Shown here one piece after another: positions 1-53,228 of a stretch of 53,228 nt of DNA; position 1 is the stretch's first letter; each line of letters opens with the position of its first letter. A program made the translations under genes and the position numbers. Below the pieces are notes generated by a model. The model was given only the letters and a program-made list of their open reading frames with translations. It had not been told where the DNA came from and ran no database searches. The DNA is from Candidatus Dormiibacterota bacterium (GTDB lineage Bacteria; Chloroflexota; Dormibacteria; Aeolococcales; Aeolococcaceae). Location of the stretch: NCBI GenBank assembly GCA_003141695.1, contig PLNE01000076.1:1-53228 (forward strand), written 5' to 3'.

Positions 1-1
1 G

Positions 2-92
2 GCCTCCTCCGCAGGGAGGGGGGTTATGGGGAGGTGTCAGGAGAGGTGAGGGAGGAGGCCGGCAGGTGCCAGCCTCCTCCGCAGGGAGGGGG
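2..92. repeat. 21-bp direct repeat pair at the window edge
   Basis: The 21-base unit that begins GCCTCCTCCGCAGGG occurs at 2-22 and again, identical, at 72-92, just beyond the rsmH stop codon. The minus-strand gene that should follow rsmH (ftsL-like in most genomes) is not visible in the first 95 bases. This stretch is therefore either the rsmH-ftsL spacer or part of the next gene. Each unit carries CCTCC and GGAGG-type segments and could form a small hairpin. No function is assigned. Confidence 0.5.
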
Positions 93-95
93 AGA

Positions 96-1103
96 CTATC
101 GAGGTTCCAGCTTCTCCGCCACCCGGAGGCGGGCCGACCTGGACCTGGGGTTCACGGCCAGTTCCTCTGCGTCGGGTCGGATCGCCCTGCGGGTGAGAAG
201 GAGGAGCGAGGCCCGGTGAGCGCAGGTGCAGAAGGGCTGTTGGGGCGGACAGAGACAGTTCTGAGCTGCGACGTGGAGTGCGTTCTTGACAAGGGAGTCC
301 TCGAGAGAATGAAAGGAGATGACCCCAAGACGCCCACCGGGCCGGAGGAGCGATATGGCGGCCTGCAGCCCGCGACGGAGGCTCTCCAACTCGTGGTTGA
401 CCTCGATGCGGAGCGCCTGGAAGGTCCGGGTGGCGGGATGTATCCGCTTTGGCCAGAAGCGGCGCGGGATGGTCTGCTCCACCAGCTCTCGAAGCTGCTG
501 GGTCGTGGCCATCGGGCGTCGCCGCCGCTCCCGGACGAGGGCCCGGGCAATCGCGGTGGCGAACCTCTCCTCGCCGTAGGTGCGGATCAGGGCGGTCAAC
601 TCGGCCTCGTCCCAACTGTTGAGGATGGTGGCCGCGGTCTCGGTGGCCGCGGTCTGGTCCATCCGCATGTCGAGCGGGCCGTCCTTCCGGAAGCTGAAGC
701 CGCGGGCGGGATCGTCGAGTTGAAGTGAGGAGGTGCCAAGGTCGAGGCAGAGGGAGTCGGCGGCGACGATCCCGTGGCCCGCGGCGAGGTGATCGATCTC
801 GGCGAAGTCACCCTGGGCGAGGATCAGCCGCTGACCGGCGGTGCCGGCGAAGCGCAGGCGGGCACGGGCGATCGCGGTGGGGTCCCTGTCGATGGCGAGG
901 ACCCGCCCGGTCGTGCCGACCCTGTCCAAGAGCGCGGCGGTGACGCCGCCGCCGCCCAGGGTCCCGTCGATGGCCACCTGGCCTTCACGGGGCTGCAGGT
1001 TCTGTATGAGAGGTGTGAGGAGGACCGGCCGGTGGAGGCTCGCCTCAGGCGGCTCCCCGGGCGTGGCATCGGCGGACCTGTCCATGCCTGCCACGATCGG
1101 CAT
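96..1103 (-). CDS. rsmH: 16S rRNA m4C1402 methyltransferase RsmH
   Basis: This 335-residue protein methylates N4 of C1402 in the 16S rRNA decoding centre using S-adenosylmethionine. The family signature is clear: HRPVLL near residue 24, the SAM-binding GTLGGGG at about 47-53, FRKDGPLDMRMD in the middle, and ISFHSLEDSLVK near the C-terminus. Length is normal for the family (about 310-340). It lies 27 bases downstream of mraZ on the same strand, the classical order at the head of the division and cell-wall cluster, so it should be co-transcribed with mraZ and under MraZ control. An in-frame ATG 18 bases further in (at 1085) is an equally possible start. Function is close to certain. Confidence 0.96.
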   Translation of the reverse strand: MPIVAGMDRSADATPGEPPEASLHRPVLLTPLIQNLQPREGQVAIDGTLGGGGVTAALLDRVGTTGRVLAIDRDPTAIARARLRFAGTAGQRLILAQGDFAEIDHLAAGHGIVAADSLCLDLGTSSLQLDDPARGFSFRKDGPLDMRMDQTAATETAATILNSWDEAELTALIRTYGEERFATAIARALVRERRRRPMATTQQLRELVEQTIPRRFWPKRIHPATRTFQALRIEVNHELESLRRGLQAAISLLRPGGRLGVISFHSLEDSLVKNALHVAAQNCLCPPQQPFCTCAHRASLLLLTRRAIRPDAEELAVNPRSRSARLRVAEKLEPR

Positions 1104-1130
1104 GGGCGGGTGTGTCCAGATCGGCGCCGC

Positions 1131-1589
1131 TCACGACGGCGCCGGTGCGTGGGCGATGAAACCCATCGGATTGATGCGATCAGTCAGCTCGGTGAAGAAC
1201 TCGGGAGTGAGCTCGCGCGTCTCCTCCTCCCAGCGTTCGGTGGAGCAGAGCTCGACGAACTCGCCCATGCCCACGAACGTGGCCCGCTCCCCGATGGCGG
1301 CGAACTCACGGTGCGACGGGTGGAGCAGCAGGCGACCCTGAGAGTCGAGCTCGACATCACGGGTGCCGGCATTGACCCGGCGCAGGTACTTGCGCTGCTC
1401 CGCGGGTGTCCCGGCGGTGATGCTGAGGGTGCGCAGGTGCGCCTCCCAGGTGGCGGTGGGCCAGATCACGAGGCGTCCCTCGGGGCCGATAGAGACGACC
1501 GCGCCCGGCACCAGGTGCGGCCGGAACTGGGCGGGGACGGCCACCCTCCCCTTGGCGTCGACGGCGTGATCAAATTGGCCGAGGAGCAC
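1131..1589 (-). CDS. mraZ: Transcriptional regulator MraZ
   Basis: A 152-residue protein starting at GTG, typical in length for MraZ. It contains the two tandem AbrB/SpoVT-like half-domains of this family, each marked by a D-x-x-G-R motif: DAKGRVAVPAQFR near residue 11 and DSQGRLLLHP near residue 82. MraZ forms a ring-shaped oligomer that binds repeats upstream of its own gene and controls the division and cell-wall operon. Matching repeats lie 65 bases upstream (1654-1683), and rsmH follows directly. The start is supported by the conserved N-terminus LLGQFDHAVDAKGR. No anomalies were seen. Confidence 0.96.
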   Translation of the reverse strand: MLLGQFDHAVDAKGRVAVPAQFRPHLVPGAVVSIGPEGRLVIWPTATWEAHLRTLSITAGTPAEQRKYLRRVNAGTRDVELDSQGRLLLHPSHREFAAIGERATFVGMGEFVELCSTERWEEETRELTPEFFTELTDRINPMGFIAHAPAPS

Positions 1590-1653
1590 GTGAGATCACG
1601 CATCGCCGCCGGCACAGGGCCGGAGGCGGATCGGGTCAGGGACCTTGCGGTCA

Positions 1654-1683
1654 CGTTCACCACTTCTCACCACTTCTCACCAC
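1654..1683 (-). promoter_or_regulatory. MraZ operator: three tandem 10-bp repeats
   Basis: Read on the minus strand, three head-to-tail decamers are present: GTGGTGAGAA, GTGGTGAGAA and GTGGTGAACG. Every copy keeps GTGGTGA and the period is exactly 10 bases, one helical turn. Known MraZ boxes are three or more GTGG-type hexamers at about 10-11 base spacing in front of mraZ (established for E. coli and some other bacteria). Position 65 bases ahead of the mraZ GTG and on the proper strand supports autoregulation. The exact recognised sequence in this lineage is inferred. Confidence 0.75.
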
Positions 1684-1718
1684 CAGAGTGGCCGAAGACT
1701 ACTCCGGCCGGTCCAATG

Positions 1719-1760
1719 CGTCAATCAGAACGGATGTACGCCCGTCAATCGGAACGGATG
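1719..1760. repeat. Direct repeat of 18 bp between mraZ and the first regulator
   Basis: CGTCAATCAGAACGGATG (1719-1736) and CGTCAATCGGAACGGATG (1743-1760) differ at one base and are spaced 24 bases apart. They lie between the divergent mraZ and response-regulator genes, beyond the MraZ boxes. They may be a tandem operator for another DNA-binding protein. The rest of the stretch 1761-1990 shows no gene, no terminator and no clear ribosome binding site. Confidence 0.55.
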
Positions 1761-1990
1761 CCCCTTCCCCACCGAGCGGGCCGGGCGCACCCCGGCCCAC
1801 TGCGCCGGCCTCCCGGCAAACGGGCGGGGGGCGAGGCGTCAGAGGCTCTGGGAAGTGGGTAAGCTGGAGGCCTGTACACCACAATCACGGCTATCACGCC
1901 AGAAAGCTGGCGCCGGCTGGGGCAGTTCTTGGGGGAGCCAGTGCCAGATTTGGAGATGCGACCGCCGGCCGGCAGCGTCGCTGTGAGCGG

Positions 1991-2644
1991 ATGACCGGCG
2001 CCCAGCCGGTCCGGGTGCTGATCGCGGATGACCAGACCCTCTTCCGGTCCGGTCTGGCCGGCCTTCTGGACGCGGACCCGCGGGTGACGGTGGTCTCCGT
2101 GGCCCGTGACGGCGTCGAGGCGGTGCGCAGGTGTCGGGAGATCGAACCCGACGTCGTCCTCATGGACATCAAGATGCCCAATCTCGACGGCATCCAGGCG
2201 ACCCAGCAGATCGGCGCATCGAACCCGGAGATCCCGGTCCTGATCCTCACCACCCTGGAGGCCGACAGCCACGTGCTGGCGGCGCTGAAGGCGGGGGCCA
2301 AGGGCTACGTCCTCAAGGACTCGGAGCCTGAGGCGATCATCTCCAGCATCTTGGCGGTGCACGCGGGGGAGCGGGTGATGGCCGGGGCGGTGGCCCAGAG
2401 GGTGCTGGGGATGATCACCGGGGACACCACGCCCAAGGACTTCTACGACGGCCTCACCTCCCGGGAGATCGAGGTCCTCACGCTGATCGCCGGCGGGGCG
2501 GGCAACAAGCAGATCGCCTACAAGCTGTCGATCAGCGAGAAGACGGTCCGCAACCACATCAGTCACATGTACGAGAAGCTGCAGATCTTTGACCGCTCTC
2601 AGGCCGTCCTCTATGCGGCTCGCAAAGGCCTGATCCAGCTGTAG
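1991..2644 (+). CDS. NarL/FixJ-family response regulator (copy 1, orphan)
   Basis: A 217-residue receiver plus LuxR-type DNA-binding protein. The receiver shows VLIADDQ, the phospho-acceptor region VVLMDIKMP, the T/S position in LILTTLE and the lysine in YVLKDSE. The C-terminal helix-turn-helix runs from LTSREIEVL to AVLYAARKGL. The ATG at 1991 is chosen because it aligns with the starts of two close paralogues at 3786 and 15892. The open frame continues upstream to 1688, but that part has no family resemblance. Unlike the paralogues it has no kinase gene directly upstream, so its partner is probably one of the nearby kinases (inference). An RNase P RNA remnant follows. Confidence 0.9.
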   Translation: MTGAQPVRVLIADDQTLFRSGLAGLLDADPRVTVVSVARDGVEAVRRCREIEPDVVLMDIKMPNLDGIQATQQIGASNPEIPVLILTTLEADSHVLAALKAGAKGYVLKDSEPEAIISSILAVHAGERVMAGAVAQRVLGMITGDTTPKDFYDGLTSREIEVLTLIAGGAGNKQIAYKLSISEKTVRNHISHMYEKLQIFDRSQAVLYAARKGLIQL

Positions 2645-2729
2645 AGGCCTACGCCGAGGCCCTCTGCGACGGAGTTAGGTCCGGCCGTGGCTCCCGTCGG
2701 CGGCGGGCGGCCCTCGCACCCCGGGGCCC

Positions 2730-2771
2730 GGTAATGGTGGGGTGAGAGCTCACTGGCGGTCGGGCGACGGA
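2730..2771 (+). pseudogene. Remnant of RNase P RNA core sequence
   Basis: This short segment matches the conserved core of the intact RNase P RNA gene at about 4638-4682. The block AATGGTGGGGT-[A/G]-AGAGC is shared and is followed by GGCGGTCGGG, with only about five differences and a 2-base gap over roughly 42 bases. The rest of the RNA is not recognisable here. It sits behind response regulator copy 1, just as the intact gene sits behind copy 2. An inverted repeat (2755-2764 with 2784-2793, GGCGGTCGGG/CCCGACCGCC) overlaps its 3' side and may now act as a terminator-like hairpin. Read as a decayed duplicate. Confidence 0.65.
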
Positions 2772-2889
2772 CAGCCTGCTCGGCCCGACCGCCGGAGGGC
2801 CGAAGGTCCCTAGCGAATGACGGCTAGATCATGCTAAGAACTTCACTCTTACAGCCGCGGGCGGGAACCGGCGCCAGCGGCCGAGGGCG

Positions 2890-3789
2890 TTGGGGAAGGT
2901 TGCGGGGGGACCGGGGGTGCCGGAGTTCGAGCGGCGGCCGATGTGCCGGATGGTGGCATGGGCGGCTCGGCCCATCCAGCGGTACCGGCCGGCTCGCACC
3001 TCACTGGGTCTGCCCCTGAGGCGTGGCCGGACGCCCCTCATGCTGATGCTGGCCCTCCTCCTCATGGCGGCGTCGCCGGTTGCCTCCATGAGCGGCCCAC
3101 CGGGCGGGCGACCGGCGGCGGCGGCGCGGCATCGGTCCAGGAAGAAGGAGGAGGACAGCCCCCGCCAGCCGGCGCTGGGCACCGAGCTGACCCTGGCGGC
3201 GGCGCTCAGCAGCCAGCGGCCCCCCGGCGGCGCCGCCCTCGACGAGACGCGGGCCTGGCTGGCGCGGGAACTCCACGACGGAGCTGTCCAGCGCCTCACC
3301 ATCATGGCCGTCGAGCTGGAGCAGCTGCAGCGGACCACCCGGGCCGCCCTCAACGACCTCCGCCAGCTCCTCTACGGGCTGCGCGACGAGCCCGCCGTCG
3401 ACGCGCGCTTCGTTGACTCCGTCCGCACCTCTCTCTCCGAGCTAGCCGGCGAGACCGGGATCGAGGCCGACCTGGTGGTCCAGTCCTGGCCGGAGGAGCT
3501 GCCCTTCCACCTCTGCGCCAATCTGCGCCGGGTCGCCGGCGAGGCGCTCAGCAACGTCCGCCGTCACAGCGGTGCCACCCGGGTCGCGGTCACCCTCCAG
3601 GCCCTCGGCAGCTCCCTGGCGGTGACGGTGGCGGACAACGGCCGCGGCATCGGGAACGATGAGGGCGGCTTCGGGCTCCAGGGGATGGGCGAGCGGGCTC
3701 GTCTCCTCGGCGGCCGGGTCACCGTGGAGAGCCCTCCCGGGCGGGGGACCACCGTCCGCTGCATCGTCCCCTTCGGAGGCATCACGTGA
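2890..3789 (+). CDS. NarL-type sensor histidine kinase (copy 1)
   Basis: The C-terminal two thirds form a HisKA_3 plus HATPase kinase. The phospho-histidine motif is ARELHDGAVQRLT, the N-box region is GEALSNVRRHSG, and the nucleotide-binding loops are DNGRGIG and GFGLQGMGERA. A hydrophobic stretch (LMLMLALLLMAAS) lies ahead of the kinase core and suggests one membrane segment. The start is uncertain: TTG at 2890 gives 299 residues, with ATG at 2941 or 3040 as alternatives. Compared with its paralogue at 15236, about 12 residues are missing between the histidine helix and the LQ-x-TTR segment, shortening the dimerisation hairpin. The stop overlaps the next gene by four bases, so the two are translationally coupled and should form a signalling pair. 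Confidence 0.85.
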   Translation: MGKVAGGPGVPEFERRPMCRMVAWAARPIQRYRPARTSLGLPLRRGRTPLMLMLALLLMAASPVASMSGPPGGRPAAAARHRSRKKEEDSPRQPALGTELTLAAALSSQRPPGGAALDETRAWLARELHDGAVQRLTIMAVELEQLQRTTRAALNDLRQLLYGLRDEPAVDARFVDSVRTSLSELAGETGIEADLVVQSWPEELPFHLCANLRRVAGEALSNVRRHSGATRVAVTLQALGSSLAVTVADNGRGIGNDEGGFGLQGMGERARLLGGRVTVESPPGRGTTVRCIVPFGGIT

Positions 3790-4439
3790 TCACCACCAAG
3801 CCCGTCCGCGTTCTCATCGCCGACGATCAGACCCTGTTCCGATCGGGGCTGGCCCGGCTCCTGGACGACGACCCGCGTGTGACCGTGATCGCCGAAGCCC
3901 CCGACGGAGTGGAGGCGGTGCGGCGCTGCCGCGACCTGGAGCCGGACGTGGTGCTCATGGACATCAAGATGCCCAACCTGGACGGCATCCAGGCCACCGA
4001 GCAGATCGTGGCCGCCTGCCCCGGCATCCCGGTGCTCATCCTCACCACCTTCGAGGCTGACAGCCACGTGCGGGCGGCGCTGCGGGCGGGGGCCAGCGGC
4101 TACGTGCTCAAGGACTCTGATCTCGAGGCGATCATCTCCAGCATCCTGGTGGTGCGCTCCGGAGAGCGGGTGCTGGCGGGTCCGGTGGCCGAGAGGGTCC
4201 TGGGCATGATGACGGGCGACATCACCCCCAAGGACATCTACGACGGCCTCACCTCCCGGGAGATCGAGATCCTCAAGCTGATCGCGAGCGGCGCCGCCAA
4301 CAAGCAGATCGCCTACAAGCTCTCGATCAGCGAGAAGACGGTGCGCAACCACATCAGCAACATGTACGAGAAGCTGCAGCTCTTCGACCGCTCTCAGGCC
4401 GTCCTCTATGCGGCTCGCAAAGGCCTGATCCAGGTATAG
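3786..4439 (+). CDS. NarL/FixJ-family response regulator (copy 2)
   Basis: A 217-residue receiver plus LuxR-type helix-turn-helix protein starting at GTG, which overlaps the kinase stop (GTGA). Receiver landmarks are VLIADDQ, VVLMDIKMP, LILTTFEAD and YVLKDSD. The DNA-binding domain has LTSREIEILKLI and SEKTVRNHISNMYEKL. It is very similar to the regulators at 1991 and 15892, and the recognition-helix region is almost identical among the three, so they probably bind overlapping sites (inference). It is the expected target of the kinase immediately upstream. The RNase P RNA gene starts about 50 bases downstream. Confidence 0.93.
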   Translation: MITTKPVRVLIADDQTLFRSGLARLLDDDPRVTVIAEAPDGVEAVRRCRDLEPDVVLMDIKMPNLDGIQATEQIVAACPGIPVLILTTFEADSHVRAALRAGASGYVLKDSDLEAIISSILVVRSGERVLAGPVAERVLGMMTGDITPKDIYDGLTSREIEILKLIASGAANKQIAYKLSISEKTVRNHISNMYEKLQLFDRSQAVLYAARKGLIQV

Positions 4440-4486
4440 AAGCCCACCGGCGCTGGAGAGCACCACCGGCTCCGGCGCTAGACTGA

Positions 4487-4863
4487 GAGGGCAAGCCGGT
4501 CGGACGGCCGCGGGCGGTTCGCCGCCTGAGGAAAGTCCGGACTCCAGAGAGCAGGGCGCTGGATAACGTCCAGTCGGGGCGACCCGAAGGAGAGTGCCAC
4601 AGAAAGGACACAGCCACGACCCACGCGGTCGCGGCAACGGTGAAATGGTGGGGTAAGAGCCCACCGGCGGTCGGGTGACCGGCCGGCCAGGTAAACCCCG
4701 CCCGGAGCAAGGTCGAACAGGGGCGGACGCCTCGGCGTCCAGGGGCTGCTCGTCCCAGGTCCCGGGTCAGACCGCACGAGGTGCCGGGCAACCGGCATCC
4801 AAGATGGATGGCCGTCCCCCACCGCGGGTGGGGACAGAATCCGGCTTACAGACCGGCTTGCAT
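4487..4863 (+). ncRNA. rnpB: RNase P RNA, bacterial type A
   Basis: The catalytic RNA of RNase P, which trims tRNA 5' leaders. Hallmark blocks appear in order: GAGGAAAGTCCGGACTCC near 4529, ACAGAAAGGACACAGCC, GGTGAAATGGTGGGGTAAGAG near 4640 (quoted in part), AGGTAAACCCC near 4689, and GGGGACAGAATCCGGCTTAC near 4830. The terminal P1 helix is perfect over 11 pairs: GCAAGCCGGTC (4491-4501) with GACCGGCTTGC (4851-4861). Ends are placed just outside P1. A hairpin at about 4864-4895 (GCTCTCCAC/GTGGAGCGC, one mismatch) may aid termination. Several open frames cross this region on both strands and are not real genes. Confidence 0.95.
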
Positions 4864-5025
4864 CGCTCTCCACCACCACTGCGTGGAGCGCGCTCCGGGT
4901 CGCCCGGCGGGAATGTGAGCGCCTGGCCGTGCGGCCGAACACGCGACATGGGGTGCAGGAGTTCCCGTTCAGGGCAATCGGGTGCCTGCCACGATCGGGG
5001 GTGGTCAGACGGCCCGTGCAAAATA

Positions 5026-5070
5026 GGTCAAAAGGCCCGAAGCCTTGGGTACATGGCCCGGCGTTTGACC
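5026..5070 (+). other. Compact structured element upstream of the exosortase operon
   Basis: An outer inverted repeat GGTCAAA/TTTGACC (5026-5032 with 5064-5070) encloses two small hairpins, AAGGC-CCGAA-GCCTT and GGG-TACATGG-CCC, giving a three-way-junction-like fold. It lies in the 340-base gap between the RNase P RNA and the exosortase substrate gene. It does not match a riboswitch class I know. If transcription starts after the TATAGT at 5106, the element would be in DNA upstream of the start and would more likely be a protein-binding site than a leader RNA. Function unknown. Confidence 0.4.
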
Positions 5071-5102
5071 ACTTTGGCGGGCTGAACCTCGGTAACGACA
5101 CA

Positions 5103-5111
5103 TGCTATAGT
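5103..5111 (+). promoter_or_regulatory. Candidate extended -10 promoter
   Basis: TGCTATAGT matches an extended -10 element (TGn plus TATAGT) about 93 bases ahead of the ATG at 5204, in an otherwise GC-rich stretch. A TTGACC at 5065-5070 is too far away (35 bases) to be its -35 box. It is the best promoter candidate for the exosortase substrate operon. The gene itself has a strong ribosome binding site, AAGGAGGGA, at about 5192-5200. Confidence 0.4.
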
Positions 5112-5203
5112 CCTGTAACAGCCTGGTGGCCTTGACGGGTCCGGAGTGGTTTCGGAACGGGGGGCCGGGGATCAACTCAGGCTGTGCGGGTAAGGAGGGA
5201 CCC

Positions 5204-5773
5204 ATGAGAGGGGAAGCTGGCACTGGAGCTTCTGGTACCCGGCGGGGGCCAAAGGTCGTTCTCGGAATGCTGGGTGCGGTGGCGCTGATGGCGGCGACGG
5301 CGGTGGTCGCGCTGGCCAACTACGCCACCGGCCTTACCCTGACGGGTAAGTGCTTCGACACTTACACGAGCGGCACTCTCGTCACGCAAAACGCACAGAC
5401 CGCGACCCCGCCGCACAGCGTGACGCTCGAGGTCCTCGCCTCCAAAAACGGAGGCAGTACATACCCGTACTTCGTCGCGAATACCACGATCGATCTGAAG
5501 AGCGGGCAGAACTCGTACCTGTGGTCGATTTACACCTCCAACGCCGCGTACTTCGCGACGCCGTACGATGCGTGGGAGGTCACCGTCGAGTCCACCTCCG
5601 GGGTCACCAACCAGATCTCCGGGCCCGTGAAGAGCACCACGCTCTGTTCGCCCGTCCCCAACACGCCCGAGTCGCCGCTTGCGGTGGCGCTCCCGCTGGC
5701 GGGGCTTGCGATCTTCGCCGGTGCATTCGGCGTCGTGATCCGTCGCCGCCGCCGCTCGGCGTCCGCCGTCTGA
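5204..5773 (+). CDS. Secreted protein with PEP-CTERM-like tail, probable exosortase substrate
   Basis: A 189-residue protein. The ATG at 5204 is chosen for the ribosome binding site AAGGAGGGA just upstream. An N-terminal signal segment (VVLGMLGAVALMAATAVVAL) is followed by a soluble domain of about 110 residues with two cysteines that I do not recognise. The C-terminus has the three-part sorting layout: TPESP at about 154-158, a 21-residue hydrophobic helix, and RRRRR at about 180-184. TPESP resembles the PEP motif of PEP-CTERM proteins. The next gene is an exosortase, which in known systems cuts this kind of tail and fixes the protein to the cell surface. No other protein in the window carries this tail, suggesting a dedicated one-substrate system. 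Substrate status is inferred from layout and neighbourhood. Confidence 0.8.
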   Translation: MRGEAGTGASGTRRGPKVVLGMLGAVALMAATAVVALANYATGLTLTGKCFDTYTSGTLVTQNAQTATPPHSVTLEVLASKNGGSTYPYFVANTTIDLKSGQNSYLWSIYTSNAAYFATPYDAWEVTVESTSGVTNQISGPVKSTTLCSPVPNTPESPLAVALPLAGLAIFAGAFGVVIRRRRRSASAV

Positions 5774-5786
5774 GCGTCTGAAGCAT

Positions 5787-5823
5787 GGTGCCGGATCTGA
5801 ACGGCACCCCAGTGGGGGGGGGG
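5787..5823 (+). promoter_or_regulatory. Intergenic hairpin and ten-G tract before the exosortase gene
   Basis: GGTGCCG (5787-5793) pairs with CGGCACC (5802-5808) around an 8-base loop. A run of ten G follows (5814-5823) and ends five bases before the exosortase GTG. The hairpin could reduce read-through from substrate to enzyme gene. The G-run overlaps the ribosome-binding region and is of a length prone to slippage, so spacing to the start codon could vary. Both roles are inference. Confidence 0.45.
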
Positions 5824-5828
5824 AAGCG

Positions 5829-7478
5829 GTGGTGAGGCGGCCCGAGCCGGGCCGCCTCACACCGCCGCGCTGGCGGTCGCTGACGGGTGGGGGCGAGCCG
5901 CGCGCCCTGATCGTCAGGGCGGTGGTGGTCACCGCCCTGGTGGTGGTCGCCTACCAGTACTCGCTGGGGACGCTGCTCTCCAGCCTCGGTGAGGAGACCC
6001 CGCTCTCCTACCTGGGGCTGGTGCCGCTGATCTCGCTGCTCCTCATCGCCGGGCTCATCTACCTCCCCGGGCGGCCGCAGCGCGACATCCACGACCGCTA
6101 CCTCGACTACATCGTCGGCCTCCCGCTGCTGGTGGTCGCCCTGCTGGTCGTCACCCTCGGGCCGGCCAGGATGTCGACCTTCTTCTGGCTGTGGCGCCTG
6201 GACCTCCTCTCCCTTCCGCTCTTCGTCGCCGGGGCGATCGCCATCGCCTTCGGGGTCAGGATGCTGTGGCGGCTGCGCCTGCCGGTGGCCTTCCTGCTCC
6301 TCGCCTGGCCTCCGCCGTACACCCTCTGGCTCAACGGGCTGCTCAACGGCGTCACCAACCTCACCCTCTCGGCTCTGCACGCAATCGTGGGATTGCTGCC
6401 GCTGGCCGTGCCGCTCGGCTACGGCGACGGCTCGTTGTTCCAGCTCACCCACGGGAGCAGCACCTTTGTGCTGAGCGTCGCCTCCGCCTGCTCCGGGGTC
6501 AACAGCGTGCTCGGCTTCCTGCTGGTGGGGGCCGCCGCCGCGGCTCTGGTGCGAGGGCCCCGGCCGCTCAAGCTGCTCTGGCTGATCGCCGGCATGGCCC
6601 TGATCTGGAGCCTGGACGTGGTGCGGATCATCCTGATCTTCGCCGCCGCCGACCTGTGGGGCGAGAACTTCTCGATCGACGTCCTCCACCCCTTCGTCGG
6701 GCTCCTCTTCTTCAGCCTCGGAGTGCTGGGGATGATCCTCCTCATGCCGCGCTTCCGCCTCCAACTCCTGGGCCCGCCGACGGTCACGCCGTCCACCGAC
6801 AAGCCGCCCTCCGCCGTGACCGAGCCCCGGCCCCGTGTCCGGCCGCGGCCGGCGGTCCGGCGTGCTGCCATTCCGCTCCTCGTCCTCGCCGTCGCCGCCG
6901 CCGGCGTGGGCTTCGCCGACCTGGGGTTGGGCCAGTACCAGCTCCTCGCCCAGGATCTCGGACCTCCGCGGGTGCAACCGGTCACGCTGGTCGATGCGGC
7001 GGTGCCGGGATGGGCGCTGAAGTTCGTCGCCACCTACGGCTTCGACAAGCTCGAGTTCGGCACCGACTCCACCTGGGACCGCTACATGTACCTGCCCGGG
7101 GGTACTTCAGTCGTGCCGCAGACCGTGCCGATCACCCTCGACGTCATCTCCACCTCGGACCTCGGCAGCTTCTCGACCTACACGGTGGCGGACTGCTACC
7201 ACTTCCACGGTTACTCGGAGACCGAACAATCCAGTGTCGACCTGGGAGGCGGGGTCGTCGCCAACACCGTCGTCTACGAGGTCCAGGGGGGCCTGTGGTG
7301 GGCGGCGGTCTACTGGGAGTGGCCGGTGACCACGGCGTCGGGCGAGACCTACCAGCGCGTCGTGCTCAATGAGCTCGCCGACGTGAACCCGACGGGTTCG
7401 GAGGCGGCCCTGATCGCGTTCGCGCGAGACGTGGTCGTCGCGACCGGAAGTGAGTCGGCGGTCGCGAGCTCGGCATGA
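5829..7478 (+). CDS. Exosortase with C-terminal EpsI-like domain
   Basis: A 549-residue multi-pass membrane protein. The exosortase/archaeosortase catalytic triad is present: Cys221 in SACSGVNS, Arg266 in LDVVRIILIFAAA, and His287 in DVLHPFVGLLFFSLG, within about eight membrane helices. These transpeptidase-like enzymes cut the C-terminal sorting tail of a substrate and join it to a lipid or polysaccharide anchor. A further membrane segment near residue 350 is followed by a soluble domain of about 170 residues that resembles the EpsI domain often fused to or beside exosortases. Translation begins at GTG, 55 bases after the PEP-CTERM-like gene. A GT2 and a GT-C protein follow closely, so anchor synthesis and sorting may be linked (inference). 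Confidence 0.9.
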   Translation: MVRRPEPGRLTPPRWRSLTGGGEPRALIVRAVVVTALVVVAYQYSLGTLLSSLGEETPLSYLGLVPLISLLLIAGLIYLPGRPQRDIHDRYLDYIVGLPLLVVALLVVTLGPARMSTFFWLWRLDLLSLPLFVAGAIAIAFGVRMLWRLRLPVAFLLLAWPPPYTLWLNGLLNGVTNLTLSALHAIVGLLPLAVPLGYGDGSLFQLTHGSSTFVLSVASACSGVNSVLGFLLVGAAAAALVRGPRPLKLLWLIAGMALIWSLDVVRIILIFAAADLWGENFSIDVLHPFVGLLFFSLGVLGMILLMPRFRLQLLGPPTVTPSTDKPPSAVTEPRPRVRPRPAVRRAAIPLLVLAVAAAGVGFADLGLGQYQLLAQDLGPPRVQPVTLVDAAVPGWALKFVATYGFDKLEFGTDSTWDRYMYLPGGTSVVPQTVPITLDVISTSDLGSFSTYTVADCYHFHGYSETEQSSVDLGGGVVANTVVYEVQGGLWWAAVYWEWPVTTASGETYQRVVLNELADVNPTGSEAALIAFARDVVVATGSESAVASSA

Positions 7479-7496
7479 CCCTCCGGAGGGGGTTCG

Positions 7497-8939
7497 ATGA
7501 CGCCCGCTGAGCGGGAGGAGTACGCGCTGAGAGAGAGCGTGAACGGCCTCCGGCTGCGCCACCCGGACTTCTCCGCGAGTAGGGTCCTCACCAAGCCTCA
7601 GGTGCTCGCGCTTGCCGTTCTGGTCGGCGCCGGCGCTCTGGGCCTGATCTTCGCCCCGCTCGCCGTCGGCCTGGTGCTTTCGGGGACGATCACCGCCGTC
7701 TATGCAGCAATGCTCGTGCGCAACATCGCCATGTTCCGCCGGCTGCTCACGCCCTCCGCCGGCTTCGAGATCAGTGACGCGGAGGCGAGGGCGATACCCG
7801 ATGACGCCCTCCCCTGCTACACCGTCATGGTCCCGGCATTCGGCGAGCCCGAGATCATCGCCTCCACCCTGGAGGCGATGAACCGACTCGAGTACCCGAG
7901 ATCCCGCCTCGACGTCAAGCTGCTGCTGGAGGCCGACGACCAGGCCACCCGGGGGGCGGTGGAGGCGGCAAAGCCCGCGCCGAACATCGAAGTCGTGCTC
8001 GTCCCCCCGGCCCAGCCCCGGACAAAGCCCAAGGCTCTCAACTTCGGTCTCAGCTGGGCACGCGGCGACTACGTCACCATCTACGACGCCGAGGATCGCC
8101 CCGACCCGCTTCAGCTGCGCCGGGCGGTGGTGGCCTTCTCTCGCGCTGACCCTCGGGTGGCCTGCCTCCAGGCCAAGCTCGACTACCACAACCCGGGACA
8201 GAACCTGCTCACCGCCTGGTTCCGGCTCGAGTACCTGACCTGGTTCGGCTTCACCCTCCCAGCCATCGCACGCGGGCATACACCGGTGCCCTTGGGCGGC
8301 ACGTCCATGCACATCAGGACCACCGCGCTCAAGGCGATCGGGGCATGGGATCCCCACAACGTCACCGAGGACTGCGACCTCGGGGTGCGGCTGTACCGCA
8401 TGGGGTACCGGACGGCAATCCTCGACTCCATCACGTACGAGGAGGCCAACAGCGACCTCATCAACTGGGTCAAGCAGCGCTCCCGCTGGGTCAAGGGATA
8501 TGCGCAGAGCTGGCTCGTGCACATGCGCCACCCCATCCGACTCCGGCGCGAGCTGGGCACCCGCGGCTTCATCGGCTTCAACCTTCTCGTCGGCGCCACG
8601 ACACTGACGTCGGTGCTCAACCCCTTCCTCTGGACCCTGACCGCGCTGTGGTTCACCCTCCACCCGCTCAGCCTCTCGAGCGTCTTCCCTGACCCGATCT
8701 ACTACCCGGCAATGCTCTCCCTGATCCTTGGCAACTTCCTCGGCTACTACGCAGGTTTGATCACTCTCCGGGCCACCGGCAGGTCGGAGTTGATCAAAGC
8801 CGCGCTACTCATGCCCCTCTACTGGGTGCTGATGTCACTGGCCGCGATCCGGGCCCTCCTGCAGCTCCTCATCTCCCCCTTTGTCTGGGAAAAGACGGTG
8901 CACGGGCTGGACACGCCCCTGCCGGAGCCGCGAGCGTGA
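7497..8939 (+). CDS. Membrane GT2 glycosyltransferase, cellulose-synthase-like
   Basis: A 480-residue processive-type family 2 glycosyltransferase. Two membrane helices near residues 35-80 come before the catalytic domain. That domain has VMVPAFGEPE, the substrate aspartate pair in LLLEADDQ and YDAEDRPD, the acceptor-site TEDCD, and the QxxRW motif as QRSRW, which marks processive cellulose- or chitin-synthase-like enzymes. Four hydrophobic segments follow. It should extend a glycan from a nucleotide sugar on the cytoplasmic side and thread it through the membrane. No PilZ domain is visible, so direct cyclic-di-GMP control cannot be claimed. It starts 18 bases after the exosortase, and its last bases overlap the next gene. 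The polymer made is unknown. Confidence 0.85.
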   Translation: MTPAEREEYALRESVNGLRLRHPDFSASRVLTKPQVLALAVLVGAGALGLIFAPLAVGLVLSGTITAVYAAMLVRNIAMFRRLLTPSAGFEISDAEARAIPDDALPCYTVMVPAFGEPEIIASTLEAMNRLEYPRSRLDVKLLLEADDQATRGAVEAAKPAPNIEVVLVPPAQPRTKPKALNFGLSWARGDYVTIYDAEDRPDPLQLRRAVVAFSRADPRVACLQAKLDYHNPGQNLLTAWFRLEYLTWFGFTLPAIARGHTPVPLGGTSMHIRTTALKAIGAWDPHNVTEDCDLGVRLYRMGYRTAILDSITYEEANSDLINWVKQRSRWVKGYAQSWLVHMRHPIRLRRELGTRGFIGFNLLVGATTLTSVLNPFLWTLTALWFTLHPLSLSSVFPDPIYYPAMLSLILGNFLGYYAGLITLRATGRSELIKAALLMPLYWVLMSLAAIRALLQLLISPFVWEKTVHGLDTPLPEPRA

Positions 8940-10711
8940 GCATCGACGCCGTAGCGGTCGCACGCCCACGTTCGAGCACGCGGACCTGGCGTCTGCATCT
9001 GCATCGCCCGTCGCCCGTCGTGCTCTGTTTCGTGGTCTCCCTTCTCGTCTACGAAGCGGCCGCCTGCTACGTGAGCATCCACGGCAACACGGCCTCGCTC
9101 GCTGGCGACGGCGTCTCGCGGGTCGAGACCGCCAACGCGATCCTCTTCAGCCGCGACCCTCACCTCGCTGCCATTGGCTTTGTCTGGGGTCCCATCCCGA
9201 TCCTGGCCCTGCTGCCGCTGGCTGCCTTGAAACCGATCTGGCCGGCACTGGTCACCAGCGCATTTGCGGGCAACCTCGTGTCGGCCGTCTTCATGGCCGG
9301 GGCCGTGGCGGTGATGCTGCGCCTGCTCACCGACCTCGGTTTGAGCCGGTGGCTGCGGTGGGCGCTCACGGCTGCCTTTGCGCTCAATCCGATGATCGTC
9401 TTGTACGCCGCCAACTCGATGAGCGAGGCGTACTTCCTCTTCTTCCTTCTGCTCGTGGCCCGGGAGCTCCACCTGTGGTTGCGCACCCGGCAGACGGGAC
9501 GGCTCGTGGCCACCGGCTTCTACCTCGGCCTGGCATACCTAACCAGATACGAGTCCGGTGCGGCGGCCATCGCGGTTACGGGCATCGTCGGATTGGCCAC
9601 CTTCATCGCCAGCACCGGTGGCTTCCGGCGGCGAATCCGCCCCGCGCTCCTCGACTCGATCATCGTCGCCGCGCCATTCCTGGTCGCCTTCGCCGGGTGG
9701 GCGATCGCCAGCTGGCTGATCACCGGGGTGCCGTTCCAGCAGTTCTCGTCAGCTTACGGTAATGCGGCCCAGATTCAGGCGAACGGTCTGCAGACCCCGT
9801 CCACCCTGGCGCAGACCGTGACGTTGGCGGAGCAGGGGATCCAGTGGATGCTCGCCTTCGAGCCTTTCCTTCCGATCATCCTGGTGGCCTGCCTGCTGGT
9901 GGTCGTTTGGCGTCGCGATTGGACCGCCCTGGGCGCGCCGGCGGTCCTGGGCGCGGTCCTGGCCTTCATGGTCTATGTGCACATGACCGTCAAGGTCGTG
10001 CCATCGCTCCGGTACTACATCGCGGTCATCCCGCTCGTGGTCCTCCTCGTCGGCATCGTCCTCTCCTCCCGTTCAGACACAGCGCCGGGAGTCCCCGTGA
10101 GCCAGGCAGGGGGGCACCCGTCTGCCCCACCGAGCAGCCGGCTAGCCTCGATAGGAGGTGCCCGCGGCGATGCCCGTCTCGGGTGGGGCAGAGTGGCAAC
10201 CGTCACCGTCGCTCTGCTGGCCATGGCTGCCACGATCCCTGCGGGCTTGATGACGATCACCAACTCAGCGGACAATCCCGACGACGCGGTAGCCGTTCAG
10301 GCCCTGGTGGCGCTCGGGCCGCTGACTCAACAGCAGCAGCAGGCGTCGCTGCGATTCGTGGTCGATCGGCAGGTCAGCGAGTACATGGACTCAATGCGCC
10401 TGGGGCGCGGGACGGTGTTGATCGACAACTTCATCGGATTCGTGGTCGTGCTATCGTCATCCAATCTGGACCAGTACGTCACCACGCCAGACCTCGACTT
10501 TCAGCAGGTCCTCGCCGATCCGGCTGCGAATGGGGTGCAGTACGTCCTGATCCCGCCGAATACGGGCTTGGGCACTCTGGACGCCATCAACCGTGCCTAC
10601 CCGGACGCCTACGCCACCGGGAAGGGCATCGGTACCCTCGTCAAGACCTTCCAGGATCACAGCGACCTCGGGCACAACTGGAGGCTGTACCGAGTAACGT
10701 CCTCCAGCTGA
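8936..10711 (+). CDS. Multi-pass GT-C-type glycosyltransferase (ArnT/PMT-like)
   Basis: A 591-residue integral membrane protein with about ten or more hydrophobic segments between residues 28 and 420, then a soluble C-terminal part of about 170 residues. The pattern, with an early extracytoplasmic loop containing DGVSRVETANAI and later LAYLTRYES, fits the GT-C fold used by lipid-linked-sugar transferases of the GT39/GT83 kind. The donor would be a polyprenyl-phosphate sugar and the reaction would take place outside the membrane. The GTG start overlaps the stop of the GT2 gene (GTGA), indicating coupled translation in the exosortase operon. It could glycosylate the sorted protein or the polymer (inference). 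Family assignment is moderate, function low. Confidence 0.65.
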   Translation: MSIDAVAVARPRSSTRTWRLHLHRPSPVVLCFVVSLLVYEAAACYVSIHGNTASLAGDGVSRVETANAILFSRDPHLAAIGFVWGPIPILALLPLAALKPIWPALVTSAFAGNLVSAVFMAGAVAVMLRLLTDLGLSRWLRWALTAAFALNPMIVLYAANSMSEAYFLFFLLLVARELHLWLRTRQTGRLVATGFYLGLAYLTRYESGAAAIAVTGIVGLATFIASTGGFRRRIRPALLDSIIVAAPFLVAFAGWAIASWLITGVPFQQFSSAYGNAAQIQANGLQTPSTLAQTVTLAEQGIQWMLAFEPFLPIILVACLLVVVWRRDWTALGAPAVLGAVLAFMVYVHMTVKVVPSLRYYIAVIPLVVLLVGIVLSSRSDTAPGVPVSQAGGHPSAPPSSRLASIGGARGDARLGWGRVATVTVALLAMAATIPAGLMTITNSADNPDDAVAVQALVALGPLTQQQQQASLRFVVDRQVSEYMDSMRLGRGTVLIDNFIGFVVVLSSSNLDQYVTTPDLDFQQVLADPAANGVQYVLIPPNTGLGTLDAINRAYPDAYATGKGIGTLVKTFQDHSDLGHNWRLYRVTSSS

Positions 10712-10741
10712 CGCCGCCAGGGATCAGCTGGCCTTCTCGTG

Positions 10742-10764
10742 CCGGGCAGCACGGTGCCGCCCGG
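10742..10764. terminator. Hairpin between convergent genes
   Basis: CCGGGC (10742-10747) pairs with GCCCGG (10759-10764) in the 57-base gap between the GT-C gene and the convergent GH5 gene. It has no T-tract, which is common for hairpins in GC-rich genomes. Its position between convergent stops suggests a bidirectional terminator. Confidence 0.35.
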
Positions 10765-10768
10765 AGGC

Positions 10769-12292
10769 TCACCCGTCGGCCAGCTCTGAGATCAGCGGGT
10801 CGCCAGGCCCGATGTCGTAGGAGCAGGTGTTCCCGCCACCCGGGTTGCTAGGCACGTAGTCCCAGGGCAGGAACCCGCTGATGCCGGCAGCGAACTGCGC
10901 GGACATCTTGGCGCCCATGTAGCTTGCGCGGGTCGCGTCCGAGACGCATCCCGACAGGCCGTCCTGCGCCTGGGTGCCGACCTCGCCAACGATGAGGGGC
11001 TTGCCATCCGCATGCGCTGCGGCCAGGGTGGCTGAGAGATATCCTGGCAGCGCCATGGTGTCGGATCCGTAGTCGTGGTAGCTGGCCACGTCGACACCCG
11101 AGCTGCCCATTACGTACCCGTAGTCGCTGCCCTGCGCACCGCACTGACCAATCCCCTGCATCCCGGACTCGATGAGAGCAGTGGGATCGAGGCTGTGGGC
11201 CTCGGCCCCCACGGTGTCAAAGAAGGAGCGCAGCGCCTGGGCCGCCTGCGTCTCGTTGACGCAGACGTAGCCGGACTGGGTGGGTGACGGCTCGCTGACC
11301 AGCTCGATCATGGCGATGGTCGGGTTGTTCGCATAGCGCTGGAGAAAGTCCTGCATGTAGTCCCAGTAGGAGAGCGGGGTGCTGGCCGGCCACGCACTGC
11401 TGTCATGGACGTCCATGTAGCCGCCGCCATACCAGGCGGCGTCCTTCCACTCGTTGTCATCGCAGGTGCCGCTCTCGCCAGTGAGTGCCGGGATGACCTT
11501 GATCCCGTATTCGGCCGCAGTGTCGATGACCCGGTCGATGCCGGCCCAGTCCAGCTGGCCGGTGGTGTAGTTGGTGGCCAGGGCCTGGAAGGCCCAGAAG
11601 CGGACCACGTCATTGGGGGCAAGCGAAGAGAACAGATCGTCCAACTGGGTGTCGGTGAGCTCGGGGCCGCAGCCGGCGTTGACGCCCCAATCGGTGGCCG
11701 CCTCGTAGGCGTTGACCCCAGTGAAGGTCCAGGGACTGCCGTCGAGGCACAACTGATCACCGCAGCGGGTCACGAATCCGGAGGAGCCTCCTCCGGGCGT
11801 GGGAACAAACGCCGCCGGGGAGCTTGATGTCGAGGTGCCGGCGGGCTGGCTGGCCGACGAGGAACCGGAGGTGCTCGAGCCCGCCGCCACGACGGTCGTG
11901 CCCGTGCCCGTGCCGGTGCCCGACGGGGTCGCGGAACTGGTGCCCGACGGGGTCGCGGAACTGGTGCCCGACGCGGTCGCGGAACTGGTGCCCGACGCGG
12001 TCGCGGAACTGGTGTCCAATGGAGTCGCGGAACTGGTGCTCGCCGGGGTCGCCGTGCCGGACGGCGAAGCGGTGGGCGCACCCGCCGACGTCGATGTGGG
12101 GATGGCTGTGGCAGTGCCTTGGAGATCCGCGAGGGATCCGGACGGACCGGACGCGGACGCCGCTGCCGGCCGCGAGGGGTTGACGGGCCCAGCGCCCACC
12201 GTCAGCCCTGTGGTCAGGGTGAGGGCCATCACTCCGAAGAGGGCGGTCCCCCTCAGCAGCCGCGATGACCGCAACCTGCCCAGCCAGCGCAT
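10769..12292 (-). CDS. Secreted GH5-type glycosidase (mannanase-like) with Ser/Thr linker
   Basis: A 507-residue exported enzyme. A signal peptide spans about 1-34 and a Ser/Thr/Pro/Ala-rich linker about 35-167, with repeated SSATPSGT-like units. A TIM-barrel domain then begins at CLDGSPWTFTGVNAYEA, a start typical of GH5 endo-mannanases. The nucleophile is seen in LIVGEVGTQ. The acid/base segment reads IELVSEPSP, where the usual Asn-Glu-Pro has Ser in place of Asn, an unusual change next to the catalytic Glu. The ribosome binding site GGAGGAG sits just ahead of the ATG. A cyclic-di-GMP-I riboswitch lies in its leader, so expression should follow cyclic-di-GMP level. The natural substrate is unproven. 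Confidence 0.82.
   Translation of the reverse strand: MRWLGRLRSSRLLRGTALFGVMALTLTTGLTVGAGPVNPSRPAAASASGPSGSLADLQGTATAIPTSTSAGAPTASPSGTATPASTSSATPLDTSSATASGTSSATASGTSSATPSGTSSATPSGTGTGTGTTVVAAGSSTSGSSSASQPAGTSTSSSPAAFVPTPGGGSSGFVTRCGDQLCLDGSPWTFTGVNAYEAATDWGVNAGCGPELTDTQLDDLFSSLAPNDVVRFWAFQALATNYTTGQLDWAGIDRVIDTAAEYGIKVIPALTGESGTCDDNEWKDAAWYGGGYMDVHDSSAWPASTPLSYWDYMQDFLQRYANNPTIAMIELVSEPSPTQSGYVCVNETQAAQALRSFFDTVGAEAHSLDPTALIESGMQGIGQCGAQGSDYGYVMGSSGVDVASYHDYGSDTMALPGYLSATLAAAHADGKPLIVGEVGTQAQDGLSGCVSDATRASYMGAKMSAQFAAGISGFLPWDYVPSNPGGGNTCSYDIGPGDPLISELADG
11927..12046 (-). repeat. Five 24-bp tandem units coding the Ser/Thr linker
   Basis: Five head-to-tail 24-base units (plus-strand form GGTCGCGGAACTGGTGCCCG plus four bases) occupy 11927-11950, 11951-11974, 11975-11998, 11999-12022 and 12023-12046. 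The first three are nearly identical and the last two diverge. They encode repeated eight-residue SSAT-rich steps of the flexible linker. Copy number is likely to vary between strains through slippage, changing linker length without changing frame. Confidence 0.85.
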
Positions 12293-12344
12293 CGGTCTCC
12301 TCCGCCGAGCGCTCTGGGCGGACCGGCGGAAGACCGTCGGGTTG

Positions 12345-12425
12345 CCCGTCGGCGGCCCGGCTGACTGTGGTTAGCAGCCCCGTGGCTTTGCGTCCCCGCC
12401 TTGCAGCGGGTTTGCCTTTGACGAC
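12345..12425 (-). ncRNA. Cyclic-di-GMP-I (GEMM-I) riboswitch
   Basis: On the minus strand the leader of the GH5 gene reads AAAGGCAAACC, then a GC stem closed by a GCAA tetraloop, then GGGGACGCAAAGCCACGGGG. The conserved GGCAAACC and GGACGCAAAGCC blocks, joined by a GNRA-capped stem, are the signature of the GEMM-I aptamer. A second stem GGCTG/CAGCC follows. Downstream, CCGCCG (minus strand, 12329-12324) can pair with CGGCGG (12307-12302), which adjoins the ribosome binding site, so translational control of the ATG at 12292 is plausible. Aptamer identity is strong; ON or OFF direction cannot be told from sequence. Confidence 0.85.
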
Positions 12426-12460
12426 AAGACCGATGCTAGGCGCAGAGTGCGGGGGCGCCT

Positions 12461-12470
12461 CTGACGTCAG
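12461..12470. promoter_or_regulatory. Perfect palindrome upstream of the riboswitch
   Basis: CTGACGTCAG is a perfect 10-base palindrome. It is placed about 25-35 bases ahead of a possible -10 element (TAGCAT on the minus strand, 12438-12433) that would start the riboswitch transcript. It overlaps where a -35 region would be and may be an operator. It could also serve the divergent GH113-like gene. No further signal was seen between it and 12588. Confidence 0.3.
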
Positions 12471-12588
12471 ATCACGGGCCGGTAACGTTCGGGTTGCCTG
12501 CACCGGGACGCCCGGGTGAGGGCGGTCACGAGCAGGGCGCCGGAAGCATTAACCTGGCCGTCGACGGAGCGGCCAGCTGCTCCACGAA

Positions 12589-13755
12589 ATGCGGAGCCTC
12601 ACCGAAATGACCACAGGCCGAGTTCGGCGGCGTACTCGCCACAGCAGCGACCGGCGGTCGAGGCAGACAGCGCACCTGATCAGGCTCCTGCTCGGTGCCT
12701 GCCTGCTCCTGCTCAGCGCATGCGCTCCAGCGACCTCCACCGTGGGCACGCCGCCTCCCGGATCGACGCCGCTGCTGCCGGCCACCGCACCTCCGGCCAC
12801 GCCCACACCGACGCCCCCCTCGTCTCCAGTGGCCCTCCCCTCCTACCAGGCGGGCGTCAACCTCCTCTTCTACGCCAACTCCGGCTACCCGACGGGGCTC
12901 TCCACGATGCTCACGGAGCTGCGCCACGACGGGGTCAACAGCATCGCGATCACCTTCCCCTTCTACCAGGCGAGTCTCACCGCAGACTCGGTCGCGAGCG
13001 GTACGGGTACCCCGCCCGACACACAGCTGGAGGGGCTGATCAACACCCTCGAGGGGGATGGCTTCAGCGTCATGCTGAGGCCGCTCCTGAATGAGACCGA
13101 CCTGGCGCCGCAGTGGCGAGGAGCCATCGAGCCCAAGTCGCCCACCGCATGGTTCGCCAGCTACACCACGCTCATCTCCCATTACGCGCAGCTGGCCACC
13201 ACCACCCACGTCCAAGCGCTCGACATCGGAACCGAGCTGTACTCCCTCGAGCCCTTCACGTCGGACTGGGCATCTCTCATCTCCGCCGTACGGGCCCTCT
13301 ATCCCGGCGCCCTGACCTACTCGGTCAACGGCAATTCGGAGGCGTCAGGGACCCTCTACGACGGCTTCTGGAAGGATCTCGACTTCGTGAGCGTCGATGC
13401 GTACTGGGACCTCGGGGTGCCGGACGGCACCAGCGTGGACGGGCTCGCCCAGGCATGGCAGCCATTCCTCACCAACATGACCACCGCGGCAGCCGGGCAG
13501 CGCGTGGTCCTCAGCGAGGTCGGGGTCGTCCCTCAGGAGGGCGAGCAGGACCACCCCTGGGAGTCGCTGCTGTCCGGTCCGACGGACGCCGCCTTCCAGA
13601 AGACGTACTACCAGGCAGCCTGCCAGGCGGCGGCGGAGGCGGGGGTGGGCGGCATCTACTGGTGGGAGGTCAACCTGGGAACGCCGGGACCCTACGATCC
13701 CCTCGGGACGCCAGCCGAGCAGGCGATGGCGGTCTGCTTCACCACGGGCGGCTGA
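12589..13755 (+). CDS. Lipoprotein glycosidase, GH113-like (beta-mannanase type)
   Basis: A 388-residue protein with a signal segment ending in the lipobox LLSAC (Cys at about 45), so probably a membrane-anchored lipoprotein. A Pro/Thr-rich spacer precedes a TIM barrel from YQAGVNLLFY onward. The segment ALDIGTELYS, followed by a W and then VRALYPGALTYSVNGN, matches the GH113 pattern, with its Glu as the likely acid/base. SVDAYWDLG and the second Glu in VLSEVGVVP complete the active site. GH113 members described so far are mostly endo-beta-1,4-mannanases. The gene is divergent from the riboswitch-controlled GH5 gene. ATG at 12607 is an alternative start. Confidence 0.78.
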   Translation: MRSLTEMTTGRVRRRTRHSSDRRSRQTAHLIRLLLGACLLLLSACAPATSTVGTPPPGSTPLLPATAPPATPTPTPPSSPVALPSYQAGVNLLFYANSGYPTGLSTMLTELRHDGVNSIAITFPFYQASLTADSVASGTGTPPDTQLEGLINTLEGDGFSVMLRPLLNETDLAPQWRGAIEPKSPTAWFASYTTLISHYAQLATTTHVQALDIGTELYSLEPFTSDWASLISAVRALYPGALTYSVNGNSEASGTLYDGFWKDLDFVSVDAYWDLGVPDGTSVDGLAQAWQPFLTNMTTAAAGQRVVLSEVGVVPQEGEQDHPWESLLSGPTDAAFQKTYYQAACQAAAEAGVGGIYWWEVNLGTPGPYDPLGTPAEQAMAVCFTTGG

Positions 13756-13801
13756 CCTCGAGGGTCGGGACGCGCGCCCAGAGGGAGGGTGCAAAGGCCC
13801 A

Positions 13802-13855
13802 GGCGAGTGTACGGGGGGCGGATGGCGACCGCGACCCACCCCCCGTACACTCGCC
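13802..13855. other. Perfect 17-bp inverted repeat between two hydrolase genes
   Basis: GGCGAGTGTACGGGGGG (13802-13818) is the exact reverse complement of CCCCCCGTACACTCGCC (13839-13855), with a 20-base loop between. It begins about 47 bases after the GH113-like stop and ends 17 bases before the ATG of the next GH5 gene. It could end the upstream transcript, block or expose the next ribosome binding site, or be a protein-binding site. A T-tract is absent. The stem is unusually long and perfect for this window. Confidence 0.75.
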
Positions 13856-13872
13856 AGAGGGTCGAGCCCACC

Positions 13873-15087
13873 ATGATCAGATTCCGCCCCCTGCGACTCC
13901 TCACGCTCTCGATCGCAGGTGTCACCGCAGCCATGAGTACCGGGTGCAGCCCGTCAACCTCCGGCACGGCGAGACCGCTGTCGACGTCCGCGAGCGCTCA
14001 CGCCATCGGGGGGGCGGCTCCGACCCCTTCCAGCCCGGACCCACCGACTGCAACCGGCGCGGCCGCGCTCCACGTCGAGGGCAACCGGCTGGTCGACGCG
14101 GCCGGAGCGACGGTCCTTCTCCACGGCGTCGACATGAGCGGGACCGAATCGACGTGCGCCGACGACTGGACAACCGATCCCTTCGGCGGTCAACCTGAGG
14201 ACGACCCGGCCACCTTCGCCGCCATGCAGTCGTGGGACATCAACGCGGTGCGCATCCCGCTCAACGAGGATTGCTGGCTCGGGATCAACGGTGTGAAGAT
14301 CGGTGGCTCCGCCTACCGTGACGCGATCGTGAAGCTGGTGAACGACCTCCAGGCCGCGGGCTTTTACGTGATCCTGGATCTGCACTGGTCGGCTCCGGGC
14401 ACCCAGATCGCACTCTCGCAGAACCCAGCGCCGGACGAGGACCATTCGCCAGCCTTCTGGTCGAGTGTCGCCTCCACCTTCGGCTCGGACGCCGGCGTCC
14501 TCTTTGACCTCTACAACGAGCCGTACTACTACTGGACGACCTCGGGAGAGAACCAATGGCAATGCCTCTGGCGGGGCTGCACACTCACCGAGTACGTCAC
14601 CGGAGGCCACCCCTACACGGTCAGCACCCACTGGAGCACCGCTGGCTTTGACCAGCTCACCACCGATATCCGCACCGCTGGGGCTCCCAACGTGATCATG
14701 GCGGGCTGCGTCAACTGGGCAGACGACTGCTCGGGCTGGGCCTCATCCTTCGGCGAGTGGGGGTCGGGCGACGCGAACACGGTGGTCTCGTGGCACACCT
14801 ACCCCGGTGAGGGCTGCGACAAGGCGTCCTGCTGGAACTCGGTGATCGCGCCGCTCTCGGCCGCGCATCCGGTCATCGTCGGCGAGACGGGGGACTCGTC
14901 GGCCGGCCCGGAGACCTACCTGCCGACCTTCCTGCCCTGGGCGGACGGTCACGGGCTGAGCTACCTGGCCTGGACCTGGAACGCGTGGAAGGACGCCGAC
15001 GACGTCCTGGTGACCTCCATGACCGCCGGGTCGCCCACGGCGGGCGAGGGCACCTACTACAAGCAGCACCTCCTCTCCCTGGGCTGA
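13873..15087 (+). CDS. Lipoprotein GH5 glycosidase
   Basis: A 404-residue protein. The ATG at 13873 is preferred because it gives a clean signal peptide ending in STGC, a lipobox-like site. The frame is open upstream through the hairpin, but that part is not export-like. A short Ser/Thr-rich stretch precedes a GH5 domain: LHGVDMSGTE, then IPLNEDCWLGING, LDLHWSAPG, the acid/base in LFDLYNEPYYYW, HTYPGEGCDK, and the nucleophile in VIVGETGDSS. The barrel is closely similar to the first domain of the protein at 17028. It belongs to the extracellular hydrolase group; the polysaccharide cut is unknown. Confidence 0.85.
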   Translation: MIRFRPLRLLTLSIAGVTAAMSTGCSPSTSGTARPLSTSASAHAIGGAAPTPSSPDPPTATGAAALHVEGNRLVDAAGATVLLHGVDMSGTESTCADDWTTDPFGGQPEDDPATFAAMQSWDINAVRIPLNEDCWLGINGVKIGGSAYRDAIVKLVNDLQAAGFYVILDLHWSAPGTQIALSQNPAPDEDHSPAFWSSVASTFGSDAGVLFDLYNEPYYYWTTSGENQWQCLWRGCTLTEYVTGGHPYTVSTHWSTAGFDQLTTDIRTAGAPNVIMAGCVNWADDCSGWASSFGEWGSGDANTVVSWHTYPGEGCDKASCWNSVIAPLSAAHPVIVGETGDSSAGPETYLPTFLPWADGHGLSYLAWTWNAWKDADDVLVTSMTAGSPTAGEGTYYKQHLLSLG

Positions 15088-15142
15088 AAGGCCCGGTCAC
15101 CCCCTGGCCCCAGGCGAGCCAGGCGACCTTGCGCGCACGGGC

Positions 15143-15171
15143 CTTAATACCCTACACTCTCGGGTATTAAG
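15143..15171. promoter_or_regulatory. AT-rich perfect inverted repeat before the second kinase
   Basis: CTTAATACCC (15143-15152) and GGGTATTAAG (15162-15171) form a perfect 10-base inverted repeat around TACACTCTC, about 65 bases ahead of the kinase GTG. It stands out in a GC-rich background. The 29-base span fits a dimeric regulator operator, and TATTAAGT-like promoter sequence overlaps it. It could be an autoregulatory site for the LuxR-type regulator encoded downstream (inference). No such repeat was seen in front of the first kinase copy. Confidence 0.5.
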
Positions 15172-15235
15172 TTCTAGCTGAGCTGGGGGCGGGTGGGCCG
15201 CCAAGTCCAGGTCGCGATCTCGGGGGGGGCATGCC

Positions 15236-15895
15236 GTGACTACAAGCCTGGCTTTGCAGCCGGATTGGGCGGGACCGTCCGCAGCCGCTTCCCCGAGTGG
15301 TGGAGCGCTCGCGGAAGCACGCACCTGGTTGGCGCGCGAACTCCACGACGGAGCTGTGCAGCACCTGACCGTGATGGTCGTGGAGCTGGAACACATGAAG
15401 CGGGCGTCCGCGCCCGCCGCCTTGGAGCGGCTGCAGGCCACCACCCGCAGCGCGCTCGCCGAGCTTCGCCGCCTCCTCTACGAACTGCGCGACGAGCCGA
15501 CGACGGAGTCCGGCTTCGCGGACTCCATCCGCGAGAGACTGGAACAGCTTGCCGCCGCAACCGGCATCGAGGCGGATCTGGTCATCCACTCCTGGCCCGA
15601 TGAGCTGCCCTCCCAGCAGGCATGGAACCTCTCCCGCATCGCCTCGGAAGCCCTCACCAACGTCCGCCGTCACAGCGGGGCCAGCCGTGTGACGGTCACC
15701 CTCCAGGTGCTCGACTCCTCTCTGGCAATCACCATCACCGACAACGGCCGCGGCCTGGGGAACCCGGAATCGGGGTTTGGGCTGCGGGGAATGCGCGAAC
15801 GAGCGCACCTGCTCGACGGTCGCATCACTCTCGACACGCCATCCGAAGGTGGCACGAGGGTGCGCTGCATCGTCCCATTCGGAGAATCCGAGTGA
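15236..15895 (+). CDS. NarL-type sensor histidine kinase (copy 2, soluble)
   Basis: A 219-residue kinase starting at GTG, with no membrane segment. It contains the HisKA_3 motif ARELHDGAVQHLTV near residue 34, the N-box SEALTNVRRHSGA, DNGRGLG and GFGLRGMRERA. It is a clear paralogue of the kinase at 2890 but keeps about 12 extra residues (HMKRASAPAALER region) in the dimerisation hairpin. Without a membrane or sensor domain it must take its signal from a cytoplasmic partner or ligand. The stop overlaps the next gene (GTGA), so kinase and regulator are coupled. It is placed among the hydrolase genes and may control them (inference). Confidence 0.88.
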   Translation: MTTSLALQPDWAGPSAAASPSGGALAEARTWLARELHDGAVQHLTVMVVELEHMKRASAPAALERLQATTRSALAELRRLLYELRDEPTTESGFADSIRERLEQLAAATGIEADLVIHSWPDELPSQQAWNLSRIASEALTNVRRHSGASRVTVTLQVLDSSLAITITDNGRGLGNPESGFGLRGMRERAHLLDGRITLDTPSEGGTRVRCIVPFGESE

Positions 15896-16545
15896 TCACC
15901 ACCAAGCCCGTCCGCGTGCTCATTGCCGACGACCAGACGCTGTTCCGTTCGGGCCTGGCCCGGCTCCTGCGCGACGACCCGCGGGTCACCGTGATCGCCG
16001 AGGTGGCCGACGGGGTCGAGGCGGTCCGGCAGTGCCGGGAGCTGGAGCCGGACGTCGTGCTGATGGACGTGAAGATGCCCAACCTCGATGGCATCAAGGC
16101 CACGGAGCAGATCACGGCAAGCATGCCGGGTGTGCCGGTGCTCATCCTCACCACCTTTGAGGCCGACAGCCACGTCATCGCCGCCCTGCGGGCCGGCGCG
16201 AGCGGCTACGTCCTCAAGGACTCGGAGCCCGAGGCGATCATCTCCAGCATCCTGACCGTGATGACCGGCGAGCGCGTCATGTCGGGACCGGTCGCCCAGC
16301 GCGTGCTGGGGATGCTGACCGGCGACACCACGCCCAAGGACTTCTACGACGGGCTCACCGCCCGTGAGATCGAGATCCTCAAGCTGATCGCGACGGGCTC
16401 GGCCAACAAGCAGATCGCCTATAAGCTGTCGATCAGCGAGAAGACCGTCCGCAACCACATCAGCAACATGTACGAGAAGCTGCAGATCTTTGACCGCTCC
16501 CAGGCGGTCCTCTACGCAGCGCGCAAGGGGCTGGTCCAGCTGTAG
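15892..16545 (+). CDS. NarL/FixJ-family response regulator (copy 3)
   Basis: A 217-residue receiver plus LuxR-type DNA-binding protein from GTG. Motifs are VLIADDQ, VVLMDVKMPNLDGI, LILTTFEAD, YVLKDSE, LTAREIEILKLI and SEKTVRNHISNMYEKL. Its first residues are identical to those of copy 2 (ITTKPVRVL) and the whole protein is very similar. It is coupled to the soluble kinase by a four-base overlap and is the likely phosphorylation partner. The stop codon directly abuts a truncated RNase P RNA copy, showing that a kinase-regulator-rnpB block was duplicated. Confidence 0.93.
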   Translation: MITTKPVRVLIADDQTLFRSGLARLLRDDPRVTVIAEVADGVEAVRQCRELEPDVVLMDVKMPNLDGIKATEQITASMPGVPVLILTTFEADSHVIAALRAGASGYVLKDSEPEAIISSILTVMTGERVMSGPVAQRVLGMLTGDTTPKDFYDGLTAREIEILKLIATGSANKQIAYKLSISEKTVRNHISNMYEKLQIFDRSQAVLYAARKGLVQL

Positions 16546-16684
16546 CGGGCGCCTCGGCGTCCAGGGGCTGCTCGTCTCAGGTCCCGGGTCAGCCGCACGA
16601 GGTGCCGGGCAACCGGCATCCAAGACGGAGGACCGTCCCCCAGCCGCGGGTGGGGACAGAATCCGGCTCACAGCCCGGCTTGTA
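16546..16684 (+). pseudogene. Truncated 3' copy of the RNase P RNA gene
   Basis: This segment matches the 3' part of the intact RNase P RNA gene (about 4727-4863) at roughly 90 percent. Shared blocks include GCCTCGGCGTCCAGGGGCTG, GGTGCCGGGCAACCGGCATC and GGGGACAGAATCCGGCT. The 5' 230 or so bases are absent and the copy begins right after the regulator stop, so the P1 helix cannot form in full and the catalytic core is incomplete. It cannot be a working RNase P RNA. It may survive as the 3' UTR of the kinase-regulator transcript. A terminator hairpin follows. Confidence 0.88.
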
Positions 16685-16687
16685 TGA

Positions 16688-16714
16688 CCCTCCGGGCGAG
16701 ACGGAGGGCTCTTT
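16688..16714 (+). terminator. Rho-independent terminator after the second kinase/regulator pair
   Basis: CCCTCCG (16688-16694) pairs with CGGAGGG (16702-16708) around a 7-base loop and is followed by CTCTTT. Stem plus T-rich tail, placed just after the truncated RNase P RNA copy, fits intrinsic termination of the kinase-regulator transcript. Confidence 0.6.
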
Positions 16715-16739
16715 CCGGGACACGGCGCGCCCATTTGAC

Positions 16740-16868
16740 TCAGACAGGCGCCTGCGCGCCCGTCTGACCGATGTCAGCGACCGCCGCTCCGCCGACGGCG
16801 CCCGGGAGGATCGGCGTCGCCGCCCGATCCTCCAGGCCCGTATCTGGCACCTGTGACATCCGTGTCAC
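16740..16868 (+). promoter_or_regulatory. Three consecutive inverted repeats upstream of the large hydrolase gene
   Basis: Within the 319-base gap 16709-17027 there are three inverted repeats: TCAGAC/GTCTGA (16740-16745 with 16762-16767), GGAGGATCG/CGATCCTCC (16805-16813 with 16825-16833) and GTGAC/GTCAC (16853-16857 with 16864-16868). The last resembles a CRP/FNR-type half-site pair, but the spacer is two bases longer than the usual one. These may be operators or a structured leader. The remaining bases up to 17027 show only the ribosome binding site GAGGAG at 17012-17017. Confidence 0.35.
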
Positions 16869-17027
16869 GTACAAAACGCGCCACGGTGATGAACGCGTAA
16901 CGCTCCGCCAACGAGCCCTGGGATAGCCGAGCTCGCAGTCCAGGTCCCGGACCAAGGTGGTCGCAAATCGCAGCCTGTGAGGGTGAGCCCAGCCCACCTG
17001 CCCTCGGACACGAGGAGATCACCGGCC

Positions 17028-20000
17028 ATGACCACCCTCCGACTCTCACCCCGCCGCCACCTCTGGCGATATCTCCCGGGCGTCTGCCTGGTGGCCACCG
17101 CCGCACTCTCGGTCCCGCCGATGATGGCATCGCGCCTCACGGCGGCTCCGCTCGCCATCCACGTCTCGGGCAACCAACTGGTCGACGGGGCGGGCACCCC
17201 GGTCACGCTCCACGGCGTCGACCTCTCCACCATGGAATACGCCTGCGATCAGGGCGGGACTCCCACGAGCCGAGGCTGGAGCCTGTACGGCGGAGCGCCC
17301 CTCGATCAGCTCAGCACCTACCAGGCGATGGCGAGCTGGGACATCAACGCGGTCCGAGTTCCGCTGAACGAGGACTGCTGGCTGGGGATCAACGGGGTCA
17401 ACCCGGCCTACGGAGGAAGCAACTACCAGAGTGCGGTCGCCACCATGGTGAGCCTGATCCACCAGGCGGGGATGGTCGCCATCCTCGACCTCCACTGGAA
17501 CGCACCCGGGGCATATGCGGCGATCGGTCAGCAACCGATGGCCGATGCCGACCACTCGATCACCTTCTGGCAGTCCGTCGCCACCACTTTCAAGAGTGAC
17601 CCGGCGGTGATCTTTGACCTCTACAACGAGCCGTTCCTCTACAGCAGCTACTTCACCAACCCCTCCCAGAACGCGTGGCAGTGCTGGCTCGACGGCTGCT
17701 CGCTCAACCAGTTCGTATCCGACGACCAGATCGGGCCGAGCGGCCAGACCACCGGATACACCACCTCGTACACCTGGCAGACGGCCGGGATGCAGCAACT
17801 CGTCGACGCCGTCCGCCGCACCGGAGCCACCCAGCCGATCCTGGTCAACGGCGTGGACTGGGCGAACGATGACTCGCAATGGTTGGCCTACGCCCCCCAG
17901 GACCCCCTTGGCCAGCTCATCGCGGGCGCCCACGACTACCCCGGGGAGTCGTGCGCCACCCCGTCGTGCTGGGACACCCAGCAGGCGCCGATCTCGGCGA
18001 CCTACCCCTTCCTGGTCGGCGAGACCGGGGACTCCACCACGGCTCCGGTGTCATTCCTCCCCACCTTCCTCCCCTACGCAGACAGCCACGGGTGGAGTTA
18101 CCTGGCCTGGACATGGAACCCCTGGGCAGACGCCAATGACGTCCTGATCACCGACTGGAGCGGCACTCCCAACGCTGGCGAGGGCGCTTACTACAAGCAG
18201 CATCTTCTCAGCCTCGGTCAGAGCCCGCTCTCCAGCTCGACGGGGACGCCAGCCCCGACCTCCATGGCCACCCCGACGCCGAGCGCCTCCGCTTCGGCGA
18301 CAGCCACCCCCCGCCCGTCGATCATGGCCACGACCACGCCGCAGAGCGCGATCGCGGGGCTGGTCAACGTCGAGCCCTCGATGCGGCCATGGCATTACAC
18401 GGGCGCCAACCCCCAGTCGTGGTGGTGCACCATGCCCCTCTGCACCAGCGACTTCAACGTCAACGGACAGGGGCCGATGGCCACGGTCACCCGGGAACTT
18501 CAAGCGGCCAAGAACGTCGGCGCGTCGATGGTCCGGCTCGAGATCCCCTGGCCGCTCATCGAGACATCGCGCGGGGTGTTCGACTGGAGCCGGGCTGACG
18601 CCATCTTCGCCGCCAGCGAGTCGGTGGGAGAACCGATCCTGCCCGTGCTCATGTGGACTCCGCAGTGGGCGGGTGGCGGCGCGGCACTCAACCAGCCCGC
18701 GACCAACGTCTCGGACTGGACGACCTTCGTCACCGACTTCACCCAGCGCTACGGCTCCCTGGTACCGGCGGTGGACGTCTGGAACGAGCCGGACAGCGGC
18801 AACTACCTCTACAACGGCTCGGCCCAGACCTATGTCACTGACATCCTGAACCCGGCGTACGCGGCCATCAAGGCGGTGGACCCGGGGCTGGCGGTGGTCG
18901 AGGCCGGTTCCGCGAATGACGCCGGCGGTGGGACCCCCTTCCTCTCGTCGGTGATCGCCGATGGCGGCAAGTTCGACATCGCCTCCTTCCACAACTACGC
19001 CGGAACGTGGAGCTCAGAGGCTCAGGCTTACCGCAGCGCCCTCAATGCCGCCGGGCGTTCCGCAACGCCGATCTGGATGACGGAATTCGGTGTCCAGTCG
19101 TCGAGTGGCAATCAGAGCGCGGCGCTCCAGAGCGTCTTCGGCAGCAACATGCCGATCCAGGTGGCGGGCTGGTACAACGTTCGAGACACCGGGGCCTGGT
19201 CCTGCACTAGCACCACGTACACGGAGGTGAGCGCGGCGACCTGGGGTCTGCTCAACAACGACTTCTCTGCCAAGGCGTCTTACGGCGTCCTGCGGAGCCT
19301 CCTGCTCGGACGGTCGGCGCCGGCACCAACCGCCACGCCGACGCCAACGCCAAAGCCAACGGCCACTCCGACGCCGACGCCGACGCCAAAGCCAACGGCC
19401 ACTCCGACGCCGACGCCAAAGCCAACGGCCACTCCTCCTGATTCACCTCCGCCATCGGCTTCTGCGCAACCTACGCCGAGCCCAACGTCCTCTCCGATCC
19501 CTGCGCAGTCCGGGCCCAACCTCCCCTGGGGCGACAACTTCGCCGCTGACGCGGCCGGGAGCATCCCAGCAGGATGGAGTGTCTCCGGACTGAACGCAGG
19601 CTTCGCGGTGAAGGGCGGGGACGGCACCTACGGCAACGTCTACGCACACACGGGCTGGACGGCGACCACGGTGGCGGGCAGCACCGCCTGGACCGACTAC
19701 ACACTCAGTGTCGACGTCAGGCCGAGTGCCTGGCTCAGCGAGAGCGACACCATCGACTTCCGATACCTGACCCCCAACTTCACGTACGCCGTGCGGTTCG
19801 TGGGCGGCAGCGTCATCGAGCTGGTGCGCGTCAACGGCGGCACATCCACCGAGCTAGCCAAGGTCAGCAAGAGCTACTCAGCGAGCTGGCACCAGGTCGT
19901 GATCCAGGCGAGCGGTGCGGCGCTGAGTGTCAGCCTGGACGGCACCACGATCATGACCGCAAGCGACTCGACCTTCACGCGCGGTGCCATCGCGTTCGGT

Positions 20001-20042
20001 GCCAACGCCCCGGTGGAATTCGCGGACGTGCTCGTCTCCTAG
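17028..20042 (+). CDS. Secreted two-enzyme glycosidase: GH5, GH39-like and lectin-like domains
   Basis: A 1004-residue exported protein; the ATG is set by GAGGAG at 17012 and a following signal peptide. Domain 1 (about 45-400) is GH5 with IPLNEDCWLGING, LDLHWNAPG, acid/base in IFDLYNEPF and nucleophile in LVGETGDST. After a short Ser/Thr linker, domain 2 (about 440-765) is a clan-A barrel of GH39 type with VRLEIPWPLIETS, acid/base in VDVWNEPDSG and nucleophile in IWMTEFGVQ. A TPTPKPTA repeat linker leads to a C-terminal beta-sandwich of about 170 residues like LamG/DUF1080 carbohydrate-binding modules. Domain 1 is paralogous to the enzyme at 13873 and domain 2 to the one at 36621. Two active sites suggest concerted cutting of one polymer. 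Confidence 0.85.
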   Translation: MTTLRLSPRRHLWRYLPGVCLVATAALSVPPMMASRLTAAPLAIHVSGNQLVDGAGTPVTLHGVDLSTMEYACDQGGTPTSRGWSLYGGAPLDQLSTYQAMASWDINAVRVPLNEDCWLGINGVNPAYGGSNYQSAVATMVSLIHQAGMVAILDLHWNAPGAYAAIGQQPMADADHSITFWQSVATTFKSDPAVIFDLYNEPFLYSSYFTNPSQNAWQCWLDGCSLNQFVSDDQIGPSGQTTGYTTSYTWQTAGMQQLVDAVRRTGATQPILVNGVDWANDDSQWLAYAPQDPLGQLIAGAHDYPGESCATPSCWDTQQAPISATYPFLVGETGDSTTAPVSFLPTFLPYADSHGWSYLAWTWNPWADANDVLITDWSGTPNAGEGAYYKQHLLSLGQSPLSSSTGTPAPTSMATPTPSASASATATPRPSIMATTTPQSAIAGLVNVEPSMRPWHYTGANPQSWWCTMPLCTSDFNVNGQGPMATVTRELQAAKNVGASMVRLEIPWPLIETSRGVFDWSRADAIFAASESVGEPILPVLMWTPQWAGGGAALNQPATNVSDWTTFVTDFTQRYGSLVPAVDVWNEPDSGNYLYNGSAQTYVTDILNPAYAAIKAVDPGLAVVEAGSANDAGGGTPFLSSVIADGGKFDIASFHNYAGTWSSEAQAYRSALNAAGRSATPIWMTEFGVQSSSGNQSAALQSVFGSNMPIQVAGWYNVRDTGAWSCTSTTYTEVSAATWGLLNNDFSAKASYGVLRSLLLGRSAPAPTATPTPTPKPTATPTPTPTPKPTATPTPTPKPTATPPDSPPPSASAQPTPSPTSSPIPAQSGPNLPWGDNFAADAAGSIPAGWSVSGLNAGFAVKGGDGTYGNVYAHTGWTATTVAGSTAWTDYTLSVDVRPSAWLSESDTIDFRYLTPNFTYAVRFVGGSVIELVRVNGGTSTELAKVSKSYSASWHQVVIQASGAALSVSLDGTTIMTASDSTFTRGAIAFGANAPVEFADVLVS
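19333..19437 (+). repeat. Repeats coding the TP/KP linker
   Basis: Units built on AAGCCAACGGCCACTCCGAC and on short GACGCC steps recur three times and encode KPTATPTP-type repeats. They form a Pro/Thr-rich flexible linker between the GH39-like and lectin-like domains. They are in frame and not an independent element. Confidence 0.75.
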
Positions 20043-20060
20043 GCCTAGAGAACGGGAAGG

Positions 20061-20089
20061 CGGTGGGGATCGCCGGTCGGTCCCCACCG
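20061..20089 (+). terminator. Hairpin after the large hydrolase gene
   Basis: CGGTGGGGA (20061-20069) pairs with TCCCCACCG (20081-20089) around an 11-base loop, 19 bases after the stop. It lacks a T-tract. The rest of the gap 20090-20342 is very GC-rich, with G/C runs around 20107-20150 able to fold, and no gene is seen in it. Confidence 0.45.
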
Positions 20090-20342
20090 CAACCCGCCTC
20101 GCGCCCCGTCCGCGGGGGCGGGGGCTCGCCCCCCGCTCCGGCGGCGGCGGGTACGGCGCCGAGAGCGTCCCATTCCATGATGGGGTGCACGCTGCCGGTT
20201 TGCCCAGCTCCCTGGGCGGAAGTCCCGGTCTGGCCGAGGACATGGAGCGGCGGCCCCGGGTGCCCCTCCCCGACTCCGAGCAACGGCCCATTCCCCCCAC
20301 TCGCCGGCCCACCTAACCTCGGAAGCAAGGACCGACGCGGGG

Positions 20343-22427
20343 GTGAGCATGGACATCGGCCGGACGCTGACGCTGCTGCTGACGATCAGCGGCGGCCTGA
20401 TCGCGCTCGCCCCCCTCTACCTGCTGGTGCTCGCAGTGGCCGCGCTGCTGCACCGCCACGCGGAGCCGGCGCCCGGTCGCGGTGAGAGCCGGATCGCGGT
20501 GCTCGTACCCGCTCACGATGAGGAGCCGTTGATCTCAGGCTGCCTGGCCTCGCTCCGGTCCCAGGACTACCCGGCCGGCCGCTTCCGGCTGGTGGTCATC
20601 GCCGACAATTGCAGCGACGGCACCGCCGACGCGGCCCGAAAGGCGGGCGCCGAGGTGCTGGTTCGCGACGAGCCCGAGCTCCGGGGGAAGGGGCGGGCCC
20701 TGCGCTGGGCGATGGACCGCCTTCTCAGCGAGCTCGACCCGCCCGATGCGATCGCCGTTGTAGACGCCGACTCGACCGCCGATCCGGGCATGCTCCGCGC
20801 CCTCGAGGCCGTCCTGGCCGGCGGCGCGGAGGCGGCCCAGGCCGACTACCTCGTCCTCGACGGCAGCGGGTCGGGGACACCCCTTCGCCAGGCGGCGTTT
20901 CTGCTCTTCCACCGCACCCGCTTCGCGGGAAGGGCGGCGCTGGGCCTTCCCTGCTCCCTCGTCGGCAACGGGATGATGTTCCGGCGCAACCTGCTCGAGC
21001 GGCTGCCCTGGAGCGCATTCAGCGGTGCCGAGGACCTCGAGTACTCGATCGACCTCCGGATCGCAGGTGTCCGGCCCGGCTTTGCGGCGGCGGCTAGCGT
21101 GGCAGGCCCCGCACCCGGCTTTGGAAGGGGCGCCGCCACCCAGCGGATGCGCTGGGAGGGGGGACGCTTCCACGTGGTGAGAACCCGACTGCCCCGCCTC
21201 CTCTGGGCCGCTCTGCGGCACCGCGACGCTTCGCTCGCCGAGGCCTCTCTGGACCTCGCCATCCCCCCTCTCGGGCTGCTGACCATGCTTGCCCTCCTCG
21301 GGGACGCCGCCAGCGTGGCCGCGACGGTCGGCGGGCTGGTTCCCCCGTGGGCGGGTGCCACCTGGTGGGCGGCGTCGCTGCTGCTCACCACCTACGTCTT
21401 CGTCGGCCTGCGCGCCGCGCGAGCCCCGAGCTCCGCCTACCGCGCCCTCCTCCACACCCCCCGGTTCCTCGTCGCCAAGATCGGCACCTACCTCCGGATG
21501 ACACGGGGGCTGGGTGCGGACCGCTGGGAGCGCACGGAGCGGCCGGCGGAGGCGTCGCTCCGGAAGCGCCGGAAGACGGTGGCGAGCAGCGCCCCCGCTC
21601 TTTCGCGGGTCATCATCGGCGGCGTCCCCATCGACACGGTCGACGAGCAGGGGGCCGCCGAGAGGATGATGGCCGCGATCGGGGCGGACGCGCCGCTGCA
21701 GGTGAGCACCGTCAACCTGCAGTTCCTGGTCACCGCGCGGCGCCGGCCGGAGGTGCGGAAGGCCCTCAATGGTGCCGGCCTCAACGTGGCCGATGGCGCT
21801 CCCGTCCTGTGGCTGGCTCGCCTTCTGGGGCATCCCCTCCCGGCCCGTGTGGCCGGAGCGGACCTGGTCCCCACGCTGATGGGTCTCGCCGCCCAGCGTG
21901 GTGCTCGGGTCTTTCTCCTGGGCGGGACGGGGGGGGTGGCCGCAGAGGCTGCCACCCTTCTCGAACGTGCCAACCCCGGTCTCCAGATCACCGGAACCCA
22001 TGAGCCCCCGCCGGCGGCCGTGGACGAGATGGCGGATGACGAGATCCTGAGCCGCGTGGGTGAGGCCGGTGCTGACATCCTGCTGGTCGCGTTCGGCCAT
22101 CCCAAGCAGGACCTCTGGATCGCGCGCAACCTGGACCGTCTCCCGGTGTCAGTGGCCATCGGAGTGGGTGGTACCTTCGACCTGATCGCGGGGCGCTTGC
22201 ATCGGGCCCCCGCCTGGGCTCGTCGGAGCGGATTGGAGTGGCTCTTCCGGCTCGCCCAGGAGCCGCGCCGGCTCGGGCTCCGGTACGCCGCATGCGCCGT
22301 CTGGCTACTGGGCGTGCTCGTGCCCGCCACCGCCTGGCAGCGGCTGGTGGGGGCTCCCAACCGTATCGCCCACGACGCGGCGGAGGCCCGCGCCGCAGAA
22401 CCCGGCCATGAGGCGGCGATCTCGTGA
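20343..22427 (+). CDS. Fusion of a GT2 transferase and a WecG/TagA/CpsF transferase
   Basis: A 694-residue protein combining two glycosyltransferases. The N-terminal half (about 1-400) is a membrane GT2: VLVPAHDEEP, VVIADNCSDGTAD, VVDADSTADP, the GAEDLEYS acceptor motif and a QxxRW motif as QRMRW, then hydrophobic segments. The C-terminal part (about 425-660) is a WecG/TagA/CpsF (GT26) domain: VNLQFLVTARRRPE, ADGAPVLWLARLLG, VFLLGGTGG, AFGHPKQDLWIA and GVGGTFDLIAG. GT26 enzymes add the second sugar to a lipid-linked primer. The fusion therefore joins two consecutive steps in one polypeptide (inference). GTG at 20343 or ATG at 20349 may be the start. The stop overlaps the acyltransferase gene. 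Confidence 0.88.
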   Translation: MSMDIGRTLTLLLTISGGLIALAPLYLLVLAVAALLHRHAEPAPGRGESRIAVLVPAHDEEPLISGCLASLRSQDYPAGRFRLVVIADNCSDGTADAARKAGAEVLVRDEPELRGKGRALRWAMDRLLSELDPPDAIAVVDADSTADPGMLRALEAVLAGGAEAAQADYLVLDGSGSGTPLRQAAFLLFHRTRFAGRAALGLPCSLVGNGMMFRRNLLERLPWSAFSGAEDLEYSIDLRIAGVRPGFAAAASVAGPAPGFGRGAATQRMRWEGGRFHVVRTRLPRLLWAALRHRDASLAEASLDLAIPPLGLLTMLALLGDAASVAATVGGLVPPWAGATWWAASLLLTTYVFVGLRAARAPSSAYRALLHTPRFLVAKIGTYLRMTRGLGADRWERTERPAEASLRKRRKTVASSAPALSRVIIGGVPIDTVDEQGAAERMMAAIGADAPLQVSTVNLQFLVTARRRPEVRKALNGAGLNVADGAPVLWLARLLGHPLPARVAGADLVPTLMGLAAQRGARVFLLGGTGGVAAEAATLLERANPGLQITGTHEPPPAAVDEMADDEILSRVGEAGADILLVAFGHPKQDLWIARNLDRLPVSVAIGVGGTFDLIAGRLHRAPAWARRSGLEWLFRLAQEPRRLGLRYAACAVWLLGVLVPATAWQRLVGAPNRIAHDAAEARAAEPGHEAAIS

Positions 22428-23596
22428 CCCGGACCGGACGGCGGCTCGACGGAGTCGATGGCCTGCGAGCGCTGGCTGCTCTGTGGGTGGTCCTCTTCCA
22501 CATCCGCGCCTTCACCGGGGCCCGCCTGGGACCGTTCGACTTCTTCGTACGCAGCGGATCCACCGGGGTCAGCCTCTTCCTGGTGCTGAGCGGCTTCTGC
22601 CTTTACCTTCCGATCGCACGCGGCGGGGCCGAGAACTTCCGGGTCTGGCGTTTCCTGCGCCGGCGCGCCACCCGACTTCTCCCCGCCTACTACGTCTCAC
22701 TCGCCGTGGTCCTGCTGGTCACCGTCCTTGCGGCCACCCAGCTCGGGCTCACTCCCCTCAGCGTGCCCGGGGTGGCGATCCAGGCGGCAACCCACCTGAC
22801 CATGACTCATTCGCTCTTCCCGAGCACCTTCTACGCCCTGAACGGCGCCTACTGGTCGTTGGGCCTGGAGTGGCAGCTCTACCTCGGACTGCCGCTCCTC
22901 GTCATCGGAGTGCGGCGGTTCGGGCTGGCCCGCACCGTCGCCGCCGTGGTCGTGGTGAACATCGCCTACCGGCTCGGCCTCCAGGTCGCGATCGACGCGC
23001 ACGCGATCGCCGCTGGATCGGGGTTGGCCACCGATGTGCTGCCCAATCTGCTTCCCGGCAGGTGGGCGGAATTCGGCTTCGGCATGGTCGCCGCCAGTCT
23101 GTACGCGACCGGGCGGATCGGCCGGTGGGCGCCGCGGGCCGGGTGGGCCATCCTCGGGCTAGTGCCGCTCACGACGGTCGCGGTGCTGTCCGTGGGCAGC
23201 CCGCTGGAACATCTCCTCTTCGGGGCGGTGTTCTTCCTCCTTCTCTGCGTCGTGGCGGCCGGTGGGAACTGGCTCAGCCGGCTGGTCTCGTGGCGACCTC
23301 TCGCGGCGGTGGGGGTGATGTCATACAGCCTCTACCTGGTTCACCAGCCGATCGTCCGGACTCTGAGCTTCCTTCTCCAGCACACCGGATCGCCACAACT
23401 GGTGTTCCTCGAGGTGCTCCTCTGCGTTCCGGGGATACTGGTCATCGCCTGGCTGCTCTTCGTCGCCGTGGAGCGGCGCACTCTACGTTCCTCAGGAGAC
23501 ACCGAGCCGGGCAGCCCGGAGGCACTCCTCCTCGCACCCCTCCGGTGGACGCGCCGCCGCGGCGGGTCATCGCCGGGAGTGACGGAGGCCGCCTAG
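22424..23596 (+). CDS. Acyltransferase family 3 (OafA-type) membrane protein
   Basis: A 390-residue protein with about ten membrane helices. The family start is typical: RLDGVDGLRALAALWVVLFH with the catalytic-type His, followed by GVSLFLVLSGFCLY and an Arg-rich RFLRRRATRLLPAYY. These enzymes move acetyl or other acyl groups across the membrane onto sugars of exported polysaccharides. The GTG start overlaps the stop of the GT2-WecG fusion (GTGA), so the modification is probably part of the same polymer pathway. The tail after residue 345 is polar. The acyl donor and acceptor are not known. Confidence 0.88.
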   Translation: MTRTGRRLDGVDGLRALAALWVVLFHIRAFTGARLGPFDFFVRSGSTGVSLFLVLSGFCLYLPIARGGAENFRVWRFLRRRATRLLPAYYVSLAVVLLVTVLAATQLGLTPLSVPGVAIQAATHLTMTHSLFPSTFYALNGAYWSLGLEWQLYLGLPLLVIGVRRFGLARTVAAVVVVNIAYRLGLQVAIDAHAIAAGSGLATDVLPNLLPGRWAEFGFGMVAASLYATGRIGRWAPRAGWAILGLVPLTTVAVLSVGSPLEHLLFGAVFFLLLCVVAAGGNWLSRLVSWRPLAAVGVMSYSLYLVHQPIVRTLSFLLQHTGSPQLVFLEVLLCVPGILVIAWLLFVAVERRTLRSSGDTEPGSPEALLLAPLRWTRRRGGSSPGVTEAA

Positions 23597-23861
23597 CCTG
23601 CTTCAGGCGGCGACGGCGCGGGCGCAGCCGGGCGCAGGCCGGACGCCACAAGGCGCGGGTCGGCTCCGTGCCAAGACACCGCCGTTGGACTTCCTACTGC
23701 TCGTGGCGTCCCCGAGGATGAGGCCATCGCGCCGTCTGGTGGGAAGTTGGAGGATGGCGGCGCGGACAGCGTGGGAGGCCCGGTCTCGTAGGGACATTCG
23801 CCCAGCGTCTGAGCGGAGAGTTCCCATCGCGTCACGATCCGGTGGCGTGCAGGATTTATAC

Positions 23862-25388
23862 ATGCTCACCGACGACAGGTTCACCGACGAAGAGGTGTCG
23901 CTGACCGGCGTCAGAGTGTCGACTCGATACCCGGCGCTGCGGCTCACCGTCCTTCCCGGGGAGATGTCGGACGGAAGCCCCACCCGGCAGATCGCCACCG
24001 CGCGCTGGCGCGCCTCCCTTATCGGATGCGATCTGCTCGCCGCCGTAGGCGCCACCCTCCTGGCCGTGGTCGGCCGGTTTGGGGTGACTCAGCCGCTCGG
24101 ACCCACGGCGCCCTACGTCGCCCTCGTCGGCGTGGGTCCTCTGGTCTGGGTCGCTCTGCTGCTGACGACCGGCACATACCAGGAGCGGCGGATCGGTACC
24201 GGCACGGCCGAGTTTGGCCGTATCGCCAACGCCGGGCTGTGGATGTTGGCGGCACTGGTCGCCGGATCCTATCTGACCCACAGTGAGCTGTCGCGCGAGG
24301 TGACCGCGGTCGCCGTCCTGGCGATGACCTGCTTGAGTCTGGGAACGCACATCGCCGGACGGCTGCTCCTGCACCGGCGCATCCGCGTCGGCGGGGCGAT
24401 CCACCGTGTGATCGTGCTCGGCTCCGAGACCGAAGCGCGAGGACTCGTCGACCACATCACACGGCTACCCAATGCCGGGCTCAAGGTGGCAGGCGTCTTC
24501 ATGGTCGAGGGTGCGGATCGCGGGAAGGGTTCGGCCTTTGGGTTGGTGTGCCCAGTCGACGAGGTCATCCAGACGGCCCGAGATGCCGGCGCCGACACCG
24601 TCGCGGTCGCCGGCTCGGGAGTCCTGAGCGGCGCCGATCTCCGCCGCCTCTCCTGGGACCTCGAGGGCACCGGCATCCGGCTGCTCCTCGCCCCGGACGT
24701 CACCGAGCTCGCCGGCCCCCGGCTGGTGGTCCGCCCGGTGGGCGGGCTGCCCCTGCTCGATGTCAAGGAGGCCAGCTTCACGGCCACCAGCTGGGCGCTC
24801 AAGTCGTCCCTCGATCGCGTGGTGGCCGTCGCCCTCTGCATCGTGCTGTCCCCCATCCTGGCCGGCATCGCCCTGGCGGTTCGCGTGAGCAGCCCTGGTC
24901 CCGTCCTCTTCCGCCAGAAGCGAGTGGGTCGGCACGGCCAGGAATTCACCCTCCTCAAGTTCCGGACGATGTACCAGGGCGCCCACCAGCAGCGAGACGC
25001 GCTGCTCGCCCACAACGACCACGACGGCGTCCTCTTCAAGATCCGGAAGGATCCGCGGATCACCCCGATCGGACGCTTCCTCCGCCGCTACTCGCTGGAC
25101 GAGCTGCCTCAGATCTGGAATGTCCTCACCGGCACGATGTCGCTGATCGGACCCCGTCCACCGCTGCAGTCGGAGGTCGACGCCTACCCGGCCGACCTGC
25201 GGCGCCGGCGCCTCCTGGTCAAGCCCGGAATGACCGGGCTCTGGCAGGTGAGCGGCCGTTCGGACCTCTCCTGGGAGGAGACGATCCGGCTCGACCTCGA
25301 GTACGTGGAGAACTGGTCGGTGCTGCTCGACGCAGCCGTGGTCTGGAAGACATTCCGAGCCGTGACCTCGGGTCGCGGCGCGTACTGA
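23862..25388 (+). CDS. Undecaprenyl-phosphate sugar phosphotransferase (WbaP/ExoY type)
   Basis: A 508-residue polyprenyl glycosylphosphotransferase that would start the repeat unit by placing a sugar-1-phosphate on undecaprenyl phosphate. The N-terminal part has about four membrane helices and a nucleotide-binding-like region (HRVIVLGSETEARGLV). The catalytic C-terminal domain carries FRQKRVGRHGQEFTLLKFRT (the family block), SLDELPQIWNVLTG, SLIGPRPP and KPGMTGLWQVSGR. The ATG at 23862 is chosen because it gives normal family length and has AGGA nearby; the frame is open to 23685. The 265 bases upstream hold no gene. It is the only priming transferase in the window, so central to the pathway. 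Confidence 0.92.
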   Translation: MLTDDRFTDEEVSLTGVRVSTRYPALRLTVLPGEMSDGSPTRQIATARWRASLIGCDLLAAVGATLLAVVGRFGVTQPLGPTAPYVALVGVGPLVWVALLLTTGTYQERRIGTGTAEFGRIANAGLWMLAALVAGSYLTHSELSREVTAVAVLAMTCLSLGTHIAGRLLLHRRIRVGGAIHRVIVLGSETEARGLVDHITRLPNAGLKVAGVFMVEGADRGKGSAFGLVCPVDEVIQTARDAGADTVAVAGSGVLSGADLRRLSWDLEGTGIRLLLAPDVTELAGPRLVVRPVGGLPLLDVKEASFTATSWALKSSLDRVVAVALCIVLSPILAGIALAVRVSSPGPVLFRQKRVGRHGQEFTLLKFRTMYQGAHQQRDALLAHNDHDGVLFKIRKDPRITPIGRFLRRYSLDELPQIWNVLTGTMSLIGPRPPLQSEVDAYPADLRRRRLLVKPGMTGLWQVSGRSDLSWEETIRLDLEYVENWSVLLDAAVVWKTFRAVTSGRGAY

Positions 25389-25389
25389 G

Positions 25390-26052
25390 CTGCCCGGCGC
25401 GATCCGCTCCCCGACCCGGGATCTCGCCCGCGCCATCCAGCGCCCCCGTGTCGACATCGTCATCGCCGGCGACAGCCTCACCGCCGGCATGCACGCGTCG
25501 GACCGCCGCCGCAGCTATCCCGCCCTGGTCGTGGCGTCCCTCACAGCAGCCGCCGGTGGGCCGGCGTCGGCGCACGTCGCGGGCCTCCCCGGCGGGCGGG
25601 TCCAGGACCTCCTCCGGCGGCGCCCCCCGGTCGGCCGCCGGCTCGTCGTGGTCGAACTGGGCACCAATGACTGGGTTGGATACCGGCCGAGCGGGCCCTG
25701 GAGGGCCACGCCGCTGGCGGAGTTCCGAGGGTTGTACGCCCGTCTGGTGCAGCGCCTGGTGGGCCGGGGGACGCCGATGCTGATCTGCCTGGGGGTCTGG
25801 GGACCGTCAGGGGGATGCAGCGAGGTCGGCGCGGCCCTTGACGGCTTCGACAGGGTGATCGCCGCGGAGTGCGGAGCTCGAGGCGGGCGGTTCGTGCCGC
25901 TCTCCGCCATTCACGACGACCCGGACGCGCGCGGTCCCGCGGGGCGGTCGACGCCATTCGGGGTGTCCGACGAGACGCACTCCAACGATCGGGGTCACGC
26001 CCTCATCGCCGGCCTGGTTGCGGCGGCGGCTAGCGCGCGGGCAGCGTCCTGA
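25390..26052 (+). CDS. SGNH/GDSL-type hydrolase with a non-standard start
   Basis: A lipase/acylhydrolase-like protein of about 220 residues. Block I GDSLTAG is encoded at 25471-25488, block III is ELGTNDW, and the catalytic Asp/His block is DETHSNDRGH. The first ATG (25489) falls after block I and would remove the catalytic Ser, so the gene must start earlier. In that frame the nearest upstream stop is at 25363, and no ATG, GTG or TTG occurs between it and block I. CTG at 25390, one base after the WbaP stop, is the best candidate and would be translationally coupled. A sequencing error is the alternative. The role may be esterase trimming of acylated polymer. It overlaps the convergent GT9 gene by 23 bases. 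Confidence 0.72.
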   Translation: MPGAIRSPTRDLARAIQRPRVDIVIAGDSLTAGMHASDRRRSYPALVVASLTAAAGGPASAHVAGLPGGRVQDLLRRRPPVGRRLVVVELGTNDWVGYRPSGPWRATPLAEFRGLYARLVQRLVGRGTPMLICLGVWGPSGGCSEVGAALDGFDRVIAAECGARGGRFVPLSAIHDDPDARGPAGRSTPFGVSDETHSNDRGHALIAGLVAAAASARAAS

Positions 26053-27226
26053 GCATCCCCAGGGCGGCACGCGAGACCTCGGCGGCGCTCAGCTGCGCGA
26101 GCCCGCCGACTCCACGGCAGATCGGTGACTCGCACCCTGAGAGCACCCCCCAACGGCCCAGCTCGCACCAGCTCCCCCCCGCCCGGATTCCGCCCGGCTG
26201 GAGCACCCGGCGAGCCGCGCTCGGCTCCATCCCGGTTAGGCGGCCGTCCTCCGGCCCGAGAAGCACCAGGCTCGGCGTACCGACGGCGCCGGCCACCGAC
26301 GACGCCGCGCTGTTAACACAGATCAGGAGATCGAGGCGCCGAACCACCTCGACCAGCTCGCCGAAGCTGGTCCGCCCCACCGCCCGGATCGGAGCGACGG
26401 GCAGCTCGGCAGAGACCTCCTCCTGGAGGGCCAGCTCGTTGGCCGACCCGGTGAGGATGATGGTCGCGCCGATCTCCCGCTGCAGGGTCGCAGCGACCGC
26501 TGCGAAGCGGTCCGGCAACCACTGCTGGCAGGACCAGTCTGCGCCGGCGTGGATCCCGACCAGGGGCCGGCGCGTCCCGGCGATCAGGCGTCCGGCGGCT
26601 GCGATCTCCGCTGGCGACGGCCAGAGCTCCACGGGGCCGCCGTCATCGCTGATCCCCACCGCCGCCAACACCCGAGCGTTCTCCCGCCGCGACGACTCGA
26701 CGGAGGCGGCGGGAGCCGCGGCGTGCGTATACCCGTCCGAGCCATCGCTGACCCCGGCGCGGATCCGCGATCCGACAGCCCCGGCGAGGCGGCGCATGGG
26801 CCTGTTGCTGCGGTGCAGCACCAGAGTGGCGTCGTACCGGCGCCGCCTCAGCCTCAGGCTCAGGGCGGTGACCACCGCCCCCTTCTCGACGCGGCCGAGC
26901 GACGTTCCCTTGTGCTGGAAGTCCCTCCATTCGATCACCGCATCGACATAGGGGCAGTGGCTGAGCACGGGACGGGCGCTGCGCAGCGCCAGCACGTCGA
27001 GGCGCGCCCCGGGCAGCGCCGCGCGGAGGCTGCGGAGAGCCGGTGTCGCAGCCATGGTGTCGCTGAGATGGCCGTACACGACGACCAGCAAACTCCGGCA
27101 GTCGGAGAGACAATCCACCTGGGGGGGAAGGAGAACCTCCGCTGCCGCGTCTGCAGGCCCGGCCGTGACGGCCATGCTCAGAGCGTGCCACACCGCGAGG
27201 TGCTCACTCCATAGGCGAGATGGCAC
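26030..27226 (-). CDS. GT9-family glycosyltransferase (heptosyltransferase-like)
   Basis: A 398-residue protein from GTG, with AGAGGA upstream. Its two-domain GT-B pattern fits GT9: an N-terminal VVVYGHLSDTMAATPALRSL (the family's usual R-x-G-D-x-L replaced by YGHLSD), then VGIHAGADWSCQQWLPDRFA, ILTGSANE and DLLICVNSAASSVAGAVGTP. GT9 enzymes move heptoses in lipopolysaccharide and related sugars in other glycans. In a lineage without visible outer-membrane genes it probably serves the surface polysaccharide (inference). It is last in a minus-strand operon starting near 32871. It converges with, and slightly overlaps, the SGNH gene. Confidence 0.82.
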   Translation of the reverse strand: MPSRLWSEHLAVWHALSMAVTAGPADAAAEVLLPPQVDCLSDCRSLLVVVYGHLSDTMAATPALRSLRAALPGARLDVLALRSARPVLSHCPYVDAVIEWRDFQHKGTSLGRVEKGAVVTALSLRLRRRRYDATLVLHRSNRPMRRLAGAVGSRIRAGVSDGSDGYTHAAAPAASVESSRRENARVLAAVGISDDGGPVELWPSPAEIAAAGRLIAGTRRPLVGIHAGADWSCQQWLPDRFAAVAATLQREIGATIILTGSANELALQEEVSAELPVAPIRAVGRTSFGELVEVVRRLDLLICVNSAASSVAGAVGTPSLVLLGPEDGRLTGMEPSAARRVLQPGGIRAGGSWCELGRWGVLSGCESPICRGVGGLAQLSAAEVSRAALGMLRTLPAR

Positions 27227-27284
27227 CGAGGATGTCCTCTATCGCCCATGCCCGCTGGGGCAAGGCCCGGAGGGGCGCTGCCGC

Positions 27285-29264
27285 TCATGCCGACGGCAGG
27301 GACTCCACGAGCCCCATGCCGGCGAGCAGCCGAGCATAGCGAGAGGCGGTTCGAGGGGTCACGTTGATGAGCCGCCCCGACGAGCCGCCTTCGGCCACCC
27401 ACCGGCACATCGCGAAGAGAGCGGATCCTCGAGACCAGATCGGACCGCTGAAGGCCCAGAGGCAGGTGTCGAGGGTGCCGATCAGCCAACCGGGGTGCCC
27501 GCCCCGGAGCAGGCGCCGTTCGGCTCGGCGGAGGTCGGAGAGGTCGTTCACCGTGATGAAGGGAGTCCACCCATCCCAGCGGCCGGCGGTGTAAGTCATG
27601 GCGGTCAGTCCCCCGATGTCGACGACCGCCCGCGGCGGCCCTCCAAAGGCGGCGCAGGTGAAGGCGTACTCGAAGCCCGCCTCGCGCACCGCCTCGAGCA
27701 CCCCGCGCCCTGGCGCTCCGGGCTGGAACTCGGTGAAGGGGCGGATCGGCTCGAAGAGGCGTCGCGCGGGGCTGTCGCGTACGAGTGCCCGCAGCGACCT
27801 CCCACCGCTCAGGTTGGCTGCGCCCTCAAACGAGGACCCGAGAGGGCGGGGGTGGTAACGCACCCGCACATAGGGCGGTCCCGCCCCGACCGCCACCCGC
27901 CGGGGCGACTGCGGCACGAGGGGAGCATCCATCACCGGCCACCACCCGAGTGGCGCGTTCTCCCGGCCGCCGAGCCGCTCGGCGACCTCGGCGACGCTGC
28001 GGCGAAGCGTCGCCGAGAAACGGTCCAGGGGCGCCTCCGACTCGATCATCGCCCCACACCCGGCGCTCGCGAGCAGGAGCTCGACATGGGGTGCCAGACC
28101 CCCGAGATGGCGCGGTAGACGGGTCAGGGTGAGGGGGGGGCAGGACATCTGAGCGAAGCTCGCGGTGGTGAGCACCAGCCCGGCCGCGAGCGAGGTGAGG
28201 CCGAGCACGTCGGCCAGGGCGTGGAGGCTCTCGAGCTCCCGAGCCATCCCGGTCCAGAAGAGGAGTGTGGTGAGGACGCGGCCCTCGCGGGCCCAGGCGC
28301 GAAGCTGTCGATCGCTCGGCTCGACGGGCGAAGCCATGGCCGGCCAGGGAGCGGGCGCTTCGGCGAGCACGGGGAAGGGTGGCCTCCCCGGATCGACCAA
28401 TTGAAACGCGGTCCCCAGCCGCGAGAGGGCCAGGAAGTCGCGGTCGTCGTGCTGGCGGCCATGGACGGCGTCCACCTGGCGGAGCGGCTCGGCAAGACGC
28501 TCCACCACCTCGGTCTGCGGCGAGCCGTGAATCCCCACCCAGCCCCGTCGGACCGCGGTCGGGACCCATCTCCCCACCAGCTCGGGATCCCCGAGGAGGA
28601 AGCCGCGACGATGCACCGCCCAGCGCTCCGCCATCCAGATGGTCTCGGTCGCGACCGATAGCGTCGGCTGCGGCCGCAGCTCGGTGGCCCCCTCGAGCGG
28701 CGGGCCGGCGAGCCAGAGCGTCTCGACCTCCCTCCCCTGGCTCAATGGACGCAGCTCATCCTCATCCCGCTCCGCGACCGCCAGCAACCGCCGGTGGACG
28801 ACCTCGGGGAAGGCGAAGGCGCCGAGCCCGGCGCCGGGTGCACGGCCCCGGCCCACGACGAGCAGGGTGCCCGGCATCCTCTCCGAGCTGGCGGCGAAGA
28901 CCTCCCCATAGAACTGGACCACCTCCGCACTGCGGGAGCGAAACCGGACCCCGAGCTCATCGAGGGTCGGGGTCAGCACGGACGGGCCCAGCGATGCGGC
29001 CTCGACATCGAATCGCCCGAGCACGAGAAGGAGTTGCTCGAGGTGGTGAGCGCCGGTGAAGGTTCCGCCACGCATGTCGTTGGGATCGCCGCCGAGGGGG
29101 GTCCCACCGCCGTAGTGGCTGCCCGTGGGCCGGGCGTCGAAGTAGCACTCGAACAGCTTGCCCTCGGCCTCGGCCAGCCAGGCCAGGGTCGCGCAGACGG
29201 CGTCGCGGTCCGGGTGGTCGGCGGGGGCGAGGAAGAGGAGCAGCGGTGGCCGGTGACGCGGCAT
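27285..29264 (-). CDS. Unknown 659-residue protein in the glycosyltransferase operon
   Basis: I do not recognise this protein. It has no signal peptide and no clear membrane helix. It opens with PPLLLFLAPADHPDRDAV. Conserved-looking features include CYFDARPTGSHYGGGTP near residue 40, several CxxP and AGCGAM segments in the middle, and a C-terminal section beginning EAGFEYAFTCAAFGG near residue 540, faintly like the last strand of polysaccharide-deacetylase (NodB) domains, though no NodB metal motif is visible. It lies between a 138-residue unknown protein (9 bases upstream) and GT9 (58 bases downstream) in a minus-strand operon with GT4, GT2 and a methyltransferase. A role in sugar-polymer assembly is inferred from context only. 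Confidence 0.7.
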   Translation of the reverse strand: MPRHRPPLLLFLAPADHPDRDAVCATLAWLAEAEGKLFECYFDARPTGSHYGGGTPLGGDPNDMRGGTFTGAHHLEQLLLVLGRFDVEAASLGPSVLTPTLDELGVRFRSRSAEVVQFYGEVFAASSERMPGTLLVVGRGRAPGAGLGAFAFPEVVHRRLLAVAERDEDELRPLSQGREVETLWLAGPPLEGATELRPQPTLSVATETIWMAERWAVHRRGFLLGDPELVGRWVPTAVRRGWVGIHGSPQTEVVERLAEPLRQVDAVHGRQHDDRDFLALSRLGTAFQLVDPGRPPFPVLAEAPAPWPAMASPVEPSDRQLRAWAREGRVLTTLLFWTGMARELESLHALADVLGLTSLAAGLVLTTASFAQMSCPPLTLTRLPRHLGGLAPHVELLLASAGCGAMIESEAPLDRFSATLRRSVAEVAERLGGRENAPLGWWPVMDAPLVPQSPRRVAVGAGPPYVRVRYHPRPLGSSFEGAANLSGGRSLRALVRDSPARRLFEPIRPFTEFQPGAPGRGVLEAVREAGFEYAFTCAAFGGPPRAVVDIGGLTAMTYTAGRWDGWTPFITVNDLSDLRRAERRLLRGGHPGWLIGTLDTCLWAFSGPIWSRGSALFAMCRWVAEGGSSGRLINVTPRTASRYARLLAGMGLVESLPSA

Positions 29265-29273
29265 CAGCAGAGG

Positions 29274-29690
29274 CTAGACGTCATGCCAGGACCTGGGTCG
29301 CCGACGCCTGGCCGCACTCTCCGCCAGGCAGCGCTCGATCAGATCGCGCGGGGGGCTGTGGAGGTCGGGAACGGCACGAACACGGGCCAGGTCGAGTCGC
29401 CACCGTCCGGCAAAGCGGATGCCGGTAGCGCGATCCGGGACCAAGAGGAGGGCGGAACGCCGAGCCTGGCGCCGCTCCAGCCAAGAGCGAGGCCAGCCCC
29501 GCCCGAGGTGAACGGCCTCCGGGTCGAGGAGGCTGACGAGCCTCCGGCTGACGGAGCCGCTGAGTAGGCCGGCGGAGCCACCGGCGACGGGAACCACCAG
29601 AGGATCATGGCCGGACGCCGTCGCTGACAACCGAAAGGCCACGGCGCGGCGGAAGCCGCCGCGGTCAGCCTCAGGGGCGGAGCGGGACAT
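29274..29690 (-). CDS. Small unknown protein (138 residues) overlapping the GT2 gene
   Basis: An open frame of 138 residues starting at the ATG at 29690, overlapping the last 20 bases of the GT2 gene and ending 9 bases before the 659-residue unknown gene. It is Arg-rich with one weakly hydrophobic stretch (VVPVAGGSAGLLSG) and no domain I can name. Tight packing between two operon members supports coding. The frame also runs upstream to 29960 inside the GT2 gene, but that part is a shadow. Alternatively it could be a decayed end of a former gene. Confidence 0.5.
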   Translation of the reverse strand: MSRSAPEADRGGFRRAVAFRLSATASGHDPLVVPVAGGSAGLLSGSVSRRLVSLLDPEAVHLGRGWPRSWLERRQARRSALLLVPDRATGIRFAGRWRLDLARVRAVPDLHSPPRDLIERCLAESAARRRRPRSWHDV

Positions 29691-30663
29691 GGTGCGCACC
29701 GCCGTCGGCACGGTCAGGTTGGGCGCGTGCCTCGCCGGCTCCGGCGCGGCGCCGCAGGAGTCCCGCAGCGTCGACGTCGTAGTTGCGAAGGCAGCGGCGG
29801 TACCCGAACTCGAACCAGAGACCCCGCCGAAGGTCGACGGGCAGGCGATGGGGACGCCGCCCGGTGAGCCAGCCGGTGAGGCAGCCACGCCGCGTGTCAC
29901 GCAGCCAGCGACGGCCGCGAGCGTCTCCTGCCAGCGTCTGCTTGGCCGCCAGGGCCCCATTGCCGAGGGCGTAGCTGCGCTGACTGCGCAGTGCCATCCG
30001 ACCCGAGCGAGTGCCTGCGGAGTGGAGCACCAGCGACCGTGGAGTGGTCAGCATCGGCACCCCGAGACCCTCTAGGCGCAGCTTGTAGTCGGTGTCTTCG
30101 CCGGCGGGAAACTCGGCGCCTGCGCCAAGGTGGATGTCAAAGGCGCCGACCGCCTCGGCCACCTGGCGCCGGATCGCAAAGTTGGCTCCGATCCAGTCCC
30201 ACCCCTGGGGCGGTCGCCGCGGCGTTGCGGCAGGATCGTAGACCGCCTCGGCCGGGGTGATGGTCGGGCAGGAGGAGAGGGGTCCCACCGCTCCGTTGGG
30301 GGCGACGGCGCCTCCGACCAGGCCTATCTCCGGGGCCGCGGTGAAGGCGGCGACAATCGTCTCCAGCCAGGCAGGGTCCGCCTCGCAATCGTCGTCGAGG
30401 AAGCTCACGACCTCGCCTTGAGCCTCCCGGAATGCCGCGTTGCGTGCCCGGCTCAACCCACGGCGGGCGAGGTGAACATACCGCACACGCCGATCGCCCA
30501 GAGCTCCCGTGGTGGTCGCGGCCCTCAACAGCGCTTCGGTGGCGGCGTCTCCCTGGCCCAGCACCACCACCTCCCAGTTCTCCCAGGTCTGTGCACAAAT
30601 TGACTGGATCGCGGCACCGAGGCTGCCCGGCCGAGTGGCCGGGATGCAGACCGAGACCCTCAC
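29671..30663 (-). CDS. GT2 glycosyltransferase
   Basis: A 330-residue soluble family 2 glycosyltransferase of the GT-A fold. It has VSVCIPATRPGSL at the N-terminus, RRGLSRARNAAFREA, the metal-binding FLDDDCEAD near residue 92, NFAIRRQ and AGEDTDYKLRL, which is typical of inverting GT2 enzymes. The GTG start overlaps the GT4 stop by four bases, so the two are coupled. It should add one sugar to the lipid-linked repeat unit; the specificity is not readable. The C-terminal 40 residues are Arg/Ala-rich and poorly conserved in type. Confidence 0.88.
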   Translation of the reverse strand: MRVSVCIPATRPGSLGAAIQSICAQTWENWEVVVLGQGDAATEALLRAATTTGALGDRRVRYVHLARRGLSRARNAAFREAQGEVVSFLDDDCEADPAWLETIVAAFTAAPEIGLVGGAVAPNGAVGPLSSCPTITPAEAVYDPAATPRRPPQGWDWIGANFAIRRQVAEAVGAFDIHLGAGAEFPAGEDTDYKLRLEGLGVPMLTTPRSLVLHSAGTRSGRMALRSQRSYALGNGALAAKQTLAGDARGRRWLRDTRRGCLTGWLTGRRPHRLPVDLRRGLWFEFGYRRCLRNYDVDAAGLLRRRAGAGEARAQPDRADGGAHHVPLRP

Positions 30664-31952
30664 CCCCGGCTCCTCAGCCCGCTGGCCCTTCCCTGGAGCT
30701 CATGTTCGCATCCGTCCGGGGTGGGGCGGCCGTCACCGTGCCCCGGGCGCGTCGACAGCACCTCCGCGTAGACCGCGAGGAGACGGTCGACCATCGCCTC
30801 CAGATCGTAGTCGCCGGCCCGGCGGCGCGCCGCGCGTCCGACCCTGGCCAGCAGGAGCTCGTCGGCGACCACGGCTCCGACCCGCGCGGCCAGGGTGGGG
30901 ACGTCACCCGGCGGCACCAGGAAGCCGTCGACCTGGTCGGTGATGACCTCGTCGAAGCCGGAGCCGCTCGTCGCCACCACGACCCGGCCCAGAGCCATCG
31001 CCTCGAGGCAGGCGTTGGCGAGGCTCTCCCAGTGCGAGGGCATCACCACCACCCGAGCCGCTGTCACGATCGGGAAGAGACGGGCCTGGAACATCGAGGG
31101 CAGGAAGTGCAGACGCCCTGCGGCGTCGCCACACCGCTCCCGGGCCTTGTCCTCGAACGAGCGTCCAGCCATCCCCATGTCCTCGCCCACGAACACGGCG
31201 TGGAGGCCGGGGCGGGATCGCAACACCGCCGGCAGGGCTTCCACCCAGGTGTCGAGGCCCTTGCGCTGCTCCAGGCGGCCGAAGTAGAGGACGTACTCGA
31301 GCCCGACCAGTTCGGCGGGCACAGCCCCCATATCGGACGCCGGGGACCGGATCCCGGTGGGGACCACCGCGATGGTGCCGCGGTCGATTCCCCAACGACT
31401 GGCCACGCGGTCGGCCAGAGCCGCCGACGGGGAGATGACCCTGGCGCTGCGCCGGACCTGCGATCGCTCCAGCCAGCGGCTAGCGGACTGGCGCCGTCGC
31501 TGGCCCCACGGGACCGCGTTCAATTCCTCAATCAGAAAGTGGGGAGTGGCCAGACGGGTGACGATCGGCGTCCTGCTCCGGTGCGAGTACCACCAGCACT
31601 CGGCACCCCATTCCGACGCCTGGACGATGTCCAGGACGCCGAGGCGCCGCAGCGCCCGTTCTACGCCCCAAGCCCGCGCCAGCACCCGCGGCTGAAGGCT
31701 CGGCGTGGGGATGCGGTGGATGTGCACGGAGTCGACCGTCTCGCTCCGGAGCCGCGGCACCCCGGGAACGAGGACGTGAACCTCATGGCCTCGGGCAGCG
31801 AGTACTCGCGCCGTCTTGTCCGTGTAGCTCCCGATCCCGCCACCCTCGGGAGGGAGCCCGGGGCTCACCATCGCGATCCTGAGGCTGGGAGCGCCGACGC
31901 GCAGTGCGGATAGGTCCTTGCGTTCGGTCGCGGACCCTGCCCGGCCGGCCAC
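30660..31952 (-). CDS. GT4 glycosyltransferase
   Basis: A 430-residue GT-B enzyme. The N-terminal domain begins RIAMVSPGLPPEGGGIGSYT, with the glycine-rich loop of GT4. The donor-binding half has YVLYFGRLEQRKGLDTWVEA and the E-x7-E motif in SHWESLANACLEAMALG, followed by VVATSGSGFDEVI. The GTG at 31952 is preferred because it follows the methyltransferase stop by one base (TGACGTGG), suggesting coupling. The frame is open further to a TTG at 31997, which would overlap that gene by 44 bases. A retaining transferase for a polymer sugar is likely. Confidence 0.88.
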   Translation of the reverse strand: MAGRAGSATERKDLSALRVGAPSLRIAMVSPGLPPEGGGIGSYTDKTARVLAARGHEVHVLVPGVPRLRSETVDSVHIHRIPTPSLQPRVLARAWGVERALRRLGVLDIVQASEWGAECWWYSHRSRTPIVTRLATPHFLIEELNAVPWGQRRRQSASRWLERSQVRRSARVISPSAALADRVASRWGIDRGTIAVVPTGIRSPASDMGAVPAELVGLEYVLYFGRLEQRKGLDTWVEALPAVLRSRPGLHAVFVGEDMGMAGRSFEDKARERCGDAAGRLHFLPSMFQARLFPIVTAARVVVMPSHWESLANACLEAMALGRVVVATSGSGFDEVITDQVDGFLVPPGDVPTLAARVGAVVADELLLARVGRAARRRAGDYDLEAMVDRLLAVYAEVLSTRPGHGDGRPTPDGCEHELQGRASGLRSRG

Positions 31953-31953
31953 G

Positions 31954-32871
31954 TCAGGGAGCCGGTCGCCGCCCCGAGACGGCGTAGGACTCGGCAAGGA
32001 CGAGTGACACCCTCCGAATCCCCTCTCCGCGCCGCGAAACCCAGCGCCAGAGCGCCGACGTCGCCCTCAGCGCAGGGGCTTCGGCCGGCCTGGGGATGAT
32101 CGGGTATTGCTTGGTCCCCCGGACGTAGACGGGCAGTCCGAAGATGACCGGCCGGACCTTCACATCGACGAGTCCCGCCTCGGCGAAGGCCCGGCACATC
32201 TCCCGAACCGGGATGTACTTCTGCCAGAACTCGGGGTCCAGCTTCCTGCCGGTGAGGCGCCTGGCCATGGTGTGGGGGCCGAACCAGCGCTCGCGCCCGG
32301 TGCCCCGCCAGACCGAGACCGGGGTCTTGGTGACGATGACCGCGCGTCCCCCCGGCGCCACCAGATCCTCCAGCCGGCGGACGATGGAGCGCCACTCCGG
32401 AACGTACTCGAGCACGCGCACGCTCATCACCCGGTCGAAGGCGCGGTCCGTGACGAAGCTGGCCGCGTCGCCCTGCACGAAGGTGACGTTCGGCTCCCTC
32501 ACCGCTTCTCGAGCCCGCTCCAGCATCCTCTCCGAGAGGTCGAGAGCCGTCACCTCGCCAGCCTTGTCCGCAAGCAGCGGCGTCCAGGTTCCCGGGCCGC
32601 AGCCGATCTCCAGGGCCGACCCGGCCGGGCCGTCTCCCAACTCCTCGACAAGGACCTGGCGGGTCAGCCGCTTCTCGAGCCGGGTAACCCGGTTCTTCTC
32701 CCAGCGCATGTCGCGGTAGTAGGCGGCGGCACGATCGAAGACCGAGGCGATCCCCTCCTGCACCCGCCGGCCGTCGTCCAATCTTGTTTGTACCGGAGAC
32801 TCGCCAGGCACCGAGACGCTTGCTGCACACATGGTATTTGGATCGTACGCAGCGCTCTCGCTGCTGGCCAT
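31954..32871 (-). CDS. Class I SAM-dependent methyltransferase
   Basis: A 305-residue methyltransferase, first in the minus-strand glycosyltransferase operon. The SAM-binding fold is shown by ALEIGCGPGTWTPLL (motif I), VTALDLSERMLERA (motif II), GDAASFV and FDRVMSVRVLEYVPEW (motif IV), then APGGRAVIVTKTP. A C-terminal section of about 100 residues with GLPVYVRGTKQYPII may select the acceptor. It probably methylates a sugar or lipid-linked glycan (inference from neighbours). ATG at 32871 or 32832 may be used; neither has a strong ribosome binding site. It is divergent from the large lectin/PKD gene. Confidence 0.85.
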   Translation of the reverse strand: MASSESAAYDPNTMCAASVSVPGESPVQTRLDDGRRVQEGIASVFDRAAAYYRDMRWEKNRVTRLEKRLTRQVLVEELGDGPAGSALEIGCGPGTWTPLLADKAGEVTALDLSERMLERAREAVREPNVTFVQGDAASFVTDRAFDRVMSVRVLEYVPEWRSIVRRLEDLVAPGGRAVIVTKTPVSVWRGTGRERWFGPHTMARRLTGRKLDPEFWQKYIPVREMCRAFAEAGLVDVKVRPVIFGLPVYVRGTKQYPIIPRPAEAPALRATSALWRWVSRRGEGIRRVSLVLAESYAVSGRRPAP

Positions 32872-33020
32872 GGGACAGCCAACACTCGGCCTGGGACACG
32901 TGTCTCGATCATGCGTGGTGCGCCCATTCCCCGCACCGCCGATGGAGCCCACCCTTCGCAGAAGGAACAAAGGGCGGGATTCCCGGTTCTGGTTGGGGAC
33001 GACCGCAAGGAGGTTTCGAC

Positions 33021-36000
33021 GTGGGCGGCGACACTGCGAAGATGGGGCGCCGGCTCGCCACCCTCGGGGCCCTAGCCCTGGTTGCGGCCGGGACCGCGGC
33101 CTCGGTGGGCCCGGTCCGGGCAGCCTCCACCCACATCGTCCAGGACACCTTCCAGCGGGCCAACCAGAGCGGCTGGGGCACCGCCTCCGACGGGATGACA
33201 TGGACGTCGGGCTCGGGCCTCTCGGTCTCGTCGGATGAGGGCCTCATCACCAACCTCGGTTCCTCCAGTGACTTCCAGATCCTGGGCACCGCCACCACCG
33301 CCGACGGCAACGGCCTGGTCCGCTTCGCCGCCACCCAGTCGAGCCTGGCCGGCATGATCCTGCGCCACCAGCCCAATGGCAACATGGACCTGGTCCGATA
33401 CAACGGCAGCGGCCAGTTCCAGTTCTTGGTCGACTCGGGCGGGAGCTGGAACATGGTGTCCAGCACCGGCTACTCGATCACCTCCGGGACCTTCTACTGG
33501 CTCAGATCCGAGCTTCAGGGGAGCAGCGTCTCCTTCAAGGTCTGGCCTGACGGCAGCACCGAGCCCTCGGCCTGGACCTGGTCAGGGACCAGCACCACCA
33601 TCACGGCCGCCGGGACCATGGGCCTCTACGGCTATGCCAAGTCCGGCAGCGAGGTCGAGTTCGACTCCTTCTCGGTGGCGCCGCTCGGCACCGTGACCGG
33701 ACCGACGGCGGCGCTGACCCTGAGCCCCTCGTCCACCCCGGTCGGCGGCACCGTCACCGCCAGCGCCTCAGGATCATCGGCGGGCACGTACCCGATCTCC
33801 AGCTATACCTTCACCTTCGGCGACGGCACCACCATCGGTCCGCAGGCGGCCGTGACGGCAACCCACGTGTACACCATCGGCGGGGTGTTCACCGTCACGG
33901 TGACGGTGACGGACAGTGCCGGTGACAGCTCCCAGGCCACCGCCTCGGAGACGGTCGGGCAACCGGTGGCAGCGCTCATCGTGAGCCCGCCCTCGGGTAA
34001 CTCACCCCTCGCGGTGACCGCCGACGGCGCGGGATCGTCGGATGCGAGCGGCGTCGCCATCACCGCGTACACCTTCAACTTCGGGGACGGCACCACCATC
34101 GGGCCGCAGGCGAGCCCGACCGCCGGCCACACCTACACCACCGCGGGCGGCTACACCGTCACCCTGACCGTCACCGACGCCACGGGCGCCACGTCGAACG
34201 CGACCGCCCCCGTGACGGTGAGCGGGAAGAACGGACCGACGGCAGCACTGACCCTGAACCCCCCGTCCACTCCGGTCGGCAGCACCGTCACCGCCAGCGC
34301 CTCGGGATCATCGGCGGGCACCTACCCGATCTCCACCTACGCCTTCAACTTTGGCGACGGCACCACCATCGGTCCGCAGGCGAGCTCGACGGCAACCCAC
34401 GCGTACTCGACGGGCGGAGTTTTCCCGGTCACGGTGACGGTGACGGACAGCGCCGGTGACATCTCCCAGGCCACGGCCTCGGAGACGGTCGGGCAACCGG
34501 TGGCAGCGCTCACCGTGAGCCCGTCCTCGGGCAACCCACCTCTTGCGGTGACCGCCAACGGCTCGACGTCGTCGGATGCGAGCGGCGTCCCCATCACCGC
34601 GTACACCTTCAACTTCGGGGACGGCACCACCATCGGACCGCAGGCAAGCCCGACCGCCGGCCACACCTACACCACCGCGGGCGGCTACACCGTCACCCTG
34701 ACCGTCACCGACGCCACGGGCGCCACCTCGACGACGACCGCCCCGGTGAGCGTGGGCGCGCCCTACATCGTCCAGGACACCTTCCAGCGGCCCAACCAGA
34801 GCGGCTGGGGCACCGCTTCCGACGGGATGCCCTGGTCCTCGGGCTCGAGCCTCTCGATCTCCTCGGACGAGGGACTGATCAGCAGCTCCGCCGCAAGCAG
34901 CTTTGAAACGCTGGGCTCCGCCACCACCGCCGACGGCAACGCCCTCGTCCGGTTCCTGGTCAGGTCCACCTCGACCGACACCGCCGGCATCATCCTGCGC
35001 CATCAGTCCAATGGCAACATGGATTTGGCGCGCTATGACGGCAATGGCCACCTTCAGTTCCTGGTCATGTCCGGCGGGAGCTGGACCGTGGTGTCGCAAT
35101 CCTCCTTCTCACCGAGCGCTGGAACCTTCTACTGGCTTCGCGCCGAGGTCCAGGGCAGCAGCGTCTACCTCAAGGTCTGGGCTGCCGGATCCACGGAGCC
35201 CCCGTCGTGGACGTGGTCGGGGAGCAGCAGCACAATCACGAGCGCCGGAAAGATGGGCCTGTACGGTTACGCGGCATCGGGGGCGCCCGTCGAGCTCGAC
35301 TCGTTCGCCGTCGCCACGGTGAGCGCCGCTCCCCCGAACTCCACCGTTACCGGCAGGGTGACCGCGAGCAACGGCGGATTCGACATCGCGGGGGTCACGG
35401 TCTCGACGATCCCGGCCAGCACCACCGCGACCACGGGCTCCTCCGGCACCTACTCGCTACCGGTGGCATCTGGACCGTACACGGTCGTCTTCACCGCATC
35501 CGCCGTCGGTTACAACGACAACGACGTGGCCGGGGTGACCGCGCCCGCGGGCGGCAGCGTCACCGCCAACCAGACGCTGGTGGCAATCCCCGCCGAGGAC
35601 GGGATGGACACCTTCACCCAGCCCAACCAGACCGGGGGCTGGAGCCCCTCCACCGATGGTCAGCTCTGGACGAGCGACATCGCCAGCCCCCCCAATGGTG
35701 TGGCCATCAACGGCGCGGGCGTCACGGGCAATCAGGCATGGGTCGACACCTCGGGCTCGACGCTGCAGGACTTCGACACCTGGATGGGCTACCCGTACGC
35801 GAATCAGCAGGTCACAGCGGATGTCGACATCAGCACGGTGGTGCACGACACCACCTATCAGCATGGGCCCCGGCTGCTGGCTCGCGTACAGGGCGGCAGC
35901 AGCAGCTGGAACGCCATCGTGATGACGATCGACCCTCCCGATGGATCCAACCCGATGGGATGCACCGCCGGTGACCTCTCGCTCTGGGTCACCATCCCGA

Positions 36001-36482
36001 GCAGCTGGACCGAGCTGGCCATGGTATGCCAGACGATCACCCCGGGGACGACCTATCACGCTATGCTCGACGTGATCGGCGACCTCGTCGAGGGCGAGGT
36101 GTGGACGGGGAGCAGCGCGCCCGGATGGCAGATCAGCGCGACCCAGAGCAAGCTGCTGGGCGCGGGGGAGGCGGGAACCCGGACCACCGGCTCGTACGTT
36201 GACTGGGCCAACTTCCAAGAGGTGCCGATCACTCAGATCAGCGGACAGGTCACCTCCGCCGCGACCGGCGTGCCCATCCCCGGTGCCAGCGTCACCTTGA
36301 GCAATGGACTGACGACGACGACCGACAGCAACGGCGACTACAGCCTGAGCGGCCCCCCCGCCTCCCTGGCCGGCGGCACCTCCTACACGGTGACGGCCAC
36401 AGCGAGCGGCTACTCAACCGGCTCTAACCCCGTCACTCCCGTATGGGGAGGCACGAGCACGGTCAGCTTCAGCCTAACGTGA
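33021..36482 (+). CDS. Large secreted lectin/PKD repeat protein
   Basis: An exported protein of 1153 residues. The GTG at 33021 is chosen for the strong AAGGAGG at 33007-33013 and is followed by a signal peptide ending near PVRAAS. Domains in order: a LamG-like sandwich (about 38-220), four PKD repeats (about 227-575, marked by FNFGDGTTIGPQA), a second LamG-like domain (about 580-765) nearly copying the first, a carboxypeptidase-regulatory-like domain, a third, diverged LamG-like domain (about 855-1070) and a final regulatory-like domain. No enzyme motif, sorting tail or membrane anchor is seen. It is likely an adhesin or polysaccharide-binding matrix protein (inference). Length and repeats suggest an extended rod. 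Confidence 0.85.
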   Translation: MGGDTAKMGRRLATLGALALVAAGTAASVGPVRAASTHIVQDTFQRANQSGWGTASDGMTWTSGSGLSVSSDEGLITNLGSSSDFQILGTATTADGNGLVRFAATQSSLAGMILRHQPNGNMDLVRYNGSGQFQFLVDSGGSWNMVSSTGYSITSGTFYWLRSELQGSSVSFKVWPDGSTEPSAWTWSGTSTTITAAGTMGLYGYAKSGSEVEFDSFSVAPLGTVTGPTAALTLSPSSTPVGGTVTASASGSSAGTYPISSYTFTFGDGTTIGPQAAVTATHVYTIGGVFTVTVTVTDSAGDSSQATASETVGQPVAALIVSPPSGNSPLAVTADGAGSSDASGVAITAYTFNFGDGTTIGPQASPTAGHTYTTAGGYTVTLTVTDATGATSNATAPVTVSGKNGPTAALTLNPPSTPVGSTVTASASGSSAGTYPISTYAFNFGDGTTIGPQASSTATHAYSTGGVFPVTVTVTDSAGDISQATASETVGQPVAALTVSPSSGNPPLAVTANGSTSSDASGVPITAYTFNFGDGTTIGPQASPTAGHTYTTAGGYTVTLTVTDATGATSTTTAPVSVGAPYIVQDTFQRPNQSGWGTASDGMPWSSGSSLSISSDEGLISSSAASSFETLGSATTADGNALVRFLVRSTSTDTAGIILRHQSNGNMDLARYDGNGHLQFLVMSGGSWTVVSQSSFSPSAGTFYWLRAEVQGSSVYLKVWAAGSTEPPSWTWSGSSSTITSAGKMGLYGYAASGAPVELDSFAVATVSAAPPNSTVTGRVTASNGGFDIAGVTVSTIPASTTATTGSSGTYSLPVASGPYTVVFTASAVGYNDNDVAGVTAPAGGSVTANQTLVAIPAEDGMDTFTQPNQTGGWSPSTDGQLWTSDIASPPNGVAINGAGVTGNQAWVDTSGSTLQDFDTWMGYPYANQQVTADVDISTVVHDTTYQHGPRLLARVQGGSSSWNAIVMTIDPPDGSNPMGCTAGDLSLWVTIPSSWTELAMVCQTITPGTTYHAMLDVIGDLVEGEVWTGSSAPGWQISATQSKLLGAGEAGTRTTGSYVDWANFQEVPITQISGQVTSAATGVPIPGASVTLSNGLTTTTDSNGDYSLSGPPASLAGGTSYTVTATASGYSTGSNPVTPVWGGTSTVSFSLT
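33701..34768 (+). repeat. 534-bp tandem duplication coding two PKD pairs
   Basis: The block 33701-34234 is repeated as 34235-34768, in frame (178 residues). Parts are nearly identical at DNA level, for example the stretch coding FNFGDGTTIGPQASPTAGHT at about 34074 and again at 34614. Each block holds two different PKD domains, giving an A-B-A-B order. The flanking LamG-like units (from about 33136 and 34768) are also close copies. The low divergence indicates recent duplication or gene conversion. Confidence 0.85.
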
Positions 36483-36620
36483 GGTCCGCTGGGCCACAGG
36501 CCTTCCCGGTCGCCTTGGCGCGACGCCGGCCGGTTCGGTATCAGCGCACCCAGCATGCGGGCTTCGCGAGTTGGTAGGATGGCTGGCTCGTACGCGTGAC
36601 AGCATCAGGGAGAGCCCGCC

Positions 36621-38015
36621 ATGAAGCTGAGGCGTCGATCGCGCGCGCTCGCGGTGGCCCTTGCCGGGGCCTTGGTTGGAACGACGTTCATCTGGCTGGC
36701 CTGGTCCGCAGCGCCGGCTGCCGGAGCCTCCAGCGGCCCTGCGGGTGGCGTCAACGTCGAGCCCTCCATGCGGCCCTGGCGCTATGTCGGCGCCAACCCA
36801 CAAAGCTGGTGGTGTCAGCCACCCAACTGCACCTCCGACTTCGCCAACCCGGTGGCGACCGCGACCAGCGAGATGCAGCAAGCCAAGGCGCTCGGTGCGC
36901 AGAACGTACGCCTGGAGATTCCCTGGCCGCTGATCGAAACGTCGTCGGGAGTCTATGACTGGAGTCGTGCGGACGCCATCTTCCAGGCGGCGAGCCAGGT
37001 GGGCATCACCATCGAGCCCATCCTCATGTGGACCCCGCAGTGGGCCGGCGGAGGCGCGCAGCTCACGAATCCTCCGTCAGCCGGTGACATGCAGGCATTT
37101 GCTCAAGCTTTCGCCCAGCGTTACGACTCGGGGATCAGGCGCGGCGTCGAGATCTGGAACGAGGAGGACACCGGCAAGTACTTCACGGGGTCGGCCGCGG
37201 CCTACGTGAGCCAGATCCTGAATCCCGCCTACGCCGGGATCAAGGCGGTGGATACCGGCATCCCGGTGATCCTGGGCGGAACCGGCGCGGACTCCAATGG
37301 CTCCTTCCTCGGGGCGGTCATCTCTGCCGGAGGGCACTTCGACATCGCCGCCTTTCACAACTACGGCGGGTCGCCGATCGGCCAGGCGCAGACGTACCAG
37401 ACCGTCCTGGGCAACGCGGGCCGCTCCGGCACACCCATCTGGCTCGGCGAATACGGGTCGGAATCGGGTACCAGCAGCCAGATCACGCTGATCCAGCAGG
37501 TACTGGGTCAGTCCTCGCCGATCGCGATGGCTCAGTGGTACAACCTTCGCGACACGGACTCCTGGACGTGCTGCCCGCCCGCGGATGTCGACGCGGGGAC
37601 CTGGGGGCTGCTGACATCCGGGTTCAGCCAGAAGAGCTCCTACACCACCATGCAGGGGTATCTGACCGGCCGGACGGCGGCGCCGCCACCCGCGACCGCC
37701 ACCCCCGAGCCTCCTCCTCCGGCGACCCCGACCTCCGACTCCACGCCCACTCCAGCTCCGAGGACCCCCGCTCGGAGCTCCCCCACCCCGACCCCGACCC
37801 CGACCGCGACCCTGACTCCAACCGCTCTGCCGGGGGGTCCCTCCCCCTCTGCTGCGATCGTCGCCACGGTGGGCCACGGATCCACCCGGAAGCCCGGTGG
37901 CGGGATGCCGTGGGCGCTGCTCGCCGCCGCTGCGGTGGTCGTCGTCCTCCTTGCGGTCGGGGCGGCCGTCTGGGCGATGCCCGGCCTGCGGCGCCGGGTT
38001 CTCCCGTTCATTTAG
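36621..38015 (+). CDS. Membrane-anchored GH39-like glycosidase
   Basis: A 464-residue protein with a signal peptide and an AGGGAGA ribosome binding site. The catalytic barrel (about 45-360) is closely similar to domain 2 of the protein at 17028, sharing GVNVEPSMRPW, GANPQSWWC, RLEIPWPLIETS and MWTPQWAGGGA. The acid/base Glu lies in EIWNEEDTG, where the usual Pro after Asn-Glu is Glu. The nucleophile lies in IWLGEYGSE. A Pro/Thr-rich linker leads to a C-terminal membrane helix (WALLAAAAVVVVLLAVGAAV) and a basic tail, so the enzyme should stay on the cell surface facing out. There is no LPXTG or PEP motif. It converges on the flippase gene. The substrate is unknown. Confidence 0.85.
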   Translation: MKLRRRSRALAVALAGALVGTTFIWLAWSAAPAAGASSGPAGGVNVEPSMRPWRYVGANPQSWWCQPPNCTSDFANPVATATSEMQQAKALGAQNVRLEIPWPLIETSSGVYDWSRADAIFQAASQVGITIEPILMWTPQWAGGGAQLTNPPSAGDMQAFAQAFAQRYDSGIRRGVEIWNEEDTGKYFTGSAAAYVSQILNPAYAGIKAVDTGIPVILGGTGADSNGSFLGAVISAGGHFDIAAFHNYGGSPIGQAQTYQTVLGNAGRSGTPIWLGEYGSESGTSSQITLIQQVLGQSSPIAMAQWYNLRDTDSWTCCPPADVDAGTWGLLTSGFSQKSSYTTMQGYLTGRTAAPPPATATPEPPPPATPTSDSTPTPAPRTPARSSPTPTPTPTATLTPTALPGGPSPSAAIVATVGHGSTRKPGGGMPWALLAAAAVVVVLLAVGAAVWAMPGLRRRVLPFI

Positions 38016-38038
38016 CGGCGGACGCGATCCCGAGCCGA

Positions 38039-39565
38039 TCAGGCCGCCCGGGTGCGCGTCGGCCGAAGGCGCCGTATCGTCTTGCTCACGGCATCACGAA
38101 GCTGGTCGCGCTCGTCCTCGCTCAGGACCCGCAGCAGCAGGGCGAGGGCCGGGAAGACCACCAGGCCGCTCGCGATCCCCACCGCCAGCCCGGCCCGCGG
38201 CATGACCAGCTCCACGACCAGGGTCATGCACGCGGTGGCCACCAGAGCCTTGCCCAGCCGGACCAGGGTGGCCCCGGAGAAAGCCCTGCGGGTGAGGCCG
38301 ATTCCGATGCCAGCGATGACGAGCTCGGTCAGGACAAGGCTGATCGCCGCACCGATCGCTCCATTCCCCGTCCTGTGCTGGAAGTAGGGGATGAGAATCA
38401 GGTTGCAGATCGGGTTGAAGACGCTCGCGAGCGCCATCACCTTGGTCCAGTCCATCTGCCGCCTGCGGGCGATCAGGACCTGGTTGACCATGGTGCCGAA
38501 GTACATGAGGGGGAGGCAGCCCGCGAGGATCATCATCACCGGAACGGACTCGGCGAAGGCGGAGCCGTAGAGCAGATGGATGAGCGCCGGCGCCACCAGG
38601 ATGGTCCCGGCACAGACCGGCATGCTCAGGATCAGGACCAGCTCGATCGAGTTTCGCGCCGTGCGCCAGATCCCATCGCCGCCCTCCTCAGCTCCCTTCA
38701 CCATCTGGGGCAGCCAGGCGGTGGAAAGGATGGTGGGGATGAACATCAGGGTCCCGAACAGCTTGGTCGGCAGCGCGTACCAGCCCAGGACAGTGCTCGA
38801 GGTCATGAGCCCGACCATCAGGTCGTCCACCCAGAGGTAGATGGTGAAGAAGGCGGCAAACCCCCAGTAGGGCAGTGAGGCTATGAACAGCCAGCGCATT
38901 CGAGCCACCGTGACCCGCCAGTCGATCCGGGTGAGACCGCGCACCCAAAGGAAGTTGAGCCCCATGACCGCGGCCATCACGGTGATCGAGGTCAGCAGGA
39001 GACCGAGGGCGCGGACACCGAGCAGCACCAGGGCGACCGCGCCCGCCGTAACCAGCGTCTTGGTGATCACCCCGTTGTAGGCGAGGTATTTCATCTTTTC
39101 GGCGGCCTGGAACGCGGACTGGATGGGCTCGGCGAGCAGGTAGAAGATGCACATCCCCCAGCCCAGTGCGATGGCCATCCCCTCCTCCGGCCCGAGGTGG
39201 CCGAAGAGCGCGACCAGAATCACGGCACCGAGCACGGGCAGGGAGATGAGGCCACGGAGTGCGATCGACGTGCCGATCAGCTCCGGCGCCCGCTCCGGAT
39301 CTGCGGCAACCTCGCGAACCAACAGCGGCTGCATCCCCAGCCCGATCAGGACGGTGAGCACCCCTCCGGCGGCGACACCCAGGGTGTAGATGCCGATCTG
39401 CGCCGGGCCCAGTACGCGGGGGACCACCAGCGACCAGACGAGGCTCACGCACCAGGTCGAGATCTGACTGCCGGTGAGCAGCACGACGTTGCGGGCGAGG
39501 AGCGCGCCGGATCGGCGTGCGCCTCGTACGGGGGCGGCCGCTTCGACCACTGCCACGTCTGACAC
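38039..39565 (-). CDS. Wzx-type polysaccharide flippase
   Basis: A 508-residue membrane protein of the MOP/MATE-like flippase superfamily, with about 14 hydrophobic segments. The N-terminus has LLARNVVLLTGSQISTW and VPRVLGPAQIGIYTLG, typical of PST/Wzx proteins. These turn lipid-linked repeat units from the inner to the outer leaflet. The GTG at 39565 is preferred because it gives normal length; the frame extends to 39961 through sequence that is not membrane-like. With the Wzy-like polymerase at 45183 and the WbaP-like enzyme at 23862 it supports a Wzx/Wzy-dependent pathway. Its C-terminus is basic. Confidence 0.9.
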   Translation of the reverse strand: MSDVAVVEAAAPVRGARRSGALLARNVVLLTGSQISTWCVSLVWSLVVPRVLGPAQIGIYTLGVAAGGVLTVLIGLGMQPLLVREVAADPERAPELIGTSIALRGLISLPVLGAVILVALFGHLGPEEGMAIALGWGMCIFYLLAEPIQSAFQAAEKMKYLAYNGVITKTLVTAGAVALVLLGVRALGLLLTSITVMAAVMGLNFLWVRGLTRIDWRVTVARMRWLFIASLPYWGFAAFFTIYLWVDDLMVGLMTSSTVLGWYALPTKLFGTLMFIPTILSTAWLPQMVKGAEEGGDGIWRTARNSIELVLILSMPVCAGTILVAPALIHLLYGSAFAESVPVMMILAGCLPLMYFGTMVNQVLIARRRQMDWTKVMALASVFNPICNLILIPYFQHRTGNGAIGAAISLVLTELVIAGIGIGLTRRAFSGATLVRLGKALVATACMTLVVELVMPRAGLAVGIASGLVVFPALALLLRVLSEDERDQLRDAVSKTIRRLRPTRTRAA

Positions 39566-39675
39566 GATAGGGCAGCTACCGTGCGTGGCCAATGGTGATC
39601 GCCGGAAGGCCCGGCCGGGGATCACGGCTCCGAGCAGGACATCCGCCCAGCACCCACGGCCGATGTCCCGGCATC

Positions 39676-40938
39676 TCAGTCGCGTCGAGCGCTGCCGCCG
39701 GCCGGCCCATCCCCCGCCCAGATCGCCGCCAGCCGCCGGCCGGCGCCGCTGAGGCCGAAGCGCCGTTCCGCCGCCTCCGCCACCGCGCTGCGCGCCGCAC
39801 CGCTCCCTAGGGCGTCCGCGATCGCACCGGCGTAGGCGGCGGCACCGAGCCCCGATGCGCGGAACCCGTAGGGCTGCTCCAGCATCTCGGTGAACGGGTA
39901 GACGGGGAGGGTGACCACGGGAGTGCCCTGAAGAGCCGCCTCCGCAGCCACGTACCCCCACTCTTCGAAGAGACTGGGGAAGAGCAGCGCATCGGCGGCA
40001 CGCATCCGCCGGTGGACCTCGACGGCTGGTAGCCGGCCTCTCACCGCCACCGCGACCGCGCCGGGGAGGTGGTCGAGCCGATCCTGGATCGCGCCGACGT
40101 TTCCACCGACCAACTCCAGCTCCACTGCGTGCCCCCCGCCGCTCAGAATCGCGACGGCGTCGAGGGCGAGGCCCACGTTCTTGCGCGGGTGGCCGAGGTC
40201 ACCGCAGCAGAGGAGCAGACGGTATGGGTCACCGGGACCCCTCCCCTTTGCACCGTCCTCGCTTGGTTCGCCGAGCAAGCGGACCGGCGGGGTGCACTGG
40301 ACCGCGTCGAAGCCACGCCGGCGCAACTGTTCGGCCAGGATCCGGGTCGGTGTCACCACGATGTCCGCCGCGCGGTATCCCCGCACATCGTTGCGGTAAT
40401 GGAGGACCCCCTTGACCGCCAGGCCGGCGCGGCGGGGGAAACTGCCTCCGCTGTGCCGCCAGGTGCCGGTGGCCCGTCCCAGGACCGAGTGGGGGTGGTA
40501 CCAGGCTGCCACGAACACCCGCTCCGCCAGGGGCCGGACCGTGGCCGCCAGGTGGGGGTGGTTGAGGTGAACCGCATCGAAGCCGTGATCAATACGCGGG
40601 CGCGCTGCCGCCAGCGCCGTGTCCAGTCGGCGCGCCGCGTATCCGGGGGAGAGCCGCTCCCTCCGGCGCTGTGCCGTGGTGATCGGCCTCATCCCCAGCG
40701 ATACCACCCGTATGCCCTGCAGGCGGCCGCCCAGAACGGAGGCGAGCTCGTCGTCCGCGACCAGCAGGGTCACGTCGTCCACAGCCGTCGCAGCGGCTGC
40801 GGCCACCTGCTCGACGTAGGTGTTGACCCCGCTCAGGGTACCGTCGTGAACGCCCACCAGGACGCGGAGGCCGCGACCCTTCCCGGTCATGCGCGGGGCG
40901 GATGCGGCGGTCGGTGCGACACTCATGGTGGCAACCAT
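39676..40938 (-). CDS. GT4 glycosyltransferase
   Basis: A 420-residue GT-B enzyme. The N-terminal acceptor domain starts LRVLVGVHDGTLSGVNTYVE. The donor half has LLLCCGDLGHPRKNVGLALDA and the E-x7-E motif in FPSLFEEWGYVAAEAALQG, followed by TPVVTLPVYP. The ATG at 40938 is chosen among several in-frame starts because the protein then begins just before a usual GT4 N-terminus. It is divergent from the next GT4 gene; the roughly 218 bases between them probably hold both promoters, but I see no clear boxes. It likely adds one residue of the repeat unit. Confidence 0.86.
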   Translation of the reverse strand: MVATMSVAPTAASAPRMTGKGRGLRVLVGVHDGTLSGVNTYVEQVAAAAATAVDDVTLLVADDELASVLGGRLQGIRVVSLGMRPITTAQRRRERLSPGYAARRLDTALAAARPRIDHGFDAVHLNHPHLAATVRPLAERVFVAAWYHPHSVLGRATGTWRHSGGSFPRRAGLAVKGVLHYRNDVRGYRAADIVVTPTRILAEQLRRRGFDAVQCTPPVRLLGEPSEDGAKGRGPGDPYRLLLCCGDLGHPRKNVGLALDAVAILSGGGHAVELELVGGNVGAIQDRLDHLPGAVAVAVRGRLPAVEVHRRMRAADALLFPSLFEEWGYVAAEAALQGTPVVTLPVYPFTEMLEQPYGFRASGLGAAAYAGAIADALGSGAARSAVAEAAERRFGLSGAGRRLAAIWAGDGPAGGSARRD

Positions 40939-41156
40939 CGTCGCCCATGCCGGCCGGCCGGCACAACTGAAATCGCGGCAGGGAACCGGGACATCCCGGT
41001 CCGCAAGGTGGGCGGTCGCGGCCGCCTGACCAGGACCCCTGCCGCGCCCAACCCGGTGGGACCGGCCCGGAACCCCGCTCCTCCCATGGCCGGGATCGCT
41101 TCCGCTGAATACGATCGAAGCGTCATGGCCATCGATTCCAACCCGTGCCCCCCAGA

Positions 41157-42455
41157 ATGAGCCGCGCGCCCTCCGCGCCGGGCACCGACCTGGCCGCAAC
41201 GGACGCCCGCCGTCGCATCCTCCTGATCTGCCCCGAGCCACCGGCACCGCCCACCTGGGGCTTTGCGCTGCGCGTCTACCACCTCGGTCGCGAGCTGGCT
41301 CGCCACCACGACGTCACCCTGCTCACCTACGACAGGGGCGACCCCAGCCGCGACTGGCGCCAACTGGAAGAGCTGTTCCGGGTGCGCCGGGTGGAGGCGC
41401 CGAGTTCGGCACGCAGCAAGCGCAGGACACAGCTGCGCTCGCTGCTCTCTCGGCGTTCGTACCACCTCGGCTCCCTTCGCTCCGCGGGAATGCAGCGGGC
41501 CATCAACGAGCTCACGGCCGGAGAGCGTTTCGACGTGATCCAGGTCGAATCCAGCCAGATGTCCGGTTTCGACTTCCCCTCCGGGCCGACGCTCGTGCTC
41601 GACGAGCACAACGTGGAGCACGACCTCATGCGCCGGGTCGCATCGGTCGAGAGCTCGTGGCTTCGCCGCTTCTACCAGGGCATGGAGCAGCGCAAGGTGC
41701 GAGACGAGGAGATCGCCGCCTGGCGGCTCGTCGACGGCTGCACGGTGACCTCGGTCCAGGACGAGCGCACGGTTCACGAGGCGGCGCCCGCCACGCCCAC
41801 GAGGGTGATCACCAACGGCGTCGACCTCGAGCATTTCGCGCCCATCCCCGGCACCGTCACCCCGGACAGCATCGTCTTTGTCGGCAGCATCAACTACCGA
41901 CCCAACACCGACGCCGTCCTCCACTTCGCGACGCGGATCCTCCCCCTGGTGCGGCGAGCCAGGCCGGCGGCCACCTTCGCAGTGGTCGGCCAGGGCGCGC
42001 CGGCAGCCGTCCGGCGCCTCGAGGGTCCGGGAATCCGCATTCTCGGTGGCGTTCCCGACGTCCGGCCCCACCTCGCCGACGCCGCGGTGGTGGTGGTCCC
42101 GCTCCGGATGGGCGGCGGCACCCGCCTCAAGGTGCTGGAGGGGCTCGCCATGGGCAAGGCTCTGGTGAGCACCTCGCTCGGCTGCGAGGGCATCGACGTC
42201 AAGGATGGCCGGCACCTCCTCGTCGCCGACTCACCGGAGCGCTTTGCCGAGGCGGTCGTCAGGCTGATGGCCGACGCGGAGCTCCGGCGCGAGCTGGGTT
42301 CTGCGGGACGCGAGCTTGTCGAGCGCAGGTATGGCTGGGCGGCGGCCGCCGCGGAGTTGGACGCCTTCCACCTACAGCTCTCCGGCTCCACGCGTGCCGG
42401 CCGAACCCGGCCAGTCCCAGCGTCGCAGGCCCTGGCGACGGGAGGGTCCTCTTAG
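41157..42455 (+). CDS. GT4 glycosyltransferase
   Basis: A 432-residue GT-B enzyme. The N-terminal half has ILLICPEPPAPPTWGFALRV and LVLDEHNVEHDLMRRV, a pattern common in sugar transferase/PEP-CTERM-associated GT4 proteins. The donor half has IVFVGSINYRPNTDAVLHFA and the motif RMGGGTRLKVLEGLAMGKAL with the conserved Glu. GTG at 41145 is an alternative start. It is followed after one base by the methyltransferase gene, so the two form a unit. The STELLO-like EHNVEH motif is also seen in exosortase-linked clusters, but that link is only suggestive here. Confidence 0.87.
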   Translation: MSRAPSAPGTDLAATDARRRILLICPEPPAPPTWGFALRVYHLGRELARHHDVTLLTYDRGDPSRDWRQLEELFRVRRVEAPSSARSKRRTQLRSLLSRRSYHLGSLRSAGMQRAINELTAGERFDVIQVESSQMSGFDFPSGPTLVLDEHNVEHDLMRRVASVESSWLRRFYQGMEQRKVRDEEIAAWRLVDGCTVTSVQDERTVHEAAPATPTRVITNGVDLEHFAPIPGTVTPDSIVFVGSINYRPNTDAVLHFATRILPLVRRARPAATFAVVGQGAPAAVRRLEGPGIRILGGVPDVRPHLADAAVVVVPLRMGGGTRLKVLEGLAMGKALVSTSLGCEGIDVKDGRHLLVADSPERFAEAVVRLMADAELRRELGSAGRELVERRYGWAAAAAELDAFHLQLSGSTRAGRTRPVPASQALATGGSS

Positions 42456-42456
42456 G

Positions 42457-43158
42457 ATGTCCGCCGCACTCGACCGTGAGATCTTCACCGACGGGTCGTA
42501 CGCCGACATCTTCCGGCCCGACACCAGCAGCGACCCATTTCACGCCCTCTACCGCCGCAAGCGGGACGACGTTCTCGCCGCCCTCGCTCAGTTGCCCGAG
42601 AGCAGTCGCATCCTCGACCTCGGCGGGGGCATGGGACGGATCGCGGTGCCCCTGGCGGCCCTCCACGCGGTGACACTGTGCGACATCTCGAAGCGGATGC
42701 TGGATCTGGCCGCGGCGAACGCCCAGCGCGCCGACGCGCCGGACGGGCACCTGATCCTGCGTCAGCTCGACGCCGGCAAGCCACTGCCCTTCCCGACGGC
42801 GAGCTTCGACGCCGCCGTCGCGCTCGACCTGCTGGTCCATCTCCCGGACCCGGTGGCGACCCTGCGCGAGCTGCGCCGGGTGCTTCGACCGACAGCCGTG
42901 CTCCTCGTGGACATGACCAACTCCAACCCGCTGTGGACGCTGCGCTACCCGCGCTACGTGGGACGGCGTCCGCGAAGGTGGCTCGCCACCTGGCGCGGAG
43001 GAGGGGTGCTGCCGGATTGGCAGGAGATCGTCCACCACCACGGGCGCCGCGAGTTCGAACAGATGCTGTCGGACGCCGGCTTCCGGGTGAGCGGTCGCCG
43101 GGACTACGGACCGCGCCTCTCCCCCAAGTGGTTCCTGCGCCGCTGCCACCCACGCTGA
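42457..43158 (+). CDS. SAM-dependent methyltransferase
   Basis: A 233-residue class I methyltransferase. Motif I is ILDLGGGMGRIAVPL, motif II VTLCDISKRMLDLA, the aspartate-rich QLDAGKPLPF follows, and motif IV is FDAAVALDLLVHLPD. These fit the methyltransferase 11/25 group. It starts one base after the GT4 stop, with GGAGGG upstream. The C-terminal part has a basic patch (RRPRRWLATWR) that could sit at the membrane surface. It is likely to methylate a sugar in the polymer or its lipid carrier (inference). Confidence 0.86.
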   Translation: MSAALDREIFTDGSYADIFRPDTSSDPFHALYRRKRDDVLAALAQLPESSRILDLGGGMGRIAVPLAALHAVTLCDISKRMLDLAAANAQRADAPDGHLILRQLDAGKPLPFPTASFDAAVALDLLVHLPDPVATLRELRRVLRPTAVLLVDMTNSNPLWTLRYPRYVGRRPRRWLATWRGGGVLPDWQEIVHHHGRREFEQMLSDAGFRVSGRRDYGPRLSPKWFLRRCHPR

Positions 43159-43275
43159 GGCGTGCGCATCCGGCACGGTCCCGGGACATCCGCCCACACA
43201 GGCGGGGACATGGGCGGTGGACACTGAGGTTGCTCCCATTCCGGTCCCGGTTGATCCGATCGAGACTATGGAGTC

Positions 43276-44304
43276 ATGAGATTCCTCGAAACCCTCTTCC
43301 GCCACCGGTTGCTCGCGATTGCTCCCGTGATCCTCGGGCTTCTCGTGGCCGCTGGCTACGAGGTGGCTCAGCCACACTCCTACACCTCGACCGGTGACCT
43401 CTGGGTCGACGCCACCACCCCCGGCCAGAGCAACGCCGGGACAAACACGTACGTGGACCCCTCGACCAACCAGCAACTGGTCATTCAGGAACTGCTCACC
43501 AGCCGGTCCTTCGACATTTCCGTGGGTCAGCGGGGCGGGCTGGCCGGTTACCTGGGCGCGCACCCCGGCGGCGAGGCCACGGGCCTGGCCGCAATTCCGG
43601 GTCTGAAAGACCTTATGGGCTCGTCCCAGGCGCCTGTCGACGACCAGATCGTGACCCTGCTCGCCACCGAGGTTACGGTGGCCACGGCCGGTCCTCAGAT
43701 CGACGCCATCACCGCCACGGGGCCGACCTCCGCCGTCGCCGCCGGCACGGCCAGCGCAGTCATGGCCGAGTACGCGAGCCAGGTGGCTCAGGAGCAGACA
43801 GCCAGCGACCAGCTGGCCGTGACGTACTACAGCCAGCAGGTCAGCCAGACCCTGGTCGCCGAGCAGACCGCGGAGCAGAACCTCGAGAGCTTCAGGGCGG
43901 CGAACCCGGGCGTCCCCGCTGACGGCACCGGTAACGCCACCGCCACGGCGCTCATCCAGGCGGCGGCCGACGCCACCACCGCCTACGAGGCGCTGCTCCA
44001 GCAGTACGACACCGCCGAGCTCACCCTCGAAGACGCGTCGAACAACGTCGGCTTCCGGGTGATCGACGCACCCCAGGCCGGAACACCGATCAGCACCAGC
44101 AAGAAGCTGCTGGGCGCGGGCCTCGCCGGTCTCCTCGTGGGCATCGTCGTCAGCCTGCTGATCATGAGCGCGCTGACCGCCGCGGACAAGACGGCGTACC
44201 GCGCGGAGGACATCAAGCGCACGCTCGGCCTGGAGGTGGCGGGCAGTATCGGGCGCGTCGCGGGCGGCACGTCCGGTGCCAGCCCCCAGGGGACCCAGGC
44301 GTGA
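43276..44304 (+). CDS. Wzz/capsular chain-length regulator-like protein
   Basis: A 342-residue protein with the layout of polysaccharide co-polymerases: an N-terminal membrane helix (LLAIAPVILGLLVAAGYEVA), an extracytoplasmic region of about 240 residues with a coiled-coil-like Gln/Ala-rich section (about 160-260), then a Pro-poor approach to a second helix (LLGAGLAGLLVGIVVSLLIM near residue 282) and a cytoplasmic tail. These proteins set polymer length together with a BY-kinase. The next gene encodes a BY-kinase-like protein whose GTG overlaps the stop. The intergenic stretch 43159-43275 holds no clear element beyond GGAG near 43266. Confidence 0.8.
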   Translation: MRFLETLFRHRLLAIAPVILGLLVAAGYEVAQPHSYTSTGDLWVDATTPGQSNAGTNTYVDPSTNQQLVIQELLTSRSFDISVGQRGGLAGYLGAHPGGEATGLAAIPGLKDLMGSSQAPVDDQIVTLLATEVTVATAGPQIDAITATGPTSAVAAGTASAVMAEYASQVAQEQTASDQLAVTYYSQQVSQTLVAEQTAEQNLESFRAANPGVPADGTGNATATALIQAAADATTAYEALLQQYDTAELTLEDASNNVGFRVIDAPQAGTPISTSKKLLGAGLAGLLVGIVVSLLIMSALTAADKTAYRAEDIKRTLGLEVAGSIGRVAGGTSGASPQGTQA

Positions 44305-45038
44305 GCGGGCAGCCCCTCTCCCACCCGGCACTCTCTCGGGTGTCCCCCTATCGCACCGCTGACGCCCCCGAGCAGGCACGGCCTGCCACCGACGAGGCAC
44401 AGCGCGCCCAGTCGCTGCTTCCGCGCTCGGTGCTCCAGGGATGTCGAGAGGTGCTTCAACGAATCAGCGATCAGGAACCACGCAGCTACGGCGTGACCAG
44501 CAGCCTGCGCGGCGAGGGCCGGAGCACCATCGCCGTGGGGATGGCCCTGGTCCAGTGGCTCGACTACGAGCGGCGCACCGTGCTCGTCGACCTCGACCTC
44601 GAGCACCCCACGCTCCACGAGCGATTCGGGGTCAGCGACGGGACCGGGCTTGCCGACCTGGCTGATGGCCATTTCGCGGTGGAGGACTACCTCCAGCGAA
44701 TCGCCGGCGACGTGTGGCTGCTGAGCGCCGGACGGCTGCGTGAGGACGCCCCGCGGACCCTCGCGAGGCTCGCCCAGGGCACGGTCCTCCCTCAGCTCGA
44801 GGAGTGGGCGGATGCGCTGGTCTTCGACCTGCCTCCCCTTCTGGGATCGCCGACCGGCCCGGGGGCAGCCAAGCTCTGCGCCACCCCGGTGATGGTGGTC
44901 CGGGCCGGGCTCACCCCTCTGCCCATCGTCAAGCGAGCGACGGACAGCCTCCCGGTGGCTCCACCGGTGGTGCTCAACGGTGTCCGCTCCGCTCTCCCGG
45001 CTTGGATCCGGCGAGCCACGGGTGACTGGAAGGCATGA
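44301..45038 (+). CDS. BY-kinase-like ATPase with altered Walker A
   Basis: A 245-residue protein of the CpsD/CapB/Wzc-kinase type. The P-loop region reads SSLRGEGRST (about 67-76), where the invariant Lys of Walker A is Arg74. Walker A' is kept as VDLDLEHPTLH with Asp97 and Asp99. The Walker B-like segment is VFDLPP with Asp176. The usual C-terminal Tyr cluster is missing; the tail ends in a basic, Trp-containing segment. Loss of the Lys should weaken or abolish ATP hydrolysis and phosphotransfer, so it may act as a structural partner of the Wzz-like protein (inference). The start overlaps the Wzz-like stop and the stop overlaps a 47-residue gene. Confidence 0.82.
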   Translation: MSGQPLSHPALSRVSPYRTADAPEQARPATDEAQRAQSLLPRSVLQGCREVLQRISDQEPRSYGVTSSLRGEGRSTIAVGMALVQWLDYERRTVLVDLDLEHPTLHERFGVSDGTGLADLADGHFAVEDYLQRIAGDVWLLSAGRLREDAPRTLARLAQGTVLPQLEEWADALVFDLPPLLGSPTGPGAAKLCATPVMVVRAGLTPLPIVKRATDSLPVAPPVVLNGVRSALPAWIRRATGDWKA

Positions 45039-45178
45039 TCTGGCCACTGCTGGCGTCGTTCGCCATGGTCGGCGTCGCCCTGATCTGGCGTGAGCGGGCC
45101 CGGAAGGCTCAGATGGCAGCCCTCGTAGTGACGGCGATCGCCCTCGGCTACGTCTGGATCAACCTGGGCAAGGTGTGA
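45035..45178 (+). CDS. 47-residue membrane protein in the polymerase operon
   Basis: A short frame whose ATG overlaps the BY-kinase-like stop (ATGA) and which ends four bases before the polymerase GTG. The protein starts MIWPLLASFAMVGVALIWR, then a short basic loop (ERARKAQ), then a second hydrophobic stretch (MAALVVTAIALGYVWINLG). It is thus a two-helix hairpin with both ends likely outside and the basic loop inside. The exact fit between two genes supports coding. No family is recognised. It may be a small subunit of the Wzy/Wzz assembly (inference). Confidence 0.72.
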   Translation: MIWPLLASFAMVGVALIWRERARKAQMAALVVTAIALGYVWINLGKV

Positions 45179-45182
45179 GGCC

Positions 45183-46808
45183 GTGGCGGTCACCGCCCTG
45201 AGCGTTGCCGACCTCCAGCGCAACGAGAGGGCGCGACGCGCCCTTCTCGGCGGCGCCGGGATTGCCATCGCAATCCTCCTCGGGCTCGCCGCAGGCGCGA
45301 TCGGCAAAAGCCAGGATGCGATCGGGCTTGCGATCGCCGTGGCCCTGCCCGTCATCTGGTGGTGGGCCCCGGCGACCGGGGTCATCACCCTGCTGGGCTG
45401 CTCCGCGGTCGTCGAACAGTTCCAGTACTCGATCGCGGGCAAGCCCGGGCTGGACGCCTTCACCGACAAGATCCCCTTCTTCACGAGTCTCCAGGGCGGG
45501 GTCGGCCTCAGCGGTCTGGTGTTCAGCCCCGCCGACCTCTCGGTGATCGTGCTGCTGCTGGTCTGGCTGACGCGTGGAGTGACCCGGGGGGAACTGCGGC
45601 TACCGCGCTCCCAGGTATCGGCGGCGGTGGCCGTGATGGTGCTCCTCGCCCTGCTCGCGCTCGTGCGCGGGGTGGGCCTGGGTGGCAACGACACCCGGGC
45701 CGCGCTCTGGGAGGTCCGCCCCTGGATCTACTTGGGCGCCACCTATCTGTTCGCTTCGCAGTTCATCACCACGCGCCGAGCCTTCCAAGCGGTGCTCTGG
45801 ACCCTCGTGCTGGGCAGCGGCTTCAAGGCGATCCAGGGCGTGTACATCTGGATCCAGACGCGCGGCCTCAACCTGGGCACAGCACCCGCGATCCTCGCCC
45901 ACGAGGAGTCTTTCTTCTTTGGGCTGTTTGCGATGCTCACACTCGCTCTCTGGCTGTACGGGCAACGGGGATGGCTGCGGACCACCGCCACCGCCCTCCT
46001 CCCCCTGGTGCTTCTCGCCGACTTCGCCAACTCCCGGCGCGACGCCGTCCTGATCCTGGGCGCCGGCACACTCGTGTTGCTGGTCCTCACCTACGCGGCG
46101 CTCCCCGAGCGCAGGGCGATGCTGCGCCGAGTTGCCGTGGCGGCGCTCCTGGTGAGCGCGGTTTACCTCCCCGCGGAGTGGAACGGCAGCGGCACGTTTG
46201 CCGAGCCCGCCCAGGCGGTGCGCTCGGCGATCGCCCCCGATGCGCGCGACCAGCTCTCGAATCAGTACCGGATCAACGAGGACGCCAACATCGGGGACAA
46301 CATCGCCCACGGCAACCCCCTGCTGGGCACGGGTTTCGGGGTACCGATCGACTACGGGTACGTTCCCATCGTCAACATCCAGAACGTCGACAGCATGATC
46401 CTCTGGGAGCCGCACAACGACGTGCTCTACATCTGGATGCGCATGGGCATCCCCGGCGAGCTGGCTCTCTGGCTCCTGATCGCCGCCGGCATCCTCGCCG
46501 GGACGCGGGCAACACGCTCCACGGACCGGGAGGTGGCCGCCCTCGGCGCCGTGGTCGCCTCAGCCACGGTCGGATGGCTGTTGATGGGCTACACCGACAT
46601 GGGATTCACCTGGTTCCGGATCGCCATCGTGTTCGGCGGCCTGCTCGGCCTCCTGCACGCCAGAATGTCCCGCGACCCGTCACTGGCGGCTCATGCCCGG
46701 AACGATGTCCCTGCGGCGCGATCGGCGCGACCTGCCGCTTACGGGGCATCCTCCCCGCGCCCGCAGCCGGCCGCCCTGCTCGTGGCCGTGAGGGATGACC
46801 GCCTGTGA
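45183..46808 (+). CDS. O-antigen ligase/Wzy-like polymerase
   Basis: A 541-residue membrane protein with about 12 helices, starting at GTG. The large extracytoplasmic loop near residues 340-410 contains NQYRINEDANIG, GTGFGVPIDYGY and LWEPHNDVLYIWMRMG. The His-Asn pair in this loop matches the Wzy_C/O-antigen ligase signature, where a conserved H in a PHN context is typical. It would join lipid-linked repeat units on the outer face of the membrane. It lies downstream of Wzz-like, BY-kinase-like and microprotein genes and overlaps the acetyltransferase gene (GTGA). A polymerase is more likely than a ligase because no lipopolysaccharide core genes are seen. Confidence 0.85.
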   Translation: MAVTALSVADLQRNERARRALLGGAGIAIAILLGLAAGAIGKSQDAIGLAIAVALPVIWWWAPATGVITLLGCSAVVEQFQYSIAGKPGLDAFTDKIPFFTSLQGGVGLSGLVFSPADLSVIVLLLVWLTRGVTRGELRLPRSQVSAAVAVMVLLALLALVRGVGLGGNDTRAALWEVRPWIYLGATYLFASQFITTRRAFQAVLWTLVLGSGFKAIQGVYIWIQTRGLNLGTAPAILAHEESFFFGLFAMLTLALWLYGQRGWLRTTATALLPLVLLADFANSRRDAVLILGAGTLVLLVLTYAALPERRAMLRRVAVAALLVSAVYLPAEWNGSGTFAEPAQAVRSAIAPDARDQLSNQYRINEDANIGDNIAHGNPLLGTGFGVPIDYGYVPIVNIQNVDSMILWEPHNDVLYIWMRMGIPGELALWLLIAAGILAGTRATRSTDREVAALGAVVASATVGWLLMGYTDMGFTWFRIAIVFGGLLGLLHARMSRDPSLAAHARNDVPAARSARPAAYGASSPRPQPAALLVAVRDDRL

Positions 46809-47452
46809 TCATCGACGCCGGTGGCGGACCCGGTGAGCGGTCGGTGGGCAGGCAGAGGCGGGCTTCTCGACCCTCCGCGGGGAGCCGGGCACGGCTGGCC
46901 GGCACCCAGACCCTCGCCTACCTCACCAACCACGTGGTCAACCGCACCCCGAGTCATGGGTTGCGCGGCCTCTGGTACCGGCATGTCCTCGGCATCGAGG
47001 TCGGGCCGAGGGCCCGGATCCTCCTCGGGCTCCGCCTCTGGATCTACGGACCCGGTCAGATCAGGCGCTCGCAGATCCGGATCGGCTCCAGCACCTGGAT
47101 TAACCGTGATTGCGCCCTCGACACCCGAGGCGGGCTCGCGATCGGCGACCACGTGAGCATCTCCCCCGAGGTCGTGGTGCTCACCGCCGACCACGACCGG
47201 GACGACCCCCGATTCCCGCTGCGCCACCGCCGGGTCGTGATCGAGGACCACGTCTGGATCGGGATGCGTGCCCTGATCCTGCCCGGGGTCCGCATCGGCA
47301 AGGGAGCGGTGGTCGGCGCCGGGGCTGTGGTGAGCCGCGACGTCGAGCCTCTCTCGATCGTCGTCGGGGTACCCGCACGGGCGGTGGGCCACCGCAGCCC
47401 CAATTCCCTCGGCTACACGTTCGACACCGCGCCGGTCCCGCTCTTCGAGTAA
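46805..47452 (+). CDS. Hexapeptide-repeat acetyltransferase (WcaF/LbH type)
   Basis: A 215-residue protein with a left-handed beta-helix C-terminal two thirds. Hexapeptide-like steps include IRIGSSTWINRDCALD, LAIGDHVSISPEVVVL, the catalytic-type His in LTADHDRDD, then VVIEDHVWIGMRALILPGV and IGKGAVVGAGAVVSRDV, ending IVVGVPARAVG. This matches the maltose/colanic-acid O-acetyltransferase family, which acetylates sugars in the cytoplasm with acetyl-CoA. The GTG start overlaps the polymerase stop. The N-terminal 35 residues are Arg/Gly-rich and lack structure signals. It probably modifies the repeat unit before export. Confidence 0.88.
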   Translation: MIIDAGGGPGERSVGRQRRASRPSAGSRARLAGTQTLAYLTNHVVNRTPSHGLRGLWYRHVLGIEVGPRARILLGLRLWIYGPGQIRRSQIRIGSSTWINRDCALDTRGGLAIGDHVSISPEVVVLTADHDRDDPRFPLRHRRVVIEDHVWIGMRALILPGVRIGKGAVVGAGAVVSRDVEPLSIVVGVPARAVGHRSPNSLGYTFDTAPVPLFE

Positions 47453-47484
47453 GAAGAGCCGGGGGACGCCCCGCCTCGCTCTTC
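47453..47484 (+). terminator. Hairpin after the acetyltransferase gene
   Basis: GAAGAGC (47453-47459) pairs with GCTCTTC (47478-47484), with GC-rich sequence between. The same GAAGAG can instead pair with CTCTTC at 47441-47446, across the stop codon. Placement right after the last gene of the polymerase operon suggests termination. The 185 bases from 47485 to 47669 hold no gene; GAGGAG directly precedes the epimerase ATG. Confidence 0.4.
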
Positions 47485-47669
47485 CGCCCACCAATTCCGT
47501 GTACTCACGGTATTCACGCTCGCCGCACGGGGCCAACGGCGCACTCGCGCCTCCCCGGGATGGGCTCCCGGAATGATGGGCGGCTGTCCCACAACGCCGA
47601 CCATCCTGCCCATGCCGGCGGCCGGGAGCAACCGTTGCCCCGCCTCCGACTCTCCCGTACAACGAGGAG

Positions 47670-48680
47670 ATGACAGCAGACACGCCCAGCGCATCGTCCA
47701 GGATCACCTCCGACCAGCGGAACGTGCTGGTCACCGGAGGCGCCGGCTTCATCGGCAGCCATCTCGTCGAGGCCCTGCTGCGGCGCGGCGACCGCGTGGT
47801 TGTTCTCGACAACTTCGATCCGTTTTACGACCCCGCCATCAAGCGGGCGAATCTGGCCGGATTGCGGGGCCATCCCGGATTCGAGCTGGTCGAGGGAGAC
47901 CTCCTGGACGCCCGGGACCTCGATCGTGCGTTCGCGACGGCACCGTTCGATGCCGTCGTCCATCTGGCTGCGCGCGCCGGCGTCCGTCCCTCCATCGCCG
48001 ATCCCGATCTCTATGACCAGGTCAACGTGCTGGGCACCACCCGCCTCCTCCAGCGTGTCGCCCGGGGAGGAGGGGCACACCTGGTGTTCGCATCGTCGTC
48101 TTCTGTGTACGGCTCGACGACCCCCGTCCCCTTCCGTGAGGACGCGGCCGCAGACCGCCCCTCGTCACCGTATGCCGCCACCAAGCGGGCGGGCGAGCTG
48201 GCCTGCTACGCGGTCCACGAGCTGTATGGGATCCCGGTGACCTGCCTGCGGCTGTTCACCGTGTACGGCCCCCGCCAGCGCCCCGAGATGGCGATCCATC
48301 GGTTCACCCGCCTGATCGCCGCCGGCAAGACCGTCTCCGTCTTCGGCGACGGTTCGGCTCGCCGCGACTTCACGTACGTCGGGGACATCGTCAGCGGCAT
48401 CCTGGCGGCGGTCGACCGGCCGAGCGGCTTCCGCGTGTACAACCTCGGAACCACCCACACCACCCGGCTCGACGAGCTGGTCGAGCTGATCGCGTCAATC
48501 CTGGGCGCACCGCTCAGGATGCGCCACGAGCCGCTCCAAGCCGGTGACGTGCCGATCACCTACGCCGACATCAGCCGAGCCGAACGGGAGCTCGGCTACC
48601 AGCCCCAGACCTCCCTGGAGGCCGGAGTCCGGGCTTTCCTCGCCTGGTTCCAGGAGCAGTCGCTGGCATCGGCCGCCTGA
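47670..48680 (+). CDS. NAD-dependent sugar-nucleotide epimerase (UDP-glucuronate 4-epimerase-like)
   Basis: A 336-residue extended short-chain dehydrogenase. The NAD-binding loop is VLVTGGAGFIGSHLVEALL near residue 20, the catalytic YxxxK is SPYAATKRAGE, the active Ser lies in FASSSSVYG, and substrate-binding LRLFTVYGPRQRPEMAIHRF and DFTYVGDIV follow. LDNFDPFYDPAIKRANL is the pattern of UDP-glucuronate 4-epimerases (GalA formers), although UDP-glucose 4-epimerase is not excluded. It would supply an activated sugar for the polymer. It is monocistronic, with its own upstream gap and a strong hairpin downstream. Confidence 0.9.
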   Translation: MTADTPSASSRITSDQRNVLVTGGAGFIGSHLVEALLRRGDRVVVLDNFDPFYDPAIKRANLAGLRGHPGFELVEGDLLDARDLDRAFATAPFDAVVHLAARAGVRPSIADPDLYDQVNVLGTTRLLQRVARGGGAHLVFASSSSVYGSTTPVPFREDAAADRPSSPYAATKRAGELACYAVHELYGIPVTCLRLFTVYGPRQRPEMAIHRFTRLIAAGKTVSVFGDGSARRDFTYVGDIVSGILAAVDRPSGFRVYNLGTTHTTRLDELVELIASILGAPLRMRHEPLQAGDVPITYADISRAERELGYQPQTSLEAGVRAFLAWFQEQSLASAA

Positions 48681-48692
48681 GCCGAGAGGGAT

Positions 48693-48710
48693 CGCGGGCA
48701 GTGGCCCGCG
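48693..48710 (+). terminator. Hairpin after the epimerase gene
   Basis: CGCGGGC (48693-48699) pairs with GCCCGCG (48704-48710) around a 4-base loop, 13 bases after the stop. It is a compact, very stable stem without a T-tract. It separates the epimerase from the two-component genes. Confidence 0.5.
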
Positions 48711-48815
48711 CCGCCGCCGGAGACGCTCGCGGCGGGGTGGAGTACCGTACGACTCCCGGTCGGGTGGATCCCGAGTTGCGGCCGGCGGACCGGACCCGTT
48801 GCCGGGGGTGGAGCT

Positions 48816-49487
48816 GTGGCTGAGCTGAGCCAGATCCGGATCCTGGTGGTCGACGACCACCGGGCGGTCGCGGAGTCGATCGCCATGGCCGTCGACCTGC
48901 AGCCGGACATGCGCTGCGTCGGCATCGCCGCCACCGTCGCCGAGGCGCGCGCGGTCTTCCTGACCGCCCACCCTGACGTCCTGCTCACCGACGTCCGTCT
49001 CCCGGATGGCGACGGCGTCGAGGCTTCCCGTAGCCTCCTGGAGCTGGACCCGGAACTCCGGATCGTGGTCCTCACCGCCTACACCGACGTCGAGCTGGTA
49101 GCTCGCGTGGCCTCCATCGGCGGCTGCGGCATCCTTCCCAAGGAGAGCAGCATCAGCAGCGTCCTGGGCGCACTCAGGAGGGCGGGGGAAGGTGCGATGT
49201 CGGTGGAGGGGGGCGTCCTGAGCGCCCTCCTGGAGGATGCGCAGGGCGCTCGCCCGGCGGTCTCCGCCCCGACGGTGAGCCTCACCGAGCGTGAGACCGA
49301 GGTGCTCGGGTGCCTCAGCCAGGGTCTCGACCCGCAGACCATCGCCCGCCGCCTCGGGATCAGTGTCCACACCTGCAGGGGGCATGTGAAGAGCATCCTC
49401 GGGAAGCTCGAGGCGCACAGCCAGCTCGAAGCGGTGGTCAAGGCGATGCGCTGGGGCCTGGTGCCCGACACGGAAGCCCGGCGGTGA
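48816..49487 (+). CDS. LuxR-family response regulator
   Basis: A 223-residue receiver plus helix-turn-helix protein from GTG. The receiver has ILVVDDHRAVAES, the phospho-acceptor in DVLLTDVRLPDGDG, VVLTAYTD and the Lys in GILPKESS. The output domain has LTERETEVLGCLSQGL and ARRLGISVHTCRGHVKSILGKL. It differs clearly from the three NarL-type regulators at the left of the window. Its stop overlaps the hybrid kinase gene (GTGA), so the two should form a pathway, possibly with phospho-transfer through the kinase's own receiver. Targets are unknown; the neighbouring polysaccharide and pilus-type genes are candidates. Confidence 0.92.
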   Translation: MAELSQIRILVVDDHRAVAESIAMAVDLQPDMRCVGIAATVAEARAVFLTAHPDVLLTDVRLPDGDGVEASRSLLELDPELRIVVLTAYTDVELVARVASIGGCGILPKESSISSVLGALRRAGEGAMSVEGGVLSALLEDAQGARPAVSAPTVSLTERETEVLGCLSQGLDPQTIARRLGISVHTCRGHVKSILGKLEAHSQLEAVVKAMRWGLVPDTEARR

Positions 49488-51265
49488 CGGCGGTGCCGGA
49501 GGACGAGGCGGACGGCCCCGCCCCCGAGGCGGCTCCCCCGCGACCGGAGGTCGACGACCAGGTGGCCATCCTCCGGACCCAGGCACAGCGCCTGGTGCGG
49601 GCCAATCTGGCGCTGCTGCGCCAGGTCCGCCCCGGCAGCGTCCTCCAATGGATGACCCACGACATCCGCACCGTGGTGGGCGCGGCCCACGCTGCCGTCC
49701 TCCTCCTCGACGGGCCGGATGGCTCCCCCGGCACCTTTGTCTATTCGGGCCTGGCGCGGAACGCGGCGGGAGCGATCCCCGCGGAGAGACCGGAGGCCCA
49801 CGGGCTGCTCAAGGAGGCGATGGAGGCCGGTCGGTCGATGCGGGTGGCCGGCCTCTGGCCGCCCGGCGGCGGTGCCACCCTGCCCGCGGGCCATCCGACC
49901 GTCGCCTCCTTCGTCTCCGCGCCGCTCATCCGGCACCGAGTGGTCATCGGGCTCCTCTACGCGACCAACAAGCGGGTTGCCCACGAGTTCACCGTCGAGG
50001 ACGAGCACTTCATCGCCCACATGGCAGCTGAGCTGGGGCGGACGCCGCTCCTGACGAGCGCCGCCACCCCTGAGCTGGTGGACCGGATCGCGGTCACGTC
50101 GCAGGCGCTGCGCAAGGAGATGGAGGCGACCCGTTCGTTCCTCAGCAGCCTCTCCCACGAGCTGCGGGGATCCATCGCCGGGATCCTGGTGTCGGCGGAG
50201 CTCATCTCGGACCCGGCCTACGAGAACCTCGACGAGCAGCAGGTCCGCGCGGTGGGACGGCGCATCTACAGCGTCGCCGGCAATCTGCTGGCGCTGGTGG
50301 ACAACCTCCTCGACCTGGGCCGGCTGGAGGCCGGACGCCTCGACGTCCGCCCGCAGCCCGTGGACCTGCCCGCCGTCTTCGACGACGTCGCCGCCGTGAT
50401 CTCCCCTCTGGCCGGCACCGCCGGGGTCGGGATCGAGTGGCCGGCGACCGCCGGCGTCCCCCGGGTGCTCGCCGACCCCATCCGCCTCCGCCAGGTGCTG
50501 GTCAACCTCCTCACCAACGCCGTCAAGTTCACCGCGTCGGGCGGACGCGCCTGGCTGGAGATCGCGGCGGACCCGGAGAGCGTCTGCCTCACCGTCTGCG
50601 ACACGGGCAGGGGCATCCCGCCTTCCGAGATGGAGAGGATCTTCGAGCCCTTTGAGCGCGGGGAGGGAGTGCACGGCCAGGGCGTCGGCCTCGGCCTGGC
50701 GATCTGCCGGAGGATCGTGGAGCTCCACGGCAGCCGGCTGGAGGTGAGCAGCCAGCCCGAGGTCGGGAGCCGCTTCTGGTTTCGCCTCCGCCGGTCGCGT
50801 GAGCCCCTCCCCCCTCGCCTCCTCCGCCCGTCCGGCGGTCAGAGCGCGGTGCCCGGTCAGGACGGGCGAGCCGCCTCGATCCTCGTGGTCGAGGACGATG
50901 CCGCCAGCCGGCAGTCGATCAGCGACGTCCTGAGCGCGGCCGGCTACCGGGTGCGATCGGTGGCCACCCGGAGCGGTGCCCTGGAGGCGATCGCCGGCGC
51001 GGCGGCGGACGCCGTCGTCCTCGACGTCCAACTCCCCGACGGCAACGGTCTGGAGATCATCGGCAGCCTCCGCAGCGGGGTCGACCGGCCGCTCGCGGTG
51101 GTGGTCCTCTCCGCCGACCGGATCGGAGACACCGCGGAGCGGGCGATGGCGGCGGGTTGCGACCGCTTTGGGCTCAAGCCGATCGCCGCCCGGGATCTGC
51201 TGGGGCTGATCGCCGGAGCTGTGGAGGAACGCCGCGCGGGGTCACCCGCGCCTCCGCGCAGCTAG
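49484..51265 (+). CDS. Hybrid sensor histidine kinase: GAF, HisKA, HATPase, receiver
   Basis: A 593-residue cytoplasmic protein, with its start set by the GTGA overlap with the regulator. A short coiled N-terminus leads to a GAF-like sensor (about 45-190, with FVYSGLARNAAGAIPAERPE and VVIGLLYATNKR). The HisKA helix has SSLSHELRGSIAGILVSAEL, where the usual T-P after SHELR is G-S. The ATPase domain has NLLTNAVKFTASG (N-box), CDTGRGIPP, and GQGVGLGLAICRRIVELHG. A C-terminal receiver has ILVVEDD, VVLDVQLPDGNG and GLKPI. It lacks membrane helices, so the signal is internal. Its stop shares four bases with the convergent gene. Confidence 0.92.
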   Translation: MTAVPEDEADGPAPEAAPPRPEVDDQVAILRTQAQRLVRANLALLRQVRPGSVLQWMTHDIRTVVGAAHAAVLLLDGPDGSPGTFVYSGLARNAAGAIPAERPEAHGLLKEAMEAGRSMRVAGLWPPGGGATLPAGHPTVASFVSAPLIRHRVVIGLLYATNKRVAHEFTVEDEHFIAHMAAELGRTPLLTSAATPELVDRIAVTSQALRKEMEATRSFLSSLSHELRGSIAGILVSAELISDPAYENLDEQQVRAVGRRIYSVAGNLLALVDNLLDLGRLEAGRLDVRPQPVDLPAVFDDVAAVISPLAGTAGVGIEWPATAGVPRVLADPIRLRQVLVNLLTNAVKFTASGGRAWLEIAADPESVCLTVCDTGRGIPPSEMERIFEPFERGEGVHGQGVGLGLAICRRIVELHGSRLEVSSQPEVGSRFWFRLRRSREPLPPRLLRPSGGQSAVPGQDGRAASILVVEDDAASRQSISDVLSAAGYRVRSVATRSGALEAIAGAAADAVVLDVQLPDGNGLEIIGSLRSGVDRPLAVVVLSADRIGDTAERAMAAGCDRFGLKPIAARDLLGLIAGAVEERRAGSPAPPRS

Positions 51266-52170
51266 CTGGGGACGGTCCAGGTCAGGCTGTCCCCGGTGTC
51301 GTCGAGGGCAGTGGGGCGGCTCGTGACCCCGTAGCTGAGCCAGCCGGTGGTGCAGCTCCCCGGCGACAGCTGCTGCAGCGAGAGCTCCGGCTGCCGGCCC
51401 ACGGTCGGACCGGTGGCGACCCCGACCTGGGTCTTGTCGGGCTCGGTGAGAACGAACTGGAGCGGCGAGGCGATCGACTCGACAGGCCCGGCACAGATCT
51501 TCAGCTGGACGGCAGCGTAGAAGCCGCCGGGGGGCAGCGGGTTGTTGATCGAGCTTCCCGAGGCGAAGTGGTCCGCATAGCCGAGCAGGGTCACGCTGCC
51601 CCCGCTGAGGGTCGCCTTCGTGACGTCGATCACAGTTGGCGGCGGGGCGGGTGTGGTGGTCGGCGGAGCGCTCGGGATCAGCTCGGTGGTGGGCGCGGCG
51701 GCACCCCCCCCGCCCTGGGGAGTGTCCGCGGTCGTCGATGCCGTGACCGCTGCCCCGCGGGTGGCGTGGTACACCGCGAACGCCCCGGCAGCGACCACGA
51801 TCACAGCGGCCGCCAGGAGGGCGGGACGGGAGACGAGGCGGGCCCAGCGGCGGCTGACGCGCAGGGCCTGAGCACGAGCCGGCTCTCCCGCCAGTCTGCT
51901 CAGCGGTGCAAGACGCGTTGGCGCAGGAGCCACGCCCCGGGAGGACGGGGTCGCGCGCCGGGAACGCGGGGTGACGCGCCGGGAGGGCGGGGCGTGCCGG
52001 AGGGGGACCACGGGGGCCGCACTGCGGCGGCGGGCCAGCTCCTCGGAACGGGTGATGAGGAGATTGCGCTGCAGGTTGTACCCGATCTCGGTCAGTGAAC
52101 CCTCGCTGCGCAGGCGCTCCAGCTCGGCCAGCCGCTCCTCGAGCTCCATCGGAGCACCCACCTCCGCCAT
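51262..52170 (-). CDS. Membrane protein with SHOCT-like start and DUF4352-like domain
   Basis: A 302-residue protein. The ATG at 52170 gives ELEERLAELERLRSEGSLTE near the N-terminus, like the SHOCT oligomerisation motif. A Pro/Arg-rich basic region follows (about 45-90), then one membrane helix (ALLAAAVIVVAAGAFAVY near residue 110), a Thr/Pro spacer, and an outside domain of about 130 residues from VIDVTKATLSGGSVTLLGYA, with a Cys pair and FVLTEPDKTQVG. This resembles DUF4352/TRF2-like immunoglobulin-type modules of exported actinobacterial and Bacillus proteins. The frame is open to 52404, but that part is not protein-like. Role unknown; perhaps an envelope-stress or secretion accessory protein. 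Confidence 0.72.
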   Translation of the reverse strand: MAEVGAPMELEERLAELERLRSEGSLTEIGYNLQRNLLITRSEELARRRSAAPVVPLRHAPPSRRVTPRSRRATPSSRGVAPAPTRLAPLSRLAGEPARAQALRVSRRWARLVSRPALLAAAVIVVAAGAFAVYHATRGAAVTASTTADTPQGGGGAAAPTTELIPSAPPTTTPAPPPTVIDVTKATLSGGSVTLLGYADHFASGSSINNPLPPGGFYAAVQLKICAGPVESIASPLQFVLTEPDKTQVGVATGPTVGRQPELSLQQLSPGSCTTGWLSYGVTSRPTALDDTGDSLTWTVPS

Positions 52171-52430
52171 CAGCGCGATCCAGCCCCCGGAGAGAGTCAA
52201 GCGCCGCGGAGTGGAGCCGATACCCTTCTCCGGCCGCGCCACGCCGGCGGGCGCGGCGAGACAGCCGCCCCTCCATTCTGGGGCCGTCCCGCACACGCCG
52301 CTACCACCCAAATTCGGTGGTCCCACCGCCCCATGTGGGGGCTGGTACGCGATCCCCCCACCCCGTACCCTGATATCGGCGGGGGGCTCGCCGGACACTC
52401 GCATCGAGGCCCAGCGAGAAGAGCCCAGAA

Positions 52431-52498
52431 GGCGCCGTGGTCATGGGGGGTGGCTGGCTCCGCGTTTCGGGGGGGACGCGATCCAGGACCACGGCGCC
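52431..52498. other. Long nested hairpin between divergent genes
   Basis: GGCGCCGTGGTC (52431-52442) is the exact reverse complement of GACCACGGCGCC (52487-52498). Inside, CTGG/CCAG and CGCGT/ACGCG stack into the same stem, leaving an 11-base bulge and a G-rich terminal loop. The 68-base fold lies about 100 bases ahead of the GspE/PilB-type gene and 260 bases from the divergent membrane-protein gene. It may be a leader RNA structure, a small RNA or a protein-binding site. Smaller palindromes (CCCCATGTGGGG near 52331) occur in the same 429-base gap, which holds no gene. Confidence 0.6.
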
Positions 52499-52599
52499 GG
52501 GCGCTCCGGGGGGTTGGGGAAACTCGGAAGGACGCGACCCGGGTCCTGGCGGTTAGGGAGAAGAGGAGGAACCGTGGTCGAGGTGAGGGTGTGCCCGCC

Positions 52600-53228
52600 G
52601 TGATATCCCGGTTTGCCCGCCGCCCGGAGAGCCCGAAGCCACTGGACGCGCCCCCGGTCAAGACGTCCCTCCCGCTCGGGGAGATGCTGATCGGGAGGGG
52701 TGCGGCGACGCCGGCGTCGGTCCGCGCCGCGCTGCGCCGGCAGCGCCGCGACAAGCGCAGGATCGGCGAGCTGCTGGTCGACGCCGGCATCCGCGAGGGG
52801 GAGGTGGTCGCCGCACTGGCGGAGCAGCTCGGCTACAGCCCGGTCGACTTGGAGAAGGTCACTCCTGAGCAGGAGGCCCTGTACCTGATCGACCCGGCGA
52901 CCGCGCACGCGCTGGGTGCCCTGCCGCTCCTCATCGACGATCTCGGGATGGTCCACTGCGCCGTGGCCGATCCGGCGGACACGGCCCGCATGGAGAACCT
53001 CCGAGAGACGATCGGGCACCCCGTGCTCCCACGGCTGGCGGGGAGGCTGGCCCTGGAACGGGCCCTGGATCGCCACTACACCGTGCTCCACAAGGTCGAC
53101 CACGCGGTGGCGCGCGCCGTCGTCGACCGCCAGGAGGCACCGGCGGCCAGCCTCGCAATACCGCTGCGCGCGGATGCCCCGGTGGTGCAGATCGTCGACC
53201 TGCTGCTCACCCAGGCGCTCCGTGACCG
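52600..53228 (+). CDS. GspE/PilB-family ATPase, N-terminal part with MshEN domain (cut by window end)
   Basis: The first 209 residues of a type II secretion or type IV pilus assembly ATPase, starting at GTG (52600), open at the window end. Two consecutive MshEN-type motifs are visible: LGEMLIGRGAATPASVRAAL (about 26-45) and RIGELLVDAGIREGEVVAAL (about 54-73), each followed by a Gln. In MshE and relatives such tandem motifs bind cyclic-di-GMP. The T2SE_N region continues with DPATAHALGALPL and ends in APVVQIVDLLLTQAL, which in this family leads into the ATPase core. The core itself is outside the window. It suggests a pilus or secretion machine under cyclic-di-GMP control to the right. Confidence 0.9.
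   Translation, partial: MISRFARRPESPKPLDAPPVKTSLPLGEMLIGRGAATPASVRAALRRQRRDKRRIGELLVDAGIREGEVVAALAEQLGYSPVDLEKVTPEQEALYLIDPATAHALGALPLLIDDLGMVHCAVADPADTARMENLRETIGHPVLPRLAGRLALERALDRHYTVLHKVDHAVARAVVDRQEAPAASLAIPLRADAPVVQIVDLLLTQALRD

Follow-up and report, generated by a model that had tools for sequence, protein, structure and literature searches.

Several described systems resemble the one we report here. In PEP-CTERM/exosortase systems (EpsH, XrtA; TIGR02595, TIGR02602, PF09721), an enzyme with eight transmembrane (TM) helices and Cys, Arg, and His residues is paired with a tripartite C-terminal tail on secreted proteins, in the setting of an exopolysaccharide locus. PEP-CTERM was reported by Haft et al. 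(2006) from bacteria that have an outer membrane and from no others (PMC1569441). Archaeosortase A and its PGF-CTERM substrates provide a precedent for cleavage that is coupled to anchoring: the substrates are lipid anchored, not released (PMC7157517). For a cyanobacterial exosortase, work published in 2025 reported changes in several secreted PEP-CTERM proteins of the mutant, but a peptide spanning the PEP-CTERM domain was never detected (PMC12188702). A search of the openly accessible literature turned up no papers that deal with exosortases of Chloroflexota or of monoderms. Two exceptions to the outer-membrane rule became known later, namely the archaeosortases and the Gram-positive XrtG family, and XrtD and XrtW are long exosortases that are fused to EpsI. 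We know of no recognized tail substrates for XrtG.

The window, which is the whole 53,228-nucleotide stretch that we analyzed, contains a four-gene cassette at the margin of a large exopolysaccharide locus (Table 1). The cassette encodes a small secreted substrate, a long exosortase, a family 2 glycosyltransferase (GT2), and a multi-TM protein. The substrate and exosortase genes are separated by 55 bases and the exosortase and GT2 genes by 18 bases, and the gene for the multi-TM protein overlaps the GT2 stop by 4 bases. We think it likely that the four genes form a new subtype of exosortase cassette, dedicated to one substrate and carried by a monoderm lineage, in which the tail is cut at or near its PExP motif and the protein is probably transferred to a glycan made by the same operon. 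A first-pass annotation of this DNA had already described the 189-residue secreted protein with its TPESP motif, 21-residue helix, and RRRRR, the exosortase in the next gene with its three catalytic residues, and the GT2 gene after it, and all of these were confirmed.

Table 1. Features of the cassette and its surroundings, in coordinates of the window
Feature	Position	Strand	Evidence or remarks
Small secreted substrate gene, 189 aa	5204..5773	+	ATG behind AAGGAGG
Sorting tail, TPESP + 21 hydrophobic residues + RRRRR	5663..5755	+	Tail profile E 1.6e-19, 1.1e-13
TPESP motif of tail	5663-5677	+	
21 hydrophobic residues of tail	5678-5740	+	
RRRRR of tail	5741-5755	+	
Exosortase gene, 549 aa, unnamed subtype	5829..7478	+	PF09721, TIGR04178
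8-TM EpsH-type domain of exosortase	5934-6752	+	
Exosortase catalytic codon, Cys221	6489..6491	+	Invariant in 12/12, then 17/17
Exosortase catalytic codon, Arg266	6624-6626	+	Invariant in 12/12, then 17/17
Exosortase catalytic codon, His287	6687-6689	+	Invariant in 12/12, then 17/17
Exosortase C-terminal domain, residues ~378-545, beta-rich, extracytoplasmic	6960..7463	+	Invariant Cys456, His460 (7194-7208)
GT2 glycosyltransferase, CelA/PgaC-like, membrane-bound	7497..8939	+	PF13641 1.3e-31
Multi-TM protein, probable GT-C type glycosyltransferase	8936..10711	+	Weak NCBIfam NF047440
Secreted GH5-like glycoside hydrolase	10769..12292	-	PF00150 3.1e-7
Surrounding exopolysaccharide locus	20343..48680		WecG/GT2, acyltransferase, WbaP-type sugar transferase, GT4s, Wzx-like flippase, Wzy_C ligase/polymerase, nucleotide-sugar epimerase

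The exosortase matches PF09721 (8.7e-20, 71.6 bits; cut-off 25.7) and TIGR04178 (47.7 bits; cut-off 23), and the catalytic residues are invariant across the aligned long homologs (Table 1). Together with the co-occurring tripartite tail, these features place the enzyme, as judged from its sequence, in the exosortase/archaeosortase superfamily. However, it scores far below the curated cut-offs of the named subtypes XrtA, D, G, H, S, V, W, X, and CrtC. In particular, it reaches just 44.7 bits against TIGR02602 (cut-off 105.6) and 51.5 bits against XrtA (cut-off 208). The exosortase and its PExP tail are a new subtype, ordinary in its superfamily membership.

The C-terminal domain of the exosortase had been labeled EpsI-like in the first-pass annotation, and it does sit where EpsI stands in EpsI fusions. 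We could not confirm this label: in four representatives, the domain had no Pfam match, including to EpsI (PF11984), at E ≤ 10, and TIGR02914 (EpsI) did not match the exosortase at E ≤ 1. XrtD and XrtW are similar in length and also have a C-terminal extracytoplasmic domain, but the window's enzyme scores 37.6 and 35.7 bits against their models (cut-offs 400 and 425). Structure prediction gave models of low confidence that we could not use (mean pLDDT 48 and 50), and the weak model of the C-terminal domain had no Foldseek match in the PDB at E ≤ 0.001. Although the domain has no family match, its Cys456 and His460 are invariant in all 17 homologs, and they may form a second active site or a metal site.

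The substrate has an N-terminal hydrophobic signal sequence, a globular part of ~110 amino acids with two cysteines, and the tail, so that its C terminus reads TPESP-LAVALPLAGLAIFAGAFGVVI-RRRRR-SASAV-stop. (An AlphaFold model from the single sequence had a pLDDT of 48, which is too weak to use.) When we searched 61 related genomes using the entire substrate as the query, we found one full-length ortholog, in G018 (39% identity, E = 5.1e-22), which retains both cysteines (C50 and C148). The same query also matched many unrelated proteins over its last ~50 residues. A profile built from 14 tails was then run over the same 61 genomes. Of the strong matches, all 40 that we inspected were true C termini, within 26 residues of the stop, and contained PE (39 matches) or PD (1 match). 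Except for those in G008, these 40 matches were confined to genomes that carry the exosortase. We also inspected 17 weak matches from genomes without the enzyme, and none of them proved to be a PExP tail. Across 62 collected tails, the consensus is [VTLI]-P-E-[AVST]-P-[LWA], followed by 17 to 20 hydrophobic residues and then an arginine cluster (RRRR); PExP is kept in 57 of the 62. Unrelated bodies that share one tail are what is predicted for a sorting signal, and we conclude that the tail is a real one. TPESP had been proposed to be a variant recognition motif, but given this consensus, it is the usual motif of the PExP class and not a private variant: normal PExP tails of the class are found on up to ~30 unrelated proteins in sister genera.

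The tail also differs from those of the known systems. Its motif is P-E-x-P instead of P-E-P, and it scores 7.7 bits against TIGR02595 (cut-off 16). The motif of XrtJ/PExPT-CTERM (TIGR04200) does read PExP, and 4 of the 14 tails match that model weakly, but the window's tail gives no match to it at E ≤ 10, nor do the XrtJ models match the window's enzyme at E ≤ 1. Current models of sorting signals fail to recognize the PExP motif, which brings to light dozens of surface proteins from lineages that are uncultured.

The bodies of the substrates vary. The proteins upstream of the exosortase in G020, G108, and G109 form one family with a protein from G018 (G018-C120). We considered whether the window's substrate is homologous to this family and rejected the idea, as a profile comparison aligned only residues 139 to 188, in the tail region. 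A lipoprotein-like substrate of 92 residues is encoded just a few bases ahead of the second exosortase of G018. In G157 (L221:3200-3574), two tandem minimal substrates, which are barely more than a signal sequence and a PExP tail, lie directly upstream of the exosortase. In G033, a kumamolisin pro-domain protein bears a PExP tail (L070:2141-4921), and the same locus encodes another tail protein with a weak match to BNR repeats.

Across the 110 genomes of the class, the tail (at E ≤ 1e-6) was present in 11 of the 12 carriers of the long exosortase but in just 2 of the other 98 genomes (p = 2e-12); kinship among the genomes makes this and the following p-values optimistic, and because the tail profile was drawn partly from this class, held-out tests weigh more. 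Among genomes that had not contributed to the first profile, the tail was present in 3 of 4 that carry the exosortase versus 1 of 51 others (p = 6e-4). Across 400 genomes sampled evenly from the phylum, the tail was found in 5 of 6 held-out genomes with the long exosortase, as compared to 21 of 395 overall (p = 1.5e-6). Despite the optimistic p-values, adjacency provides independent support for the pairing: in five held-out genomes from other families (G108, G109, G157, G211, and G389), the tail gene is directly upstream of the exosortase and on the same strand. The first-pass annotation had proposed to check whether the substrate and the enzyme co-occur in related genomes, and they do: in several other families of the phylum, a homologous or analogous small tail protein is encoded just ahead of the enzyme. 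The two tail-positive genomes without a detected exosortase (G008 and G063) are metagenome-assembled genomes (MAGs) that are 79% and 82% complete. The enzyme is present without a proven tail in G007 and G265, and it is absent from six further genomes of the window's genus. A LuxR-type regulator and a kinase are encoded close to the tail proteins of G063 (L168).

One observation that speaks against the pairing is that the ortholog in G018 is not beside the enzyme, though exosortases are present elsewhere in that genome. This ortholog (G018:C51, locus L067) lies beside rsmH/mraZ, as in the window, and the next gene encodes a 1,482-amino-acid beta-propeller protein instead of an exosortase. This arrangement suggests that the enzyme was lost or moved.

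A tree of 14 exosortases has two subclades, which are split with 100/100 support: subclade A comprises the enzymes from the window genome (G000), G018 (two), G020, G108, and G109, and subclade B comprises those from G007, G009, G012, G015 (two), G028, G033, and G048. Adding four enzymes that are more distant left the split intact, but the long branches of G157 and G265 make the deep order of this larger tree uncertain. Genomes of subclade A have one to three full tails each, and wherever a subclade A enzyme is not truncated by the end of a contig, the gene just before it encodes a small tail protein. In contrast, three genomes of subclade B have 26 to 32 matches to the tail profile, most of them strong. 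In the window genome, which has a single exosortase, a search for other tails found one full-length tail in the assembly; the next 20 matches begin at profile position 10 or later and hence lack the PE motif. This assembly is 79.6% complete, which leaves a 20% chance of having missed one further substrate, 4% for two, and 0.04% for five. So, the earlier proposal of one enzyme with one substrate is true for the window genome and for subclade A, but not for subclade B. The tail counts and the tree show that this type of enzyme exists in "dedicated" versions and in "general" versions with up to ~30 unrelated substrates per genome.

Omp85/BamA was detected in seven diderm control genomes, but it was absent from the window genome and 60 of 61 relatives. 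A second set of 20 genomes, almost all of them exosortase carriers from the phylum, lacked it throughout, as did every exosortase-bearing genome that we tested. The window genome does contain a sortase. Given the absence of Omp85 and the near-universal sortases, a monoderm envelope is likely, so the host lineage is probably monoderm, as the first-pass annotation had supposed. The high GC content, the sortases, and the lack of Omp85 would fit Chloroflexota or a sister group. Exosortases were described as a trait of bacteria with an outer membrane (PMC1569441), and systems of this kind were long thought to be absent from lineages that, like this one, apparently lack that membrane. A one-enzyme, one-substrate cassette in such a host, together with probable glycan-making partners from its own operon, is the simplest setting for asking whether exosortases attach proteins to glycans.

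The order of exosortase, GT2, and GT-C genes is kept in most loci and in at least four families, and counterparts of the multi-TM protein in other loci are 27 to 55% identical. Calling the multi-TM protein GT-C, as the first-pass annotation did, could not be confirmed: it scores 24.6 bits against the putative glycosyltransferase family NF047440 (cut-off 200), and it has no Pfam match to any glycosyltransferase family. An exosortase is also paired with a GT2 in bacteria by XrtG (Gram-positive) and XrtP (TIGR03110/03111, NF053846), but the window's enzyme scores just 13.8 bits against XrtG (cut-off 102.8), and its GT2 scores 26 to 31 bits against the models of the GT2 partners (cut-offs 364 and 520). 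Relatives of the GH5-like hydrolase also adjoin the cassette in G018, G020, G028, G012, G108, G211, and G389. A second secreted GH5-like enzyme in the window (36621-38015) ends in a TM helix and RRR without PExP, that is, in a plain anchor.

Could the tail be an LPXTG-like signal that is cut by the ordinary sortase of the class, with the exosortase as an incidental neighbor? The layout of LPXTG tails is similar, sortase A is a functional analog in monoderms, the window genome has a sortase, and the isolated tail scores 19.2 bits against TIGR01167 (LPXTG; cut-off 15.9). However, that match spans only the helix and the arginines (positions 12 to 33 of 34), TPESP lacks the threonine-glycine of LPxTG, and PExP is what 57 of 62 tails retain. 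Furthermore, sortases, which are unrelated enzymes, show no correspondence with the tail: they are found in 56 of the 61 relatives, whereas PExP tails occur only alongside the exosortase and in two incomplete MAGs, and the tail gene repeatedly adjoins the exosortase. We rejected sortase as the tail's enzyme because sortase is near-universal and the tail is not, and we consider this explanation very unlikely. It is likewise very unlikely that the tail is a plain stop-transfer anchor (positive-inside) that holds the protein in the membrane while the enzyme acts on something else: a hydrophobic helix with arginines is a generic anchor, and the same genomes encode several anchors without PExP, but PExP is kept across unrelated proteins and tracks the enzyme, and it was seen in 0 of 17 generic anchors inspected in genomes without the exosortase.

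Another explanation is that the exosortase cuts and releases the protein without ligating it to a glycan, and that the polysaccharide made by the glycosyltransferases is unrelated. Loss of EpsH did not affect polysaccharide synthesis in Methylobacillus (PMC1569441), GT2 genes are generic content of exopolysaccharide loci, the glycosyltransferase genes are in the opposite orientation in G012, and at locus L068 the enzyme is found without them. On the other hand, GT2 and GT-C genes follow the enzyme in most loci, in at least four families, and the substrates of archaeosortase are lipid anchored rather than released (PMC7157517). Overall, we view release without ligation as unlikely, but far from negligible.

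In the reading that we prefer, transfer to a glycan, the substrate would be exported by Sec, and its anatomy suggests that the PExP tail would then keep it in the membrane. The Cys, Arg, and His of the exosortase are expected to be at the outer face of the membrane. By analogy to the rest of the family, the enzyme would cut at or near PExP, form a thioester with Cys221, and pass the substrate to an acceptor. Judging from the conserved gene order, the most likely acceptor is a glycan, either lipid-linked or on the surface, that the operon's GT2 and multi-TM transferase would make, and the mature protein would coat the cell or the capsule. What supports the coupling to glycan synthesis that was proposed earlier is the conserved operon with glycosyltransferases; the chemical link is putative. 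More tentatively, it is possible that this monoderm phylum has its own exosortase/PExP-CTERM sorting, in dedicated and general versions, with proteins ligated to a GT2/GT-C glycan from the same operon. If so, the ligating PExP system would be a bacterial counterpart of archaeosortase that operates in parallel to sortase in the same cells. Archaeosortase A and PGF-CTERM likewise combine a single-membrane cell, a tripartite tail, and proteolysis coupled to anchoring (here, the coupling would be by analogy), but that system is archaeal, has a PGF motif, and has a demonstrated lipid anchor (PMC7157517).

Three closely related NarL-type response regulators are encoded around the cassette (1688-2644, 3786-4439, and 15622-16545), one of them beside a histidine kinase (2890-3789), and they are likely regulators of the cassette locus.

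We also noticed other exosortases in the phylum. A second, short family of exosortase-like proteins (~190 amino acids) is present in other families of the class (L077:9183-9752, L078:3281-3868, and in G094, G099, and G109 [L170, L172, and L173]). The closest models are archaeosortase C/thaumarchaeosortase. These short proteins adjoin GT2-containing proteins with a "VVPE" or "IPE" tail and are possibly another enzyme-tail pair. Finally, canonical EpsH-type exosortases (137 to 202 bits) are found in ten other genomes of the phylum (G271, G119, G423, G314, G174, G181, G237, G195, G311, and G222; loci L174-L183), all of which lack Omp85.
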